Below, piece by piece: positions 1 to 64,000 of a stretch of DNA of 64,000 bases. The first letter of the stretch is position 1, and every line of letters starts with the position of its first letter. The notes beneath the pieces are model-generated. The model searched no databases, was not told the DNA's origin, and saw only the letters and a list, made by a program, of their open reading frames with translations. The stretch spans positions 62,001 to 126,000 of the forward strand of contig SCPZ01000097.1 of assembly GCA_004299305.1 (NCBI GenBank), written 5' to 3'. A program made the translations under genes and the position numbers. This DNA comes from Methylobacter sp. Lineage in GTDB: Bacteria > Pseudomonadota > Gammaproteobacteria > Methylococcales > Methylomonadaceae.

Positions 1-331
1 TACTTTCGGTATTGACAATGAAACTCAAAGCTCGCCAGCAATCGCGGTTTTCATCCAGATAAAGTACGTCATTATCCGCAGTCTTTAAAATCTCCGGAAT
101 TTGTAACCTAACTGAAGCGCTAACTTTTTGGGCTATATGCTGATTAAGCGCTGTCAAATTAACCATGATCTTTTCAGGTGCGGGAAAAACCGTTCGGTTA
201 ATACGCTGTAGAACAAAGAAGGATGATTGTGTAGCCACCAAATAAGTATCATTGATCAAGCCATTACCCAGACGATTTATCCGCGTAATCGCCGTAGCAA
301 ACTGATTGGCGATAGGAAAGAGTGTGTTCAT
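1..331 (-). CDS. Aminoglycoside-phosphotransferase-family kinase, N-terminal part
   Basis: The 5' end of a minus-strand gene that runs off the window; about 110 codons are visible from an ATG at 331. The translation begins MNTLFPIANQF and continues with GLINDTYLV, FVLQRIN and a VFPAPEKIMVNL stretch. This pattern is typical of the N-lobe of choline/aminoglycoside-type small-molecule kinases, in particular the N-acetylhexosamine-kinase-like group, where the glycine turn lines the ATP site. The catalytic loop lies outside the window, so the substrate is unknown. A TTG codon directly before the ATG is an alternative start, and an in-frame stop lies shortly upstream. Confidence 0.6.
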   Translation of the reverse strand, partial: MNTLFPIANQFATAITRINRLGNGLINDTYLVATQSSFFVLQRINRTVFPAPEKIMVNLTALNQHIAQKVSASVRLQIPEILKTADNDVLYLDENRDCWRALSFIVNTES

Positions 332-430
332 CAAAATATTGTCGCGGCGCGGCTGGCATGATAATCAGGTGTTTGATTATCTCTTTGGATCAACTTAATA
401 CGAACAAACTTATGTCGATTCCTATGCCTA

Positions 431-970
431 TCAAAGAACATTGGATTCCAGAAAATCAGCCAATTGCGCGCTGGTAAGCCTAAGTCGCTGGCTCAGGGCG
501 CGGGAAATATTCCAGATAATCTTAAATGCCAAGGCAGGGTTTCTATCGGCCAAAGCCAGCAGACTGCTTTTATCCAATGACAAAAAGACAGTTTCTCCTT
601 CGGCGCGAGCAGTCGCTGATCGGGGTTGCGCGTCAATAACGGACATTTCCCCAAACGTGCGCCCAACGCGTAGCGTTGAAATAAGTTTATTATTTTTGTA
701 AACACCAATTGAGCCCTTGACAATAATCCCCATAGACGTGCCAATCTCTCCTTCTTTATAAATCACCGTGCCATTCGATGCAGCATAAGGCTTAAAATAA
801 TGGCTTATGACCTGTAATTGCTCCCATGAAAAATCTTCCCCCCAATGCGAAGCATCAAGTATTTGCGCGTTTGTTTGATGTGTGTTTTCAATAGTTATCA
901 ACCGTGGAGATTTTGAATCAATCATGATGGCGTAGCGAGTCTGGATTATATTTTTGCAAGATAATAGCAT
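431..970 (-). CDS. Cyclic-nucleotide-binding (cNMP) domain protein
   Basis: A 179-residue protein with one Crp-like cNMP-binding beta-roll at about residues 50-160. The phosphate-binding cassette is visible as GRTFGEMS followed by RSATARAEG, including the conserved Gly-Glu and Arg. No helix-turn-helix follows the C-helix, so it is a stand-alone ligand-binding module rather than a Crp/Fnr transcription factor. Such proteins usually act as sensor subunits or partners of other enzymes. The first ATG has an AAGAG ribosome site about 5 bases upstream. A second in-frame ATG at 925 (MIDSKS) is possible and would remove a non-conserved leader. The ligand, cAMP or another nucleotide, cannot be told. 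Confidence 0.75.
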   Translation of the reverse strand: MLLSCKNIIQTRYAIMIDSKSPRLITIENTHQTNAQILDASHWGEDFSWEQLQVISHYFKPYAASNGTVIYKEGEIGTSMGIIVKGSIGVYKNNKLISTLRVGRTFGEMSVIDAQPRSATARAEGETVFLSLDKSSLLALADRNPALAFKIIWNISRALSQRLRLTSAQLADFLESNVL

Positions 971-1210
971 TTAACTCTTGCAAGCTTTATAAAAAACCAT
1001 GCGAATTTTGAGGCACTAAGATTAACAATTAATTCCTAACTTTAAAAACACAAGCCAGAATGCTTGATGAACAATGAAAGCAAATCTAGCGCCATGCGTA
1101 TATGCCTGAAATGGCAAGAGGATTAAATGTTACCGGAAATGATTTAAACAATCCGTTAGACCGGATACTTAAAACAAAAAATATTGAAAGGAAGGGGTAT
1201 TAAAGTGGGC

Positions 1211-1246
1211 AAAATACCCCCCGTCAAACAACGGGGGGTATTTTTT
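1211..1246. terminator. Bidirectional intrinsic terminator
   Basis: A perfect 14-bp inverted repeat, AAAATACCCCCCGT / ACGGGGGGTATTTT, with a 6-base loop and T/A tails on both sides. It lies just past the stop of the small membrane protein on the minus strand and would stop transcription from either side. Confidence 0.85.
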
Positions 1247-1266
1247 AATTGACTGCGTTACCAGTT

Positions 1267-1458
1267 TTATTGCGCGGTTTTGTTGCTGGTTTTTTTCGCA
1301 TCTATTTTCGAGAACACTTCAGCGTTACTCGCTGCAACAGCACCACTTTGTAAATGCTTTGTTTCGTCTTGTTTCAACAACACAACCAAAACAATAACAG
1401 CAGCAATAGCAACACCAGCGATCAACCATGTGTTATCTTTTTCTTGTTCTTCAGCCAT
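1267..1458 (-). CDS. Small single-TM membrane protein, unknown function
   Basis: 63 residues. A charged N-terminus (MAEEQEKDN) is followed by one strong transmembrane helix at about residues 11-28 and a polar tail with several lysines. No known family is recognised. It has its own intrinsic terminator downstream, and an AT-rich upstream region holds a small hairpin (1520-1541, stem CTCAATAAA). The ATG is preceded by a weak GAGGATT-like purine stretch. The compact transcription unit with a strong terminator argues that it is real and well expressed. Confidence 0.6.
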   Translation of the reverse strand: MAEEQEKDNTWLIAGVAIAAVIVLVVLLKQDETKHLQSGAVAASNAEVFSKIDAKKTSNKTAQ

Positions 1459-2100
1459 TTTAAAATCCTCGAAAGTTTATTTAATTATATTGTTTTATTC
1501 CCTTTCCTCAAAGGGGCCGCTCAATAAATTGCTTTATTGAGTTGCTTGTCGAATTAAGTAATAAACGACAGAGTACTTTTTATCATGAGATACCGCGTTG
1601 TGTCAAAGCTATAAATAAAAAAAACACCGTTTTTATTAGGTTTTATGATGATAAGAGGGCTGTTAACGATTAAAAAACAGCACCGCATTATGCAGTAAGC
1701 AAATGAAAATTAATGCAAATATTTTTACGCGACTACTGCGAACACAAACCGGGCAAAAGATATTGTTGAGTATAAAATGTCGCTGCTTAAGCCATGCAAC
1801 TTGAAATAAAAATTACCTGGATTGGGAACACCCAAACTGCTATTGCAGCAAAAAAAACATGAGGCCTGTGCTTTTGGAAAGATAGTGTTTTGCAAAATGC
1901 ATCGAAACGTAGCTCTCTTTGGCATCGGCCTCGACTAAAAATCGGGCCTATACGGGACACTAATTTAGAACGAACGATTTTATTTTACCGGGAACTACTT
2001 TGGGATAGCCCTGTTGATGCGGCAAGAACTAACAAAAACAGTTTAAAATCGGTTAAAATAGCAAATTCTGACAATAATCCTTTAATGGGTTGAAAGCGTA
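1459..2100. other. Long non-coding region upstream of aroG
   Basis: 640 bases with no convincing gene. It contains a 9-bp stem hairpin at 1520-1541 and AT-rich tracts that could hold promoters for the small membrane protein (minus) and aroG (plus). A 67-codon open frame at 1890-2093 lacks a ribosome site and any recognisable feature. No TPP riboswitch was seen, although thiSG is downstream. Confidence 0.4.
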
Positions 2101-3189
2101 ATGCATACAAAATATAACACTGATGACTTGAGAATTTGTGGGACTAAGGAAGTCATAGCCCCTGTTCAGGTTCATACTGAAATGCCGATTAGCGAGGTTG
2201 CCGCACAAACGACCGCACTAGCCCGGCAAGACATACACAAAATATTGACGGGCCTAGATGATCGTCTGGTCGTGGTGGTGGGTCCCTGCTCCATTCATGA
2301 CCCGATTGCGGCGCATGAATATGCCCGACTTTTGAAAGTAATTAAAGACGAGTTAATAGATGACCTGGTGCTGGTGATGCGGGTCTATTTTGAGAAACCC
2401 CGCACTACGGTGGGTTGGAAAGGCCTGATTAACGACCCTGACCTGGATTCCAGTTTTAATATCAACAAGGGCCTGCGTATCGCCAGACGCTTGTTGCTGG
2501 ATGTAAATGAAGCGGGCGTTCCGGCTGCAACCGAATACCTGGATTTAATTACCCCCCAATATGTTTCCGACTTGATTGCATGGGGCGCAATCGGCGCCAG
2601 AACTACCGAAAGCCAAGGGCACCGGGAACTGGCTTCGGGCGTGTCCTGCCCTATAGGCTTTAAGAACTCCACCGACGGCACGATAAAAATTGCGATTGAT
2701 GCGATAGGCGCAGCGATGAGTCCGCACCACTTTATCTCTCTGAATAAAGCCGGTCATTCGGCGATATTCTCAACTACCGGCAATGAAGATGTACATATCA
2801 TTTTAAGAGGCGGCAATGATCGCCCTAATTATGATGCGGTCAGTGTCGAACAAGTCGCCGAGGGCTTGGTCAATGCCGAGTTAAAGCCGAATATCATGAT
2901 CGACTTCAGCCATGCCAACAGTTTGAAACAATGTCAGCGGCAGTTGATCGTCGGTGACGATGTCGCTCAGCAAATCGCTAACGGCGACCACCGGATTATG
3001 GGTGTGATGATCGAGAGCCATCTTAAGGCGGGCAATCAAAAAGTTGTTGAAGGACAGCCTTTGGTCTACGGCCAGAGTATTACCGATGCCTGTTTGTCCT
3101 GGGACGATACCGTTCCGTTGTTAAGAGAGCTGGCGGCAGCGGTGCAAAAACGTAGAACCGTGGACACCAGCCGGAGCTTGAGCAGATGA
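2101..3189 (+). CDS. aroG: 3-deoxy-7-phosphoheptulonate (DAHP) synthase, class I AroG type
   Basis: Catalyses condensation of phosphoenolpyruvate and erythrose 4-phosphate, the entry step of the shikimate pathway. At 362 residues it matches the E. coli AroF/G/H group closely in length and motifs: GPCSIHD at 61-67, KPRTTVGW at 99-106, GARTTESQ at 165-172, then a FSHANS motif and a C-terminal ESHL...GNQ. These include PEP-binding and metal-binding segments. Feedback specificity (Phe, Tyr or Trp) cannot be assigned by eye. Its stop overlaps the start of thiSG by 4 bases (ATGA), so the two genes are probably translationally coupled. Confidence 0.95.
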
Positions 3190-4163
3190 TGATTTACGTG
3201 AACGGCGAAGCCCGCGATTGCGCTGAAAACAGCAAGGTTGCCGATGTGGTTGCCGACTTGGGACTAACCGGTAAAAAAATTGCGATTGAATTGAATAAGG
3301 AAATTCTGCCGTTCCAGCAATACGACACTCAAGCACTACACGCTGGGGATCGCCTGGAAATTGTCCACGCGATTGGCGGCGGTCAGGATGATTCTTTCAT
3401 GCTCGCCGGAGTCAAATATCATTCACGCTTACTGGTCGGCACCGGAAAATATAAGGACCTGGAAGAAACCCGCCTAGCCATCGAAGCCAGCGGCGCGCAA
3501 ATTGTGACGGTGGCGATACGCCGAACCAATATCGGCCAGAATCCCGGCGAGCCTAATTTGCTGGATGTGATTTCGCCGGACAAATACACCATACTGCCCA
3601 ATACCGCCGGTTGTTATACTGCGGAAGACGCGGTCAGAACCTGCCGTTTGGGCAGGGAGTTGCTCGGCGGCCACAAGCTGGTCAAGCTGGAAGTGTTGGC
3701 TGACCAGACCACCTTGTTCCCCAACGTAGCGGAAACTTATGTAGCCGCCGAACTGCTGGTCAAAGACGGCTTTGATGTAATGGTCTACACCAATGACGAC
3801 CCGATTGCCGCCAAACGACTGGAAGAGATTGGCTGCGTGGCGGTTATGCCGCTGGCCGCGCCGATTGGTTCCGGCCTGGGCGTACGAAATCCCTACAATA
3901 TATTGACTATCGTTGAAAATGCCAAGGTGCCTATCCTAGTCGATGCCGGTGTCGGCACGGCGTCCGACGCCGCCATTGCAATGGAGCTGGGCTGCGACGG
4001 AGTATTAATGAATACCGCGATTGCCGCCGCTAAAAACCCTATACTGATGGCCTCGGCGATGCGTAAAGGCATCGAAGCCGGTCGGGAAGCGTTTTTGGCA
4101 GGGCGCATGCCGAGAAAACGTTTTGCTTCCGCATCATCGCCGATAGACGGCTTGTTTTTTTAA
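3186..4163 (+). CDS. thiSG: Fused ThiS sulfur carrier and ThiG thiazole synthase
   Basis: A 325-residue fusion. Residues 1-66 are a ThiS ubiquitin-like sulfur carrier ending in the tri-glycine G64-G65-G66. A short QDDSF linker leads straight into a complete ThiG TIM barrel from about M72. The probable Schiff-base lysine is K167 in the VKLEV segment, and the [11 protein letters not shown] and [12 protein letters not shown] phosphate-binding regions are present. ThiG forms the thiazole phosphate ring from deoxyxylulose 5-phosphate, dehydroglycine and ThiS thiocarboxylate. Stand-alone ThiS must expose a C-terminal Gly-Gly, which is buried here. Fused forms are known in some Proteobacteria. It overlaps aroG by 4 bases and is followed by a perfect palindrome. 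Confidence 0.93.
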
Positions 4164-4169
4164 TTTTGC

Positions 4170-4196
4170 AAGGACGCCCGGCCGGGCGTCCTTTAT
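4170..4196 (+). terminator. Probable terminator after thiSG
   Basis: A perfect 24-base palindrome (half-site AAGGACGCCCGG) followed by a short TTTA stretch, directly between thiSG and trmB. The stem is strong and the T-tract is short. Confidence 0.65.
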
Positions 4197-4210
4197 GACT
4201 CTTAGTTATC

Positions 4211-4900
4211 ATGCTCGCTCCTGAACAAACTCCCACGCACAGAATCCGCAGTTTTATCCGTAGGCAAGGACGCATTACCCAAGGCCAGCAATTGGCGTTG
4301 GATAATCATTGGGACAGGTATTGTCTTGATCCTAACGCAGACTATGATTTCAGCCAGGTTTTCGGTCGTGTAGCGCCGTTGATCGTTGAAATAGGTTTCG
4401 GCACCGGCGACAGCTTGGCAAAAATGGCGGCAGCTAATCCTGATAATGATTATATCGGCATTGAAGTCCACAAGCCGGGTGTCGGACATTTAATGCTGCT
4501 GCTGGATCAACAAGGCTTGACCAATGTCAGAATCTACTGCCATGATGCGATGGATATTATTGAACACAAGGTTGCCGACAACAGCTTAGCCGGTGTGCAT
4601 TTGTTCTTTCCCGATCCGTGGCCGAAAAAGAAGCATCATAAACGGCGTATCGTCCGCCCCAGTTTCGTAGAATTATTAGCCCGAAAATTGATGCCGAACG
4701 GTTATTTTCATGCCGCGACGGATTGGCAAAACTATGCGGAAAACATGCTGCAAATACTATCGACAGGAATGGGCATCAACAACACCAGCCCTACCGGCGA
4801 CTATTGCGAACGCCCGAAATACCGCCCCTTAACAAGATTTGAGCAGCGCGGTATACGCTTAGGGCATGGCGTATGGGATTTGATATTTAAAAAAGAATGA
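4211..4900 (+). CDS. trmB: tRNA (guanine-N7-)-methyltransferase
   Basis: 229 residues, normal for bacterial TrmB, which makes m7G46 in the tRNA variable loop using S-adenosylmethionine. The SAM-binding motif EIGFGTG is at 60-66. The diagnostic FFPDPWPKKKHHKRR segment begins at 132 and contains the catalytic aspartate. A C-terminal TRFEQRG motif contacts tRNA. The start is an ATG ten bases after a CTCTTAG stretch; no strong Shine-Dalgarno is visible. It lies between thiSG and gmk on the same strand but behind a probable terminator. Confidence 0.95.
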   Translation: MLAPEQTPTHRIRSFIRRQGRITQGQQLALDNHWDRYCLDPNADYDFSQVFGRVAPLIVEIGFGTGDSLAKMAAANPDNDYIGIEVHKPGVGHLMLLLDQQGLTNVRIYCHDAMDIIEHKVADNSLAGVHLFFPDPWPKKKHHKRRIVRPSFVELLARKLMPNGYFHAATDWQNYAENMLQILSTGMGINNTSPTGDYCERPKYRPLTRFEQRGIRLGHGVWDLIFKKE

Positions 4901-4961
4901 AAAAACAACTTGAGCCTTATGGCTTGATCTTTAAACCTTGATCCTTTCATCTTAGTAATTT

Positions 4962-5576
4962 ATGAATATCGGCAAACTGTATATTATTTCCGCTCCCTCC
5001 GGCGCAGGTAAAACCAGCTTGGTTAAACAACTGGTTGCCGATTTGGAAGACTTGAGCGTATCAATCTCCCATACCACTCGCCAGATGCGGCCTGGCGAAA
5101 TACATGGACAGGATTATTACTTTGTCTCTGCCGCAGGCTTTCAAGCCATGCAGGAAAAACAGGCATTCCTTGAACATGCCCAGGTTTTTGATAATTTTTA
5201 CGGCACAGCCCAGCAAACTGTAGAAGAAAACCTGAAACAGGGACTGGATGTGATTCTTGAAATCGACTGGCAGGGCGCGGAACAAATTAAAAAACTGCTG
5301 CCCGACAGTCTTTCCATTTTTATCCTGCCGCCATCGACAGAAGTTCTATTGCAGCGCCTCAGAAACCGGGGCCAAGATGATGAACAAACCATTGCCCGCC
5401 GTATGCGCGATGCCGTCACCGAAATCAGCCACCATGACGAGTTCGATTATCTGGTGGTCAATGATGTCTTTGCTCAAGCGCTGACTGAATTAAAAAGCAT
5501 CATCATTGCCAACCGGCTGAGTCGGCAACGACAGCTGCATAATCTACAGCCTTTATTGGCTTCGCTGCTTTCGTAG
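4962..5576 (+). CDS. gmk: Guanylate kinase
   Basis: 204 residues, the usual size. Phosphorylates GMP to GDP with ATP. The P-loop APSGAGKTS is at 11-19, followed by the GMP-binding region SHTTRQMRPGE, DYYFVS and FLEHAQVFDNFYGT, and by ILEIDWQGAEQIK with the catalytic-site acidic residue. The lid RRMRDAV is present. It probably sits alone or with trmB. Neither rpoZ nor spoT follows it here, unlike in E. coli. Confidence 0.95.
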   Translation: MNIGKLYIISAPSGAGKTSLVKQLVADLEDLSVSISHTTRQMRPGEIHGQDYYFVSAAGFQAMQEKQAFLEHAQVFDNFYGTAQQTVEENLKQGLDVILEIDWQGAEQIKKLLPDSLSIFILPPSTEVLLQRLRNRGQDDEQTIARRMRDAVTEISHHDEFDYLVVNDVFAQALTELKSIIIANRLSRQRQLHNLQPLLASLLS

Positions 5577-5675
5577 AGACCCGCAAATAACACCATGTCA
5601 AAGCTTCAATTTAATTCCAAGTCCGAGACAAGCGCATACAGCACGCCATCGGACTTGAATATCCAAAATAAACAT

Positions 5676-5897
5676 TCACAAAAACAGTAACTCCATCCGC
5701 CTCAATTCACGCTCATTAACTTTAAAATTAACGAACTCTTCCGCAGCAACCTTGCTCGAAAAACTATTTAGCCACATTCCATCGGGGTTATAGACCCCGA
5801 ACCATGCGCAGACAGGAATCCTATCCGCATTTAACTCCTCGGTGAACATAATCGAGTATCCTTCGGTACTGCCAACAATTCTTCTCACGTGTGTCAT
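5676..5897 (-). CDS. Small conserved-looking protein of unknown function
   Basis: 73 residues, not recognised. The ATG is preceded by a good ribosome site (GAGAGG, about 8 bases away), which supports a real gene. The sequence has no signal peptide or membrane segment. It is mixed alpha/beta in character, with two tryptophans (CAWFGVYNPDGMWLNSF) and a charged C-terminus. It lies alone between gmk and the metal-efflux operon. Confidence 0.5.
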   Translation of the reverse strand: MTHVRRIVGSTEGYSIMFTEELNADRIPVCAWFGVYNPDGMWLNSFSSKVAAEEFVNFKVNERELRRMELLFL

Positions 5898-5925
5898 GAC
5901 ATTGCCTCTCTATTGTTAAAAGAGA

Positions 5926-5988
5926 CCTCCCACTTAAGCCTGGACAATCTAAGGTTAAGCCAGCAACTTGTCCCACCTTAATGGGAGG
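5926..5988. repeat. Inverted repeat upstream of the 73-aa gene
   Basis: CCTCCCA at 5926-5932 pairs with TGGGAGG at 5982-5988 across a 49-base loop. The loop also holds two TTAAGCC direct repeats. It could be an operator or leader structure of the small gene on the minus strand. Confidence 0.3.
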
Positions 5989-6115
5989 CGGAAAATGCGA
6001 ATCTAACACACAAATATGTAAGCATGTACTTACAACGAGAAAGTCATGACATTTTTTTCGTAAACCTCATGTCTCGACAAATATCTGTCCACGTTGTCTT
6101 TCGTGATGAAAAAAC

Positions 6116-6421
6116 TCAAATAACGCCATTCTCAATCACCGGCAACACCCAGTACCTAATCCCCGAACCGGAAAACTCCGCCCTAAGTTGCGCCAATAAT
6201 ACGGCTAATCCATCCTTCGGCACATACATCTGGAAACGGATTTTTTTTTGCCGTCCGCTGACCTGTTCCGCTAACGATAAGCCCTCATTTTTATGGTCAT
6301 GCGAGTTGACCGGAAAACTGCTGAAACCGTGTTCCGATTCCAGCGTCAACAGACAATCGACAACCGCTTCCTCAAGACCGAGCGGCACATTGAGCGTGAC
6401 TAAATATTCCGTGCAGTTCAT
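6116..6421 (-). CDS. DUF3240 family protein at the end of the RND operon
   Basis: 101 residues, a small soluble PII/ferredoxin-like protein of the DUF3240 type. Members commonly follow heavy-metal RND pump genes, as here. Recognisable stretches are EYLVTLNVPLGLEEAVVDCL and a GFSSFPVNSHDH segment with clustered histidines. It overlaps the pump gene by 4 bases and is the last gene of the operon. By analogy with PII-like CutA or NimA proteins it may sense the metal or modulate the pump, but that role is inference. Confidence 0.75.
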   Translation of the reverse strand: MNCTEYLVTLNVPLGLEEAVVDCLLTLESEHGFSSFPVNSHDHKNEGLSLAEQVSGRQKKIRFQMYVPKDGLAVLLAQLRAEFSGSGIRYWVLPVIENGVI

Positions 6422-9400
6422 TGTTTAGCCTCCGGCGACAGTCCAAATAATTTAAACAAAATCGGCAACAAAAATAAGGTTAAAAAGGTCGATGATACCA
6501 AGCCACCTATCACCACAATAGCCAAAGGCCTTTGGATTTCCGATCCCGGCCCGGTTGCAAACAGCAACGGAATCAGGCCGAAAGCCGCGATACTAGCAGT
6601 CATCAGCACCGGACGCAAACGCCGGGATGAGCCAAGCTGCACCACTTTAACCAAGTCCATACCGGTTGCGATCAGCTGGTTAAAGTAGCTGACCATGACC
6701 ACGCCGTTCAGTACCGCAATACCCAGCAGCGCAATAAAGCCGACCGATGCCGGTACCGATAAATATTCGCCCGATAACCATAAGGCGAAAACGCCGCCAA
6801 CCATCGCCAACGGGATATTGGATAACACCAAAACTGCTTGGCGAACAGAGCCGAAGGTTGTAAACAACAATAAAAAAATCAGCCCTAACGAGACCGGAAC
6901 GACCACCGACAAGGTGGCCGCAGCGCGTTGCTGGTTTTCGAACTGGCCGCCGAACTCGACGGTGTAGCCGGTCGGCAAATCGACTTTTTCCGCTACTACT
7001 TTACGGGCCTCATCGACAAAGCTGACCAAATCCCGGTTCAGCACATTGCTGGTGATGACCACAAAACGCTGACCGTGCTCCCTGCCCACCGACACCACGC
7101 CTTCGACTTTTTCTATTTTGGCAACTGCCGTAACCGGCGCCTGCCCGCCATTCGGCAAGGCGATTTGCAGGTTTTCGAAGTTGGCGACATTGCTGTCGCC
7201 ACGCAAAATTAATGGCGTGCGTTTAATGCCTTCCTGAATCACGCCCAACTTCAAACCTTCAATCTGCGCTCGCAACAGCGTTTCGATGCTGTCACTGTCC
7301 AGGCCCAAGCGCCCGGCCGCCGATTTATCGATGGTCAGTTGCAAAAACTGCATTCCGGCATTTTGCTTGGCGAATACATCGCTGGCCCCATTGATGTGTT
7401 TCAACACCTCCTCTATCTGCTGAGCTTTTTCATTTAACACGGCAAGGTCGGCGCCGAATAGCTTGACTGCCACATCGCCGCGCGTTCCGGTCAGCATTTC
7501 CGAAACCCGCATTTCAATCGGCTGGGTAAACTGGAAGGCAATGCCCGGCGTTTGCGCCATGACTTTCCGTATTTCCTCCAGTAATTGTTCCTTGCTGTCC
7601 ATTCGCCATTGCTTTTTAGGCTTCAGTATCAAAAAGGTATCGGTATCGTTCAAGCTCATCGGATCAAGCCCCAACTCGTCGGAGCCGACGCGTGCGACTA
7701 TATCGACGATTTCCGGGATATTTTCACGCAGATTTTTTTGCACCTGCATATCCAGCGCCACGGATTGGTCCAGGGTAATCGACGGCAACTTTTCCAGTTG
7801 TACGATGATGTCGCCTTCGTCCATGGTCGGCATAAAAGTGCTGCCGATTTGGGCAAATACCAACACAGTCACAACCAATAGAGAACCGGCAGCGATAAAT
7901 ACCTTTTTGCTGTTGTCCAGACACCAGACTAAAGCCGGTTGATAAAGTTTTTGCAGTTGCCGGGGTAACCAGGGTTCTTCATGTGACACCTCTTTCAACA
8001 GAAAAGAGGCGATTACCGGAATCACCGTCAGCGACAACACCAATGATCCGCTGAGCGCAAACACAATAGTCAAGGCCACCGGGGTGAATAATTTGCCTTC
8101 CAGCCCCTGTAGGGTTAGCAGCGGTAAAAATACGATAATAATAATCAAAATGCCGGATACCACAGGCTGGGCAACTTCACGTGTGGCCCGGTAAATGACA
8201 TGCAGTCTAGGCAGGCGTCGGGCTTTTTCGACATGAGCCAGATGGGTGATCAGGTTTTCCACCACTACCACGGCGGCATCAACCAACATGCCGATCGCAA
8301 TCGCAAGGCCGCCCAAGCTCATCAAGTTTGCCGACATGCCCATGTAGTTCATCAAGATAAAAGTGAACAACGCGGCCAGCGGCAAGGCCAAAGCAACAAC
8401 CAAGGCCGCGCGTAAATCACCCAAAAATAAAATCAACAGGATGATAACCAGCGCTATAGCTTCCAGTAGGGCATGCAAAACCGTGTCGACTGCCTTGCCC
8501 ACCAAGTGGCCGCGATTGTAAAAAACCTTGGCTTCAACGCCTTTAGGAAAACCAGGGCTGATTTCAGCCAGTTTTTTCTCTATACCGGCAATGGTCTGCC
8601 TGGCGTTAGCGCCGCGCAAACTCAACACCAAGCCAGTGACAGCCTCTCCCTCGCCGTTTTTAGTGACCGCGCCGTAGCGAGTCAATGCGCCTATTTTGAT
8701 GGTGGCGACATCGCCGACGGTAATCGGGATGCCGTTTTTGTTATCCACCACGATAATACTGACGTCGTCCAGGGTTTTGATGCGGCCTTCGGCGCGGACG
8801 ATCAAGGCTTCCTCGCCGTCGGTCATGCGGCCTGCGCCGTCGTTGCGGTTATTGCTTGCCAATGCGGCGGTCAGTTGAGCCATGCTGATGCCTCTGGCCG
8901 ATAGTCGGGTATTATCGGGTATGACCTCAAAACTCCTGACCAGGCCGCCCAGCGAATTGACATCGGCAACGCCGGATACCGTGCGTAGCGCCGGACGTAT
9001 CACCCAGTCCAATAAACTGCGTCGCTCCATTAAGCTTAAATCCCCGCCTTCGACGGTGAACATGAACATTTCGCCTAATGGCGTAGTCATCGGCGCAATG
9101 CCGCCTTCGATACCCGCCGGTAAATCCCCCCACATCGTATTTAAGCGTTCGGCAATCTGCTGACGCGCCCAATAAATATCCGTACCTTCTTTAAAATCAA
9201 CGGTAATGTCGGTCAACGCATATTTGGCGATAGAGCGCAGCATGGTCTGGTGCGGAATACCCAACAGCTCGACCTCAATCGGCGCGGTGATCCTGGCTTC
9301 AACCTCTTCCGGCGTCATGCCGGGCGCTTTGACGATCACCTTGACCTGAGTCGGCGACACTTCGGGAAAAGCATCAATCGGGATATTTTTAAACGCATAA

Positions 9401-9480
9401 TAGCCGCCGCCTGACAGCAGCGTGACAAACAACATCATCAACAGCCGTTGATTCAGCGCAAAGCTAATCAGGTTAGCCAT
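6418..9480 (-). CDS. Heavy-metal efflux RND transporter, CusA/CzcA family
   Basis: 1020-residue inner-membrane proton-driven pump of the HME-RND family. It shows the usual duplicated layout of TM1, a large periplasmic loop, TM2-6, TM7, a second loop and TM8-12. The TM4 motif AIGMLVDAAVVVVEN (aspartate at 401) follows the AIGxxVDAxxVxxEN form of CusA-like pumps rather than the DFGxxxDGAxxxVEN form of CzcA. The periplasmic porter segment reads EMRVSEMLTGTRGDVAVKLFG, which is closer to CzcA. The metal is therefore undecided (Cu/Ag or a divalent cation). It starts one base into the adaptor's stop (TAATG). Confidence 0.92.
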   Translation of the reverse strand: MANLISFALNQRLLMMLFVTLLSGGGYYAFKNIPIDAFPEVSPTQVKVIVKAPGMTPEEVEARITAPIEVELLGIPHQTMLRSIAKYALTDITVDFKEGTDIYWARQQIAERLNTMWGDLPAGIEGGIAPMTTPLGEMFMFTVEGGDLSLMERRSLLDWVIRPALRTVSGVADVNSLGGLVRSFEVIPDNTRLSARGISMAQLTAALASNNRNDGAGRMTDGEEALIVRAEGRIKTLDDVSIIVVDNKNGIPITVGDVATIKIGALTRYGAVTKNGEGEAVTGLVLSLRGANARQTIAGIEKKLAEISPGFPKGVEAKVFYNRGHLVGKAVDTVLHALLEAIALVIILLILFLGDLRAALVVALALPLAALFTFILMNYMGMSANLMSLGGLAIAIGMLVDAAVVVVENLITHLAHVEKARRLPRLHVIYRATREVAQPVVSGILIIIIVFLPLLTLQGLEGKLFTPVALTIVFALSGSLVLSLTVIPVIASFLLKEVSHEEPWLPRQLQKLYQPALVWCLDNSKKVFIAAGSLLVVTVLVFAQIGSTFMPTMDEGDIIVQLEKLPSITLDQSVALDMQVQKNLRENIPEIVDIVARVGSDELGLDPMSLNDTDTFLILKPKKQWRMDSKEQLLEEIRKVMAQTPGIAFQFTQPIEMRVSEMLTGTRGDVAVKLFGADLAVLNEKAQQIEEVLKHINGASDVFAKQNAGMQFLQLTIDKSAAGRLGLDSDSIETLLRAQIEGLKLGVIQEGIKRTPLILRGDSNVANFENLQIALPNGGQAPVTAVAKIEKVEGVVSVGREHGQRFVVITSNVLNRDLVSFVDEARKVVAEKVDLPTGYTVEFGGQFENQQRAAATLSVVVPVSLGLIFLLLFTTFGSVRQAVLVLSNIPLAMVGGVFALWLSGEYLSVPASVGFIALLGIAVLNGVVMVSYFNQLIATGMDLVKVVQLGSSRRLRPVLMTASIAAFGLIPLLFATGPGSEIQRPLAIVVIGGLVSSTFLTLFLLPILFKLFGLSPEAKQ

Positions 9481-10589
9481 TATTCATCACTCCCCAAGCC
9501 CAGCCAATTTGCCTTAAGCGCGACAGCGCCTTGGACCGCAATGTCTTCATCGCCCGAGAATTCGCCGCTAATGATCGATTCCGCATCCTGTTTGCCGACT
9601 ACGGTGATCGGGCTAACCGAAAATCCCTGTTGATTGCGGATAAAGATAAAGGCCTTACCTTCATTCTGGGCAATAGCCGTATTGGGAACTTTAAAGGTTG
9701 CCTTGCCGCTGGACTGAATAACCCGGGCATTGAGTCTTTGTCCGGGACGCAAAGATGCAGTGTCTTGCGCAGCTACTATCGCCCTTGCCAAAATAGTCTG
9801 GTTTTCCGGGTTAACACTTTGCCCCAGCAAGGTAATTTTTGCGCTGACTTTTGAGTTTTCAAGCTCTACCCGGTCGCCGATTTTAATGCTACTGATGCGT
9901 TCCTGGGGAATGGCCATTTCCAACCAGAGCTCATCCAGATTGGCAATGCGGTATAGCGGCGCCATTATATCGACATGAGTTCCGGCAACAGCTAAGCGCT
10001 CTATGACGACACCGGCAATCGGCGCACGGACATTGAGCTGGCGGGTCAGGCGGTGCGTTTTGGCAAGTTGATCGACCTCAGCGGCGGTCATCCCGGAAAT
10101 CCCCAGCAATTGTTTCTGTCCATCCGCCTCAGAAACGGCGGAATGATATTGGTTGCCGGTTTCCTGCCAGCGCCGGTCTGAAATCACCCCCTCTTCCAGC
10201 AGTTTTTTATCCCGCTGATAAATAGCTGCGGCTAATTGCAATGCATTACCGGCTTTAAGATATTCCCGCTGTTGCATTAACAGGTCCGGGCTGTTGAGCT
10301 GTGCTAACACGTGTCCTTTGACAACCTTATCGCCTATCGCCGCATTCAATTTTTCAATAAAACCGGCCTGCGTTGCACTGACAACATAGTCCTGCGCCGA
10401 TGGAATTACCACGTTAGCCGGAGCGGATAACACCGGAAACTGTGTAACGGGTTCCGGTTTGCCCAGTTTTACACCGAGATTAGCAAAACTTTCCGGTGAA
10501 ATTTGAATTGCATTTTCAGCTGCATAGCTGCCGAAACAAATTAAACTCAAGGTCAACAGCATTACAGGACCTGCAAAAAATAGTCTCAT
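9480..10589 (-). CDS. RND efflux periplasmic adaptor (membrane fusion protein)
   Basis: 369 residues with an N-terminal signal/anchor helix. The order is barrel-sandwich hybrid, alpha-hairpin and beta-barrel, as in CusB/CzcB. Recognisable parts are the lipoyl-like segments around AGFIEKLNAAIGDKVVKGHVLAQL and RAPIAGVVIERLAV, with a coiled hairpin between them. It links the inner-membrane pump to the outer-membrane channel. No long histidine- or methionine-rich metal-binding tail is present. It overlaps the upstream outer-membrane gene by 4 bases and the downstream pump by 1, so the operon is tightly coupled. Confidence 0.9.
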   Translation of the reverse strand: MRLFFAGPVMLLTLSLICFGSYAAENAIQISPESFANLGVKLGKPEPVTQFPVLSAPANVVIPSAQDYVVSATQAGFIEKLNAAIGDKVVKGHVLAQLNSPDLLMQQREYLKAGNALQLAAAIYQRDKKLLEEGVISDRRWQETGNQYHSAVSEADGQKQLLGISGMTAAEVDQLAKTHRLTRQLNVRAPIAGVVIERLAVAGTHVDIMAPLYRIANLDELWLEMAIPQERISSIKIGDRVELENSKVSAKITLLGQSVNPENQTILARAIVAAQDTASLRPGQRLNARVIQSSGKATFKVPNTAIAQNEGKAFIFIRNQQGFSVSPITVVGKQDAESIISGEFSGDEDIAVQGAVALKANWLGLGSDE

Positions 10590-11860
10590 GGCATAACTCC
10601 TACGGCCTGGTTATAAAGTGCTATGTCGCGCTGTAGCATGACCGCCCTCTGCTTGGCGTTTAACACCGCTTGCTGGGTCCTGGACTGGATTTTCAATAAA
10701 TCCATCAGGTTAATTTCTCCCACCGCAAAACTTGAATTAGTCATGTTTAAATGCTCTTCAGCAACCTGTTTTAATTCATTGGCAATGCCCAACTCAACCC
10801 GGTTGACTTCCAGATTATGTTCGGCCTCATGATGCGCCTGTTCCAAATCGCGATTCATCTGTTCGCGTTCGGCAAGCAGTTTATTTAATTCGACATTGAC
10901 CGCAGCAACCTGCGGCGCTAAATGCGCACTGCCGCCGAAAGGGACGGTAACGCCGATGTTGAAACTTTCGGTTTTATTACTTCTAGGGTCAGTGGTGAAT
11001 CGATCACTATTGATACCGACCGCAACATTAGTCTGGCCGGAACCCACTAACTTAATCGCATTAAGCTCCGCCTGCTTGCGTTCGATCTGACTGTTAACCG
11101 CCACTAAAGCCGGGTGATTTTGCTGAATTTTCTGAATATCCGCCAGCTTCTCCTGATAGTCGACTGGCGTTTTCGTCATTTGCGTGATACTGGCATAACG
11201 TTTACGGGCATGCATCAATTCCGCTTCGGCTTGAGTGACCACTGAACGTTTTTGCAGCTCCTCGGTTTGCGCCAACAAGAAATCGGCTTTGGGTAAGTCG
11301 CCTAACTCCACGCGTCGCTGCACTTTAGCCAATAACTGATCGGTAATCTCAAGCTCTATTTTAGCCTGCTCATAGCTTAAGCTTGCCAATGCAATATTCC
11401 ATAAGGCTCCCCTAACCAGCCCGGAAACTCGCAATTTAACCGCATCCGACTGCGACATGACGTTGCTTGTTGCCAACTTTGATAGCGCTTGTTCCGCATC
11501 GCGCTGGCCTAAATTCCATAACGGCACTTGCACCGTACCGTCAATATAATGCAGAGTGCCGCTGGTCGCTTCCTGGAACCTAAGCCCCGCTTGCGATGCC
11601 CCGGCCGTCCAGCTGTCGCCACGCTGTCCTAGCGCAGCCGCTTCCTCTTCCAACGATTTAAGCCAGGTTAGATCGGGGTACTTCTCCAGCGTTAAATCAA
11701 CGACTTTGGCCAAACTCAAAGTCGCATCGCTTTCAATCGGATCGTGATGTTCGACAACATGTGTCGAATCGGCAAAACTAAGTGTCATTGCCATTAAAAA
11801 AACAACATTCCCAAGCAAGAACTTGAGAATGAGCCTCCTAATAAGCTTCAAAAAAAACAT
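10586..11860 (-). CDS. TolC-family outer membrane efflux protein (CzcC/CusC-like)
   Basis: 424 residues, first gene of the efflux operon. A hydrophobic leader is followed by long alpha-helical repeats with high Ala, Gln, Glu and Leu content, typical of the TolC tunnel. The duplicated pattern includes LSLAKVVDLTLEKYPDLTWL near the N-terminus and INLMDLLKIQSRTQQAVLNA near the C-terminus. A later ATG (MAMTLSF) is a possible alternative start giving a shorter signal peptide. No regulator or two-component gene accompanies the operon in this window. Confidence 0.88.
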   Translation of the reverse strand: MFFLKLIRRLILKFLLGNVVFLMAMTLSFADSTHVVEHHDPIESDATLSLAKVVDLTLEKYPDLTWLKSLEEEAAALGQRGDSWTAGASQAGLRFQEATSGTLHYIDGTVQVPLWNLGQRDAEQALSKLATSNVMSQSDAVKLRVSGLVRGALWNIALASLSYEQAKIELEITDQLLAKVQRRVELGDLPKADFLLAQTEELQKRSVVTQAEAELMHARKRYASITQMTKTPVDYQEKLADIQKIQQNHPALVAVNSQIERKQAELNAIKLVGSGQTNVAVGINSDRFTTDPRSNKTESFNIGVTVPFGGSAHLAPQVAAVNVELNKLLAEREQMNRDLEQAHHEAEHNLEVNRVELGIANELKQVAEEHLNMTNSSFAVGEINLMDLLKIQSRTQQAVLNAKQRAVMLQRDIALYNQAVGVMP

Positions 11861-11924
11861 AAATCAAACTCGATGCGGCGCTAACCGCTTTATAAAATTC
11901 TATGAAAAGACTGCATGGAGCAAT

Positions 11925-12114
11925 GTAACTATTCAGCGCGAAGCCCAATACCCCTCTCCATCAGGAGCATAAGTATCCACACAAGTACCAGCTCCTTCTC
12001 CCTTGAGGGAGAAGGTTGGTATGAGGGGATATAAATGCTTGTTTTTATTCTCCTCACCCCAACCCTCTCCAGCAGGAGAGGGGGCGAATACTCAGCAATT
12101 CGCTGAATAGTTAC
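11925..12114. mobile_element. MITE A: 190 bp, 14-bp TIRs, 8-bp target duplication
   Basis: Perfect terminal inverted repeats GTAACTATTCAGCG (11925-11938) and its complement (12101-12114) are flanked by exact 8-bp direct repeats GGAGCAAT (11917-11924 and 12115-12122). There is no transposase gene inside. The interior has two strong hairpins, CCTTCTCCC-TTGA-GGGAGAAGG at 11994-12015 and CCCTCTCC-AGCA-GGAGAGGG at 12063-12082. Ends starting GTAA plus an 8-bp duplication are typical of IS66-family elements, so an IS66-type transposase elsewhere may have mobilised it (inference). Confidence 0.85.
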
Positions 12115-12190
12115 GGAGCAATTGCCAAGGTGACACTTGTGCAAGTACCGAAAAACATTGCATTGCAACATTTCTACAAAAAATGGGGGA

Positions 12191-12622
12191 TTATTGAGCA
12201 GGGGGCGCGCGTGGAGATAGCGATGGAATAAACAGCCGACCAACAAACTGCTGCGATTGCAAAGGAATTGTCTTATCAAAAGGAGGTATTGCGGCATTAA
12301 ATACGGGAGCTGGTTGATGCAGATAATAACTGTTATCCGACTCTGCTGCCGCATTAACTTGTTTATCTTTTATGCCGGCATCGACACCGATTATGATTCC
12401 TTCGATTGCAGGGGATGGCAAAAGTGTCGCAATCGGTCGAGAATCGATGTGACCTAAGCTGAAATCATAACTTGCTGCCTGAACAACACCATACATTTCG
12501 AGACCGGGAACATGAAGCCCCAAACCTGAAATTTTCTCTCCGGCATGTGCATGCACCAACGGTGCAATCAATTGCAATATAGCCAGAAAAACAACGGTAA
12601 ATTTTCGTAATCTTGTAAACAT
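12191..12622 (-). CDS. Small exported protein upstream of the RND operon
   Basis: 143 residues with a clear signal peptide (about residues 1-26, ending VHAHA). No family is recognised. The mature part starts GEKISGLGLHVPGLE and has few distinct features and no cysteine pair. It is on the same strand as the metal-efflux operon and 330 bases upstream. A MITE separates them, so it may once have been the first gene of that operon. No clear Shine-Dalgarno is seen. A periplasmic accessory role in metal efflux is a guess from position only. Confidence 0.55.
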   Translation of the reverse strand: MFTRLRKFTVVFLAILQLIAPLVHAHAGEKISGLGLHVPGLEMYGVVQAASYDFSLGHIDSRPIATLLPSPAIEGIIIGVDAGIKDKQVNAAAESDNSYYLHQPAPVFNAAIPPFDKTIPLQSQQFVGRLFIPSLSPRAPPAQ

Positions 12623-12776
12623 GGACTTAATGCTAAGCTATTAAACAGCAATTCACAACTGTTGTAGTTTGCTTATGAGTAAATTAGGACTGAAAATGGA
12701 CGACTGTGAGGTATAAGTAACGCGCAGAAAATAAACTACCGCATCCTAATAATCTTGACAACTCAGCAGCTAGAAA

Positions 12777-12921
12777 AATGGAACACGGATGCCAAAAGTA
12801 GGCGCCTCTAGGCGACACAGATAAGACGGATTTACACGGATTTTAAGGTGTCAATGGATTAGACTCATCCGTGTGTTTATCAGTGATTATCAGTCTAAAT
12901 CTGTGTCATCCGTGTTCTATT
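12777..12921. repeat. Dispersed palindromic repeat of the ACACGGATTT type (copy D)
   Basis: About 145 bp. Ends AATGGAACACGGATG and CATCCGTGTTCTATT are near-perfect complements, and the interior contains ACGGATTTACACGGATTTT. A 23-base block (CCAAAAGTAGGCGCC...) interrupts the left arm compared with the right. The same core is found inside MITE C at 24765-24852. It takes up much of the 380-base gap between the exported protein and the methyltransferase-like gene. Confidence 0.75.
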
Positions 12922-13003
12922 GTATTTAACACGGTATTTTATTTATTGCGAGTTGCCTAACATCCAGGTTATCCCAATTTGATCATCAACCTTAATTTCA
13001 ATA

Positions 13004-14002
13004 ATGAATGTCGAAAATAATTTCATGAAGCAAGCGAGTTATGTAAAAACACTGGAGTGGCTTAAAACAAATCCATCACTGGATGAACTTTGCTCCAGGT
13101 ATCCTGAGCAATGGACAGCTGTGCAACAGGATCTTGCCACCATCGTCAATGGCGGAGTCTCAGAAGAATTGAAGACTTATTTGGAGCGCGTATCCACACC
13201 GGTAGCGTTACCCAAGCCCGCCTTCGGCAACCGGAAAAAAAATAGGGATGCCGCCCTGCTGCAATTTGTCCGTAGCCGCATGGAGCAAGAGTCCGTCAAG
13301 AAACTGTGTCTGGCCATGCAGGCCGCAGATGCAGGTGCAAAGCAAGGCAGGCTGCGCTTCAATCTGCTTAATGGTTACATAGCCCAAAAGCTGCTGTTTT
13401 CCAAAGGATTGGAACGCAAGCCCATTTCCTTGTTCTGGTTCCGCCTGTTTTGGCCCTTGGTCTGGCAGAAAAAGCGACTTATGCCCTTGGTGCAGCCCAA
13501 AGGCATTTATTGTTTCTATTCAGGTGCGCTGATTGAAGCCCTGGACGGGATGATTGCATCCAGAAGCTGTCTGGAAATCGGTGCGGGAGACGGAACCCTT
13601 ACGCGCTTCCTAAAGAATCGGGGCGTTCAGATAACGGCAACGGATAATCATAGCTGGAAAAATGCCGTTGATTACCCCGAATGGGTCATCGAGCTTGATG
13701 CTCGTGAGGCTCTAGCCAGGTATACGCCGGAGGTGGTCATTTGTTCGTGGCCGCCGGCGCAGAACGATTTTGAACGCTACGTGTTCAATACGCCTAGCGT
13801 GCAGCTTTATATCGTTATTGGCAGCCGTCATCAATTTGCATTCGGCAATTGGAAAGACTACAAGCAACAATCCGTTTTCTCCCTAAACGAGGATAAAAAA
13901 CTGAGCGCCTTGGTGCTGCCTCCCGAATTGGGAGCCGCCGTTTATGTGTTTCAACCTAAAAACCGCAGTTTATCCACGAAAAGCACGAAAGACACTAAAT
14001 AA
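13004..14002 (+). CDS. SAM-dependent methyltransferase-like protein
   Basis: 332 residues. The central LEIGAGDGT (190-198) is a class I methyltransferase motif I, followed by a TATDNH motif-II-like acidic strand end and VICSWPPAQND in the motif IV position. The N-terminal 150 residues are a helical region of unknown function. The last 14 or so residues (NRSLSTKSTKDTK) come from an intergenic inverted repeat fused to the frame, so the true ancestral stop was probably earlier. Substrate unknown. It stands alone between repeats. Confidence 0.65.
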   Translation: MNVENNFMKQASYVKTLEWLKTNPSLDELCSRYPEQWTAVQQDLATIVNGGVSEELKTYLERVSTPVALPKPAFGNRKKNRDAALLQFVRSRMEQESVKKLCLAMQAADAGAKQGRLRFNLLNGYIAQKLLFSKGLERKPISLFWFRLFWPLVWQKKRLMPLVQPKGIYCFYSGALIEALDGMIASRSCLEIGAGDGTLTRFLKNRGVQITATDNHSWKNAVDYPEWVIELDAREALARYTPEVVICSWPPAQNDFERYVFNTPSVQLYIVIGSRHQFAFGNWKDYKQQSVFSLNEDKKLSALVLPPELGAAVYVFQPKNRSLSTKSTKDTK

Positions 14003-14092
14003 AACAATATGTTGTATTGATTTAGTAACTCACCCTTTAGGTAACGGCCTACGGTTTGGTAACCTTTTGAAGTTTTTCGTGCTTTTCGTGGA
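13973..14092. repeat. Inverted repeat element, 18-bp ends, overlapping a gene end
   Basis: TCCACGAAAAGCACGAAA at 13973-13990 is the exact complement of 14075-14092, giving a 120-bp element. The left end lies inside the methyltransferase-like gene and encodes its Ser/Thr/Lys-rich tail. CACGAAAAGCACGAAA-type sequences look like a dispersed repeat; no second copy was found in the window. Confidence 0.7.
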
Positions 14093-14171
14093 CGAAATGA
14101 TTTTTCTAGGTTCAACGGCAGTCACTTCCCAATCGCGCCTAGGCGGCCCATAAGTCGCACAGGGTTAAAGA

Positions 14172-15209
14172 TCAGGCCGCCCGTTTTTTGTAACGGATCG
14201 ATGAAAGCACCGATAATGCTATCAATACGGCTCCAGACAGGCCTGTTATCACTTCAGAGATATGATGCGTTATGCTAACCAACATAATAGCTGCCAGCAC
14301 CCCGATCGCGTAATGTGCGCCGTGTTCCAGAAACACATATTCGTCCAGCGTGCCTTTCCGCACTAAATATACCGTCAGGCTTCGTACAAACATCGCGCCG
14401 ATAGCCAAGCCCAGCATAATGATGACCACATCCTGGGTAATCGCAAAGGCGCCGATCACACCGTCGAATGAAAACGATGCATCCAATACTTCAAGATAAA
14501 TAAAGCTCATTATGCCGCTTTTTTTAAGCACCTCGACGACCTCTTCGCCCTCTTCCTCATGTTCAAACAAGGCCGCTAAACTATCCACGATCACGAACAA
14601 GATAACCCCTGTAACACCGGCAACCAGAGCCTCTAAGCGAATTTCCTGGGGCAAATAGTTTTGGATGATTAACAGCGGGCCTAAGGCCATGATGATTTCA
14701 ATCGCTTCAAGCTTGCCGAATGAAGACATTTTTTCTTCGATGTAGCCCAGCCAATGCAGTTCCTTACTTTCATCGAAAATGAATGAATAAAACACCATCA
14801 GCAAAAACATGCCGCCGAATGCCGCAATTTGTACGTGCGACTCTTCTAAATGCTTGGCGTAAGTTCCGGTGTCTTTTAATGCCATTTCCGTTACCCCCAT
14901 AAAATCGATACCGGTGGCTGCCGAAACAATCACGATAGGAAACAGCAAACGCATACCGAAAACGGCAATCAAAATCCCCCAGGTTAAAAAATATTTCTGC
15001 CAGCGCTCATTCATCCGCTTTAGGATTGACGCGTTAACAACCGCATTATCGAATGATAAACTGATTTCAAGGACACCCAGAATAATGGCGATAAAAGCGC
15101 CCATCATTCCTCCCCAATAAAAGGACTGCGGTGACGATATTCCACCCCAATAAAATGCTGCCGCCAGACAAACAGCAGTGACGAAAAAAGAAAGACGAAA
15201 ATGTTTCAT
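14172..15209 (-). CDS. DUF475 / TerC-superfamily integral membrane protein
   Basis: About 345 residues from the chosen ATG (MKHFRLSFF). An upstream TTG at 15248 is less likely. It has roughly eight hydrophobic segments. The duplicated TerC-like signatures LEISLSFDNAVVNASIL and EVLDASFSFDGVIGAF carry the paired acidic residues conserved in the family. An acidic loop EHEEEGEEVVEV lies between the halves. TerC/DUF475 proteins are linked to metal-ion (Mn2+, tellurite) homeostasis, with transport mechanism unsettled. No ter operon is nearby. Confidence 0.85.
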   Translation of the reverse strand: MKHFRLSFFVTAVCLAAAFYWGGISSPQSFYWGGMMGAFIAIILGVLEISLSFDNAVVNASILKRMNERWQKYFLTWGILIAVFGMRLLFPIVIVSAATGIDFMGVTEMALKDTGTYAKHLEESHVQIAAFGGMFLLMVFYSFIFDESKELHWLGYIEEKMSSFGKLEAIEIIMALGPLLIIQNYLPQEIRLEALVAGVTGVILFVIVDSLAALFEHEEEGEEVVEVLKKSGIMSFIYLEVLDASFSFDGVIGAFAITQDVVIIMLGLAIGAMFVRSLTVYLVRKGTLDEYVFLEHGAHYAIGVLAAIMLVSITHHISEVITGLSGAVLIALSVLSSIRYKKRAA

Positions 15210-15555
15210 AGTGTAACTCGCTAAAGATGGGTAATTTTTATGGGGCAACTATAGGGATATTTGATTTAAAATCAATATTTATAAAAATCCGGGCGTAACG
15301 ACTCAGCCATCAAAGCCAATAACGGCAGGTGATCCTAAAACGGCGATTAACTGATTTTTCAAGGAAAATTCAAAAAAATATTATTTAATCAACGGCTAGT
15401 CGTCTCCTAGATGCGCATCATTTGGCATCAGCGTTCTCGGCAACTGCCCCTGCGTCGCCTACAGGGCGTAGGCGAGGGTATTTTTCTAACGCCCAGGTAA
15501 CTACAAAGAAAAAGTCGTAAGCATTGAATTACAAGCGTACCATATCGATACAAAA
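15210..15555. other. Non-coding region with a hairpin
   Basis: 345 bases between divergent genes. The only clear structure is a hairpin with stem TCGCCTAC/GTAGGCGA at 15455-15475, followed by a short T-run. Promoters for both flanking genes probably lie here but no convincing -35/-10 pair is claimed. No c-di-GMP riboswitch consensus was recognised. Confidence 0.35.
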
Positions 15556-18500
15556 ATGCAGGAACTACAACCTCAATCGCTAATGCTTATGCCCCTCTTC
15601 TTCCGGCTGGCTACTTTATTGTGTCTGGCGCTCTGCTCATCACCGTTATTGGCGGAATCCGTACCGTCTGCCGAAAAAGTTTCTTTGCAACTCAAATGGT
15701 TGCATTCTTTTCAGTTTGCCGGTTACTACGCAGCCAAGGAGAAAGGCTTTTACGCCGAAGAAAACCTGGATGTTACTATCCGTGAACGTATTGCAGGCAT
15801 TAATAACATTGAGCAAGTTCTAAAAGATGAGTCCCAATTCGGCGTTGCCGATACAGGTCTACTGGAACAACGACTACTCGGAAAACCGGTGGTGGTTTTG
15901 GCGTCCATTTTCCAGCATAGCCCATTGGTGTACCTTAGCTTAAAAAGCTCCGGCATAGTCAGCCCTTACGAACTTAAGGGCAAAAGGGTCATGGAGGATA
16001 GTTATGACAATGCGCCGCTGCTGGCCATGCTTTACGAAACAGGCATTTCCACGAATGAATTCACCCATTTGGATAACACCTTCAATCCCGACGACTTGAT
16101 CAACGGCAAAACCGACGCCATGGTTAGCTACCTGACCGACCAGGTTGATTATTTCAAGAAAAAAGGCGTTGAAATCAACATTATTAATCCTCGCAACTAC
16201 GGCGTAGATTTTTTGAGCGATAACCTGTTCACCACAGAACAGGAAATAACCCGGCACCCGGAAAGAGTCCGGCGCTTCTTGCGCGCCTCACTCAAAGGCT
16301 GGGATTATGCACTCAAACATCAGGACGAACTGATCCAGATCATTCTCAGAAAATATAATCCAAACAACCGCCTTTCTGCCGACCATTTACGTTTTGAAGC
16401 ACAAGAAACGGTCAAGATGATTTTACCGGAGACGGTTCCCATCGGTCGCACCGACATCAAGCGTTTCCAACGTATCGCCGATACTTATCGGCAACTCGGC
16501 CTGACAAGCTCAATGGACCATCTGGAAGGCTTTATTTATGAGCAAGAAAAACACAACAAACTTAATTTCACCCTGGCAGAACAGTCCTGGTTACAAGCGC
16601 ATCCGGTTGTTCGCGTCGGTATAGACCGTGATTTTGCGCCTTACGAATGGATCGACGCCAAAGGCAATTACGTCGGTCTGAGCGCAGACTATATTGCCTT
16701 GGTCGAGCAACGACTGGGCGTAAAGTTCGACATAGTAAAAGATAAATCCTGGGCTGAAATTATTGAAATGGCGCAACGCGGTGAATTGGATATGCTGTCC
16801 AACGCCAATAAGACGCCCGAACGCGAGCGTTATTTAATTTTTACGGAACCTTACCTGAATACCCCTATCATCATTATCAGCGATAATAATAACGGCTTTA
16901 TCGGTACGCTGGATCATCTTGCAGGCAAGCAAGTAACGGTCGAAAAAGACTACTTCATTCAGGAACTGCTGATGCATGATCATCCTGAAATACGACTGGT
17001 TCCTGCAAAAAATGTCCACGATGCATTGACCCTGCTCAGCAGCAGCAAAGTGGATGCCTATATTGGCGATGCCGCTTCGGCAAACTACGCGGTAAAAAGA
17101 GAAGGGATGCTTAATCTCAATTTTTCCGGCGATACCCATTATAAAAGCCTGCACTGTATGGCCGTCACCAAGGCTAATCCTGAACTGGCAAGCTTGCTTG
17201 CCAAAGCGCTGGCCGATATTCCCCAGCCTGAAAAAGACGCCATCCAGACGCGTTGGATGAGTTTAAAATATGAACCCGGTATAAAAACTAAAACCGTTTT
17301 TCTCTATGCTGCCGGAGCGCTATCGCTACTTATTATTATTGCCGCATGGAATATGCGTTTACGCCGTGAAATCAGCAAACGAAAGCAGGTTGAAGAAGAG
17401 CAACGTATGGCCGCCAGCGTTTTTGCAAACACCCAGGAAGGCATCCTGATTACCGATGCACAACGCAACATTATCGATATGAATCCGGCATTCGGCAACA
17501 TTACCGGATATTCACGAGACGAAGTGCTGGGTAAAAAGCCAAGCCTGCTCAAATCAGGACTTCATGACGACCACTTCTATGAAGCTATGTGGCAGGCCAT
17601 AGACCGCCAAGGCTACTGGCGTGGCGAGGTTTGGAACCGTAAGAAAGGGGGGGAGATATTTGCCGAATGGCTGACCATTTCCGCAGTTGCCGATAAACTG
17701 GGCAAAATAACCCATTACATCGGCACATCTTCAGATATTACCCAGCTTAAAGACCAAGAACGCAAACTGGAACTTATTGCCCACTACGATCCCCTTACCG
17801 GCGTGCCAAACCGACTTCTATTGGCGGATCGTATGCGCTTGGCATTTGCCCAAACTAAGCGTGACAACTGTTTAATGGCGGTGGGGTATCTTGACCTGGA
17901 CGGTTTTAAACCTGTTAACGATAAACTGGGTCATGAAGCGGGCGACCAGTTACTGATCGAAATTGCCCTGCGCATTAAAAATGCCCTGCGCGAGGGCGAT
18001 ACCATCGCGCGTTTAGGCGGTGATGAATTTGTGTTTTTATTACTGGGACTGGAAAGGATTGAAGACTGCGAAATCACTTTACATCGCCTGCTGGAAGTCA
18101 TCGGTGAGCCGGTTAGCTTGAGGAACCAAACCGTCTCGGTATCCGCCAGTATCGGCATCAGCATTTTCCCTGACGATTGCTGGAACGCCAAAGCACAAAC
18201 CGAGAATAATACCGACCCCGATACGCTGTTACGCCATGCCGATCAAGCCATGTATCAGGCCAAGCAAGAGGGGAAAAACTGCTTCCACATTTACAATCTG
18301 GAGCTGGATCGCCAACTCCATACCCATCGCGAGGCGCTAAACCGCGTTGAACTGGCGCTTGCAAACGAGGAATTCGAACTTTTTTTTCAACCCAAAGTCG
18401 ATATGCAGCAAGGTATCGTGTTCGGTGCAGAAGCGTTGATACGCTGGCGACACCCTGAACGCGGACTAATCATGCCGAGCGATTTTTTACCGCTGCTTGA

Positions 18501-19134
18501 AAACAATGAACTTGCAATCCGGCTCGATGCCTGGGTCATCGACAAGGCATTGCAACACATCGAGGAATGGCAACGCTTAGGCATGCAACTCCAAATCAGC
18601 GTCAATATCACCGCCATATCGTTGCAAGCGGATGATTTTGTGCTGCAACTCTATTACGCATTCGAACGCTATCCCACCGCCAAACCGGCTTATTTTGAAC
18701 TGGAGATACTGGAAACCCAAGCGTTGCGCGATTTATCGCTGACATCCCAGATTATTAAAGACTGTCAAGCGCTAGGCGTACAGTTTGCGCTGGATGATTT
18801 TGGCACCGGCTATTCCTCACTCAGTTACCTAAAACATCTACCCGTGGAAACGCTAAAAATCGACCAGACTTTTGTACGAGATATGCTGGAAGACGAAGAT
18901 GATTTAGCAATCGTACAAGGCGTTATCGGTTTGGCCGAATCTTTCCGGCGGCAAGTTATCGCCGAAGGCGTGGAATCGGTCGAACACGGTATCGCTCTTT
19001 TACACATGGGTTGCCATTATGCACAGGGTTACGGCATTGCCAAGCCCATGCCGGCCTCTGATCTTGCAAGCTGGGTAACAGCATGGCAAGCACCGGAGGA
19101 ATGGAAAATATCCCTGCACCATCAAAAATATTAA
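15556..19134 (+). CDS. Sensor with two solute-binding domains, PAS, GGDEF and EAL
   Basis: 1192 residues. A signal peptide (to about 33) precedes an NMT1/THI5-like solute-binding domain (about 40-310, beginning LQLKWLHSFQFAGYYAAKEKG). A second, SBP_bac_3-type domain spans about 350-570. One TM (about 578-598), PAS (about 615-735), GGDEF (about 745-905) and EAL (about 925-1175) follow. GGDEF is intact at 821-825, with a possible inhibitory I-site REGD at 812-815. EAL is intact (EAL near 959, DDFGTGYSS, LKID, EGVES). Both c-di-GMP synthesis and breakdown are therefore possible, controlled by periplasmic ligands. NMT1 domains often bind pyrimidine or thiamine precursors; the ligand here is unknown. 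Monocistronic. Confidence 0.92.
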   Translation: MQELQPQSLMLMPLFFRLATLLCLALCSSPLLAESVPSAEKVSLQLKWLHSFQFAGYYAAKEKGFYAEENLDVTIRERIAGINNIEQVLKDESQFGVADTGLLEQRLLGKPVVVLASIFQHSPLVYLSLKSSGIVSPYELKGKRVMEDSYDNAPLLAMLYETGISTNEFTHLDNTFNPDDLINGKTDAMVSYLTDQVDYFKKKGVEINIINPRNYGVDFLSDNLFTTEQEITRHPERVRRFLRASLKGWDYALKHQDELIQIILRKYNPNNRLSADHLRFEAQETVKMILPETVPIGRTDIKRFQRIADTYRQLGLTSSMDHLEGFIYEQEKHNKLNFTLAEQSWLQAHPVVRVGIDRDFAPYEWIDAKGNYVGLSADYIALVEQRLGVKFDIVKDKSWAEIIEMAQRGELDMLSNANKTPERERYLIFTEPYLNTPIIIISDNNNGFIGTLDHLAGKQVTVEKDYFIQELLMHDHPEIRLVPAKNVHDALTLLSSSKVDAYIGDAASANYAVKREGMLNLNFSGDTHYKSLHCMAVTKANPELASLLAKALADIPQPEKDAIQTRWMSLKYEPGIKTKTVFLYAAGALSLLIIIAAWNMRLRREISKRKQVEEEQRMAASVFANTQEGILITDAQRNIIDMNPAFGNITGYSRDEVLGKKPSLLKSGLHDDHFYEAMWQAIDRQGYWRGEVWNRKKGGEIFAEWLTISAVADKLGKITHYIGTSSDITQLKDQERKLELIAHYDPLTGVPNRLLLADRMRLAFAQTKRDNCLMAVGYLDLDGFKPVNDKLGHEAGDQLLIEIALRIKNALREGDTIARLGGDEFVFLLLGLERIEDCEITLHRLLEVIGEPVSLRNQTVSVSASIGISIFPDDCWNAKAQTENNTDPDTLLRHADQAMYQAKQEGKNCFHIYNLELDRQLHTHREALNRVELALANEEFELFFQPKVDMQQGIVFGAEALIRWRHPERGLIMPSDFLPLLENNELAIRLDAWVIDKALQHIEEWQRLGMQLQISVNITAISLQADDFVLQLYYAFERYPTAKPAYFELEILETQALRDLSLTSQIIKDCQALGVQFALDDFGTGYSSLSYLKHLPVETLKIDQTFVRDMLEDEDDLAIVQGVIGLAESFRRQVIAEGVESVEHGIALLHMGCHYAQGYGIAKPMPASDLASWVTAWQAPEEWKISLHHQKY

Positions 19135-19181
19135 ATAAATCTCACCGCGTCAATTGTGCGTTTTTTCAACGACAAAGCAAG

Positions 19182-19212
19182 CCTTGAACTCCCTTGAACT
19201 CCCTTGAACTCC
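19182..19212. repeat. Three tandem copies of a 10-bp unit
   Basis: CCTTGAACTC is repeated three times head to tail between the GGDEF-EAL gene and recD. The surrounding 168 bases hold no gene. Confidence 0.7.
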
Positions 19213-19302
19213 GGTACTTTTGACGTTTAAACGCCAAAACCTGCTTTGGCCGTTTTACGACAGGCACTACGAGTGTAACTCGCAATTAGCCGGGCCGGGT
19301 AG

Positions 19303-20976
19303 TTAGCAAATTTTAAACTTATCAACCAAGCCGGTAACCCTCTCAATTTTTTGCCTGACTGTCGCCTTAAATACAACCTCTTCGGCAACCAGTTTGATGG
19401 TTTTCTTGGCTCGGGTAATTGCTGTGTACAGTAATTCCTTGGTTAACACCGGGTTGACCGCTTCGGGCAGGACGATTAACACTTCCTCGAATTCAGAACC
19501 CTGGCTTTTATGAATGGTCATCGCAAAAACGGTTTCGCAATGCGGCACTCGTGCAGGCAGGTATTTTTTGATGCTGCCGTCGGCGCGTTGAAAAAACACC
19601 ATCAGTCTCCCTGTATCAAAGCTGTCCGTCATGCAAATGCCAATATCGCCATTATAAAGATGCAGCGCCGGGTTATTTTGCGTGATCATGACCGGACGGC
19701 CCGGATACCATAAACCGGATAAATCGATCCGCTTTTGCTCGGCCAGTTTTTGTTCGACCCGGTAATTGATGTCGGCAACGCTGTTGTTTCCCTGACGGTT
19801 GGAACACAACACCTGAAAGCGGCTGAACGCCTGGTAAACCTGCTCGAATCCGGCCCCTGCCTTAATCAATTGCAAGTAATCCGCTTGCTGCGCCGCTACA
19901 TAATCAATTAAATCCGCATCGAGACATTGCACGGCTGCGTCTGCGCCGTCGGATAAGATTTGCCAGGCAAGTTCGTCCTGCTGAAGATTGACCGCCTCGG
20001 CCAACTCTTTTATAACGCCGCCGAAACGGTGCGACTTCTTTAACGTGTAGACATTGCTTTGCAGGGTTTTGGCAATGGCTAAATCGGCTAACACCGCGCC
20101 GGATTCAACCGACGCCAGCTGGTCCTTATCGCCCAGCAAAATCAATCGCGCGCCGGGTTTTAACGCATCGATCAGCTTGCTCATCAGGGCCAAATCGACC
20201 ATGGATGCTTCGTCGATCACGATCAAATCATAAACTAAGGGTTTATCTGCATGGTGCCGAAAATACGGGGAAGGCGGCATCGCGCCCAGCAAGCGATGCA
20301 AGGTGCTGACTGTTTCCGGGATACGGTTTTTTATTTCATCCGAACACGGCAATTTAGCCTTGCTAAATCCAATCGATTCCTGAAGGCGCATGGCGGCTTT
20401 TCCGGTCGGCGCCGCCAATGCAATAACCAGCGTTTGTTCCGCCAATTCCTGCAACAGCGCCAGGATTTTAACGACAGTGAAGGTTTTGCCGGTTCCCGGT
20501 CCGCCGGTAATAATGCAAAACGACTGCTGGGCGGCCATTTTCGCGGCCTCGCGCTGATCATCTATGATTTCGCCGGTATCAAAATATCGATCTAGCATGA
20601 CATCGAGCTTTTCAACCGTATGTTCGTCCTTGGTCATTGTCTTGATCTGCATCGCCAGCCGGTTTTCATAATACCAGTACCGATGCAGGTACAGGCGATT
20701 TTGCTCGATAATCAAGGGTAGCGGGCTCGACTGGCTTGTAGGGTTGCTCTTTGCCAAGCCGGAAGCGAGTAATAAGGCCTGTGTTTGTTCGTCTATTTGT
20801 ATGCAACTGTGGCCTTGGTTTTGCTCGTAAGACAGCGTCATCACGATAGCCTCAAAAGCCTGTTTTTGTATGGGATCGAAGTCGGTGCGTTGGCTAAGGA
20901 ATCGGGCAAAAGCGACATCCAGGCGGCTGAATGATCTTGGCTCTTCGCAGAGCTTGGTCGCGTTTAATGCTGTCAT
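19303..20976 (-). CDS. recD: Exodeoxyribonuclease V alpha subunit RecD
   Basis: 557 residues, a little shorter than E. coli RecD (608). Superfamily 1B 5'-3' helicase subunit of the RecBCD double-strand-break repair enzyme. Walker A GGPGTGKTFTV is near residue 158, Walker B-like DLIVIDEASMVD follows, and C-terminal helicase motifs AMTIHKSQGSEF and YTAITRAKK are present. It overlaps recB by 4 bases, so the two are co-translated in the order recB-recD. recC is not in the window. Confidence 0.93.
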   Translation of the reverse strand: MTALNATKLCEEPRSFSRLDVAFARFLSQRTDFDPIQKQAFEAIVMTLSYEQNQGHSCIQIDEQTQALLLASGLAKSNPTSQSSPLPLIIEQNRLYLHRYWYYENRLAMQIKTMTKDEHTVEKLDVMLDRYFDTGEIIDDQREAAKMAAQQSFCIITGGPGTGKTFTVVKILALLQELAEQTLVIALAAPTGKAAMRLQESIGFSKAKLPCSDEIKNRIPETVSTLHRLLGAMPPSPYFRHHADKPLVYDLIVIDEASMVDLALMSKLIDALKPGARLILLGDKDQLASVESGAVLADLAIAKTLQSNVYTLKKSHRFGGVIKELAEAVNLQQDELAWQILSDGADAAVQCLDADLIDYVAAQQADYLQLIKAGAGFEQVYQAFSRFQVLCSNRQGNNSVADINYRVEQKLAEQKRIDLSGLWYPGRPVMITQNNPALHLYNGDIGICMTDSFDTGRLMVFFQRADGSIKKYLPARVPHCETVFAMTIHKSQGSEFEEVLIVLPEAVNPVLTKELLYTAITRAKKTIKLVAEEVVFKATVRQKIERVTGLVDKFKIC

Positions 20977-23900
20977 TGCGCACCTCCCAATAACGCCGCC
21001 AATGCCTCAACCCGCTCCAGATCAGGCCTATCCTGATAAACGCCGCTCATCGCCCGATCCGCTTGCATCCCGCGCACGAACAAATAACGCACCCCGCCGA
21101 AATGGGTTTCATAGTCGTAATCCGGCAAGCGCGTTTGTAAATAACGATGCAGCACTACCGTGTAAATCCAGTATTGCAGGCCGTAATTATGTTCGCGCAT
21201 CGCATGGGTTAAGCTGTCGGGACTGTAATCCTGCAAGGCGTTGGTTTTGTAGTCCATCACATAGTATTGAGGGGGGGATCCTGGAATCATGCAGATAAGA
21301 TCGATAAACCCGGTCAAATAACCACACATCTGTTTGGCGGTCAAAGGCTGGAAAGCCGGTGTATCGCGCAAAATGCGATTGATCTGGGCTGCATCCATGG
21401 TTTGCATGGCTAAATAAAACGGCATTTCCTTGAGGCACTGGTGTTCCGCCAGGTTCATCAGGCAAAAATCGCCATCGGTTTCAGATAACGGCGTTGCGAC
21501 CACGGTTTGTAACAGTTCATCCAGCATTTGGGGGCGTTCCAGTTTTAAGCCATAACGCTGGCAGGCTTTGTCCCGTTGCACAGTAATATCCTTGCGCCGG
21601 GCGAGGTCGATGAAGGCATTGTTTTCCAATAAATCATGCACGACATTGCCGGTGTGCGCCCCTCTGGGTAATTCGATTGCTACGCTGCCCGGTTCCGGCT
21701 TAGCAATCAACGCCGGTTCTCCGGCCTTGTCTTCCGGTAACTCCGGCGCATCGTGTCGGCTTAGTGCCGACAAGGCCGTATAACTGCTCATTTGCCAGTG
21801 AGTGTACAGCGATCTTTTGCGCTTTGCTGCCTGTAATGGCGTGTGCGCAACTGTTTTTCGGTAACTATTCATTGTGTCGCCCGGCACATCCAGCAAGCGA
21901 TAACCGGCTTTATCTTGAAAGGATTGCAGTTTTTCCTGTTGTTCGGAAAAATCAGCCGTAGCAAATTCAAGCAGCCAAGCCATCGCCGAATCATTCGCCG
22001 TATCCTGGCTGCGCACATCGGCCCAGGCAATATAACAACGGTATTTGGCTCGGGTAACCGCCACGTAAAACACCCGCAAATCCTCGGCCAGCTCTTCGTT
22101 TAATGCCAGTTCCCGGCGACGTTCAAAATCCCTTGAACCCAAATCGACTATCATCCGGCCCTGTTCATGGCATCTAATCAACAAGCGTTCGCTGTTTAAA
22201 CGGTCGCTACGCTGCCAAAGATAAGGACAAAATACGATGCCATACTCCAAGCCCTTGGAGCGGTGCATGGTGACAATTTTGACCGCGTCATCGTCGCTTT
22301 CAAGGCGTAACTGCTGGTCTTCCGCGCTGTCCGCTTTAGCAATCGCACTGCGCAACCAGTCCAGGGTTTTGTTAATGCCCAGATGTTCGTCAACAGCCGC
22401 TTGCTGTATCAGTTCGATAAGATGATGCAGGTTAGTGAGCTGCCGTTCCGCCATCCGTGTTTTCGACACATTGGCCCTGATTTTCTCTTGACGCAGCAAA
22501 TGCTGCATCATCGCCATCAAACCGCTTTGCTGCCAATCCTGAAAATAACCTAGAAACCGCGATGTCCATGCGTCCAGCTCGGTTTCGTTATTGATCAGCC
22601 GGTACAGCGTTTGTCCATCCAGGTCAAACCAGTCCAGCGCCAAAGCCTGTTTAAGCAGTCCGCTGTCTCCTGGATGAGCCACGGCCTGTAACAGGCTGTA
22701 CAAATCGACCGCCTCCTGCGAGGCAAAAACCGACTCGGTGCTGTTTAGCACGGAAGGTACGCCTACCAAACGCAATGCCGCCTGATAATCCCTGGCTTGG
22801 GTATTAGTTCTGACCAGAATCGCAATGTCTTTGGGCTGTATAGCCCGGTTTGCCGGTTGCAGGCTGTAGTCGCCGCTCAATAAATCGACGACTTCATTAA
22901 CAACGGCGCTCCTGATTTCCTCGGCCGCCTTGCCGGACGTCCAGTATCCGGTTTTGCTGTCGCTTTCCGGCAGCTGCCACAGCAGCATTGGAACGACTGC
23001 TTGCCCTCTAAAACACAATGCACCATCACTTGCAGATTTAGCGGGTTTGACAGCATTAAACGCCAGGCCATCCAACAAAAAGGCCCGGTCTCGTTGAAAC
23101 AACGCATTCACCGCCTCGACCAACTGCGGGTGCGAACGCCAGTTTTGGCCTAAGGTAAATTGATGTTCGGCCTGTTGTTGCGCGTCCAGATAGGAATAAA
23201 TATCCGCGCCGCGAAATTTGTAGATTGCCTGTTTGGGGTCGCCGATCAGATATAAATATTGGCTGGGTGCGGCAAACAGCGAGGAGAAAATAAACCATTG
23301 GCTGTTGTCGGTATCCTGGAACTCATCGATCAGCGCGACTTCAAATCGCTGTTGCAATTCAGCTGTCAGCAATGGGCCTTTTTCGCTTTGCAGCGCTTCA
23401 GCCAAGCGACTGATCAAGTCGTCGAAGGACAGCACATTAAGCCGCTGCAAGCGTTTATCCAGCTCCTCGCGTAAATTGTCCAGCAAGGTTCTGCGAAAGG
23501 TCAGGCTAATTTGCGTAAATGCCAAAGCCAACGCATCGAAAGCTGAAGTATCGATAGCCAGCTCGGCCAGGTATTCGGTCTTACGCTGCTCGCCGGACTG
23601 GGTTTTAGTAGCCCTGAATTTACCGCCATGCAAAGCATCCATCAGCCCGTTTTGGGTCAACAAGGCGAACGCCTCGGCATCAGGAAGTTGTGTGCTCGCG
23701 CCGTGCAACCATGCGCTTAGCGCACTATAGTGAAGATCAAAAGCGTCGGTATAGCTGGACTTGAATTTTTCATCGACAAAACCATTGCGCAACACCTTTG
23801 CGCAATGATCCAGTTGATCTTTTGCCGAATCCGTCAGCCCTTGTAATGTTTTTAATGCGTCATCCAGATTCTCGCAAACCGGATAAACGCCAAGCTGCGA

Positions 23901-24542
23901 ATGTATTCCAAAACCGCTGCCTGGGAATGCGGCAATGCTGGCAAGCAGCGCATCCGGGGTTTTAAACTCCGCCGTTAATACCGCGACTTCCCAGGCCGAA
24001 CGCTGGTAAACCTGCTTGCGCCAGAAATCGTCTGCACAAGCCTGCTTAATCACCGCCAGATCGCCGGTTAATTCGGCATCGAATAATTGCCCGCTTTCCA
24101 GGGCATGTTCCCTTAAGACACGCTGACAAAAACCGTGGATAGTGAAAATCCCGGCTTGGTCTATATCCAACAGCGCCATTTGAAGACGTTGCCGGATCAA
24201 TTCCGGCGCTATATCCAGCTTAGCCAGCCAATCGGCAATATTACGGTCGAGGTTTTCAAGCGGGCTGTCCTGAGCCTGTCGAACCGACTCGTCCAATGCC
24301 CGCCTGGCTTCGGCCAATCTGCAACGCACACGGTCTTTAAGCTCTTCGGTTGCCGCCTTGGTAAAGGTCACCACCAACAGTTTGTCAATTGCGATGTCTT
24401 GTTCGACCACAAAGCGCAACACCAGCATTGCTATGGCATAGGTTTTCCCGGTTCCGGCACTGGCTTCAATCAGGTTTACGCCTTTTAGTAATTCGGTTTG
24501 AACCGGATCGAAGTTGTTAAGTTTCATGCGTAAATTCGGCAT
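20973..24542 (-). CDS. recB: Exodeoxyribonuclease V beta subunit RecB
   Basis: 1189 residues, similar to E. coli RecB (1180). The N-terminal UvrD-type 3'-5' helicase has Walker A EASAGTGKTYA near residue 29, DEFQDTD Walker B, and VTMHRSKGLEY and YVAVTRAKY motifs. The C-terminal RecB nuclease domain has the catalytic D1097-Y-K1099 (VMDYKTN). Functional RecB needs RecC and RecD; recC normally lies upstream but the upstream 400 bases here are repeats. The second ATG in MPNLRMKLNNF is a possible start six codons downstream. Confidence 0.94.
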   Translation of the reverse strand: MPNLRMKLNNFDPVQTELLKGVNLIEASAGTGKTYAIAMLVLRFVVEQDIAIDKLLVVTFTKAATEELKDRVRCRLAEARRALDESVRQAQDSPLENLDRNIADWLAKLDIAPELIRQRLQMALLDIDQAGIFTIHGFCQRVLREHALESGQLFDAELTGDLAVIKQACADDFWRKQVYQRSAWEVAVLTAEFKTPDALLASIAAFPGSGFGIHSQLGVYPVCENLDDALKTLQGLTDSAKDQLDHCAKVLRNGFVDEKFKSSYTDAFDLHYSALSAWLHGASTQLPDAEAFALLTQNGLMDALHGGKFRATKTQSGEQRKTEYLAELAIDTSAFDALALAFTQISLTFRRTLLDNLREELDKRLQRLNVLSFDDLISRLAEALQSEKGPLLTAELQQRFEVALIDEFQDTDNSQWFIFSSLFAAPSQYLYLIGDPKQAIYKFRGADIYSYLDAQQQAEHQFTLGQNWRSHPQLVEAVNALFQRDRAFLLDGLAFNAVKPAKSASDGALCFRGQAVVPMLLWQLPESDSKTGYWTSGKAAEEIRSAVVNEVVDLLSGDYSLQPANRAIQPKDIAILVRTNTQARDYQAALRLVGVPSVLNSTESVFASQEAVDLYSLLQAVAHPGDSGLLKQALALDWFDLDGQTLYRLINNETELDAWTSRFLGYFQDWQQSGLMAMMQHLLRQEKIRANVSKTRMAERQLTNLHHLIELIQQAAVDEHLGINKTLDWLRSAIAKADSAEDQQLRLESDDDAVKIVTMHRSKGLEYGIVFCPYLWQRSDRLNSERLLIRCHEQGRMIVDLGSRDFERRRELALNEELAEDLRVFYVAVTRAKYRCYIAWADVRSQDTANDSAMAWLLEFATADFSEQQEKLQSFQDKAGYRLLDVPGDTMNSYRKTVAHTPLQAAKRKRSLYTHWQMSSYTALSALSRHDAPELPEDKAGEPALIAKPEPGSVAIELPRGAHTGNVVHDLLENNAFIDLARRKDITVQRDKACQRYGLKLERPQMLDELLQTVVATPLSETDGDFCLMNLAEHQCLKEMPFYLAMQTMDAAQINRILRDTPAFQPLTAKQMCGYLTGFIDLICMIPGSPPQYYVMDYKTNALQDYSPDSLTHAMREHNYGLQYWIYTVVLHRYLQTRLPDYDYETHFGGVRYLFVRGMQADRAMSGVYQDRPDLERVEALAALLGGAQ

Positions 24543-24557
24543 AATTAAAAATGTTGG

Positions 24558-24614
24558 GTAACTGTTCAGTGTATGCGCATCCGTGTTCCATCTCTCTATG
24601 GGCTGAATAGTTAC
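24558..24614. mobile_element. Decayed MITE fragment (copy B)
   Basis: 57 bp bounded by GTAACTGTTCAGTG and GGCTGAATAGTTAC, degenerate versions of the MITE ends. The inside retains CATCCGTGTTCCAT, as in the right half of MITE C. No matching target duplication flanks it, so it looks like an internally deleted and mutated copy, just upstream of recB. Confidence 0.6.
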
Positions 24615-24742
24615 GCTACGCAGACCAAATCGACGGCAAGTACGTCGCTGTTTTTCGAGCGTTCAAGTAGCGATGAATTTAGTATTTCAGACCATTTAAA
24701 CACGCGGTTCGCCCATGAACGAGCAGCAAATGCGCAATTTAC

Positions 24743-24882
24743 GTAACTATTCAGCGAAAAAAGAAATGGAACACGGATGATACGGATAGGACGGATTTAC
24801 ACGGATTTTTAAAATATTCTGTGCTTTTAATCAGTGTCATCCGTGTTCCATTAATCATTTTTAGCATACGCTGAATAGTTAC
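24743..24882. mobile_element. MITE C: 140 bp, 14-bp TIRs, 8-bp target duplication
   Basis: Perfect ends GTAACTATTCAGCG (24743-24756) and complement (24869-24882), with exact flanking 8-bp repeats CAATTTAC (24735-24742 and 24883-24890). The interior 24765-24852 is a palindromic ACACGGATTT-type repeat related to the copy at 12777-12921. The same ends as MITE A but a different interior shows that the ends are the mobile unit. Confidence 0.88.
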
Positions 24883-24941
24883 CAATTTACTTGATTTTAT
24901 AGCCCATTCTAAAGTTAAACGGTTTTAGAGTACGATGGGCT

Positions 24942-26504
24942 TCAATGTGACTTTGCATGGTGCTCATGCTGATGATTGTGAGACTTTGACGGGGCGAAGA
25001 GCAACTTAAAGATGGACTGGTTTTCTTCCTGTTTGAAGTCTTCAAATTTTGAGGAGAAGTCTTGGCGGGCGCGGCGCCTATGGGCATCAAGATCCTGAAT
25101 TAACATGCCCATTGCTAAAAAGGTATTGGCGGGAGTGTTAAGTGTCATCATTTCTCCGCTGAATAGTTTTAGGCTGTGTTCTTGAACGGCATAATCCTGA
25201 AAATCACCCAAAACCTCTTGAAGCCCTTTCAGGTTTTTAATCAGGTATTTAATTTGCTGTTCGGGATAAAGGCTTTGGAAGAATTCCATTAAATAGCGTA
25301 GTTTCTTACAGGATTTTCTTAAATCATGTAATGCGTCGCTCGGTGATGAATCGGTAATCGCATTGCCTTCCTGTAGCACGCGGGTAAAAATTTTCCATAT
25401 CCTCCGGTCCGCCAGTTCTTTAATGCTCAGTTTGGCATTTTGCTCAAGTAGTTTTTTGTATGAGGGTTCTTTAAGGTACTGCTCCCATTCAGCCAAGGTG
25501 GACAGATACATGGCGGATTGCAGTTTTTTTGCCAGTTCTTTCTGGCTCTTTTGCTGTTTAGCGAGCAAAAAATCATATAAAGGATTGAGGTCTTCCCTGG
25601 TTGATGCAGGGAGACTGCTTTTGTAGCGCTCAAAATTTAACAGATAAACATCCAGGTCCCGTGTCGGGCCGGTCATCTGCCCCAGCCAAGAGAAGAAATC
25701 GCTATAGTATGCGCTGATGTTCGCAGGCAGTATGCCTTTGATTTGGCTGAGTCCCGCACGGGTTCTTCGGACGGCAACTCTAAAGTCGTGCAAAAACTCG
25801 CTATCGGTATCGGCAATAGTGCCCTGCTCGTTGGTTTTTATGGCTTTTAGCAGGTGACTATAGATATATTTGCCGGCAATATCGGCGCGCATGTCGGGAT
25901 CCAAATTAATATTCAATTTTGATGAATAATCTTTAGGCTTGCGGCCCTGAAGCTGTAGGGCTGTTACCAGAATGAGCTTATCGCTGACAGTTAAGCCGAG
26001 TTTTGCGGGCAATAACTCGGCAATATGTTCAGCGGCTTTATCGTAGCCTTTTACCGGTTGTATCAGCACGCGGTTATTGAGTTGGTTGTGCTCTTCGATT
26101 AGCAGTCGGAGTGTGATCTTTTTATCTTTATTAATAATGTTTAGGTGATAAATCTCATAATCCAGTTTGCAAACGGGTAATAATGAGCGCATTTCCAGTA
26201 GTGGCGTCAAGGTGTCCCGTATTATTCCCGGCTCGAATTCCTTGCTGAATAAAGGAACTTTCTTGAGCGTTGAGTTGGCGATAACCAAGCCCGTTTTAAT
26301 TGACCTTAATGTTAATAATGAAGTAAGCCTTGCTTGGTCAAACTCACAGGAGATGTCGTTTGAGTACAAGCGCCAATCGAAGCTGTCATAGTAGGTCTTG
26401 CAGAACGGCTGCCTGGAAACTAGCTGCGTAGTTGCTTCATCGTTCAAGCTGTTGATAAATTCTTCAACCGTTAAATTCGCAGGAAATTCAAATTGTAAGG
26501 ACAT
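24942..26504 (-). CDS. CYTH and CHAD domain protein
   Basis: About 520 residues from the ATG at 26504 (MSLQFEF); a GTG three codons upstream is less likely. The N-terminal half is a CYTH-like (triphosphate tunnel) domain, somewhat divergent. The C-terminal half is a CHAD domain with the two conserved basic repeats HDFRVAVRRTRAGL and HDLRKSCKKLRYLMEF. CHAD domains bind inorganic polyphosphate through these histidines and arginines. The tail is histidine-rich (SHNHQHEHHAKSH) and may bind metal. It is divergent from pstS, which supports a role in polyphosphate or phosphate metabolism. Confidence 0.88.
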   Translation of the reverse strand: MSLQFEFPANLTVEEFINSLNDEATTQLVSRQPFCKTYYDSFDWRLYSNDISCEFDQARLTSLLTLRSIKTGLVIANSTLKKVPLFSKEFEPGIIRDTLTPLLEMRSLLPVCKLDYEIYHLNIINKDKKITLRLLIEEHNQLNNRVLIQPVKGYDKAAEHIAELLPAKLGLTVSDKLILVTALQLQGRKPKDYSSKLNINLDPDMRADIAGKYIYSHLLKAIKTNEQGTIADTDSEFLHDFRVAVRRTRAGLSQIKGILPANISAYYSDFFSWLGQMTGPTRDLDVYLLNFERYKSSLPASTREDLNPLYDFLLAKQQKSQKELAKKLQSAMYLSTLAEWEQYLKEPSYKKLLEQNAKLSIKELADRRIWKIFTRVLQEGNAITDSSPSDALHDLRKSCKKLRYLMEFFQSLYPEQQIKYLIKNLKGLQEVLGDFQDYAVQEHSLKLFSGEMMTLNTPANTFLAMGMLIQDLDAHRRRARQDFSSKFEDFKQEENQSIFKLLFAPSKSHNHQHEHHAKSH

Positions 26505-26663
26505 ATTTATCACGCAGTGTGGGGGTTAAGGAGTCAGCTGCTGGAAGCTTAACGGTTTAGCGTTACAATTTGAGTATGATGCCAGTAGGAAATAAGTTAT
26601 TGTAGACCGCTATTTTGAGCTAGGAAATCAGCATAGCAAAAAAAAGCTATATTGTAATATTCT

Positions 26664-26683
26664 TGTCACATGGTATTTACATA
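26664..26683 (+). promoter_or_regulatory. Possible weak Pho box upstream of pstS
   Basis: TTGTCACATGG followed by TATTTACAT lies about 35-55 bases before the pstS start. The first half fits the PhoB half-site (CTGTCAY) with one mismatch; the second half is poor. It is reported only because of its position. Confidence 0.25.
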
Positions 26684-26717
26684 ATAGCGCCACTTTAAAT
26701 TATTTTGAGAATTGATC

Positions 26718-27701
26718 ATGAAACTATCTTTTAAAACCAAATCGTTAGTTGCAGCGATGGGTTTTGGTATCTCAGTATTAACCAGCGGTGTTGCTGGCGC
26801 CGTACAAACTGTTGATGCCGGTGTTCCCGAGTATCAAAAAGCCAGCGGTATTTCCGGAAACCTGTCCAGTGTCGGTTCTGACACTTTGGCTAACCTGATG
26901 ACCTTATGGGCAGAAGAATTCAATCGTGCTTATCCTAACGTAAATATTCAAATTCAGGCGGCAGGATCTTCTACGGCGCCTCCTGCGTTGACCGAAGGCA
27001 CATCAAACCTGGGGCCTATGAGCCGCGAAATGAAGGATGACGAGCTTGAAGCTTTTGAAGATAAATACGGCTACAAGCCTACAGCTATTCCAGTAGCTAT
27101 TGATGCGTTGGCGGTTCTTGTTAATAAGGACAACCCGGTCAAGGGTTTGACTATGGAGCAGGTCGATGCGATTTTCTCTTCCACCAATAAATGCGGCGGC
27201 GCTGCAAGTATTGAAACATGGGGCGATGCAGGTGTTGCCGCTTGGGGAGCAAAAAGCATTCAGTTATACGGACGCAACTCGGTTTCCGGCACTTACGGTT
27301 ATTTTAAAGAACACGCTTTATGTAAAGGCGACTTCAAAAACAACGTAAACGAGCAGCCCGGTTCTGCTTCTGTAGTCCAATCTGTTACTTCATCGGTTAA
27401 CGGTATTGGTTACTCCGGTATGGGCTATACAACATCAGGCGTTAAAATGGTGGCTTTGGCAAAGAAGGGCAGTACGTCTTTCGTTGACGCGACACCTGAA
27501 AATGCAATTGCCGGTACGTATCCTTTGACGCGTTACTTGTATGTTTATGTTAATAAGAAACCAAATCAGCCGTTGGCGCCGTTAGATAATGAATTTATCA
27601 AAATGGTATTGTCGAAAACCGGTCAGCAAGTGGTTATAAAAGACGGCTATATACCGCTGCCTGCAAAAGTTGTTGATAAAGTGCTGGCTACGCTTAAATA
27701 A
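26718..27701 (+). CDS. pstS: Phosphate ABC transporter substrate-binding protein
   Basis: About 327 residues from the ATG at 26718 (MKLSFKTKS); a TTG two codons upstream is rejected. The signal peptide ends near AGAVQ. The mature protein has PstS hallmarks: [10 protein letters not shown] near the start of the mature chain, [10 protein letters not shown] phosphate-loop residues, [11 protein letters not shown], and [16 protein letters not shown]. It captures periplasmic phosphate for PstCAB. It belongs to the larger PstS type (phosphate/OMP-like) rather than the E. coli sequence type. It heads the pst cluster, separated by 194 bases from pstC. Confidence 0.93.
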
Positions 27702-27895
27702 GATTAAGGATTAAATTCAGTATTGTGTAAGGATGTATAGACAGGGATGTCGGCTTAATGTGTTGTTATCTTCCCCTCTCAGAAAGTAAAAACGCATCGG
27801 ACAATATAGGGCTGAGATTTACTTTGTGGATCTTGGCCTTTTTTTTGCCGTTTTTTGTTATCATTGTCACATTTAATTTCTAGTATCTCTTAAGT

Positions 27896-30223
27896 ATGTC
27901 AGAAATAAACATCCCAATAAAACAATTACCTTTGGAGCAGTTGCCAAAGGAATCTAAGCGATCCATAAAAATCAGTTCCGGTGAATATCACCAGCGTTGG
28001 AGACTCATTAAAGATACTTTGGCGCACTATGGCGTGGTGGCGGGCGGCTTGGGTGTAATTGTCGCTATTGTACTGATTTTCTTTTATTTACTGTATGTGG
28101 TCTATCCACTGTTTATATCGGCTAATGCCGAACCAGTCAGTGAATATGCAGTGCCGGAGCAGGCTTTGGGTAACACCTTGCTGCTTGAGGTGGAAGAGCA
28201 AAATGAGGTGGGCGCCCGATTTACTGACAGCGGGCAAGTCGTATTTTTTGAGGCGGCTACCGGTAAAACCCTATTGACACAGGCTGTGGCAATACCTGAA
28301 GGCGCGCATATCACCAGCTTCGCCCAAGGTAGTCCAATCAATGAAGGCGCAGTCATTTACGGTTTATCCGATGGGCGGGCAGTCATCGTTAAGCACCAAT
28401 ATAAAGTAACTTATCCGAACAATGTGCGGGTTATTACGCCATCGCTTAAATATCCGTTGGGCGAACAACCTTTGGTGTTGGATAATTCCGGTGCAGCTTT
28501 GGAAAAAATCGCGGTTAAAGTGGGTGAGAATGCAACGACGATAGTCGTAAAAACAGCCGATACGCCTCAGGGTGGAGGTAAAATCCGCCTGATCAGTTTT
28601 CAAAAAGAACAATCCTTATTTGCCGATGAGGCCGCCTTAACGCGTACTGATTCAGTTTTGGAACAGTCAGCTGCAGGTATTGCCGGTATTTTAATCGACA
28701 AGGAGGAGGCTAATTTGTATCTGATAAGCAACGACGGACAGTTGGGTTTTTTCGATATCGGCGACAAGAGTCGACCGAGTTTAAGGCAGCAGCAAAATGT
28801 GGTTGATGCAGGGCAAAAAATTACCAGCGTGGCTTTTTTAAACAGCGGACTTTCGCTGATGATAGGCGACTCCAGCGGTTTGGTAGCGCAATGGAGTATG
28901 GTTAAAGACAAGTTGAATCGTCCCGCCATGCAAAAAATCAGGTCTTTTAAAGTCTCTGATAAAGCGGTCGTTGCGATCAATGCCGAGCAACGGCGTAAAG
29001 GTTTTATGACGACTGATGCCGACGGGGTTGTGGGTATTTATCATTCAACCGCTGAACGGGAAATGATTAAAGAACGGGTCAGCGATGCGTTGCCGACAGC
29101 AGCGGTTTTATCACCGAGAGCTAATGCGTTATTGGTGCAGTCGGTAGACGGCAAAATGCATTTTTGGCATGTCGATAATGAGCATCCTGAGGTTTCTATC
29201 AAATCGCTTTGGCAGAAAGTCTGGTATGAAAGCTATCCAAAGCCTGCTTATACCTGGCAGTCTTCTTCGGCAAACAGCGATTTTGAGCCTAAGTACAGCT
29301 TAACACCGTTGGTTTTCGGCACCTTGAAGGCGGCATTTTATGCGATGTTGGTGGCTATGCCGCTGGCGTTGATGGGGGCGATTTACACCGCTTATTTTAT
29401 GGCGCCGCAGATGCGACAGTACGTGAAACCCTCCATTGAAATCATGGGCGCATTGCCGACGGTTATTTTGGGGTTTCTCGCCGGTCTTTGGTTGGCTCCG
29501 TTTATGGAAGAGCATCTGGCAGGACTGTTTGCAATGTTGATGATTGTTCCTGTCGGCGTAGTGCTGTTTGCCTTTGCCTGGTCTTTTGTACCCAAGGTCA
29601 TTGCAGATAACCTCTCGGAAGGCTGGGACGCCGCGATATTGGTTCCTGTTATTTTGTTGAGCGGCTGGTTTGCCTTTAAGGTCAGCGTGCCTTTGGAAAC
29701 ATTTTTGTTTCACGGCACCTTGCGCGACTGGTTCAAGACTGAATTGGGCATAGGCTATGATCAACGAAATGCCATGGTCGTCGGTGTAGCGATGGGGTTT
29801 GCGGTGATTCCGACTATTTTCTCAATCGCCGAAGACGCTATTTTTAGCGTACCGAAACATTTAACCGTGGGTTCTTTGGCATTAGGCGCGACGCCTTGGC
29901 AAACCATGGTCAGGGTCGTATTGTTAACCGCAAGTCCGGGGATTTTTTCCGCAGTGATGATCGGATTTGGTCGGGCCGTCGGGGAGACCATGATTGTGTT
30001 GATGGCAACAGGAAATACGCCGGTCATGGATTTAAGCGTTTTTCAGGGACTGCGTACCCTGGCTGCAAATATCGCTGTGGAAATGCCTGAATCGGAAGTC
30101 GACAGTACGCACTACCGGGTCTTGTTTTTAGCGGCTCTGGTATTGTTTATGTTTACCTTTGTTTTTAATACGCTGGCTGAAGTCATTCGTCAGCGCTTAC
30201 GTGAAAAATATAGCTCATTATGA
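27896..30223 (+). CDS. pstC: Phosphate ABC transporter permease PstC, long form
   Basis: 775 residues against about 320 in E. coli. One N-terminal TM (about 45-70) is followed by about 400 residues of periplasmic, beta-rich insert. The typical permease domain comes last, from about 475, with IMGALPTVILGFLAGLWLAP and the EAA-loop region [21 protein letters not shown]. The long form occurs in Pseudomonas and other gammaproteobacteria. The insert may be a beta-propeller-like or signalling domain; that is inference. It overlaps pstA by 4 bases. Confidence 0.92.
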   Translation: MSEINIPIKQLPLEQLPKESKRSIKISSGEYHQRWRLIKDTLAHYGVVAGGLGVIVAIVLIFFYLLYVVYPLFISANAEPVSEYAVPEQALGNTLLLEVEEQNEVGARFTDSGQVVFFEAATGKTLLTQAVAIPEGAHITSFAQGSPINEGAVIYGLSDGRAVIVKHQYKVTYPNNVRVITPSLKYPLGEQPLVLDNSGAALEKIAVKVGENATTIVVKTADTPQGGGKIRLISFQKEQSLFADEAALTRTDSVLEQSAAGIAGILIDKEEANLYLISNDGQLGFFDIGDKSRPSLRQQQNVVDAGQKITSVAFLNSGLSLMIGDSSGLVAQWSMVKDKLNRPAMQKIRSFKVSDKAVVAINAEQRRKGFMTTDADGVVGIYHSTAEREMIKERVSDALPTAAVLSPRANALLVQSVDGKMHFWHVDNEHPEVSIKSLWQKVWYESYPKPAYTWQSSSANSDFEPKYSLTPLVFGTLKAAFYAMLVAMPLALMGAIYTAYFMAPQMRQYVKPSIEIMGALPTVILGFLAGLWLAPFMEEHLAGLFAMLMIVPVGVVLFAFAWSFVPKVIADNLSEGWDAAILVPVILLSGWFAFKVSVPLETFLFHGTLRDWFKTELGIGYDQRNAMVVGVAMGFAVIPTIFSIAEDAIFSVPKHLTVGSLALGATPWQTMVRVVLLTASPGIFSAVMIGFGRAVGETMIVLMATGNTPVMDLSVFQGLRTLAANIAVEMPESEVDSTHYRVLFLAALVLFMFTFVFNTLAEVIRQRLREKYSSL

Positions 30224-31875
30224 TTAAAGCATGGTTTAAAAGCGGTACTCCCTGGGTATGGCTCAATGCAGCGGCGGTTAGCGCCTGTCTTATTATGGTG
30301 GTCGGTGTGCTGGGCTTAATTTTAGTACGTGGAGCGGGGCACTTCTGGCCCTCCCAAATTGTACAGTTCAGCTATCAGGAACCGGACGGGAAAATACAGA
30401 CAATTATTGGCGAACATGTTGATACCAGTATTACGCCGGCTGCGATGGCCAAATCAACAGGCTATAAAATGGCCGATGATGAAGACACCTTGGTTCAATA
30501 CTTGGTTAAAGCCGGTAACCGGGATATTACCGGTACCGATTTTCGCTGGATATTGGAGCGTAATGTAAAGCAGCAACAAGCTCCGGCCGAACTGATGGTG
30601 GTGGAACGACGTGAATGGGGGAATTTTTACGGTCGGTTGGTTGCAGTTAAGGAAAGCGGCAAGATTATCGCTGAAGGCGACGGGGCTTGGCCTATTATTC
30701 AAACAAGGATAGATCAAGCTTTAGCCGTTTTTGAGGAAATAACGTATCTGGAAAAAAAGGAAATCGGCGCGATCAACTACAGTTTGGAAAAGTTAAGGCT
30801 TGAACAAAAAAAGCTGCAACTGAAAAATCGCTGGGATGCGGCAGCCGAGCAGCGGTTGGCCGCTGAAAAGGCTGATCTGGAAATTGAATATAAAAAACAT
30901 CAAGCGCAGTTAAGTGAGTTATATAAGAAAATAAGACGAGATAGCCTGGTCGCAAAGACTGAAAGCGGCACTGAGGTTGAAATTCCCTTGAATAAAGTAG
31001 TTAGGGTTTTTCAGCCGAATACCATGAGCCTGTTCGATAAAATCGGTCATTACGGCGTTAAAGTGCTTGAGTTTTTAACCGATGATCCGCGGGAGGCCAA
31101 TACCGAAGGAGGGATTTTTCCGGCTATTTTCGGTACGGTTATGATGGTAATGATGATGTCGATTATCGTGACTCCATTTGGCGTCATTGCGGCGGTGTAT
31201 TTGCGGGAATATGCAAAACAGGGTTTCATTACCCGCTTGATCAGGATTTCGGTTAACAATCTGGCCGGCGTGCCGTCCATTGTTTACGGGGTATTCGGCT
31301 TGGGTTTTTTTGTCTACATCCTGGGCGGCAACATCGATCAACTATTTTTCCCGGAAGCGGCGCCTGCGCCGGTCTATGGCACACCGGGGTTATTGTGGGC
31401 TTCAATTACGCTGGCTTTGCTTACCTTGCCGGTAGTCATTGTTTCAACCGAAGAGGGTTTGGCGCGTATTCCCAGTTCTATACGCGAAGGCAGTCTGGCG
31501 TTGGGCGCTACCAAGTTGGAGACTTTATGGTTGACGGTATTGCCGATGGCAAGCCCTGCTATGATGACCGGCTTGATTTTGGCGGTGGCTCGGGCGGCCG
31601 GCGAAGTGGCGCCATTAATGCTGGTGGGTGTAGTTAAGCTGGCTCCTACGTTGCCGCTGGATGGCAATTACCCGTTCTTGCATTTAGACAGAAAATTTAT
31701 GCATCTAGGATTTCACATCTATGATGTCGGCTTTCAAAGCCCTAATGTTGAGGCAGCGAGACCCTTAGTTTACGCGACAGCATTATTATTGGTTTTGGTT
31801 ATTGTAGGTCTTAATCTAGCTGCAATTATCATCAGGAATAACTTGCGAGAAAAATACCGGGCACTGGAAGGATAA
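30220..31875 (+). CDS. pstA: Phosphate ABC transporter permease PstA, long form
   Basis: 551 residues against about 296 in E. coli. An N-terminal TM is followed by about 230 residues of soluble sequence with a charged coiled-coil stretch (near residues 175-240, rich in Glu, Lys and Gln). The permease domain follows, with [22 protein letters not shown] and the EAA-like [21 protein letters not shown]. It partners with PstC in the membrane. It sits 4 bases before pstB. Confidence 0.92.
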
Positions 31876-31879
31876 AGAA

Positions 31880-32713
31880 ATGACAGCACAGCAAGTACGT
31901 ACGCATTCTATTGATATGAGTTCTGTTTTACGTGATCAGAAAAAAACTGACGAACCGAATGAGGCTTGTATCAAAGTAGAAAATTTAAACCTGTTTTATG
32001 GTGAAAAACAGGCGCTATATAACGTCAACATGGAAATGTTCAAGAAAAAGGTGACCGCTTATATCGGTCCCAGCGGTTGCGGTAAATCAACATTGTTGCG
32101 TTGTATTAACCGGATGAATGATCTTGTCGATAGCGTAACAATCGAAGGCAAGATTTTGCTGGATAACGAAAATATCTACGATAAAACCGTTAATGTAGCT
32201 GCGCTACGCCGACGCGTCGGCATGGTATTTCAAAAGCCTAATCCTTTTCCCAAGTCAATTTTTGAGAATGTAGCTTACGGGCTTAGAATTCAGGGCATTA
32301 ATGACAAACGGATATTGGAGGAAACGGTTGAAAACTCATTGCGCGGCGCTGCGCTGTGGGATGAAATGAAAGACCGTTTAAATGACAACGCTTTGGGTAT
32401 TTCCGGCGGTCAACAGCAAAGACTGGTTATTGCCAGGGCGATTGCGATAGAGCCCGAAGTGCTGTTGTTGGATGAGCCTGCGTCGGCGCTGGATCCTATT
32501 TCAACATTAAAAATTGAAGAATTGATCAATGAGCTTAAAGAGAAATACACGATAGTCATCGTAACGCATAACATGCAACAGGCCGCGCGGGTTTCGGACT
32601 ACACTGCGTTTATGTTTATGGGCGAATTGATAGAAATGGGTACGACCAGCGAGTTGTTTACCAATCCTCAGAAAAAACAAACCGAAGATTACATTACCGG
32701 TCGGTACGGCTAA
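31880..32713 (+). CDS. pstB: Phosphate ABC transporter ATP-binding protein
   Basis: 277 residues. Walker [10 protein letters not shown] at 63-71, Q-loop VFQKPNPFP, signature SGGQQQRL from 175, Walker [14 protein letters not shown] and the H-loop VTHNMQQA are all intact. ATPase of the Pst complex on the cytoplasmic side. An N-terminal extension of about 30 residues precedes the standard start. The frame follows pstA by 4 bases behind an AAGGATAAAG ribosome site. Confidence 0.96.
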
Positions 32714-32737
32714 CTGGACCAGGTACAGGAGCAAGCA

Positions 32738-33454
32738 ATGGACAACAGTAAGATAGGGCATCATATATCAGGCCAGTTTAATAAAGAACTGGAAGATGTA
32801 CGCAACAAGGTTTTAACCATGGGCGGCCTGGTTGAACAGCAGATAGAGCTGGCGGTAACGTCTTTCGTAACCGGTGACGTAGAAATGGCCGAACTGGTCA
32901 TCAAACAGGACAATCAGGTCGATGCGTTGGAAATGGCGATCGATCAGGAATGTATGCAGATTTTAGCGTTGAGGCAACCTGCGGCATTCGATTTAAGATT
33001 GTTAATTACGGTGATCAAGATTGTTAACGATCTTGAGCGTGTCGGTGACATGGCTGAACGCATCGCCGAGATGTCAATACAATTGTCGAGCGCCGACAGC
33101 AACAAGCGTGACCAATATTATGAGCTGGAACACATGGCTGAATTGGTTCAGGAAATGTTACATGGCGCTTTGGATGTATTTGCCCGGATGAATGTGGAGG
33201 ACGTAACTACGATTACCGGTTTGGATGAAAATGTCGATCGTGAATACGCCAGTATTATCCGGCAGCTGATTACCCGTATGATGGAAGACCCTAGAAACAT
33301 TACCCGAATGTTGGATGTGCTCTGGATTGCCCGCTCGCTGGAAAGAATTGGCGACCATGCCTGTAATATCTGTGAACATTTGGTTTATATGGTCAAGGGT
33401 GAAGATGTACGGCATTTGACCCAGGAAGAGCTGGAAAGAAAAATGAAGGAATAA
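32738..33454 (+). CDS. phoU: Phosphate-specific transport regulator PhoU
   Basis: 238 residues. Two repeats of a three-helix bundle, each with the metal-binding E/DxxxD pattern: NDLERVGDMAERIAE and RSLERIGDHACNICEHLVY. PhoU links Pst transport state to PhoR/PhoB signalling. Last gene of pstSCAB-phoU, with AGGAGCAAG as ribosome site. phoB and phoR are not in the window. Confidence 0.96.
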   Translation: MDNSKIGHHISGQFNKELEDVRNKVLTMGGLVEQQIELAVTSFVTGDVEMAELVIKQDNQVDALEMAIDQECMQILALRQPAAFDLRLLITVIKIVNDLERVGDMAERIAEMSIQLSSADSNKRDQYYELEHMAELVQEMLHGALDVFARMNVEDVTTITGLDENVDREYASIIRQLITRMMEDPRNITRMLDVLWIARSLERIGDHACNICEHLVYMVKGEDVRHLTQEELERKMKE

Positions 33455-33504
33455 ACATGCCGGGAGGGCTAAAAGGTTATTGATTTAAGTCCTCCCTGCA
33501 CCTG

Positions 33505-33527
33505 CTTGAAAAAAACGGTTTTTCAAG
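33505..33527. terminator. Candidate hairpin downstream of phoU
   Basis: CTTGAAAAA-aacgg-TTTTTCAAG forms a perfect 9-bp stem. An outer GGGAGG/CCTCCC pair (about 33463-33496) precedes it. The pair may terminate the pst operon, though no long T-tract follows. Confidence 0.4.
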
Positions 33528-33530
33528 TAA

Positions 33531-33680
33531 TTTGATGAACGTTTCTCAAATGCTTCAGATGGTGAAAACCTGGAGGAGTACATCGTCAAAACGCTGGACA
33601 AAAACGCATGGCTTGTCGGCGCAACTAAAGGGCTAGGTTGTGTCCGAAGTGAAGCAGGTCTATTTGTCACTAAATCTTAA
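33531..33680 (+). pseudogene. Possible gene remnant, 49 codons without a start
   Basis: An open frame from just after a TAA to a TAA at 33678-33680 reads as a protein-like string (for example GENLEEYIVKTLDKNAWLVG). It has no start codon or ribosome site. It may be the end of a decayed gene; no family is recognised. Confidence 0.25.
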
Positions 33681-33835
33681 ACAAACGTTCATTCCTTTGT
33701 CATAGAAGAACTTTACTCTTTATCCTGAGAGCTGAGAACACGAATTCAGGCTTTCCATCCCGGCAAAAGATCGTAGTTGATTAGTTCGGCTGCGATCACC
33801 GAGTTTTGCGGAGTTTTACTCAAGAGGATAAAGAA

Positions 33836-34360
33836 ATGAAACTGCTCTATTCTATTCATAAATACGACGTAAGCATGTTCACTTGGCTGATCAATGCCAG
33901 AATGCACGCTACTTTGATTAAGGCCAGCCGGTACTTGTCAAAAACCGGCGATGGTCAGTTGTATCTGGTTATCATAGGCTTGTTGTATTGGACCGAAGGT
34001 CTTGAAAGTCCCTTTCTGCAAGTGATTTTGTTGGCCTTTCTAATCGAAAGACCGATTTATTTTGTGTTGAAAAACAGCCTGAAGCGCAATCGGCCTCAAG
34101 CAGCTTTGCAAAACTTTTGCAGTATTATTAAACCCTCAGATAAATTCAGTTTTCCGTCCGGACATACGTCTGCCGCTTTTATGATGGCGACTTTGCTCGG
34201 ATATTATTTACCCTCCTTGATGATCCTTCTTTATTGTTGGGCGGCTTTAGTCGGCTTTTCCCGTGTGGTTCTGGGCGTGCATTTTCCGACCGACACTTTG
34301 GTAGGCGTTATTTTGGGTGTCAGCACCGCACTCTTTAGTTTGGGACAAATCGCAATATGA
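33836..34360 (+). CDS. PAP2-family membrane phosphatase
   Basis: 174 residues from the ATG at 33836, which has an AGAGG ribosome site; an upstream start ten codons earlier is less likely. Five or six hydrophobic segments. The three phosphatase motifs are complete: LKNSLKRNRP (KxxxxxxRP), FPSGHTS and SRVVLGVHFPTD. Members dephosphorylate undecaprenyl pyrophosphate, phosphatidyl-glycerophosphate or similar lipids. The stop overlaps the next gene by 4 bases, linking it to a glycosyltransferase and suggesting lipid-linked glycan work. Confidence 0.9.
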   Translation: MKLLYSIHKYDVSMFTWLINARMHATLIKASRYLSKTGDGQLYLVIIGLLYWTEGLESPFLQVILLAFLIERPIYFVLKNSLKRNRPQAALQNFCSIIKPSDKFSFPSGHTSAAFMMATLLGYYLPSLMILLYCWAALVGFSRVVLGVHFPTDTLVGVILGVSTALFSLGQIAI

Positions 34361-35397
34361 GAATTTTTTATGGAGTACAGGGTACCGGTAACGGCCACAT
34401 TACGCGCGCTCGGGTTATGGCAAAAGAACTTTATGCCGCCGGTTGTGACGTCACCTTTCAATTTACCGGACGTCCTGCGGATAAGTATTTCGATATGGAA
34501 ATATTTAACGGCTACCAATCGCGTACCGGCTTGACCTTTAATACAGGAAAAGGCCAAGTCAATTATCTGAAAACAGCGTTTGATGCTAAGCCCATTACCT
34601 TTATTAAAGATATAAAGTCATTGGATTTGAGCAGCTATGACTTGGTAATCAGCGATTTTGAACCGGTTACTGCCTGGGCGGCAAAAAATCAGAAAAAACC
34701 GGTTTTAGGCATTGGTCATCAATATGCGTTTAATCATAAAATCCCCAGAGTGGGCTCCGATCCTATCGCAGACCAAGTCATGAAATATTTTGCCCCTGCC
34801 GATGTGGGTGTCGGTTTGCATTGGCATCATTTTGGCCAGCCTATTTTGCCGCCCATTATCGATACGCCAGAAACGCCAAAAAATATCATCAAAAACAAGA
34901 TTATTGTGTACCTTCCTTTCGAAGACCAGAATGAAGTTATTCGGCTTTTGGCGCCCTTTGAAGGCTTTGATTTTCATATTTATTCGCCGGAACCGGTCAC
35001 GTCTAAGTTCAATCACATTATCTGCAACCCGCTGTCACGCGACGGATTCCAGAAAGATCTATACGACTGCGTCGGCATTATCAGTAATGCCGGATTTGAA
35101 CTGGCCAGTGAATCGTTACAGATGGGCAAAAAAATTCTGGCTAAGCCGCTACATGCGCAAATGGAACAAATTTCCAATGCCGCCGCATTACAGCAGTTAG
35201 GTTATGGGCATGTTATGCATGATATGGATAGTTCGGTTATTCAACACTGGTTGCATGATAACCACGCCGTTCATATCACCTATCCCAATATCGCCAAGGT
35301 GCTGGTTCAATGGATAAAGGGCGGCATGCCTGAGATGGATGCGGATTTTATTGAAGCTATCTGGGATACTGTAAACGTTTCGCACATTGTGCAATAG
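34357..35397 (+). CDS. MJ1255-type glycosyltransferase (GT-B fold)
   Basis: 346 residues. The N-terminus FYGVQGTGNGHITRARVMAKEL is the hallmark of the MJ1255/VC2487 group of putative glycosyltransferases, related to MurG/UGT folds. A C-terminal SNAGFELASESLQMGKKILAKPL segment fits the nucleotide-sugar binding region. No membrane segment. Acceptor and donor are unknown. It overlaps the PAP2 gene (ATGA), so the two probably act in one pathway. Confidence 0.85.
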   Translation: MRIFYGVQGTGNGHITRARVMAKELYAAGCDVTFQFTGRPADKYFDMEIFNGYQSRTGLTFNTGKGQVNYLKTAFDAKPITFIKDIKSLDLSSYDLVISDFEPVTAWAAKNQKKPVLGIGHQYAFNHKIPRVGSDPIADQVMKYFAPADVGVGLHWHHFGQPILPPIIDTPETPKNIIKNKIIVYLPFEDQNEVIRLLAPFEGFDFHIYSPEPVTSKFNHIICNPLSRDGFQKDLYDCVGIISNAGFELASESLQMGKKILAKPLHAQMEQISNAAALQQLGYGHVMHDMDSSVIQHWLHDNHAVHITYPNIAKVLVQWIKGGMPEMDADFIEAIWDTVNVSHIVQ

Positions 35398-35525
35398 CCG
35401 TCTTACAGTCACAAGCCCAGGTAATACCGCGTTTGTTTTTCTGGGTGCAATGCCGGTATTCAGACGGTATTGATATGCCGCGTAAAAATCGTTTACATAT
35501 TCGCCATATCAAAACGGACTGAATA

Positions 35526-36209
35526 CTAGCGTCTGTCCAGTGCTGTGCTATTCTCATCCAGCACAGCAATCACCTCTTCACAGCTGATTATATTTTCCTT
35601 ATTGTTGAGAATATAGGCCGCCAAACGCTCAATAGCCTTCCAATGTGCAGATGAGCTTATGAACTGAAACGCTTTATTAAATAATTCAACCAGCTTTTCT
35701 TCATGCCGACTTCTGGCGGCGATAAAGGTGTCCAGATACGCATAAACCTTTTCAAGATCAGATGTGCCGCCGTAATAATGCAGGGCATTGAGGTTAACCA
35801 GTTGCGCATTAAACTGCTCATCATCACGAAGGGCCACATGCTTTGCCTCGGCCAGAGGTCCGATCAGTAAATTAATCATGTCCGCTTCGAAAGCGCTTTG
35901 ATACGCGTCTTGTTCGGCGGCTGAGAAATAATCAGTGCTTTCGATCAGTGCAACCGGTAGGCTCTGAATCAAGCGGCCTCCTTCCACGACTGCGGCAAAG
36001 TGATCGTCGGCTAAGCAAGCATTCGAAGGGGCGTCTTTTAGGCGGTCCTGAGCTTTAATGGTGATTTGAAAAAACACCGGTGGCAGTTGTTTTTGTTTGT
36101 TATAAAGATGAATGGCGGTAGCGTGACCGGCCTCATGGAAAGCGATTTGCCTAATTAAATCCTGATCATTAATGATGTAGGATGTATCAGTTTGATAATT
36201 CCGTTTCAT
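35526..36209 (-). CDS. Stand-alone FtsH (M41)-like metallopeptidase domain
   Basis: 227 residues. HEAGH at 25-29 is the zinc-binding motif, and GGTSDLEKVYAYLD further on resembles the FtsH segment that carries the third zinc-ligand aspartate. Mostly helical. No AAA ATPase domain and no membrane helix are present, unlike in true FtsH (about 640 residues). An independent peptidase or a regulatory remnant is possible. The ATG follows a GGGTGGAA stretch. It stands alone, convergent with the glycosyltransferase. Confidence 0.65.
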   Translation of the reverse strand: MKRNYQTDTSYIINDQDLIRQIAFHEAGHATAIHLYNKQKQLPPVFFQITIKAQDRLKDAPSNACLADDHFAAVVEGGRLIQSLPVALIESTDYFSAAEQDAYQSAFEADMINLLIGPLAEAKHVALRDDEQFNAQLVNLNALHYYGGTSDLEKVYAYLDTFIAARSRHEEKLVELFNKAFQFISSSAHWKAIERLAAYILNNKENIISCEEVIAVLDENSTALDRR

Positions 36210-36615
36210 GGTTCCACCCGTAAGCTAGAAAGATGCGGGCAGGGGGTGCTGCCCGCACATAGAGGAAGGATAGCTAAACTCTAACTTTTAAGAAAGGGGG
36301 CGTTCTTAAGAGTTGTGCGTAGTTTAATGAGTAAGCTATGTCTTGGAAATGTGGCAGATTGACGCGCGACAATAAGTCGCGCAAAATGGCACGATAGCTG
36401 CATAATATCTTAGTTTGCTTTATGGAAGCTCACTCAAAGCGGTATGGCGCCTGGGTTTAAATAAGTTATTACGCGGTATGTCGAGGCATTTAACACGGAA
36501 GAATAGGGCATATGACACGAAAGCTAACTTGTAAAAAATAAACCGCAAATACAATAGAACGCAGATGCCAAAAATAGGCATCTGCGTTCTATTTTTGGTG
36601 GTGCAAGTTGTCTAG
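36210..36615. other. Non-coding region with a strong hairpin
   Basis: About 400 bases between two minus-strand genes with no convincing frame. It ends in the strong hairpin described separately. The rest is unremarkable; a promoter for the peptidase-like gene should be here. Confidence 0.35.
36553..36593 (-). terminator. 17-bp perfect hairpin downstream of the ATP-grasp gene
   Basis: AATAGAACGCAGATGCC pairs perfectly with its complement across AAAAATA. It lies 23 bases past the stop of the upstream minus-strand gene. It could act as a terminator, but its sequence resembles the left end of the repeat at 12777 (AATGGAACACGGATGCC), so it may be a minimal member of that repeat family. Confidence 0.6.
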
Positions 36616-37965
36616 CTAGCGGTGTGTTTCCTTATTTTGGCATGAAACCACTATGACCTGGGCAAAGCCTCCGCCGGGAGTTCGAAAGTTAGTCGTTTGT
36701 CCCTGATATAAACGGGCGCTTATCAATTGTGTCTGGCCTTTATAAGCGTAATGACGCAGATCAAGTTTGAAATCGACAATTTTATTTTCTATCTCCAATT
36801 GTCGCTCGCTCGGTTGCACCAGTGTCTGTGCAACATAATCATTCTGCAAGATTTCAGCAAAAACCCGCCGGGTTAGTTTGTCGCCGCGATATGCGGCTTT
36901 ACTGCCGTAACCTTTAGCGGGTTTGAAAAACAAATGTTTCCGGGTGGCCCATAGTGCTTCGGCATCATCTGGATTAACCGAAATTGTATGCGCGATGCCT
37001 GTAAGCAGTGTGGTCCTGGTTTTAACGTCAACTCCTATATCCAGTAATGCGGCTTCGTCAGTCAGTAGCGCCAAGTTTCTTTTGTCTGCATAAAGTGCGT
37101 GAGCCCGTGGATGGGGGGTAACGACTACCGCTTTTGCCAGGTAGGCTTCGAGTAAGGACTGGTGCGTCGTCGCTTCCAGGCTGAAATCCGTCAGTCGATT
37201 GTAGACCAGGTCGATACGCTGATGTCCGTGCCAAAGCGCTTGATCATGGAATATCAGTTTAGATGGGTCGCAAATAACGGTATTGATGTTATGTTGCTCA
37301 AACAGTCTTTTAAACAAAATAAATTCCGGCAACATATATTGGTTTTTTGGATCTTCGTCGACAATAGCAATCGAAGTTAAAGGTTGTTGGCCTCGTTCAA
37401 CTTGCCATTCGTCAATAAACATCTCGATAAAGGCCTGCTCCGGATTACGGTTGTCCGTTGCCCAGGTTAGGCGTGCCAATAATTGCTCCGCTGCCAGATT
37501 AGAGCAGACTTTTTGCGTACGGGCCATGATGGCATTGAGTAACGCCCCGCCGGCATTAGTGTTTATTTCAATCAATTGCGGTCCTTCGGTACCTAGGTGA
37601 AAGTCATAGCCGAAAAAAACACCGTGAGTCTTTGGTATGAATTTCGCTGCCTCTGGAGCGTAAGCAAGAACACGTTGCTGATAAGCCGGCAAAGCTATAA
37701 CGCTTTCTATTGCAGCAATGATGTCACGTTGTCTGTGTATGCAGGCGTCGGTTACAAATACGGCGGATTCGGAAAAAAGGTAAGGACGTTCTTCAAAGAT
37801 CATTCGGTACAGATTGAAATCGCCTTGCTGTTGCGATAATTCCGCGCGCATTGCTTCTCGGTTGAGTGATGCGTAGCGACATTGGTTATTGAGTTGTTCG
37901 ACCCTTTGTTCGCATGTATGAGCGGTGGCTGTGAGTGATGGGCATGAATTAGAAGAGGAGGTCAT
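36616..37965 (-). CDS. ATP-grasp-like ligase of unknown substrate
   Basis: 449 residues. Segments such as LGTEGPQLIEINTNAGGALL, FFKPAKGYGSKAAYRGDKL and DFKLDLRHYAY suggest an ATP-grasp-like fold, with the metal-binding Glu-x-Asn on one side and a lysine- and glycine-rich nucleotide loop on the other. The order of these parts suggests a circularly permuted member, as in glutathionylspermidine-synthase-like proteins. This rests on motif reading only. No signal peptide. It is isolated, so context gives no hint of the substrate. Confidence 0.5.
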   Translation of the reverse strand: MTSSSNSCPSLTATAHTCEQRVEQLNNQCRYASLNREAMRAELSQQQGDFNLYRMIFEERPYLFSESAVFVTDACIHRQRDIIAAIESVIALPAYQQRVLAYAPEAAKFIPKTHGVFFGYDFHLGTEGPQLIEINTNAGGALLNAIMARTQKVCSNLAAEQLLARLTWATDNRNPEQAFIEMFIDEWQVERGQQPLTSIAIVDEDPKNQYMLPEFILFKRLFEQHNINTVICDPSKLIFHDQALWHGHQRIDLVYNRLTDFSLEATTHQSLLEAYLAKAVVVTPHPRAHALYADKRNLALLTDEAALLDIGVDVKTRTTLLTGIAHTISVNPDDAEALWATRKHLFFKPAKGYGSKAAYRGDKLTRRVFAEILQNDYVAQTLVQPSERQLEIENKIVDFKLDLRHYAYKGQTQLISARLYQGQTTNFRTPGGGFAQVIVVSCQNKETHR

Positions 37966-38300
37966 TTAAATTTTATTTTTACAGGTAAACGAATTTAAGC
38001 ATCGATAACCGTGGTTATGGAGGGTATTGATAATATTAAGCGGGCTAATCATAGAGTAAACTACGACTTATACCCATTACTTATTTTTGCCGGTCAAGTG
38101 AGGGGCGGTAGAGGTGATTTTTTAACATAAGCGATATAACTCAATATTTTATTAAACTGTGTTATATAACGTGATTTAATAAAATGACATGCGCTTTTAA
38201 GTTATTAAATCTTAATTAAATCAAATTGTTGGTATTTTGGCACCAATCATGCTTTTAAGTATGTATATTTTGTTACTTAATTGTATAGCAGAGGTGAAAA
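37966..38300. other. AT-rich region upstream of the copper block
   Basis: 335 bases, strongly AT-rich and without genes. It contains the 38-bp palindrome described separately and is expected to hold the promoter for the downstream small genes. Confidence 0.4.
38147..38184. promoter_or_regulatory. Palindromic operator-like site
   Basis: A 38-bp palindrome centred at 38165.5: arms TTTTATTAAA/TTTAATAAAA and core GTTATATAAC. Its left part TTATTAAACTGTGTTAT (17 bases) recurs exactly at 49194-49210, again as half of a palindrome. It lies 117 bases before the first small gene of the copper block. Confidence 0.5.
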
Positions 38301-38516
38301 ATGAGTCAGCAATTAGCACGCACAGAAGTTAAAAAAAATAATAATGGCGCTTTGTTATTAGGGACTGGTTTAGTTGTTGCTTCCATGGTGTTAGTGCCGG
38401 CCTTGGCAGGTAGGCTGGGGTTGGGAGCTAGTTTGACCGGGGCGTTAAGAATCGCGTTGATGAAGGCCTCAAATCGAGCGGTTCGTGGTGCGACTGATGT
38501 CTCTAAAGCAGCTTAA
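38301..38516 (+). CDS. Small hydrophobic protein, possibly DUF5132-like
   Basis: 71 residues. A polar N-terminus (SQQLARTEVKKNNN) precedes a hydrophobic glycine-rich segment (about 17-45, with VLVPALAG) and a basic, alanine-rich tail (IALMKASNRAVRGATDVSKAA). The layout resembles the small DUF5132 proteins found beside P-type ATPases and HMA2 proteins, but the match is by eye. An AGAGGTG ribosome site lies 7 bases before the ATG. First gene of the copper block. Confidence 0.55.
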   Translation: MSQQLARTEVKKNNNGALLLGTGLVVASMVLVPALAGRLGLGASLTGALRIALMKASNRAVRGATDVSKAA

Positions 38517-38732
38517 TCAAAAGGATGCTGCTGCAAATGCTCAATTGGTGTAGTTGAATTTTCGTAGAATAGTTTTGAATTTTGTTTTGACCTCTTAGTG
38601 CGCCAGATTTTTTTGTCAAATGTCAATCTTATGGGAGCGTCAATTTGGCGACAAAGGGTAATCCCTTGGTGTTGTAGATAAGCTCATATCTTGTTAACAT
38701 GGCAAGCAAGCTAAATAACATAGTTAAGTATA

Positions 38733-38900
38733 ATGACTGATACTAAAAAAGTATGTGATCTTTGCGGATTAGATGTTGAAACGCCTGGTTTTACATTAAA
38801 AACTAAAGAAGGCGATAAAGCGTTCTGTTGCGAAGGGTGCAAGGGTATTTATCAATTGTTAAACGAAGATCAAATTTTGCCTGAGTCCGATCAGGATTAA
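38733..38900 (+). CDS. Small cysteine-rich metal-binding protein (P-ATPase accessory domain)
   Basis: 55 residues, below common gene-finder limits. KVCDLCGLDV and AFCCEGCKGIYQLL give a CxxC...CCxxC zinc-ribbon-like pattern. This is the domain that normally forms the extreme N-terminus of cbb3-associated (FixI/CcoI-type) P-ATPases; here it is free-standing and placed just before the P-ATPase genes. It likely binds or hands over a metal ion such as Cu(I). No strong ribosome site is seen, but the frame, domain match and position are convincing. Confidence 0.75.
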   Translation: MTDTKKVCDLCGLDVETPGFTLKTKEGDKAFCCEGCKGIYQLLNEDQILPESDQD

Positions 38901-38939
38901 TTATTCGCCAATTATTCAAATTATTAAGGAAAAATAAAT

Positions 38940-39194
38940 ATGAAGCTCGCAGCTAAAGAAGTCGCTAAAGGGTCAATTGTTTCATCTACAGTACATACGG
39001 GGAGTCGACTAATGGGTAATGTTGCGAAACATCCGGTTCTGGTCTTTGGCTTAGGCGTAGTAGCCGGCTATTTGGTCTATAAATACAGAAAAGAAATAAT
39101 TTCCAGCACTACCAAAGCGGTAGATGCCGGTAAGGATTTTGTATTACAGCAAAAAGAAAACCTGGAAGATATTGTCGCGGAAAGCAAGGAATAA
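38940..39194 (+). CDS. One-TM protein of the HP..F..G..AG....KYRK family, copy 1
   Basis: 84 residues. A soluble N-terminus is followed by the core HPVLVFGLGVVAGYLVYKYRK (transmembrane helix then basic stop-transfer) and a charged, probably helical C-terminus (GKDFVLQQKENLEDIV). It shares core and tail with the two small proteins at 46766-47065 and 47124-47483, so the three are paralogs. An AAGGAAAAATAA ribosome site is present. It is followed by a terminator. The family is not recognised; size and position recall mycobacterial PacL partners of P-ATPases, without sequence proof. Confidence 0.7.
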   Translation: MKLAAKEVAKGSIVSSTVHTGSRLMGNVAKHPVLVFGLGVVAGYLVYKYRKEIISSTTKAVDAGKDFVLQQKENLEDIVAESKE

Positions 39195-39251
39195 CAGGCG
39201 GTTTCTTCACTCAAAGTTGGTTCATTCTTTATAGAATGAGTGACTTCATTG

Positions 39252-39300
39252 ACGGGTGTTTTTCCTGTTTGCATGAATACAGGGCACCCGTTTTGTTTTT
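39252..39300 (+). terminator. Intrinsic terminator
   Basis: ACGGGTG pairs with CACCCGT around an inner CCTGT/ACAGG stem, followed by TTTTGTTTTT. It ends the small-gene unit 38301-39194. Confidence 0.8.
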
Positions 39301-39318
39301 CTAGGGGCTTTTTAAGTT

Positions 39319-39930
39319 ATGTCTATCCAAAAAGAATTTGTGCTGCGTTACCGTGTGGACGGGCATGTAAGATTTCAAATACCTGTTCAGATTTGTAATG
39401 TTGATGTAGCCAAAGCAGTAACGGATGGCATTTCTGGAATAGACGGCGTATATCGCGTTAATTTCTATCGCAGTCAGCAGAAATTATCTATTCGTTTCGA
39501 TGAAGCTGTTTGTGATTTCAAATCATTGGCTAAGCAGCTCTTTCATTTGCTTGCTGACCTGGAAGAAAAAGGCGCCTTAAAACCAAGGCCCGTTTCAAAA
39601 TCAGTGCTGTGGAAGGAAAAAGCCAAATCCAAATTAGACGGTTTTAAGGCGACGCGCTGGGCCAAAGAAAAGTTCGGCGATGCAAAAGAGACGGTTCAGG
39701 CGGCCAAAGTCATTACCAAGCTGGGCATGAAAACGCCCAAAGCTTTCATGAAAGACCCGGAAAAAACCATCATTGATTTTTTAAACGATATTTTGGTGAT
39801 ATTTCTTATCAGGTTGCACTGGAACAATATTACCCAGCATTGGCTTATAAGTCCCCTCAAGCATCGCTATGAATGGATGGCATTGTTCTATATGTTCTTT
39901 TTACTGGTTCGTTCGCGTAGACAAAAATAG
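39319..39930 (+). CDS. Membrane-linked HMA2-like domain protein
   Basis: 203 residues. Residues 1-90 form a ferredoxin-like HMA2-type domain (RYRVDGHVRFQIP, then GVYRVNFYRSQQKLSIRFDE) without the CxxC metal site. A basic helical middle region follows, and the C-terminus has one or two hydrophobic segments. The domain resembles the N-terminal 90 residues of both P-ATPases in the block. A non-metal-binding HMA fold suggests a docking role (inference). It is 90 bases upstream of the first ATPase gene. Confidence 0.7.
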   Translation: MSIQKEFVLRYRVDGHVRFQIPVQICNVDVAKAVTDGISGIDGVYRVNFYRSQQKLSIRFDEAVCDFKSLAKQLFHLLADLEEKGALKPRPVSKSVLWKEKAKSKLDGFKATRWAKEKFGDAKETVQAAKVITKLGMKTPKAFMKDPEKTIIDFLNDILVIFLIRLHWNNITQHWLISPLKHRYEWMALFYMFFLLVRSRRQK

Positions 39931-40021
39931 AAGTTAGGCGAAAGGTCAAGGGTTAGCCTTCAATCAATAGGCTGGTCCTTTACCTTGTACCTGCTTTCCC
40001 CTGCCTCTGAACACTTTCGCT

Positions 40022-42487
40022 ATGGACACACAAATTTTTACGCCGAAAAACTTCCAGCTGGTTCATCAATTAACCAGACGTATCAGAATCATCTCGCCGA
40101 TCTTGAAAAATGATCAAGAGCGCGGCTATATTTTCGAGATTCTGTTAAAGAAACGACCTGAAATAAAACGAATACGCTCAGTTTACACGTTGGGCTCTGT
40201 CGTTATTCAGTTTGACCCAAAGAGTTTGCCAAAAAAGAATTTATTCATTTTGTTGGATGCGGTATTGGGGAATCTTGCCCGGAAACAGGCCGAGCAGCAG
40301 CACCAACACCAACACCAACAGCAACAGAAAATCCTGGATGGCCCGTTACAGGAAGTTGATCTTGCCGTTGAAGGCATGACCTGTGCATCCTGTGCTTTGC
40401 TGATAGAGATGGTGCTGAAGTGCGACCCTAGAGTCAAGCGGGCAAGTGTTAACTTCGGCACTTCAACCCTGACCGTTCATGGTCAGTTAGCTAAAGATGA
40501 TGTGAGCGCCAAGGTAGCGACGCTGGGTTATAAAACCTACGCAATGGATACCCTATCCCAGCGCAAAAACCTGATTGAAAAGGAACAGCAGCGGATTGAC
40601 CTAGCTAAACGCCGGTTCATCTGGTCCGGCATTTTGAGTTTTCCCGTTGTGCTTGTCGGCATGAACATGCCGACATCACGCTGGCTGCATTGGTTGCAGT
40701 TTGCACTTACAACGCCGGTAGTCTTCTGGTCCGGTTGGGGTTTTTTTACCAAAGCCTGGCGTTTGGCAAAACAACGAACGGCCAATATGGATACCTTGAT
40801 TGCTCTCGGCGTCGGCTCGGCTTACGGTTATAGTTTGCCTGCATTATTCAGGCGTAAAGGCCATATCTATTTTGAAGCGGGCGCGGCCATTATCACCTTT
40901 GTACTATTGGGGCGTTTTTTAGAGGAGCGAGCCAAAGGCAAGGCCGGTGAAGCGATACGTAAACTGGTCGATTTGCAACCGCAAACCGCAACCCTGATCC
41001 GTGACGGACAAGAGATAGTCATTGGCGTTGACGATTGCGCTATAGACGATGTGTTGCTGGTTCGTCCCGGCGAAAAAATACCGACCGACGGCATCGTGAT
41101 TCAGGGCGTATCCACGGTTGACGAAGCCATGGTGACAGGGGAAAGCCTGCCTGTGGTAAAAGACGTGGGTCATCAGGTGATAGGCGGCTGTGTTAACGGC
41201 AGCGGCGCGTTGCGCATTCGCGTGACGGCGGTGGGCATGGACACCGTACTGGCCGGGATAGTACACATGGTTGACCAAGCTCAGGCAACCAAGTTACCGA
41301 TCCAAAAACAGGTCGATAAAATTTCCGCCGTGTTTGTGCCGTCAGTAATGATCCTGTCGGGTTTAACCATGGCCGGTTGGCTGCTGGTAGGTGCGCCATT
41401 CGGCTTCGCTTTCGGTAACGCGATCACGGTATTGCTGATTGCCTGTCCTTGCGCACTGGGTTTGGCAACACCGGCGGCGATTATGGTGGGGGCAGGGCAG
41501 GCGGCAAGTATGGGGATTTATATCCGCAACGGAGAAAGCCTGGAAATGGCGGCAAAGCTCAATGTCGTCGTTTTCGACAAAACCGGCACGATTACCGAAG
41601 GCAAGCCTAAAGTCACTGATTTGCTTAAATTATCTCGAATCAGCGAAGAAAAAATAATCAGGCTGGCGGCTTCTGCAGAACATAATTCGGAACATTTTTT
41701 GGGCAAGGCGATTGTTGCCTATGCTAAAGAGCAGTCTATCGAGTTGCAGGAATGCACGCATTTCTACAGTGAAACCGGTCGAGGCATTGAAGCTGAAGTT
41801 GACGGCAAAAAACTGTTGCTGGGTAACAATGCCTGGCTGCTGGATAAAGGCATTGTTGTTGATAGCTTATTAAGCGCAGCCAGTGACTTTTCCGGGCAGG
41901 GCAAAACGCCGGTATTCATGGCCGTCAACGGCAAAGCGGCGGCTGTATTCGGTATTGCCGACAAGCCCAGGCCGCAAGCCATACAAGCCATACAACACCT
42001 GAAAAAACTGGGTATTCATACGCTGATGGTAACCGGCGATACTGAAAAAACGGCCGATTATATTGCCGCCATAGTAGGCATCGAAACGGTTATCGCCAAT
42101 GCCAAGCCCGAACAAAAATTGGCTATCATTCACCAGTTTCAGGATGAAGGTAAAAACGTCGGCATGATCGGCGACGGCATTAATGACGCGCCGGCATTAG
42201 CGGCTGCCGATGTTGGCTTCGCCATCGGTACCGGTACTGATATAGCGATTGAGTCGGCCGATATGACCTTGGTGCATGGGGATATTACCAAAGTGACCGA
42301 GGCTATCCAGTTAAGCACCGATACCATCAGGATTATCAAACAAAACCTGTTCTGGGCCTTCGGTTATAACGTTATTGCAATTCCGGTAGCGGCGATGGGG
42401 AATTTGAACCCGATGATAGCGTCGGCGGCAATGGCCTTAAGCTCGGTTTCAGTTATTGTTAACTCATTAAGATTAAATAAAAAATAG
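40022..42487 (+). CDS. copA: Cu(I)-type P1B-ATPase with extra N-terminal HMA2 domain, copy 1
   Basis: 821 residues. A cysteine-less HMA2-like domain (about 1-88), a His/Gln-rich linker ([10 protein letters not shown]), then a classic HMA with GMTCASC (C121, C124). Core P1B ATPase: TGES actuator loop, C475-P-C477 in the ion-binding helix, D519 in DKTGT, and [16 protein letters not shown]. The last helices have GYNVIAIP and [13 protein letters not shown], the YN and MxxSS signature of P1B-1 Cu(I) pumps. It exports Cu(I) from the cytoplasm, for detoxification or cuproenzyme loading. It is 7 bases before the SafE gene. Confidence 0.94.
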
Positions 42488-42494
42488 GATCACA

Positions 42495-43325
42495 ATGGAT
42501 CATTCAACGATGGATCATGGGATGCAGCATGTGATGGCTGCGGCAGGCGGATTTGATTACGGCCTAGCCTTTATGGCCGGCTTGTTAGGCAGCGGGCACT
42601 GTGTGGGAATGTGCGGAGCGTTGGTTTCAGGCTGCTTTATGAGAGCAGGCGCCTCAAAAAGTTATTTCCCATATCTGGCTTACCAGATGGCCAGAATATT
42701 CGTCTACACCCTGGTCGGATTCGCAGCGGCGGCACTCGGCGTCGTGCTGGTTTCCAGTGGCGTGTTCGGTCAAATGCAAAGCATCCTGCAAATGGTCATC
42801 GGTTCCGTCGTTATTGTTCTTGCCTTGGGTATTTTAGGCTGGATTCCCTTTCAGGGATCAGTCAAGCTATTGCCTATGAACTTATTGCGCAAAGGCTATG
42901 CCGAATCAAGAACCAAAGGCCCCCTGTTGGGAGCAACGATTGCCGGATTGTTAAACGGGCTGATGCCTTGTCCGTTAACTTTTGCGATGGCGGTTAAAGC
43001 AACCTCGGCAACGACTATTATGGAAGGCGGCTTGTTGATGCTGACCTTTGGTGCAGGTACATTGCCCACCATGCTGTTCGTCAGTGTGGCGTTCGGCAAA
43101 ATGAGCGCCCACTTTAGAGGCTTAATGATGAAGTCAGCGGCACTGATTATGATTGCGATGGGCTGCTACACCATTTATATGGGCTTGTCGTTTTATGTCG
43201 CGGAAAATTTCCAGCATCATAATTTTATCCACGACATTAAAAATGAAATTGATGCGGTTATTTTGTTTCTGCAACAAATGGTTGAATACTATACCGGCAT
43301 GATCAAAAGTATTCAGGGCGGTTAA
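42495..43325 (+). CDS. SafE/TauE-type membrane protein near copper ATPase
   Basis: 276 residues, six or so TM segments. GSGHCVGMCGALVSGC is the signature of the SafE-like (DsbD-related) family commonly found beside CcoI-type Cu P-ATPases; the paired cysteines in CVGMC are conserved. The N-terminus is Met/His-rich (MDHSTMDHGMQHVM), suggesting a copper site. It follows the ATPase by 7 bases and overlaps or abuts the EcsC gene, so the three form one operon. Role: probably copper handling or reductant relay in the membrane (inference). Confidence 0.85.
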   Translation: MDHSTMDHGMQHVMAAAGGFDYGLAFMAGLLGSGHCVGMCGALVSGCFMRAGASKSYFPYLAYQMARIFVYTLVGFAAAALGVVLVSSGVFGQMQSILQMVIGSVVIVLALGILGWIPFQGSVKLLPMNLLRKGYAESRTKGPLLGATIAGLLNGLMPCPLTFAMAVKATSATTIMEGGLLMLTFGAGTLPTMLFVSVAFGKMSAHFRGLMMKSAALIMIAMGCYTIYMGLSFYVAENFQHHNFIHDIKNEIDAVILFLQQMVEYYTGMIKSIQGG

Positions 43326-44147
43326 ATGCAGCAGGCTGATTTTGTTGCCTTGGTACATGCGGCTCAAAATCTGGAATCAATGAGTCTGGCAACGCGTATG
43401 AGTCAGTTAGTCGGGATGCCGATAGAAAAGGTGATGGCCGCATTACCCGGACACTGGTCCGCCATTGTTACCCGCGTTACTAAAATAGCGTTGAAAAAAG
43501 CACTGGATGGCGCTTTATTGTCCCTGAAATCAGCGCCACGAGAACCGGCGAATAATACACATAAGATTCTCGCTGTCCTCAGTGGTGCAGTCGGCGGCTC
43601 ATTTGGAATCGCGGCTCTAGCAATCGAGTTACCTCTATCTGCGACGATTATGTTGCGGTCTATTGCCGATATTGCGCGTAGTGAAGGCGAAGATCTGGGT
43701 AATATTGATACTAAAATGGCCTGCTTGACCGTATTTGCCTTGAGCGGTGGCGGTTCTGAATCGGAGTCTGCGGATACCAGTTATTACGCCGTGCGTTCGT
43801 TTTTGACTAAAGCGTTAAACGATACATCCAGGCATATTGGCGTGAGTGGTCTGTCCAAAGAAGGTGCGCCCGTGTTAGTTAAGTTACTAAACGCCGTATC
43901 CAGCCGGTTTAGTATCCCGGTTTCAGAAAAATTGGTCGCACAGGCCATACCTGCAATTGGTTTAATAGGAGGAGCTTCAGTTAATTTATTGTTTATCAAT
44001 CATTATCAGAAAATGGCTAAAGCTCATTTTACTGTGCGTCGTTTAGAGCGACATTACGGAGAGGAATTAGTTAAACAGGTTTATACGGAAATTGTAACTG
44101 GTAATGCTGACAATAAAAGCAACTTTGTACCGAAGAAAATTAAGTAA
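43326..44147 (+). CDS. EcsC-family protein
   Basis: 273 residues. ALAIELPLSATIMLRSIADIARSEGEDL is the EcsC family segment. A glycine-rich hydrophobic stretch (AVGGSFGIAAL) and a second at the C-terminus (AIPAIGLIGGASVNLLF) probably associate with membranes. The family name comes from a Bacillus ABC-transporter locus and the molecular function is unknown. EcsC genes recur next to P-ATPase and HMA2 genes. It starts immediately after the SafE stop. Confidence 0.85.
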   Translation: MQQADFVALVHAAQNLESMSLATRMSQLVGMPIEKVMAALPGHWSAIVTRVTKIALKKALDGALLSLKSAPREPANNTHKILAVLSGAVGGSFGIAALAIELPLSATIMLRSIADIARSEGEDLGNIDTKMACLTVFALSGGGSESESADTSYYAVRSFLTKALNDTSRHIGVSGLSKEGAPVLVKLLNAVSSRFSIPVSEKLVAQAIPAIGLIGGASVNLLFINHYQKMAKAHFTVRRLERHYGEELVKQVYTEIVTGNADNKSNFVPKKIK

Positions 44148-44200
44148 ATATAGAGCTAAATATTACCCCGAATTTGATGCAATGCTGCATCCTCCTCCAT

Positions 44201-46687
44201 CTATTTACGCTGCAACCTCAGGGAATTAAGCACTACCGAAATGGAACTTAAGGCCATCGCCCCCGACGCAATCATCGGGTTAAGTTTGCCCAGGGCCGCC
44301 ACCGGAATGGCAATCGTGTTGTAACCCAAGGCCCAGAACAGGTTTTGTTTGATGACGGTCAAGGTTGCGCCGCTCAACTCCATCACATCGGCGACCTTGC
44401 TGATGTCGCCGCTAACCAAAGTAAGATCTGCGGTTTCGATAGCAACATCGGCGCCCGTCCCGATCGCAAAACTAACATCAGCCGCTGCCAAGGCCGGTGC
44501 GTCATTGATACCGTCGCCAATCATGCCTACTTTATTACCTTGAGCTTGCAACTCGCGGACAATGTCGAGTTTTCGATCCGGCTTGGCATGAGCAATGACG
44601 GTATCTATGCCTACCTGTTCGGCGATATAACGGGCGGTTTGTTCGGTATCGCCGGTGACCATTATCGGTTTGATCCCCAGTTTGCGCAGTCTTTCGATAG
44701 CTTGACCGGCGTTCGCTCTTGGCTGGTCGGCGATGCCGAATAGCGCAGCCACCTTGCCGTCCACGCTCACATAAACCGGGGTCTTGCCTTGTGCGGCCAA
44801 GGGTAGGGCGCGTTTTGCCAAGGTTTTTAAATCGACGCCGGACTCTTCAAGCCAGGAGCGATTGCCGATCAAAATATCGCAGCCATCCACTCGGGCATGG
44901 ATGCCGTGACCGGGAATGTTGGTAAAGGCTTCGACCTTGACCGGGCTAACATGACGATCCTGGGCATAAGCGACTATTGTTTTCGCCAGAAAATGCTCGG
45001 AGCCGGATTCAGCCGCTGCGACCAAGGTTAATATGCGTTGCTCGGTTTTTTTAGCGATGGCAATAAAATCGGTAACCTGTGGTTTGCCTTCGGTAATGGT
45101 CCCGGTTTTATCGAATATGATCGTAGTCAACTTCGACGCCATCTCCAGGCTTTCTCCGTTGCGGATGTAAACCCCGCGCCGCGCCGCCTGTCCGGTGCCG
45201 ACCATGATCGCCATCGGCGTGGCCAAACCAAGCGAACAAGGACAAGCGATCAACAGTACCGCTATCGCATTGCTGAAAGCAATTCGAAAACCTACGCCAA
45301 CCGACAACCAAGCCAGGAAGGTAACAGAAGATACCGCTATCACGGAGGGTACAAAAACAGCGGAAATACTATCTACGGTTTTTTGAATGGGTAGTTTGGA
45401 TGACTGGGCCTGATCCACCATATGGATAATGTTTGCCAGGACGGTATCCGTGCCGACAGCAGTGACGCGCATTTTTAGCACGCCATTGCCGTTAATGCAG
45501 CCGCCCACCAGGCGATGGCCATGCTCCTTGACAACCGGTAGACTTTCGCCGGTCACCATCGATTCATCGACCGTCGAAAGCCCGTCAATCACAATGCCGT
45601 CAGTCGGAATTTTTTCGCCGGGGCGAATCAGCAATATGTCATTAACGTGAACTTGGTCAACGCTGATCAGGACTTTTTTGTTGCCATGCATGACGGTGGC
45701 ATTTTGCGGTTGCAAATCGACCAGCGAGCGAATCGCTTCGTGGGCTTTACCTTTGGCTTTTTCCTCCAGGTAACGACCGATCAGGACAAAGCTGATGATC
45801 CCGGTCGCGGAATCGAAGTACAGCCCCCGTTTCCCGGCCAGCAGGGATGCTACGCTGTAACCGTAAGACGCGCCCACACCTATGGCAATCAGGCTATCCA
45901 TGTTGGTAGTGCGTTGCCGAGCCAGTTTTATGGCTTTTTCAAAGAAAGGCCACCCCGCCCAGAGTACGATAGGCGTGGCAAGCAAATGCTGCGCCCAATG
46001 CCAAAACCGGGAAGAGGGTGCGATCATACCGATAACCATAATAGGCAAGCTTAGCGTTCCGGCCAAAATCGCCCGGCGTCGGGCATCGGTCAGGCGTTGC
46101 TTTTCGCGTGCGATCATAATTTGACGCTGAGCCAAACTATCAAGATTCTGCGCCTTGTAGCCCATGTTGCCGATCAACATGCAGACATTCTCTTTAGTGG
46201 TCCGGCCGGTCACCGTAGCGGTTTCTGTTGCGTAATTGACGTTCGCCGATGAAATATGCGGATCCCGCTTCAACAACATTTCGATCAGCAGTGCGCAGGA
46301 TACGCAACTCATACCATCGACACTGAGGTTGAATTCCTGTTCGGCGATACCTTCATCGCCCTCAGCAGGCACCCATTGTGAAGCGTTATCGAGAGCCGTT
46401 GTGGGTTTTCTTTTGCCCAGATTTGCCAGTAACGTATCTAAAAGGGTGAATAACTTTGCTTTAGGTAGCTTTTCAGGGTCAAAACAGATGACAATTGAAG
46501 CAATATCGGGAACTGTGCGAACTTCTTCGATGCCGTCCCGTTTTTGCAGCAGAATTTCCAGAACACAGGCCCTCTCCGGGTCTTTGAGCAGAATCGGCGC
46601 AATAATACGAACTCGCCGGTTCAATGCATGAACCACTTTGCCGTGGCTTAGCTTACCGGTGTGTGAAGATTTCATTTCAGCGTCCAT
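44201..46687 (-). CDS. copA: Cu(I)-type P1B-ATPase with extra N-terminal HMA2 domain, copy 2
   Basis: 828 residues, a close paralog of the 821-residue ATPase, on the opposite strand and convergent with it. The cysteine-less HMA2-like domain (about 1-95) is followed by an HMA with C128-V-S-C131, C482-P-C484, DKTGT with D526, and GDGINDAPA. The Cu(I) signature is intact in the last helices ([21 protein letters not shown]). CPCSLG replaces the CPCALG of copy 1. It lies 78 bases downstream of two small one-TM proteins of the KYRK family, which form its operon. The two pumps may differ in metal affinity or target. Confidence 0.94.
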
Positions 46688-46765
46688 TTGTGGTGATATT
46701 TCAGAGCCTTCAAACCAGCTATGTTGCTACGCAAGACTGCGCTTTAAGATGCTTCCGTTTTATTC

Positions 46766-47065
46766 TTATTGTTGAGCTTCGTTTGAAGTCGAGATAATAG
46801 ACTTGCGATATTTATAAACATAGCAGCCCGCAACGACACCGAGACCGAAAAGCGCCAAGGGATGGCTGACGATTTCCCTGATAAGGCTTTTTCCTGAGCC
46901 GGAACCGGCGGATACAACAGCGCCCGATGCAACGCTGGGGTTTTTCATTATCGACCCCATGCTTTCGCTCATCATTGAGCTCAGTGACATGTTTCTCATT
47001 GAGGCGTCCATCATTGTTGCCATTTCAGCACCGACCACAGCTTTTGTTTCGTGTATATGCGGCAT
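46766..47065 (-). CDS. One-TM protein of the HP..F..G..AG....KYRK family, copy 2
   Basis: 99 residues. A methionine-rich amphipathic N-terminus (MATMMDASMRNMSLSSMMSESMGSIMK) precedes the core HPLALFGLGVVAGCYVYKYRK and a short polar tail. The methionine cluster could bind Cu(I). The core matches the paralogs at 38940-39194 and 47124-47483. An AAGGAACAATT ribosome site is present. It lies upstream of the second Cu(I) ATPase in the same direction. Confidence 0.72.
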   Translation of the reverse strand: MPHIHETKAVVGAEMATMMDASMRNMSLSSMMSESMGSIMKNPSVASGAVVSAGSGSGKSLIREIVSHPLALFGLGVVAGCYVYKYRKSIISTSNEAQQ

Positions 47066-47123
47066 AATTGTTCCTTTCCAAGGTTATTACGATAGACTTG
47101 CAGGTTCTTAACCGAACGATGAT

Positions 47124-47483
47124 TTATTTTGCAAGGTCAGTCTCTTCCTGGTTTTCTGAGATCAGCTCTTTAAGATTTTCTTTTTGTTTCAATACAAAAT
47201 CCTTACTTTGCTCGGCGGTTTTGCCGGTAATCAAAATAATTTCTTTACGGTATTTATGCGTCAAAAAACCTGCCGCTATACCCATGCTGAATATAACCAG
47301 CGGATGCTTGGCCAAGGTTGTCATAACACCTTTGCCGGTTTCTATGATGGCTGCCGCCGCCACGGCCGTAGCAACGCCCTTGACCACCAGCTCGCCCTTA
47401 GACGAATGAGCGCCCGTTGTAGTTGCTTGCCCCTTAACCGGTTCCATGCCGGTAGAATGTGTTCCTGTTGAAATGTGATTCAT
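47124..47483 (-). CDS. One-TM protein of the HP..F..G..AG....KYRK family, copy 3
   Basis: 119 residues. The soluble N-terminus is His/Thr-rich (NHISTGTHSTGMEP), then the core AKHPLVIFSMGIAAGFLTHKYRK, then a tail SKDFVLKQKENLKELI that closely matches the tail of copy 1 (GKDFVLQQKENLEDI). First gene of the minus-strand unit leading to the second ATPase. It is divergent from the SafE-cupredoxin gene across a region with 25-bp direct repeats. Confidence 0.72.
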   Translation of the reverse strand: MNHISTGTHSTGMEPVKGQATTTGAHSSKGELVVKGVATAVAAAAIIETGKGVMTTLAKHPLVIFSMGIAAGFLTHKYRKEIILITGKTAEQSKDFVLKQKENLKELISENQEETDLAK

Positions 47484-47526
47484 CGAATACCCTATAGTTT
47501 AATTAAAATTTATTTAAGACAATTTT

Positions 47527-47575
47527 TATAGCCAAGTCAATTAATATTTATTATAGCCAAGTCAATTAATATTTA
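47527..47575. repeat. Two 24-bp direct repeats in the divergent promoter region
   Basis: TATAGCCAAGTCAATTAATA followed by TTTA occurs at 47527-47550 and exactly again at 47552-47575, a 25-base period (about 2.4 helical turns). It lies between the divergent small-protein/ATPase unit and the SafE-cupredoxin gene, where a paired operator would control both. Confidence 0.7.
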
Positions 47576-47776
47576 AGTTAATATAATATTAAAGTTTCCC
47601 TGTTGCGCTTGCTCCGTTATTAATAATTTATTGCATAATATACAGCCTGAATTTACGCGATTGAAACTAATTGTGCGTCGGGTCAACTTAATTTAATAAG
47701 CTATATTCCGTTTATTTCAATAATTTTACTATTATCCGTCAATACGAATAATGTTGCCCACATCAAAAATTCAATC

Positions 47777-49069
47777 ATGAATACTAACAACGAGAGTTTT
47801 CAGCCTAACCCTGCTTATCGACCCAGCGCTTTGCTCATTGCCTTAAAAAAGATCGCTGCGGTCACGCTTGCACTCCTGGGGATTGGCTTTATTCTTTGGC
47901 TTGATAGCTGGTTTATGAATCACTCCGACATGCCTAAACTCAGTCGCGACATGGGCTATGGATTGCTGATCCTAATTGGATTCCTGACCAGTTTTCACTG
48001 TGTGGGCATGTGTGGCCCGCTGATTCTCGGCTATACCGCAAAATCCGCCACCAACGGACATAAATCCTACGCTACGCATGTTCTTTACGGCATAGGCAAA
48101 ACACTTTCTTATACCTTTTTCGGGGCCTTGTTCGGCGCATTCGGTTCGGTCGTTGCGTTCACGCCTTACACGCAAGGCGCAGTCGGCGTTGCCGCAGGTT
48201 TTTTTCTTATTCTGTTCGGCTTACACATGTTGGAAGTGTTTCCGGCGCTGAGCCATTTCCAGTTCAAGACACCGGGCTTTGTGATGCGTTTTGTCGGCAA
48301 GGAATATCGCAAACACAGCAACCCCTTTGTGATCGGCTTGCTGAATGGCTTGATGATTATTTGCGGGCCGCTGCAAGCCATGTATGTGATGGCCGCAGGC
48401 ACCGGCAGTTGGTCGCATGGCGCGGCTATCCTGTTCTTTTTTGGTGTCGGCACCTTGCCGTTATTGATGGGTTTCGGTTTTTTGACCAGCCTGCTTTCAG
48501 GAAATTTGACCCCGAAACTGCTGAAAGCTTCCGGGGTGATCGTTATGGCTCTGGGAGCTATCATGCTGAACCGGGGCTTGGCGGTCACCGGCACCGGCGT
48601 TGACTTTAATACCCTGGTTGCCCGCGTTTCCCAGCAATTGTCGCCGACGGTCTCGGAAAGTCCTTCTTGCGAGACCGAGCAAACCATTAATATGGATGTG
48701 CTTAACACCGGATTCAAACCGAACAAATTCACGCTACGCAAGGGCATTCCGGTCAAATGGGCGATCAATGCCAAGGAATTAAACGAATGCAATAAGGCGA
48801 TTGTGATTCCTCAATACGGTCTTGATATAAAATTGAAACCGGGCTTGCAGGTCATTGAATTCACGCCTCCCGAAGTTGGCGTGGTGCCGTGGAGTTGCTG
48901 GATGGGGATGATTCCAGGAACCTTTATTGTCGTTGAGAACGCGCCTGCGCCTGAACAGGGTATAACGCCTGGAGCTCAGGAAATTCCGACACTGGAAACC
49001 GATCGGCAATGGCTGGTTAGGGAGCTAAAGCAGCTAAAGCAGCTATGGCATCGGCTGGAAGAGCAATAA
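47777..49069 (+). CDS. SafE-type membrane protein fused to a C-terminal cupredoxin-like domain
   Basis: 430 residues. An N-terminal TM is followed by a SafE-like membrane domain with the signature FHCVGMCGPLILG. From about residue 300 a soluble beta domain follows: INMDVLNTGFKPNKFTLRKG, then ELNECNKAIVIP and VPWSCWMGMIPGTF. W-S-C374-W-M376-G-M378 and the upstream cysteine fit a cupredoxin-like Cu site. The C-terminus is a short charged helix. The fusion probably takes up or hands over copper at the periplasmic face. It is paralogous in its membrane part to the SafE protein at 42495. Confidence 0.85.
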   Translation: MNTNNESFQPNPAYRPSALLIALKKIAAVTLALLGIGFILWLDSWFMNHSDMPKLSRDMGYGLLILIGFLTSFHCVGMCGPLILGYTAKSATNGHKSYATHVLYGIGKTLSYTFFGALFGAFGSVVAFTPYTQGAVGVAAGFFLILFGLHMLEVFPALSHFQFKTPGFVMRFVGKEYRKHSNPFVIGLLNGLMIICGPLQAMYVMAAGTGSWSHGAAILFFFGVGTLPLLMGFGFLTSLLSGNLTPKLLKASGVIVMALGAIMLNRGLAVTGTGVDFNTLVARVSQQLSPTVSESPSCETEQTINMDVLNTGFKPNKFTLRKGIPVKWAINAKELNECNKAIVIPQYGLDIKLKPGLQVIEFTPPEVGVVPWSCWMGMIPGTFIVVENAPAPEQGITPGAQEIPTLETDRQWLVRELKQLKQLWHRLEEQ

Positions 49070-49480
49070 TAAAGACGATTACTGGGAGGCTGTCGTTCGG
49101 GGCAGGCTTTTGTGTCGGTTGGATGTGCGTCATTTGGTTATTAATGAGCAAGGATTATTTAATAATACCTGCCAAGCAGTAGATATAAGTATCTTATTAA
49201 ACTGTGTTATTTAACATAGTTTTATTTTTTATATTCGCCATTTTTATTTACTACATTGATAGCTAATAATTAAATACGATAGGTATATATTGTGCTTTCA
49301 AAATCGGGTTAAATTTACGAGTTTTTTGATATTTGTAATAAGTTGTTGCTATACCTAAATCATTTGCTGATAATCTGGTTGTCTTAAGTGAATCGCACGC
49401 TGAAACCAGCTGATTTAACTATCTAATATTCCCCTCAGAAAACCCTGGGCGACTATCGCACTTTTTTTTGAGTATTGCCG
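49070..49480. other. AT-rich non-coding region with a copy of the palindromic site
   Basis: 410 bases without a gene. At 49194-49227 lies TTATTAAACTGTGTTAT followed by TTAACATAGTTTTATTT, an imperfect palindrome centred at 49210.5. It shares 17 identical bases with the site at 38149-38165. TAACATAGTT also occurs at about 38717, just before the 55-residue protein. Confidence 0.5.
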
Positions 49481-49783
49481 ATGAGAAATTCCTCATTACT
49501 TTTTATGTATTTATCCAGCGGAGTCTTGTTGCTGAGTCTGTCGCTGGTACATGCCTTTTTTAGCGCAAGGGGCCAGCAGGAAAACCTCGGAGAAAAAGCC
49601 GCGCTGGTTAAGACATTGCAGCTTACCGATCTGTGTCTTTTCATCGAAGCGCGCTATACCCGGCATCTGTCGCAAGCCGATTTGAACACCGCATTCCAGG
49701 ATCATCCCTTGTCGCTGGAACACTTCCCGTCCGGTTCGTTTACCCAACCCCCGAAAGGAATCGCCCATGAGAAACTGGATTGA
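49481..49783 (+). CDS. Small exported or membrane-anchored protein, unknown
   Basis: About 100 residues from the ATG at 49481 (a TTG two codons upstream is less likely). A hydrophobic leader (FMYLSSGVLLLSLSLVHAFF) may be a signal or anchor. The remainder is soluble and unrecognised (LCLFIEARYTRHLSQADLNTAF). Its stop overlaps the truncated permease-like frame by 17 bases, suggesting that it was once the first gene of an ABC-transporter operon. Confidence 0.55.
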   Translation: MRNSSLLFMYLSSGVLLLSLSLVHAFFSARGQQENLGEKAALVKTLQLTDLCLFIEARYTRHLSQADLNTAFQDHPLSLEHFPSGSFTQPPKGIAHEKLD

Positions 49784-49865
49784 AAAACAACGTTACATCA
49801 TAGATTTCACCCTCTCTTCGTTGTTGCGCAGAAAGGTGAAAAACTTCGGTTTGCTGGCTTTATAA
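49767..49865 (+). pseudogene. Truncated N-terminus of an FtsX-type ABC permease
   Basis: 32 codons, starting MRNWIEKQRYIIDFTLSSLL and continuing RRKVKNFGLLAL before a TAA. This resembles the very start of FtsX/MacB-type permeases, up to where the first TM helix would begin. No continuation was found in the next 600 bases in any frame, so most of the gene has been deleted. Overlaps the preceding gene by 17 bases. Confidence 0.55.
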
Positions 49866-50481
49866 ACGGTAAAGTAAATTTCTCCATGTTTTAAGCTGCC
49901 TAGCTAACGGAGACTACGCGGCTGCTTTAGATATTAAAAAGTCTATAGCTTCTGTAGCTACAAAAGAAATATTAAAGGGATCTGCATAATAGGCGTTTAT
50001 GGAAAATAAATGACAAACAAGCCGGAAAATGTCATGTGGCAAGTTCGTTACATTATTTAATGAAGGCCGCATTCCCCAAACGTCGATTGCTGGGCGGTGT
50101 ATCACCGACTGTATTTTGGTCCATATTCACTGGGATAGATGATTGGATTTCGTTGTTATGATGTGCAGCTACGTTCTGGTTAATTGAATGGCCTGCCTTT
50201 ACCGATGCAGGCCATTGATCGGAATGGTTAGTGTTAAATCAGAAGGTGACGCATACTAAATTCGGGGTTGATACAAGATTTTGAGCTGCTGCTACCGTAA
50301 GCCTATGAAGTGCTGTTAATAACCATTAATATGAAAATACACAAGCGATTGTATCGTTTCATCTTGTTAGGGGTTTATGCATATTTTGCCGCCGGTAGTG
50401 TGCAGTATTATGCTGAAAGCATGTAAGTTAAAACCCGGCAAGTGTAATGCTTGCTAAGATAGCTTACCTGTATCTATGGGA
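49866..50481. other. Mostly non-coding region after the permease remnant
   Basis: About 615 bases. No convincing gene. A 31-codon frame at 50331-50426 (MKIHKRLYRFILLGVYAYF) could encode a tiny membrane peptide but lacks a ribosome site. A 63-codon minus-strand frame at 49914-50105 has only a GTG start and no support. The stretch may be the scar of the deleted transporter operon. Confidence 0.4.
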
Positions 50482-50856
50482 TCATTTGTTGTGAGTGTAT
50501 GCTTCCAGTTGAATTATTGAATCGATTGTTTTCTCCAGGTTTTCTTCCGCAATAGTTAGCTGTTCCAGTTCTTGTTTTAAACTACCGGTCAACATTTCCT
50601 CAACTAAAATTTTACGGTTTCTGACGGCTATAAGCGATTCTTTAAGAGCTGCAACATTCTTGGAATCTTTGTGAACGGGGACTTTAAGACTGGCGCCGGT
50701 TATTTTTTTTACTATGTTACTGATAGTGCCGGCACTAACATTATATTTCTCCATAATGTCTTTATGTGGTCTTTTGTCAGTAAGCATCTGGATAATGCCC
50801 GCTTTTTCCTCGTCTGTTAATCTTTTCACTACTTTTTTTGTTGTTACGTCTGTCAT
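50482..50856 (-). CDS. HTH-type DNA-binding protein with coiled-coil tail
   Basis: About 124 residues from the ATG at 50856, which has a GGAG ribosome site 8 bases upstream; an ATG 17 codons earlier is rejected. Residues about 12-50 fit a resolvase/transposase-type helix-turn-helix (EEKAGIIQMLTDKRPHKDIMEKYNVSAGTISNIVKK). The C-terminal half (LIAVRNRKILVEEMLTGSLKQ onward) is a probable coiled coil with no catalytic residues. Probably a small regulator or a transposase-derived DNA-binding protein. No operon partner. Confidence 0.65.
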   Translation of the reverse strand: MTDVTTKKVVKRLTDEEKAGIIQMLTDKRPHKDIMEKYNVSAGTISNIVKKITGASLKVPVHKDSKNVAALKESLIAVRNRKILVEEMLTGSLKQELEQLTIAEENLEKTIDSIIQLEAYTHNK

Positions 50857-51067
50857 GTCAATCTCCAATAAAAAATTTAGTGTAAGACTTTTAATGGAAT
50901 ATATCAACTACACAATACATTTTAATATCATAGCGATACCTGTCGATTTTATCGCTGATCGTTTACGCCCTGTTTATTACATTCAAAGTATGGATCATCA
51001 CAATCTGTAATCCTGGTGATTTTCTGTTTCTTGCCTATAAAATAGGCAAATGGGATACAGTGCAAAT

Positions 51068-51799
51068 TTAATATAAATGATTGTCTTTTTGTAAGTATTC
51101 TCGTTGAATCTGATGCATATTGCGCTGGATAGTGTCTTCAGCTGAATGTGTTATCTTAGTGAATTTGCAGCCGATTTTTTGAATCTTCTGTGATACGGCA
51201 TGATTAATTATATATTTGTAACGAATTTCAAAGGCAATTTCACTCTCCTCCGTCCTTGAAAATATTAGTTTACACTGCGCAAAGGACCTGCCGGGAATCA
51301 GTAGATCAGAAATCTCTTTGGAAACATTAAGTATTGCAAAACCTGTAAGACTAATGTCATGTAACTTAAGGTTAACGGGGTTTTTATCTTCGAGTATTAA
51401 CCGGCAGTAACTGGGTTTTGACGGCGGTGATTTTACTCTGAAGAACTCTCTACGCTGCATCCAAAATAACGATTTAGGAATAGGCATAACGAATGCCGGT
51501 TCTCCTTTATAATTGACTTTTCTCAGTGCAGAACCAACGAATGAAACTTTAATACCTCTATATTCAGTTTCGAATCTGAGCTTGTTGGCATTAACTATGT
51601 GCTTGTTTAAATCTTCTTTGGAACCGTAATCTAAAACCAGCGCATTATTTTCTTCATGGATACCGAGTAATGTGGTGATATAGGATTCATTATTCGCCTC
51701 CAAACGAGCGCTGAGCAGACATTTATTTTTAAATAGCAATGATAGGTGGCTGATTATTTGCTTTGGATTTTGAATTGAAAAAGAAGACGTGTTGCTCAT
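51068..51799 (-). CDS. YcgR-type PilZ-domain protein (c-di-GMP receptor)
   Basis: 243 residues. The N-terminal YcgR/PilZN-like domain is followed by a C-terminal PilZ domain. The linker QRREFFR supplies the c-di-GMP-binding RxxxR, and LHDISLTGFAI supplies the D/NxSxxG motif. In enterobacteria YcgR slows flagellar rotation when c-di-GMP is high; no flagellar gene is nearby. It gives the window a receptor for the second messenger made or degraded by the GGDEF-EAL sensor at 15.5 kb. Confidence 0.88.
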   Translation of the reverse strand: MSNTSSFSIQNPKQIISHLSLLFKNKCLLSARLEANNESYITTLLGIHEENNALVLDYGSKEDLNKHIVNANKLRFETEYRGIKVSFVGSALRKVNYKGEPAFVMPIPKSLFWMQRREFFRVKSPPSKPSYCRLILEDKNPVNLKLHDISLTGFAILNVSKEISDLLIPGRSFAQCKLIFSRTEESEIAFEIRYKYIINHAVSQKIQKIGCKFTKITHSAEDTIQRNMHQIQREYLQKDNHLY

Positions 51800-52221
51800 T
51801 GTTGGATGTTCTCTAGTTCGTTATTGCATTATCTTTCCAGTGGAAATTGTCCAAAAAAAAGATTAGTCGAATTTTTTAATGATTACTTGAAAAATACGTC
51901 GGTAGAAATATTTTAAAATTTGACGGCTCGAGATGAGAGACCGTCGGCAGACAAGTAAAAAATATAGCCATTTTGTGTGATACAGACGTTCTGGATACTG
52001 GCATAGGCATAAAATTTGGTATTCGACAGCTCTTGAAAAACAGTCCTTACTGCCGATAAAAAAGCAAAAGGGGGTGTTGTCAGTTTATTGGCATATTTTC
52101 ACAAAAGTAAACGAGGGCAATATTCATAACTTTATGTTGTATCGATGTATTTTAAAAAGCGGCAGTTTTTATGCTTGATACAGAATTAAGTCAGTTTAGC
52201 TATATTTTTAGGAGTACGGTC
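51800..52221. other. Non-coding region upstream of small orphan genes
   Basis: About 420 AT-rich bases. One small hairpin (GACGG...CCGTC, about 51922-51945). No gene is supported. Confidence 0.3.
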
Positions 52222-52425
52222 ATGATAACGCAAAACACCAATACAGTGGATGAATCGTGGATGATATTTATTGAAATATTGAGTGATGAATTTACTGCAA
52301 AAACTGGGTTTGGAGTATATGCTCATATTACACCAGTAGATGTCGGCCAGGCTTATCAGCAATATCGATTACGCAATGCACCAATGAGACGGTTTGTGCG
52401 TGACTATGTTCGACACTATGTTTAG
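52222..52425 (+). CDS. Small orphan protein
   Basis: 67 residues from the ATG at 52222, chosen for its AGGAG ribosome site 7 bases upstream; an ATG at 52171 has none. Soluble and mixed in composition, with an aromatic C-terminus (YQQYRLRNAPMRRFVRDYVRHY). No family recognised. It is followed 73 bases later by another small gene on the same strand. Confidence 0.5.
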   Translation: MITQNTNTVDESWMIFIEILSDEFTAKTGFGVYAHITPVDVGQAYQQYRLRNAPMRRFVRDYVRHYV

Positions 52426-52498
52426 TTGGAAACAGGAGAATCGCACACCGCTTTTTAGCGGTTAGCGTTTTGTGTTTACTTAATATAGGTGATTAGCA

Positions 52499-52738
52499 AT
52501 GTTTGAAATTGACCGTATTTTTTCTCAACGGAATTCTAAATCAGGCTTGATGGAATGGTTTTTTAGTGCTCGGGAAGGCGTTTTAGGGCCTTTTGAAAAT
52601 AAAGCGCAAGCCCAAAATGCACTTAAGGTATTTGCTGATTTTAATATTAAAAACAACGATGATGGCGGTCGAAGTTCTACCGGTAATATACAAATGACTC
52701 TTACGCCGTTGATAGAAAATGGCATAAGAAAAAGATAG
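52499..52738 (+). CDS. Small protein with a REGxxGPF motif
   Basis: 79 residues. The centre MEWFFSAREGVLGPFENKAQAQNAL resembles short proteins in Pseudomonas and relatives with a WYFxTREGxxxGPF pattern (possibly DUF6316), an identification made by eye. Soluble, no cysteines. A weak ribosome site (AGGTGATTAGCA) precedes the ATG. Confidence 0.5.
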   Translation: MFEIDRIFSQRNSKSGLMEWFFSAREGVLGPFENKAQAQNALKVFADFNIKNNDDGGRSSTGNIQMTLTPLIENGIRKR

Positions 52739-53106
52739 GGGAAATGGAGGGCTTGAGGTTTTGGGTTAAAAAACGGACTTGTAGTTTAGGAAGATATACA
52801 TGTACGAAATGATGAATATGCACGATTAATTTGAATAGGTTTGCATGTGAGAGGCCCTATAGTTATGGAGCTAGATTTTTATGTTGCTCGGTTTATTTTA
52901 TGCATGTTCCTAAGGGCTTGTCTGTGAATAACTGGCAAATAGCTGAGGTCAGCGCAAACTTAGCTTGTTGTTAAATTGAAGTTTACTCTGACCCCGAGTG
53001 GTTCCTTGTACTCGCTGGGCAAAGGGCTGGACTTTCATCAGTTAGCTGACTACTATGCTATTCGCACCGCTTTATAACTTTAACCCCCGCCCTGAGGACT
53101 AATCTT
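52739..53106. other. Non-coding gap
   Basis: About 370 bases; only very short frames without ribosome sites. Nothing identifiable seen. Confidence 0.3.
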
Positions 53107-53976
53107 ATGTTTTTATCAGCACGCGCATCTATCCCCCTGCTGGCCGTATTGAGCCTGATTTTCAACACGGTGCAGGCGGATGCCTTACCACTCGTACAGC
53201 TTCGCGCTACTCCGGCCATAATGACCGAAGGCGACCTGCTGACATTCGAATTCAAGCTGAGCAAGCCGACGCCTGCCGAAGGTCTGGAGGTGCGGCTGAC
53301 GTTATTGCGGGATACAGATCCTCTGCCTGGAGATGCGGATTATTTCGTCGACGGCAGCGTCAACGTTACCGGCTTCCGGTTTGTCCGCAACGAAGACGGC
53401 ACGGTCAGCGACGCCGTGGTGAGCATCGCACCGGGTGTCCGCTCAGCTAAATTGGTTGCGAAAACCTTGGTCGATGATATTGCCGAAGTCGAAGAACACG
53501 CCATTTACGCGCTGGCCAACAATAATGCCTACCTCATTGATGAGCAGCGCTATCTCGCTGATTTCACCATTTCCGATCGCCCAGTGGTCGGGGTGGACTT
53601 GAATTCAAAGTTGCCGGTTCGCGAAGGTCAACAGATGGCCTTTCGTTTCAATCTTAGCCGACCGGCGCCTGCGGGTGGTTTGCCGGTGCGTCTGGCGTTG
53701 GTGCGCGATAGCGACCCGCAACCGGGTGACATACACTATTTTGTGAATGGCAGTAAACATATTGCCGATAGTCAGGTGGTGATAGAGAACGGCACGATTT
53801 ATCACCTGTTGGTGACGATAGCGGAAGGAGCTACCACGGCGACCCTGTTGGCAGATGTCATTGCCGATGGCGTGACCGAGGGTCCTGAGTCCGCACTATT
53901 CAAAATTGCCGTCGGCCAGGGCTATAGTATTGATCCAAGTCATGACAGTTTGCTAGTGAGGCTGGTGGATCGTTAG
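53107..53976 (+). CDS. Exported protein with two Calx-beta-like repeats
   Basis: 289 residues. A signal peptide (to about 25, ending VQADA) is followed by two tandem repeats of about 120 residues, 30-150 and 155-285. Each has an EGD/EGQ...F.F.LS.P.PA.GL.VRL.L.RD.DP.PGD..YFV.GS pattern. Calx-beta domains are extracellular, often calcium-binding, adhesive modules. The repeats are close to each other, pointing to internal duplication. Base composition is more GC-rich than in the AT-rich genes before it, which may reflect a different history. Monocistronic. Confidence 0.7.
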   Translation: MFLSARASIPLLAVLSLIFNTVQADALPLVQLRATPAIMTEGDLLTFEFKLSKPTPAEGLEVRLTLLRDTDPLPGDADYFVDGSVNVTGFRFVRNEDGTVSDAVVSIAPGVRSAKLVAKTLVDDIAEVEEHAIYALANNNAYLIDEQRYLADFTISDRPVVGVDLNSKLPVREGQQMAFRFNLSRPAPAGGLPVRLALVRDSDPQPGDIHYFVNGSKHIADSQVVIENGTIYHLLVTIAEGATTATLLADVIADGVTEGPESALFKIAVGQGYSIDPSHDSLLVRLVDR

Positions 53977-54062
53977 TGGCGCTAGCGGTAATGGAAATTA
54001 CAAGGGGTTTAAATGATTGAATCCGGCTGGTTTTACAGGGGGGGGAAGGGCGGGGACAGTGA

Positions 54063-54088
54063 CGTAAAGGCGATTGACCGCCTTTACG
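54063..54088. terminator. Hairpin between convergent genes
   Basis: CGTAAAGGCG-attgac-CGCCTTTACG, a perfect 10-bp stem, lies between the Calx-beta-like gene and the Skp/OmpH gene, which converge. Probably a shared terminator, though no T-tract follows. Confidence 0.5.
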
Positions 54089-54136
54089 ATGGAGCTTGAT
54101 GATCCGTCAGCCTCGAAGACTAACGGTAAAAATCAT

Positions 54137-54637
54137 TTAGTTAGGTAGAGCTGATAATTTTTGTTGAACTTGAGCAGTCACATCAATCTGTTCATTTGCA
54201 TAAATAACGCCATCGGTCAGCAATAAATCAAAGTTTTGATCTTTGGCTATGCTGCGAATAACTTCAACAATGCGACTTTGTAATTTGCCCAATTCTTCAT
54301 TGCGACGAACATTAAAATCTTCGCTGAATTCTTGTTGAGCCCTTTTTGCATCCCTTTTCTTGTTTAAAATATCTTTTTCCATATTAACGCGTGCCGATTC
54401 ACCCATTACGGCTGCATCTTTAGCCATTCTATCGTCCATGCTTTGAATTTCTTTTTGCTGAGCAACTAATTGTTTGTCGCGCGGTGAAAATTCTTGTTCC
54501 AGGCGTTTTTTGGCTTTTTCTGCCTGGGGAGCTTTTTCAAGAACGGCAGGTATGTTGACAAAGCCGATCTTTAATTCAGCAAAACTTACATTGGTAATAA
54601 GCAACAGTCCTAAAAAAAGGGCAATTTTTGTTTTCAT
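54137..54637 (-). CDS. OmpH/Skp-family periplasmic chaperone
   Basis: 166 residues. Signal peptide (to about 20, ending VSFA), then KIGFVNIPAVLEKAPQAEKAKKRLEQEF, the usual start of Skp, with long charged helical arms and a C-terminal FDLLLTDGVIYANEQIDVT. Skp binds unfolded outer-membrane proteins in the periplasm. In E. coli skp lies by bamA and lpxD; here it is alone, so it may be a second paralog. Confidence 0.85.
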   Translation of the reverse strand: MKTKIALFLGLLLITNVSFAELKIGFVNIPAVLEKAPQAEKAKKRLEQEFSPRDKQLVAQQKEIQSMDDRMAKDAAVMGESARVNMEKDILNKKRDAKRAQQEFSEDFNVRRNEELGKLQSRIVEVIRSIAKDQNFDLLLTDGVIYANEQIDVTAQVQQKLSALPN

Positions 54638-54787
54638 TGTTAAACAGGTCTCTGGTTGTAGTGAATGGTTGTAGTGAAATAAATAGGAAATGTAAAAACT
54701 TGGAAGTTTTGTTGAATTATAAGGGGGGGACGCATATTAAACAAAAAGATTTGAACAAATTGCGTTGAAATGACTGTTTTTATACCG

Positions 54788-54845
54788 ATAAATCGTAGCT
54801 TCGAGAGGTTTGTCGCCATTTATGCCCTGTGGAGCTACGATTTAT
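54788..54845. repeat. 58-bp element with 13-bp inverted repeats
   Basis: ATAAATCGTAGCT at 54788-54800 and its exact complement at 54833-54845. It lies downstream of the DksA-type gene and may act as its terminator or be a short dispersed repeat. Confidence 0.55.
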
Positions 54846-54875
54846 TGATTGTTCAGGTTATTGGGTTTTTATTCC

Positions 54876-55205
54876 TTAGCAGCCGGTCTGACTGGCGCAT
54901 TTTATACATAGACTGGAATAAGGGACGGCTTTTAATCGCTCCTTACTGATCGGTTGGCCGCAAACTTGGCATAATCCGTATTGGCCTTTATCTATCCTGT
55001 CGATCGCCTGTTTGACCATTTCTATTTCGGTCCTGGCCGCATTGCCTAAGCTATCCAGGACTTCATCGTTTTCCGCTTGGAGCGCCTGTTCTTCAAAGTC
55101 TTTGTCTAAAGGTTCTTTGACATCATGGGTGATTTTAGCCAGCCGGTCGTCAAGATCTTCCAGCATGTCAATTAGGCTGTGGCGTACTTCTTCATATTCT
55201 TTCAT
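54876..55205 (-). CDS. TraR/DksA-family zinc-finger protein
   Basis: 109 residues from the ATG at 55205, which has a GAGGG ribosome site 7 bases upstream; an ATG 23 codons earlier is rejected. An acidic coiled coil (ALQAENDEVLDSLG) is followed by the C4 zinc finger CQVCGQPISKERLKAVPYSS with C-I-K-C. It is shorter than DksA proper (about 150). Members bind RNA polymerase through the secondary channel. Divergent from the moxR gene. Confidence 0.85.
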   Translation of the reverse strand: MKEYEEVRHSLIDMLEDLDDRLAKITHDVKEPLDKDFEEQALQAENDEVLDSLGNAARTEIEMVKQAIDRIDKGQYGLCQVCGQPISKERLKAVPYSSLCIKCASQTGC

Positions 55206-55307
55206 AACAAATCCCTCTTTTTTGTTTGGCCTGTGTGCGCTTGAATCTTGCTTTATAATAAAGCCGAGTTTCAATACGTTTATAACCCAATCATCCTAAC
55301 ACCCCCC

Positions 55308-56213
55308 ATGCAAAATGCAATCCATCAGCTTTTAGATTCGGCCAATCAGGTTATTCTCGGCAAGCCCCGCCAAGTTCGGCTTGCGCTTTGCTGCCTGTTG
55401 GCTCGCGGCCATCTATTGATAGAGGATATTCCCGGCGTCGGTAAAACCACGCTGGCTCATACCCTGGCCAAGCTGCTGGGCTTGAATTACCAGCGGATTC
55501 AGTTTACCAGCGATATTTTGCCTGCCGATATTATCGGTGCTTGCGTATTCGATACCAGGAATCACGAATTTAAATTTCATCCCGGCCCGGTATTTAACCA
55601 GATGGTGTTGGCGGATGAAATTAATCGGGCCACACCCAAGGCGCAAAGTGCGCTGTTGGAGGCTATGGAGGAGCATCAGGTTACGGTCGAAGGTAAAACT
55701 TATCCGTTGCCGCAGCCATTTTTTGTGATTGCCACGCAAAACCCGTCCCACCAGATAGGTACGTTTCCGTTGCCTGAGTCGCAATTGGATCGTTTTTTAA
55801 TGCGCATTGAACTGGGTTATCCCGACCATCAGGCGGAACGGCAATTGCTTGCAGGGCAAAGTCGGCATAAGCTGTGCGAATCGCTACCGGTACAACTGCC
55901 GCCGGAACAATTGCAGCAGATACAGCAGGCGGTTACTCAGGTTTATGTTTCCGCTGCGTTGCTTGATTATTGCCAAGCCATTATCAGCTTTACCCGCGAT
56001 TCATCCGAGTATCACTGCGGCTTGTCGCCAAGGGCAGGTCTGGCGTTGCTGACTGCGGCCAAAGCCTGGGCGTTTATGGATCGGCGCGATGCGGTTATCC
56101 CGGAAGATCTTCAAGCGGTGCTGGCGGCTGTTGCAGGACACCGGTTACGGGCGGGCAATAGCCATTCAGAGGCTATTGTTGCGCCTATTTTAGCTAACGT
56201 TGCCGTCCATTGA
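55308..56213 (+). CDS. MoxR-family AAA+ ATPase
   Basis: 301 residues from the ATG at 55308 (MQNAIHQLL); a start 20 codons upstream is possible but less likely. Walker A GVGKTTLA, Walker B MVLADEINR, sensor VIATQNP and PLPESQLDRFLMRIELGYPD are typical MoxR features. MoxR ATPases act as chaperones maturing protein complexes, often with DUF58 and transglutaminase-like partners as here. Its stop overlaps the next gene by 4 bases. Confidence 0.92.
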   Translation: MQNAIHQLLDSANQVILGKPRQVRLALCCLLARGHLLIEDIPGVGKTTLAHTLAKLLGLNYQRIQFTSDILPADIIGACVFDTRNHEFKFHPGPVFNQMVLADEINRATPKAQSALLEAMEEHQVTVEGKTYPLPQPFFVIATQNPSHQIGTFPLPESQLDRFLMRIELGYPDHQAERQLLAGQSRHKLCESLPVQLPPEQLQQIQQAVTQVYVSAALLDYCQAIISFTRDSSEYHCGLSPRAGLALLTAAKAWAFMDRRDAVIPEDLQAVLAAVAGHRLRAGNSHSEAIVAPILANVAVH

Positions 56214-57148
56214 ACGTAAAAGAACGCTTCCGGCTCAGCCGGTTTGTCTCAGGTGAGAAAGCTGTCGATACGCCGGTTACGTTAAATCATCGGCGCATTT
56301 TTATTTTGCCTACGCAACGGGGCTTGGGTTTTGTTGCGCTGATTGCCTTGTTATTGCTGATTGCCTTCGTTTATAACAATAACTTGGCTTATCTGCTGAC
56401 TTTTTTGTTGGCGAGTGTTTTTTTTATCACTATTTTACACAGCTATAGATCGTTATCCGGTCTGGTGGTGCAAAAAGGCCGGAGTAAGGCTGTGTTTGCC
56501 GGGGAAGCCGCAGGGTTCGAGATCCATATTAACAATCCTACCGACATGGAGCGCCACCATTTACAAATTAAACTACAAGATAGTCAAAGTTTGACTCTAC
56601 AGGCGCAAAGTTCGGTACACATTACGCTTTACTCGATGACCCAAAGAAGAGGTTGGCACCAGGCAGGGACGGTCACGCTCTTTAGCACGTTTCCACTGGG
56701 CTTGTTTCGGGCTTGGTCGCCGATCCGCTTTAATCTTAATGTGTTGGTTTATCCAAAACCGGCGCATTTTGAAATAGCTTTTCCCAAGGCGCCCTCAGCG
56801 CAAGTCCAGCAGGGAGTTAGCCAGCAGGGCGCCGATGACTTTTATGGCTTGCAGGCATATCAGCCCGGCGATTCTATCAAGCATATACATTGGAAAGCCT
56901 TTGCCAAAGGCTTGGGTGTGTTCAGCAAGAAGTATGGCGGCGAGCAATCATCAGAGGAAATCCGCTTGGATTACGACGATGCGCCAGGGCATACTGTGGA
57001 AGAGCGTTTAAGCCAGCTGTGCCGCTGGGTCGTTGATGCGGAGCAAGCCGGGCTGAGTTACGGTTTTGCGTTGCCGGGATTAAAACTGCCGCCTGATAAC
57101 GGCTTGCTGCATTATCGAAAATGTTTGGAAGCGCTAGCGCTGTTTTGA
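56210..57148 (+). CDS. DUF58-domain protein
   Basis: 312 residues from a TTG that overlaps the moxR stop (TTGA). Two TM segments near residues 40-75 are followed by a beta-rich region and the DUF58 signature YQPGDSIKHIHWKAFAK. The C-terminus is shorter than in DUF58 proteins with a full vWA fold. It forms the middle of a MoxR-DUF58-TgpA operon found in many gammaproteobacteria. Confidence 0.88.
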   Translation: MNVKERFRLSRFVSGEKAVDTPVTLNHRRIFILPTQRGLGFVALIALLLLIAFVYNNNLAYLLTFLLASVFFITILHSYRSLSGLVVQKGRSKAVFAGEAAGFEIHINNPTDMERHHLQIKLQDSQSLTLQAQSSVHITLYSMTQRRGWHQAGTVTLFSTFPLGLFRAWSPIRFNLNVLVYPKPAHFEIAFPKAPSAQVQQGVSQQGADDFYGLQAYQPGDSIKHIHWKAFAKGLGVFSKKYGGEQSSEEIRLDYDDAPGHTVEERLSQLCRWVVDAEQAGLSYGFALPGLKLPPDNGLLHYRKCLEALALF

Positions 57149-57153
57149 TAGTT

Positions 57154-59076
57154 ATGAAAGCCGACAAAAACGTTTTAATTTTTTTATTGTCCTCGATCGG
57201 GCTGATTGTTTTTCCTCATGTTTATCATATTCCGGCAACTGTGTTCGGCTTTTTTTGTTTGTTGCTGGCCTGGCGGTTTATCGGAATCTGGAACCAGCAT
57301 TGGTTGCCCAATAAGCCGGTTATTTTTTTACTGGCGGTCTGCGGAATGGCCCTGTTGTATAGCCAACATCAAGGCATATTCGGGCGCGATGCCGGAACCA
57401 ATTTGTTTATTACCGCGCTGGGACTTAAATTATTGGAGATTAAAAAAGAGCGCGATCTTTACCTGATTAGCTATCTGGCTTTTATCGTTGCGGCGTCCCA
57501 ATTTTTATATGAACAAAATATACTGATGGCGGCGTATATTCTGTTGGTCTGCTGCCTGCTGTTGGCGACGCTGGTGTGTATCAACAGCTGTAAAGCGCAA
57601 ACGCTTGCTGCATTAAAAACAGCCGCGATTATTATTGTTCAGGCTCTGCCGATTGCGGTGGCTTTGTTTATTTTATTTCCCCGCGTTGATGCGCCAAGAT
57701 GGATGGTGTTTAACCAGCAACGTCACGACAGAATGGGGCTAAGCGACAGTATGGAGCCGGGCTCAATCAGTGATTTGGGCGTGTCTGAAGAATTGGTTTT
57801 CCGGGTAAAATTTGCAGGCGCTATTCCGCCGCAAAGGCAACGTTATTGGCGCGGTCCGGTTCTGTCTCGTACCGATGGCAAGCGCTGGACTCAAGCGGCT
57901 TTTTATGAACCGTTGAGCAGTCCTGTTGTTACCGGCACAGCTTATCAATATACGCTCCTGATGGAGCCGCAGGATAAAAACTGGGTTTTTGCCTTGGATA
58001 TGCCCAAAGAATTTTCTCCGTCTTTAAGCCTGAACGCCGCCTATCAGCTTATTACCTTGGAAAGTCCCGATAAGCGTGCCGAATATAAGGTGACCTCCTA
58101 TACCGATTACAATACCGGCTTGATCAACCGCAGTGAATATAAAGCCGCAACACAGCTGCCCGGCGAGCCGTCGGATAAAATTAAACAGCTGGTCAGCCGG
58201 TTACACGGTTTTGATAGTCCTCCCGATAATTTTATAAAGCAGTTGTTAAACCATTTCAGGGTGGAAGACTTTCATTACACCTTAACCCCGCCGGTGATGG
58301 AAGAAAACCCGATTGAAAGTTTTTTATTTAACACCCGATACGGATTTTGCAGCCATTACGCTTCCGCCTTTGTGTATTTAATGCGCGTCGCGCACATTCC
58401 GGCCCGTGTCGTTACCGGCTATCAGGGCGGGGAGTTGAATAAAGTCGGCGATTTCCTGGAAATAAGGCAAGCCGACGCCCATGCCTGGGCCGAAGTTTGG
58501 TTGGAGAGTCGTGGTTGGGTTCGGGTTGATCCTACCGCGGCCATTGCGCCGGAAAGAATCGAGCGGGACATTAGCGTAGATCGGCAATTTGTCTACGGCA
58601 TTGCAGGAGAAAATAGTCAGGCTTATAACTGGCTAAAACAGGCTCGTCAGCTGTGGAGTAGTGTTGATTATAATTGGCAACGTTGGGTTATTAATTACAA
58701 CAACAAGAGTCAATCCAAGTTTCTGTCGTCGTTTGGCATTAGCGACCTCAAGACCATGATTTATTGGATGATCATCATCATAGGGTCGATAACAGCCGTA
58801 CTATGTTGGTTCCTGTTCTATCAAAAATCGAAAACCACCGATCAAGTTTTACTGAGTTATAACCGGTTTTGTAAAAAGCTTGCCAAGCACGGGCTGTTCA
58901 GGGGAGCCGGGGAGGGCGCTAAGGATTTTGCCGAAAGAGTGAAGATAAAGCTGCCCGAACAGGCGGCGGATATCGATCAAATCACCGCTGTATTTATCAA
59001 TCTGCGTTATGGGCGGACTGCAACGGGGGAGGATTTGCAGCAACTCAAAGCGCTAGTGGGGTTGTTTAGGGCTTGA
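57154..59076 (+). CDS. TgpA-type transglutaminase-like membrane protein
   Basis: About 640 residues from the ATG at 57154, 5 bases past the DUF58 stop; a start at 57121 is possible. Several TM segments (to about residue 185), a periplasmic transglutaminase-like domain and one C-terminal TM with a cytoplasmic tail (DUF4129-like). The catalytic triad is intact: C399 (RYGFCSHYA), H443 (ADAHAWAEVW), D459 (RVDPTAA). In Pseudomonas TgpA is an essential periplasmic transglutaminase. Last gene of the operon. Confidence 0.9.
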   Translation: MKADKNVLIFLLSSIGLIVFPHVYHIPATVFGFFCLLLAWRFIGIWNQHWLPNKPVIFLLAVCGMALLYSQHQGIFGRDAGTNLFITALGLKLLEIKKERDLYLISYLAFIVAASQFLYEQNILMAAYILLVCCLLLATLVCINSCKAQTLAALKTAAIIIVQALPIAVALFILFPRVDAPRWMVFNQQRHDRMGLSDSMEPGSISDLGVSEELVFRVKFAGAIPPQRQRYWRGPVLSRTDGKRWTQAAFYEPLSSPVVTGTAYQYTLLMEPQDKNWVFALDMPKEFSPSLSLNAAYQLITLESPDKRAEYKVTSYTDYNTGLINRSEYKAATQLPGEPSDKIKQLVSRLHGFDSPPDNFIKQLLNHFRVEDFHYTLTPPVMEENPIESFLFNTRYGFCSHYASAFVYLMRVAHIPARVVTGYQGGELNKVGDFLEIRQADAHAWAEVWLESRGWVRVDPTAAIAPERIERDISVDRQFVYGIAGENSQAYNWLKQARQLWSSVDYNWQRWVINYNNKSQSKFLSSFGISDLKTMIYWMIIIIGSITAVLCWFLFYQKSKTTDQVLLSYNRFCKKLAKHGLFRGAGEGAKDFAERVKIKLPEQAADIDQITAVFINLRYGRTATGEDLQQLKALVGLFRA

Positions 59077-59085
59077 TTGAGATTA

Positions 59086-59243
59086 GGCGCTTTCCTGCGA
59101 AAAATATACCCAACTGACGGGTCTTTTTGCCCGTCTGCTGCGTTGTAGAAATGGTCGCATAGCTCGCTATGCGCCCATTTTTACGCCTTGCAGACGAACA
59201 AAAATCCTGCTCCATTTGGATATATTTATTCTTGGCAATCGCC
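59086..59243. repeat. 158-bp gap-free imperfect palindrome between convergent genes
   Basis: Centred at 59164.5 on GCATAGC-TC-GCTATGC. The arms pair outward without net gaps through CGCATAGC, CCATTTTTAC, GCAGAC, CAAAAA and TATATTT to a terminal GGCG/CGCC pair. As RNA it would form a hairpin of about 79 bp with scattered mismatches. It lies between tgpA and the DUF934 gene, which converge, and could end both transcripts. Confidence 0.75.
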
Positions 59244-59324
59244 TTACTTGGATGGTAGGACGGGTAGAGGCTGTCGCCTCCGCCCAACTCCTACCAAGTT
59301 TGCCGTCTCCGGCTTGTATGGCTA

Positions 59325-59777
59325 TTAGTGGATCGATTTTTGATAACTGACACTAAAATCATTTAAGGCGTTTAGCGCAACAGGCAAATCTTCGGGGTTT
59401 TCAAGGCGAAATGCATTAACGCCAACACGCGATAAATAATACACCTGATCCCGCATGAAGTGGCCTGTAGCTCTTATTTCGCCTTGATAGTTGTAGCGAC
59501 CTCTGAGTAGCCATGCGTGGGAAAAAATGCGGCCATCGGCAAAGGCGGGAAAATCCAGTTCAATTAACGGGATGTCTTTTAAATCGGCGGCAATGTCTTC
59601 GACCGAATCGGCAGGGCCGATTCTGACGCCTATCTTGTCGCTAGAGTTAAGCAACTGTTGCTTGTCTTTTTTCCAACGAGCTATGGAAACGCTGATATTG
59701 CCGTCTTTCAGTTCTGCATCGTCGGCGACAAAACTCCAGCTGTCGTCAACAATTTGTTTGTCTTTAATTATTTGCAT
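59325..59777 (-). CDS. DUF934 protein linked to sulfite reductase
   Basis: 150 residues. SDKIGVRIGPADSVEDIAADL, LIELDFPAFADGRIFSHAWLLR and GEIRATGHFMRDQVYYLSRVG fit DUF934, which regularly follows the one-subunit nitrite/sulfite reductase gene in proteobacteria. Its start overlaps the reductase end by 14 bases. Function unknown; probably accessory to sulfite reduction. Confidence 0.88.
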   Translation of the reverse strand: MQIIKDKQIVDDSWSFVADDAELKDGNISVSIARWKKDKQQLLNSSDKIGVRIGPADSVEDIAADLKDIPLIELDFPAFADGRIFSHAWLLRGRYNYQGEIRATGHFMRDQVYYLSRVGVNAFRLENPEDLPVALNALNDFSVSYQKSIH

Positions 59778-61416
59778 AGACTTGCTCTTTGAATGGGGTG
59801 GTGCCGACGCGTTTTACCATGTTCAGGAAGGACTCGTCATCCAGGCGTTGTTTGATATAGACATCCAGTATGGTGGTGATGGCTTTGGTGACTTGGTCTT
59901 TGGCAATAGAAGGCCCCAGGCGTTCGCCGATAGCCGCCTCGTTTTCAGAGGAACCGCCCAAGGTCAGTTGATACCATTCAACGCCTTTTTTGTCGACACC
60001 TAATATGCCGATATGGCCGACGCTTTGGTGCGCGCAGCCGTTCATGCAGCCGGACATGTTGATTTTTACATCGCCAATATCGTGGAGATAATCCAAGTCA
60101 TCAAGCGCTTCATTGATTTCTTTGGCAATGCCGATTGTGCCTGCATTGGCGAGAGAGCAAAAATCGAGGCCGGGGCAGCAAATCATGTCGGTTGCTGTGC
60201 CGTTATTGGCAGTGGCCAGTTTCAGTCCGTCAAGCTGTTGCCACAGCGGGAATAGATCAGCCTGTTTTACGTCGGCAAGAATCAGGTTTTGCCTGTGTGT
60301 GCTCCTGATTTCACCGAAGCTGTATCGGTCGGCCAAGTCGGCGACAGCATCAAGTTGCGTATCGGTCATGTCGCCCGGAGCGGTGTCCGGCGCTTTTAAC
60401 GATATGAATGCGGCGCGGTAGCCGGGAGCTTTGTGATCGGTCGTATTGTATTTAACCCAAGTGGCGAATGCCTTGTTTTCGAGTTGATGCTGCGCAAAGC
60501 CGGTATCTTGTGCGGCATCCGCTTCGTATGCAGGTGGAGCAAATTGGGCTTTGGTCGCTTCAATGCGGCCATTGTCGAGTTCCAGGGCATTCCGGATCAA
60601 CAGCCACTCTTTTTCAACCAATTCGGAGAATTTCTCCATGCCGGATTCTTTAACCAGGATTTTAATCCGCGCTTTGTACTTGTTATCGCGGCGTCCGAAC
60701 AGGTTGTAAATCCGTAGAATAGCTTCCAGATAAGACAACAGATGTTTCTTGTCCAAGTAGGGTTTGATGACTTGGCCTATGATAGGCGTGCGTCCCAAAC
60801 CGCCGCCAACCAGCACTCTAAAGCCGATTTCTCCAGCGTCGTTTTCAACCAGATGCAGGCCGATGTCATGAAATTGAGTGGCGGCGCGATCAAGCTTTGC
60901 ACCGCTGACGGCAATCTTGAATTTGCGCGGCAAGTAGGCGAATTCGGGATGCAGGGTGGTCCATTGGCGGATAATTTCGCAATATGGGCGCGGGTCTTCT
61001 ATCTCATCGATACAAACACCGGCCAAGTGATCGGTTGAGGTGTTTCTAAGGCAATTGCCGCTGGTTTGAATGGCGTGCATTTGGACGCTGGCCAGTTCTT
61101 CAAGAATGTCGGGAACTTTCTCCAGTTGGGGCCAATTAAACTGGATGTTTTGCCGGGTCGTAAAATGACAGTAGTTTTTGTCGTAGGTACGGGCAATGTG
61201 CGCCAGTTTTCTAAGTTGCTTGGAGTTAAGCAGGCCATAAGGGCCAGCTATCCGCAACATCGGGGCGTGAGTTTGAATGTAGAGACCATTCATTAAGCGC
61301 AAGGCGCGGAATTGGTCGTCTGAAATTTGGCCCTTTAAAAAGCTTTCGGTTTGCCTTCTAAATTGGGCGACTCGTTGTTCAATGAGTGATTGGTCGATGT
61401 CGTTATACTGATACAT
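59764..61416 (-). CDS. cysI: Assimilatory nitrite/sulfite reductase hemoprotein
   Basis: 550 residues. The siroheme/[4Fe-4S] cysteines are C414-x5-C420 (CPGLDFC) and C457-x3-C461 (CMNGC). Other conserved parts are HFTTRQNIQFNWP and GGGLGRTPIIG. It reduces sulfite (possibly nitrite) to sulfide with six electrons. With DUF934 next to it, assimilatory sulfite reduction is the better reading. No flavoprotein CysJ gene is nearby, suggesting ferredoxin or another donor. Divergent from nhaD. Confidence 0.9.
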   Translation of the reverse strand: MYQYNDIDQSLIEQRVAQFRRQTESFLKGQISDDQFRALRLMNGLYIQTHAPMLRIAGPYGLLNSKQLRKLAHIARTYDKNYCHFTTRQNIQFNWPQLEKVPDILEELASVQMHAIQTSGNCLRNTSTDHLAGVCIDEIEDPRPYCEIIRQWTTLHPEFAYLPRKFKIAVSGAKLDRAATQFHDIGLHLVENDAGEIGFRVLVGGGLGRTPIIGQVIKPYLDKKHLLSYLEAILRIYNLFGRRDNKYKARIKILVKESGMEKFSELVEKEWLLIRNALELDNGRIEATKAQFAPPAYEADAAQDTGFAQHQLENKAFATWVKYNTTDHKAPGYRAAFISLKAPDTAPGDMTDTQLDAVADLADRYSFGEIRSTHRQNLILADVKQADLFPLWQQLDGLKLATANNGTATDMICCPGLDFCSLANAGTIGIAKEINEALDDLDYLHDIGDVKINMSGCMNGCAHQSVGHIGILGVDKKGVEWYQLTLGGSSENEAAIGERLGPSIAKDQVTKAITTILDVYIKQRLDDESFLNMVKRVGTTPFKEQVYANN

Positions 61417-61575
61417 AATGAGCGCTTAGTGCCTGTCCAGGCGAGTAATTACGACCAATAATCATATACTGTAGGTCATAAAATGACAAAGGTTATTGTA
61501 TGGTGCTAATATTGTCGGCTAAATTTTGGGTGTTTTTTGGTAATTTTTTGAAATAAAAGTTAGGGGGTTATTTTG

Positions 61576-62934
61576 GTGCGGTCATTGTTTGTCTTGTTAT
61601 CTCTATTGTTGTTGCCTGGAATGGCGATGGCGGGTGGTTTTGAAAGTCTCGGTCTGACGGGGACGGAGCGGGGTATTTATACGGTTCTGATCTTCATCAT
61701 CGCTTATGGCTTTGTTATGGCGGAAGAATTTACTCATTTGCGTAAGTCCAAGCCGGTTATTTTGGCGGCGGGTATTATTTGGGCGAATGCTGCTGTTTTA
61801 GCCGCTCAAGCCGGTGTTTCTACGGAAGATATGCATGAAGCTTTCGAATACAATTTGAAGGAATATGCTGAGCTAATGTTATTCCTGTTGGTCGCCATGA
61901 CTTATATTAACTCCATGGCCGAGCGAAATGTGTTTGAAGCGTTGCGTTCCTGGTTGGTAAGGAAGCAGTTTGGTTATCGTAAATTGTTTTTGATTACCGG
62001 TATTATTACGTTTTTCTTGTCCTCGGTGGCTGATAACTTGACGGCGGCTTTATTAGTCGGAGCTGTAGTTATGGCAGTTGGTGCTGATAACCCTAAATTT
62101 GTCAGCATCGGTTTTGTTAACTTAGTGGTTGCTGCTAATGCGGGCGGTGCATTCTGTCCTTTTGGCGATATTACAACCTTGATGGTTTGGCAGGCGGAAT
62201 ACGCTGAGTTTTTTGATTTCTTTAAGTTGTTTATTCCATCGGCGGTGAATTACGGGGTGCCGGCAGCGGTGATGTATTTTGCGGTGCCTGATGAACAACC
62301 AAAAGCGTCGTCTGAAGCTGCGGTGCAATTAAAACCGGGTGCGATTGTAATTTGCGTCATGTTCTTGTTGACTATCGTTACTGCGGTAAGTTTTAAGCAG
62401 GCTCTGCATTTACCGCCGTTTATGGGCATGATGGTCGGTCTTTCTGCTCTGATGCTTTATGGTTATCGTTTGAAAACTGTTTATCGTGTTGAGGGCGAAG
62501 AAGGGTTTGATATTTTCAATAAGGTGCGTCATGCAGAATGGGATACCCTGTTGTTTTTCTTCGGTGTGGTTTTTGCAGTCGGTGGTTTGGGTTATATCGG
62601 TTATCTGGAGTTGTTGTCTGGTGCGATGTACGACGGCTTAGGTGCGACGACGGCGAATATTCTGGTGGGTGTGATTTCGGCGATCGTTGATAATATTCCT
62701 GTTATGTTTGCGGTACTGAATATGAATTTGGATATGGATTTATATCAGTGGTTGTTGGTGACGTTGACTGCTGGTGTCGGTGGTTCTTTGTTGTCAGTGG
62801 GTTCTGCAGCTGGTGTGGCATTAATGGGGCAGTCCGACCATAAATATACATTTTTCAGTCACCTAAAGTGGACGCCCGCAATTGCTGGTGGCTATGTAGG
62901 CAGTATTGTTGTTCATTATTTGATTAATGGTTGA
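61576..62934 (+). CDS. nhaD: NhaD-type Na+/H+ antiporter
   Basis: About 452 residues from GTG at 61576, which has a TAGGGGG ribosome site 8 bases upstream; the TTG at 61573 is an alternative. A cleavable signal-like N-terminus (LLLPGMAMAGG) is followed by about twelve TM segments. NAGGAFCPFGDITTLMVW, SSVADNLTAALL and SAIVDNIPVMFA are conserved in NhaD/ArsB-type (IT superfamily) antiporters. It exports Na+ (or Li+) in exchange for protons. Followed by a terminator. Confidence 0.92.
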   Translation: MRSLFVLLSLLLLPGMAMAGGFESLGLTGTERGIYTVLIFIIAYGFVMAEEFTHLRKSKPVILAAGIIWANAAVLAAQAGVSTEDMHEAFEYNLKEYAELMLFLLVAMTYINSMAERNVFEALRSWLVRKQFGYRKLFLITGIITFFLSSVADNLTAALLVGAVVMAVGADNPKFVSIGFVNLVVAANAGGAFCPFGDITTLMVWQAEYAEFFDFFKLFIPSAVNYGVPAAVMYFAVPDEQPKASSEAAVQLKPGAIVICVMFLLTIVTAVSFKQALHLPPFMGMMVGLSALMLYGYRLKTVYRVEGEEGFDIFNKVRHAEWDTLLFFFGVVFAVGGLGYIGYLELLSGAMYDGLGATTANILVGVISAIVDNIPVMFAVLNMNLDMDLYQWLLVTLTAGVGGSLLSVGSAAGVALMGQSDHKYTFFSHLKWTPAIAGGYVGSIVVHYLING

Positions 62935-62980
62935 ATCTTGAATAATCGCCGCGCGCTCTGTGCGGTGCTGTAGTTCAGAT

Positions 62981-63016
62981 AAGGTCGATGCCTCGCAAAG
63001 GCATTCGGCCTTTTTT
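62981..63016 (+). terminator. Intrinsic terminator after nhaD
   Basis: AAGGTCGATGCC pairs with GGCATTCGGCCTT with one mismatch and one bulge, followed by TTTTTT. Confidence 0.8.
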
Positions 63017-63066
63017 GTTTATGATTAGCTCAATATGTTGAGTATGAAATTTTCTGACTTTTTCCT

Positions 63067-64000
63067 GTGACAAATAATACCAATATTAAGCAGGTGCTCC
63101 TCAATAGGCGTATGTTGGTTTGCATCTTTACCGGTTTTAGCTCAGGTTTGCCGTTGTATATCCTGATAGGGCTGTTACCTGCATGGTTGCGCTCTGAGGG
63201 TGTGGATTTAAAGGTCATCGGCTTGTTTGCTCTAATACAATTGCCGTTTACCTGGAAATTTCTTTGGGCGCCGTTGTTTGATCGTTATATTCCCCCTCTT
63301 GGTCGGCGGCGCGGCTGGTTGTTTATTACGCAAATGGCATTGCTGCTATCCATTCCGGGATTTGGTGCGCTGCATCCTGGGCTGGATTTATGGACGATTG
63401 CCTATTTGGCGGGTGTGGTGGCATTTTTCAGTGCTTCGCAAGATATAGTGTTGGATGCTTATCGACGTGAATTATTGTTGGATGCCGAGCTGGGTCTGGG
63501 TAATGCTGTACATGTTAACGCATACAAAATTGCAGGCTTAATACCGGGATCTTTATCCCTTATTCTGGCCGATCATTTACCGTGGCGTAGTGTGTTTTTT
63601 ATTACGGCTCTGTTCATGTTGCCGGGTATTGCAATGACACTTTTCGTGACGGAGCCGGTGCTTAAAAATGGAGCGCCAAAAACGCTCCGGGCTGCTGTGG
63701 TTGAGCCATTTCAAGAATTTATCGGTCGAAATGGGTTGAAGTCGGCGTGCTTGGTGCTAGCTTTTATCTTTTTTTACAAGTTGGGCGATAGTATGGCTAC
63801 TGCGCTCGCTACGCCGTTTTATCTCGATATGGGCTTTAGCAAAACAGAGATCGGACTTATCGCTAAAAATGCTGGTTTGTGGCCAAGTGTTATGGGTGGA
63901 TTGCTGGGTGGTATTTGGATGATTCGGCTTGGTATTAACCGTGCCTTGTGGATTTTTGGTTTGGTGCAGATGGTTGCTATTTTAGGCTTCGCTTGGCTTG
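63067..64000 (+). CDS. ampG: AmpG-type muropeptide permease, N-terminal part
   Basis: 311 codons are visible; the gene runs off the right end. The GTG at 63067 is the first start after an in-frame TGA; an ATG at 63112 is possible. The MFS protein has AmpG hallmarks: FTGFSSGLPLYILIGLLPAW near the start, WLRSEGVDLKVIG, FLWAPLFDRY, LGRRRGWL and SASQDIVLDAYRRELL. AmpG imports GlcNAc-anhydroMurNAc peptides for cell-wall recycling and links to beta-lactamase induction. No Shine-Dalgarno is seen at the GTG. Confidence 0.88.
   Translation, partial: MTNNTNIKQVLLNRRMLVCIFTGFSSGLPLYILIGLLPAWLRSEGVDLKVIGLFALIQLPFTWKFLWAPLFDRYIPPLGRRRGWLFITQMALLLSIPGFGALHPGLDLWTIAYLAGVVAFFSASQDIVLDAYRRELLLDAELGLGNAVHVNAYKIAGLIPGSLSLILADHLPWRSVFFITALFMLPGIAMTLFVTEPVLKNGAPKTLRAAVVEPFQEFIGRNGLKSACLVLAFIFFYKLGDSMATALATPFYLDMGFSKTEIGLIAKNAGLWPSVMGGLLGGIWMIRLGINRALWIFGLVQMVAILGFAWL

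Follow-up and report, generated by a model that had tools for sequence, protein, structure and literature searches.

A conserved cassette of Cu-type P1B-ATPases and small membrane proteins in Methylobacter, with a possible role in copper supply to cuproenzymes

The cassette lies in a 64,000-nucleotide stretch (the window) of contig SCPZ01000097.1 from a Methylobacter sp. assembly, GCA_004299305.1. A preliminary description had placed eleven genes between positions 38301 and 49069, and an ORF check found 11 of 11 as open frames there. The end of the feature, however, is better set at 49865, since a small protein and the cut start of a permease follow. A palindromic operator-like site on the forward strand (38152–38179; an exact match with an expectation of 0.02 for the window, 35.8 bits by matrix, kept in relatives) stands upstream of g1 (38301–38516, +). 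This is the additional small hydrophobic protein of the description, with 71 residues, 24 invariant positions in 11 sequences and no Pfam or NCBIfam family match. A weak palindrome copy (38710–38726, −; 3 mismatches to the 17-base core, missed by the matrix scan of the window) just precedes g2 (38733–38900, +), a TRASH-like mini-protein of 55 residues whose reading as a free metal-binding domain agrees with its PF12156 match (32.4 bits, cut-off 27). The forward strand continues with the small membrane protein KYRK a (g3, 38940–39194), a free HMA2-like protein with a hydrophobic C-terminal part (g4, 39319–39930), P1B-ATPase A (g5, 40022–42487), SafE (g6, 42495–43325) and EcsC (g7, 43326–44147), the last two recovered by Pfam as DsbD_2 and EcsC. 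On the reverse strand lie P1B-ATPase B (g8, 44201–46687), KYRK b with a Met-rich N-terminus (g9, 46766–47065) and KYRK c (g10, 47124–47483). The SafE-cupredoxin fusion (g11, 47777–49069), a second copy of the palindromic site (49197–49224; 39.2 bits by matrix), a 100-residue protein, RYTRHL (49481–49783), and the cut-off start of an FtsX-type ABC permease (49767–49865) are again on the forward strand. In the fusion, the SafE part is firm (DsbD_2, 144.7 bits), but Cupredoxin_1 is only sub-threshold (20.7 bits, cut-off 27). Promoter and terminator scans gave no excess over shuffled sequence. An RND efflux set is present in the same 64-kb window.

Both pumps have E1-E2_ATPase and Hydrolase domains in Pfam, an HMA_2 domain (31.8 and 31.9 bits, cut-off 30) and a canonical HMA domain (37.8 and 37.7 bits), the latter absent from the preliminary description. 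They reach 584 and 585 bits with TIGR01511, the model for Cu-translocating P1B-ATPases (cut-off 397), and both contain the Cu(I)-type motifs CPC, YN and MxxSS, which we take to be marks of P1B-1. Thus, the call of two Cu(I) P1B-ATPase paralogs is upheld; B is 58% identical to A and forms its own sub-clade. Their HMA2 domains had both been described as cysteine-less, which is right for ATPase A but not for ATPase B, where C41 and C68 are found. The free HMA2 protein has C26 and C65, and CxxC is absent from all three HMA2 domains. The free protein scores 17.1 bits with HMA_2, below the cut-off. An alignment of 13 sequences and a structure model (mean pLDDT 69) were available for it. The model predicts a ferredoxin-like N-terminal part whose best Foldseek match is the Cu chaperone 2qif at E 4e-3, with no match reaching 1e-3, and its VIA matches include Cu-ATPase domains as well as ferredoxin-like folds that are unrelated.

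In a tree of 49 of the 51 pump rows (L147, without a TGE string, and L173, a fragment, were left out), a single clade (100/100) unites the 26 HMA2-type Cu pumps, separate from two FixI rows on a long branch. A tentative fork (82/72) places them with CopA-type rows rather than FixI. Another Cu pump of the window genome groups with E. coli CopA (100/99), and the window pumps are a separate clade. Neither a FixI identity nor, by this tree, the CopA1 class of detoxification exporters is supported for them. No cco genes were seen among the window neighbours by gene name and Pfam.

The three KYRK proteins had been described as paralogs with one transmembrane helix each. Their mutual likeness is confirmed, KYRK b and KYRK c each being 45% identical to KYRK a, but KYRK b is missing the C-terminal helix. 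The model of KYRK a has three helices. The pN/pS ratio is 0.04–0.12 for KYRK a (seven comparisons) and 0.29–0.46 for KYRK c (three comparisons), and a single comparison for KYRK b (0.57) suggests weak constraint. A GxxxG motif is present in the helix of 73 of 75 KYRK proteins, and His is concentrated before the helix (0.082 per residue, against 0.005 after it, in 73 proteins). An N-out/C-in topology is not supported, the net charge being higher after the helix in just 2 of 73. No KYRK protein was found in PLSDB plasmids at E 0.01.

We favor the view that KYRK is a PacL-like scaffold without detectable homology to PacL. PacL (DUF1490) reportedly works with CtpC, CtpG and CtpV in mycobacterial effluxosomes (PMC9374683, PMC13043812), requires its transmembrane GXXG motif and clusters pumps (PMC13043812). 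Like PacL, KYRK proteins are small one-TM proteins, are encoded with a P1B-ATPase, occur as several paralogues and have an amphipathic acidic tail and a His-containing segment. Their transmembrane helix has a small-residue motif too, but this is GxxxG and not the GXXG of PacL. Unlike in PacL, the His/Met segment is N-terminal and not C-terminal, the genes are linked to free HMA2, TRASH and SafE proteins, and the host is Gram-negative. None of 23 KYRK proteins matches DUF1490 or DUF6110 (Pfam, E up to 10), which, at the level of Pfam profiles, fits the earlier idea of an unrelated counterpart. The DUF6110 profile has 0 matches in 398 Proteobacteria and also 0 in 14 controls, which makes that count uninformative. 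Matches to DUF5132 in 3 of 23 (best E 0.24) are not significant, and hhalign gave no kinship with the small partner of a P1B6-like pump in L143 (probability 8.5%), a DUF5132 protein (2.3%) or g1 (0.2%).

The gene neighbourhood is conserved. The named loci are the best 80 of 109 confirmed, fetched with the free HMA2 protein, and 67 of the 80 are titled Methylococcales. Among the informative loci in this set, the free HMA2 protein is accompanied by KYRK in 75/75, the TRASH mini-protein in 70/70, a P1B-ATPase in 71/74, SafE in 60/64 and g1 in 58/68, and the conserved order is KYRK-HMA2-ATPase-SafE. From the side of KYRK, 29 of the 30 best-scoring loci adjoin a P1B-ATPase and the thirtieth ends at a contig edge. 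Thus, the small genes are kept beside P1B-ATPases, and the outcome that the preliminary description would have taken as its refutation did not occur; on this sequence evidence the proteins they encode count as conserved partners of the pumps. EcsC, which it had counted as a member, is just an occasional neighbour (14/57). The cassette occurs almost only in Methylococcales, and some of its hosts are in culture, for example Methylotuvimicrobium buryatense (L069) and Methylomonas sp. LW13. Among the 11 loci of a class search, L041, L042 and L044 have KYRK but no further cassette gene within 1.5 kb, and in L039 none of the cassette genes is seen; in L189 a KYRK copy lies beside a FeoAB fusion. Such copies are what could be said for chance neighbours without common function, a reading that is scarcely credible because it is already contradicted by the order, kept even outside Methylococcales, and by the counts of 75/75, 70/70 and 71/74.

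In some relatives the second half of the cassette (ATPase B, KYRK b and c, SafE-cupredoxin) leads into an ABC/NosL module. RYTRHL, which precedes the ABC permease in relatives, has homologues in L145, L147, L149, L150, L189, L190 and L191. In the window genome the permease ends after 32 codons, with a 56% match over residues 2–35; the DNA stops resembling that of relatives at 49868, and NosL was not found in this genome. The window genome carries a partly deleted version of the conserved set. Of 15 genomes tested, 8 encode NosL. In G130 and G051, NosL, thioredoxin, NosL-barrel and DsbD genes lie downstream of SafE-cupredoxin. The cassette order also occurs in four genomes outside Methylococcales, beside ABC transporter and thioredoxin genes, and NosL is in or near the cluster in 3 of 3 such genomes tested (G541, G234 and, about 10 kb away, G767). 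Strong permease matches are confined to 5 of 41 relatives, and none of the ABC or NosL clusters occurs in at least eight of the named loci (best 80 of 109), so in most cases the cassette does without the module nearby.

Both halves carry the palindromic site (at 38152 and 49197), and in L190 (genome G004) they are merged into one co-oriented cluster. Thus, the two halves are linked. The site is found upstream of the 71-residue gene in 25 of 49 held-out loci, against 2 of 2078 control windows. It also precedes the permease operon in L187 and L188, with a weak copy in L191. L064 is a single case in which the site separates tonB from the gene of a TonB-dependent receptor.

We hypothesize that the cassette is a dedicated Cu(I)-supply system for extracytoplasmic cuproenzymes, and give this a probability of roughly 0.45. 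We infer that the metal is Cu(I) and that ATPases A and B pump it outward. Cytosolic Cu(I) would be gathered by the pump HMA domain and the free TRASH-like protein and taken over outside by SafE and SafE-cupredoxin and, where the module is intact, also by NosL, a TlpA-like thioredoxin and DsbD, with copper and target cysteines kept reduced during metallation. The HMA2 domains, without CxxC, may serve docking and not binding. The pump would have KYRK and g1 as small membrane partners, of which KYRK probably self-associates via its GxxxG helix, holding pump and chaperone domains together in the manner of PacL. One regulator could act on both halves via the palindrome. The preliminary description had offered detoxification or cuproenzyme loading, and we lean towards the latter because related clusters contain genes for NosL, thioredoxin, DsbD and ABC transporters. 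We also count for supply the conserved order, the merged L190 cluster, the shared palindrome, the separate CopA-clade pump that already covers efflux and the L064 site, placed as for uptake. We count against it the lack of association between KYRK and pMMO in 151 genomes, the separation of HMA2-type pumps from FixI and the rarity of the permease.

The leading alternative, which is possible but which we doubt, is copper detoxification by an effluxosome, with KYRK and g1 clustering and stabilizing two Cu(I) exporters that remove excess copper, as PacL does for mycobacterial P-ATPases. The tentative fork with CopA-type rows, the small proteins adjoining pumps in the named loci, the GxxxG helix, set beside the GXXG motif of PacL, and the RND set in the window are all consistent with it. 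However, efflux is already covered by the separate pump of the E. coli CopA clade, the NosL, thioredoxin and DsbD genes of related clusters fit it poorly, and no copper-excess regulator gene was seen by name or Pfam between 36616 and 51799. A system specific for loading pMMO is improbable, even though the cassette is almost restricted to Methylococcales and the window genome has pmoA. In 151 genomes, 67 have both KYRK and AMO/pMMO genes, 15 KYRK only, 55 AMO only and 14 neither (Fisher p 0.84), which rules out a strict link. In the same genus AMO is present in 9 of 9 genomes and KYRK in 4 of 9, the 11 outside genomes, which include four with the cassette, all lack AMO, and a matrix scan of the pmoA-bearing 20 kb of C59 gave no site copy. 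A soft metal other than copper, for instance silver or mercury, is very improbable as the substrate. P1B-1-type pumps can move Ag(I), and weak and partial MerC and MerP-like matches were seen, but copper is favored by the neighbours NosL, cupredoxin and SafE.

The supply reading can be set beside known systems. CcoI/FixI (CopA2), seen here with ccoGHS in L165 and L166, is likewise a Cu-type P1B-ATPase in a maturation setting. CcoI carries PF12156 as an N-terminal domain, whereas in the cassette it is a free protein; the cassette pumps also differ in clade, in having HMA2 plus HMA and, in the window, in having no adjoining cco genes. NosL/NosFY-type copper-site assembly is a second known comparison, sharing NosL (by Pfam), an ABC transporter and thiol proteins with related clusters, but the permease here is FtsX-type and the window genome has lost the module. 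The ATPases of L142–L144, L146 and L151 are HMA2-bearing and P1B6-like by their HN motif. Those of L142–L144 resemble the cassette pumps in the HMA2 N-domain and in having free HMA2 proteins and small hydrophobic proteins next to them, but, unlike the cassette pumps, all five are without a CPC site. We found no publication on this cassette in the open-access literature searched. The 2004 Methylococcus capsulatus genome paper describes three CopA-like pumps and remarks that regulators are missing (PMC517821), and the main text of the M. capsulatus Bath array paper does not contain "P-type ATPase", "copper transport" or "EcsC" (PMC4831470).

At stake is the copper route to the membrane enzymes of methanotrophs. 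It can be put to the test with the conserved cassette, which has two families without a Pfam or NCBIfam model, a shared operator-like site and cultured hosts. Should KYRK prove to scaffold pumps, the organization of P1B-ATPases by small proteins would extend beyond DUF1490 and DUF6110. A bolder version of the supply reading, which we consider rather unlikely, is a Gram-negative copper-loading platform in which a membrane assembly of KYRK proteins, unrelated to PacL, lets the P1B-ATPases hand Cu(I) directly to SafE, cupredoxin, NosL and thioredoxin, the palindrome being a copper-starvation operator. If this were true, small-protein scaffolds for metal pumps would have at least two origins and would serve metallation as well as efflux.

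All eleven genes claimed in the preliminary description were found in the window. Its domain calls are upheld, except that an HMA2 domain without cysteine, assigned there to both pumps, is true of ATPase A only. The genome carrying the window (4.49 Mb) has one AMO/PmoA gene, so the organism is likely a methanotroph; the closest named match of the HMA2 gene is from Methylobacter tundripaludum (87%).

A profile built from the three window copies of the small KYRK protein matched 82 of the 151 genomes of the order that were searched. An ATPase lies within 1.5 kb of KYRK in 29 of the 30 top-scoring loci, the window's own among them, and in the remaining one the contig ends past the HMA2 gene. The free HMA2 protein, used as an independent query, gave 80 named loci (the best 80 of 109), titled Methylococcales (67), unassigned proteobacteria (12) or methane-oxidizing endosymbiont (1). 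The suggestion that the small genes are kept beside P-ATPases elsewhere is borne out: among loci with sufficient flank, the free HMA2 gene is accompanied by KYRK (75/75), the 55-aa TRASH protein (70/70), an ATPase (71/74), SafE (60/64), the 71-aa hydrophobic protein g1 (58/68) and EcsC (14/57), with the complete g1-to-SafE set in 41/53. The pN/pS ratio is 0.03-0.13 for TRASH, KYRK a, ATPase A and SafE, and 0.13-0.26 for g1, HMA2 and EcsC; constraint on KYRK b is weak (0.57, a single comparison).

A class-wide search found KYRK in 6 of 369 genomes: three belong to the order and two (G234 and G357) to family f92, and the sixth hit is weak. HMA_2 matches in 10 of 299 genomes of the phylum led to two further cassettes (G767 and G541). 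TRASH, KYRK, HMA2, ATPase and SafE are consecutive in all four outside cassettes, with g1-like stretches farther upstream. The neighbours of all four include a permease of the FtsX type, an ABC ATPase, a protein integral to the membrane (8TM, our own label) and a TlpA-like thioredoxin. NosL, sought in three, lies inside the G541 cluster, ~1 kb past the G234 stretch and ~10 kb from the pump in G767. A test for AMO in 11 outside genomes found it in none.

That both halves of the cassette form one system is supported. In G004 (locus L190), SafE-cupredoxin, the RYTRHL protein, the ABC pair, 8TM, NosL, thioredoxin and a NosL-barrel fusion precede g1, TRASH, KYRK, HMA2, ATPase and SafE, all co-oriented. 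In G130, G051 and G036, ATPase B and KYRK b/c stand back to back with SafE-cupredoxin, which runs into the ABC/NosL module and a DsbD gene, matched only in part in G036. An intact permease is uncommon; 5 of the 41 relatives match it strongly. In the window, DNA similarity to relatives stops at 49868 and the permease has a stop after 32 codons, and neither NosL nor a second permease copy was found in the genome; the organism has therefore probably lost the module while retaining both pumps.

The two halves also share a palindromic, operator-like site. Comparison of the flanks gave a 26-bp match (38145 vs 49190), and TTAAACTGTGTTATWTAAC has three window matches against 0.02 expected, one being the opposite strand of the same palindrome. 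A matrix trained on 15 sites recovered only the two window sites in 303 kb of partly overlapping own-genome pieces, CopA and pmo regions included, and 51 sites in 1.33 Mb from 89 loci: 40 lie closest to g1, 3 precede the permease, 1 precedes TRASH and 7 are elsewhere. With training loci excluded, a site lies within 400 bp of g1 in 25 of 49 loci, still kin of the training loci, vs 2 of 2078 control windows; Methylomonas-titled held-out loci have it in 4 of 14. L189 and L190 show none even when 3 mismatches are allowed. One of the 7 sites elsewhere is flanked by tonB and the gene of a TonB-dependent receptor, ~2.5 kb beyond SafE (L064:6138-9876). Strong copies also occur more than 700 bp ahead of g1 (L069:7082, L070:7306, L073:1595), the L069 copy being close to genes for DUF6164 and YbjQ proteins. 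Divergent from g1 in the window is a 449-aa protein (36616-37965, minus strand) with an ATP-grasp match under threshold and a relative in 25 compared loci, window counted.

Both ATPases carry Cu(I) motifs. In a midpoint-rooted tree (FixI branch long, L147 left out), HMA2-bearing Cu pumps form a single clade (26 rows, 100/100), separate from FixI and from the E. coli CopA group, into which the third Cu pump of the genome falls. Other HMA2-bearing P-type ATPases (L142, L143, L144, L146, L151) carry an HN motif close to their final TM and lack CPC; in L142-L144 their neighbours include free HMA2 proteins and further small hydrophobic proteins. In L148 (9207-10071, minus strand), a DUF5132 protein stands immediately ahead of a free HMA2-like protein, close to a P-type ATPase whose N-terminus is HMA2-like. 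Another P-type ATPase, with a TPC motif and under the Cu-ATPase cut-off, lies ~6 kb past the window (L176:6064-8037), and the window itself has an RND-type efflux set (6418-11860, minus strand), by appearance inner-membrane pump, membrane-fusion and outer-membrane proteins.

KYRK matched no Pfam or NCBIfam family above cut-off. It resembles PacL in plan, but not in detectable sequence, as judged with the Pfam family models DUF1490 and DUF6110, which none of 23 KYRK proteins matched. A GxxxG helix is present in 73 of 75 KYRK proteins, with means of 3.6 His and 3.8 Met ahead of it and 0.2 and 0.01 past it; the structure model has helices at 4-29, 32-48 and 50-83 (mean pLDDT 74). In L189, a KYRK-like protein whose long N-terminus is rich in Met (17764-18207) adjoins a FeoA-FeoB fusion (15094-17640), so other metal transporters may be served by the family too.

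Judged from gene content, detoxification is possible. Copper supply outside the cytosol is the reading that this content favours, because the pumps are additional to a canonical CopA, and related clusters hold NosL, thiol proteins, SafE and cupredoxin. Our confidence in copper supply is slightly reduced by the rarity of the module in relatives and the missing site in half of the held-out loci. Since no association of KYRK with pMMO genes was found in 151 genomes, the target of such supply would be another or a broader one.
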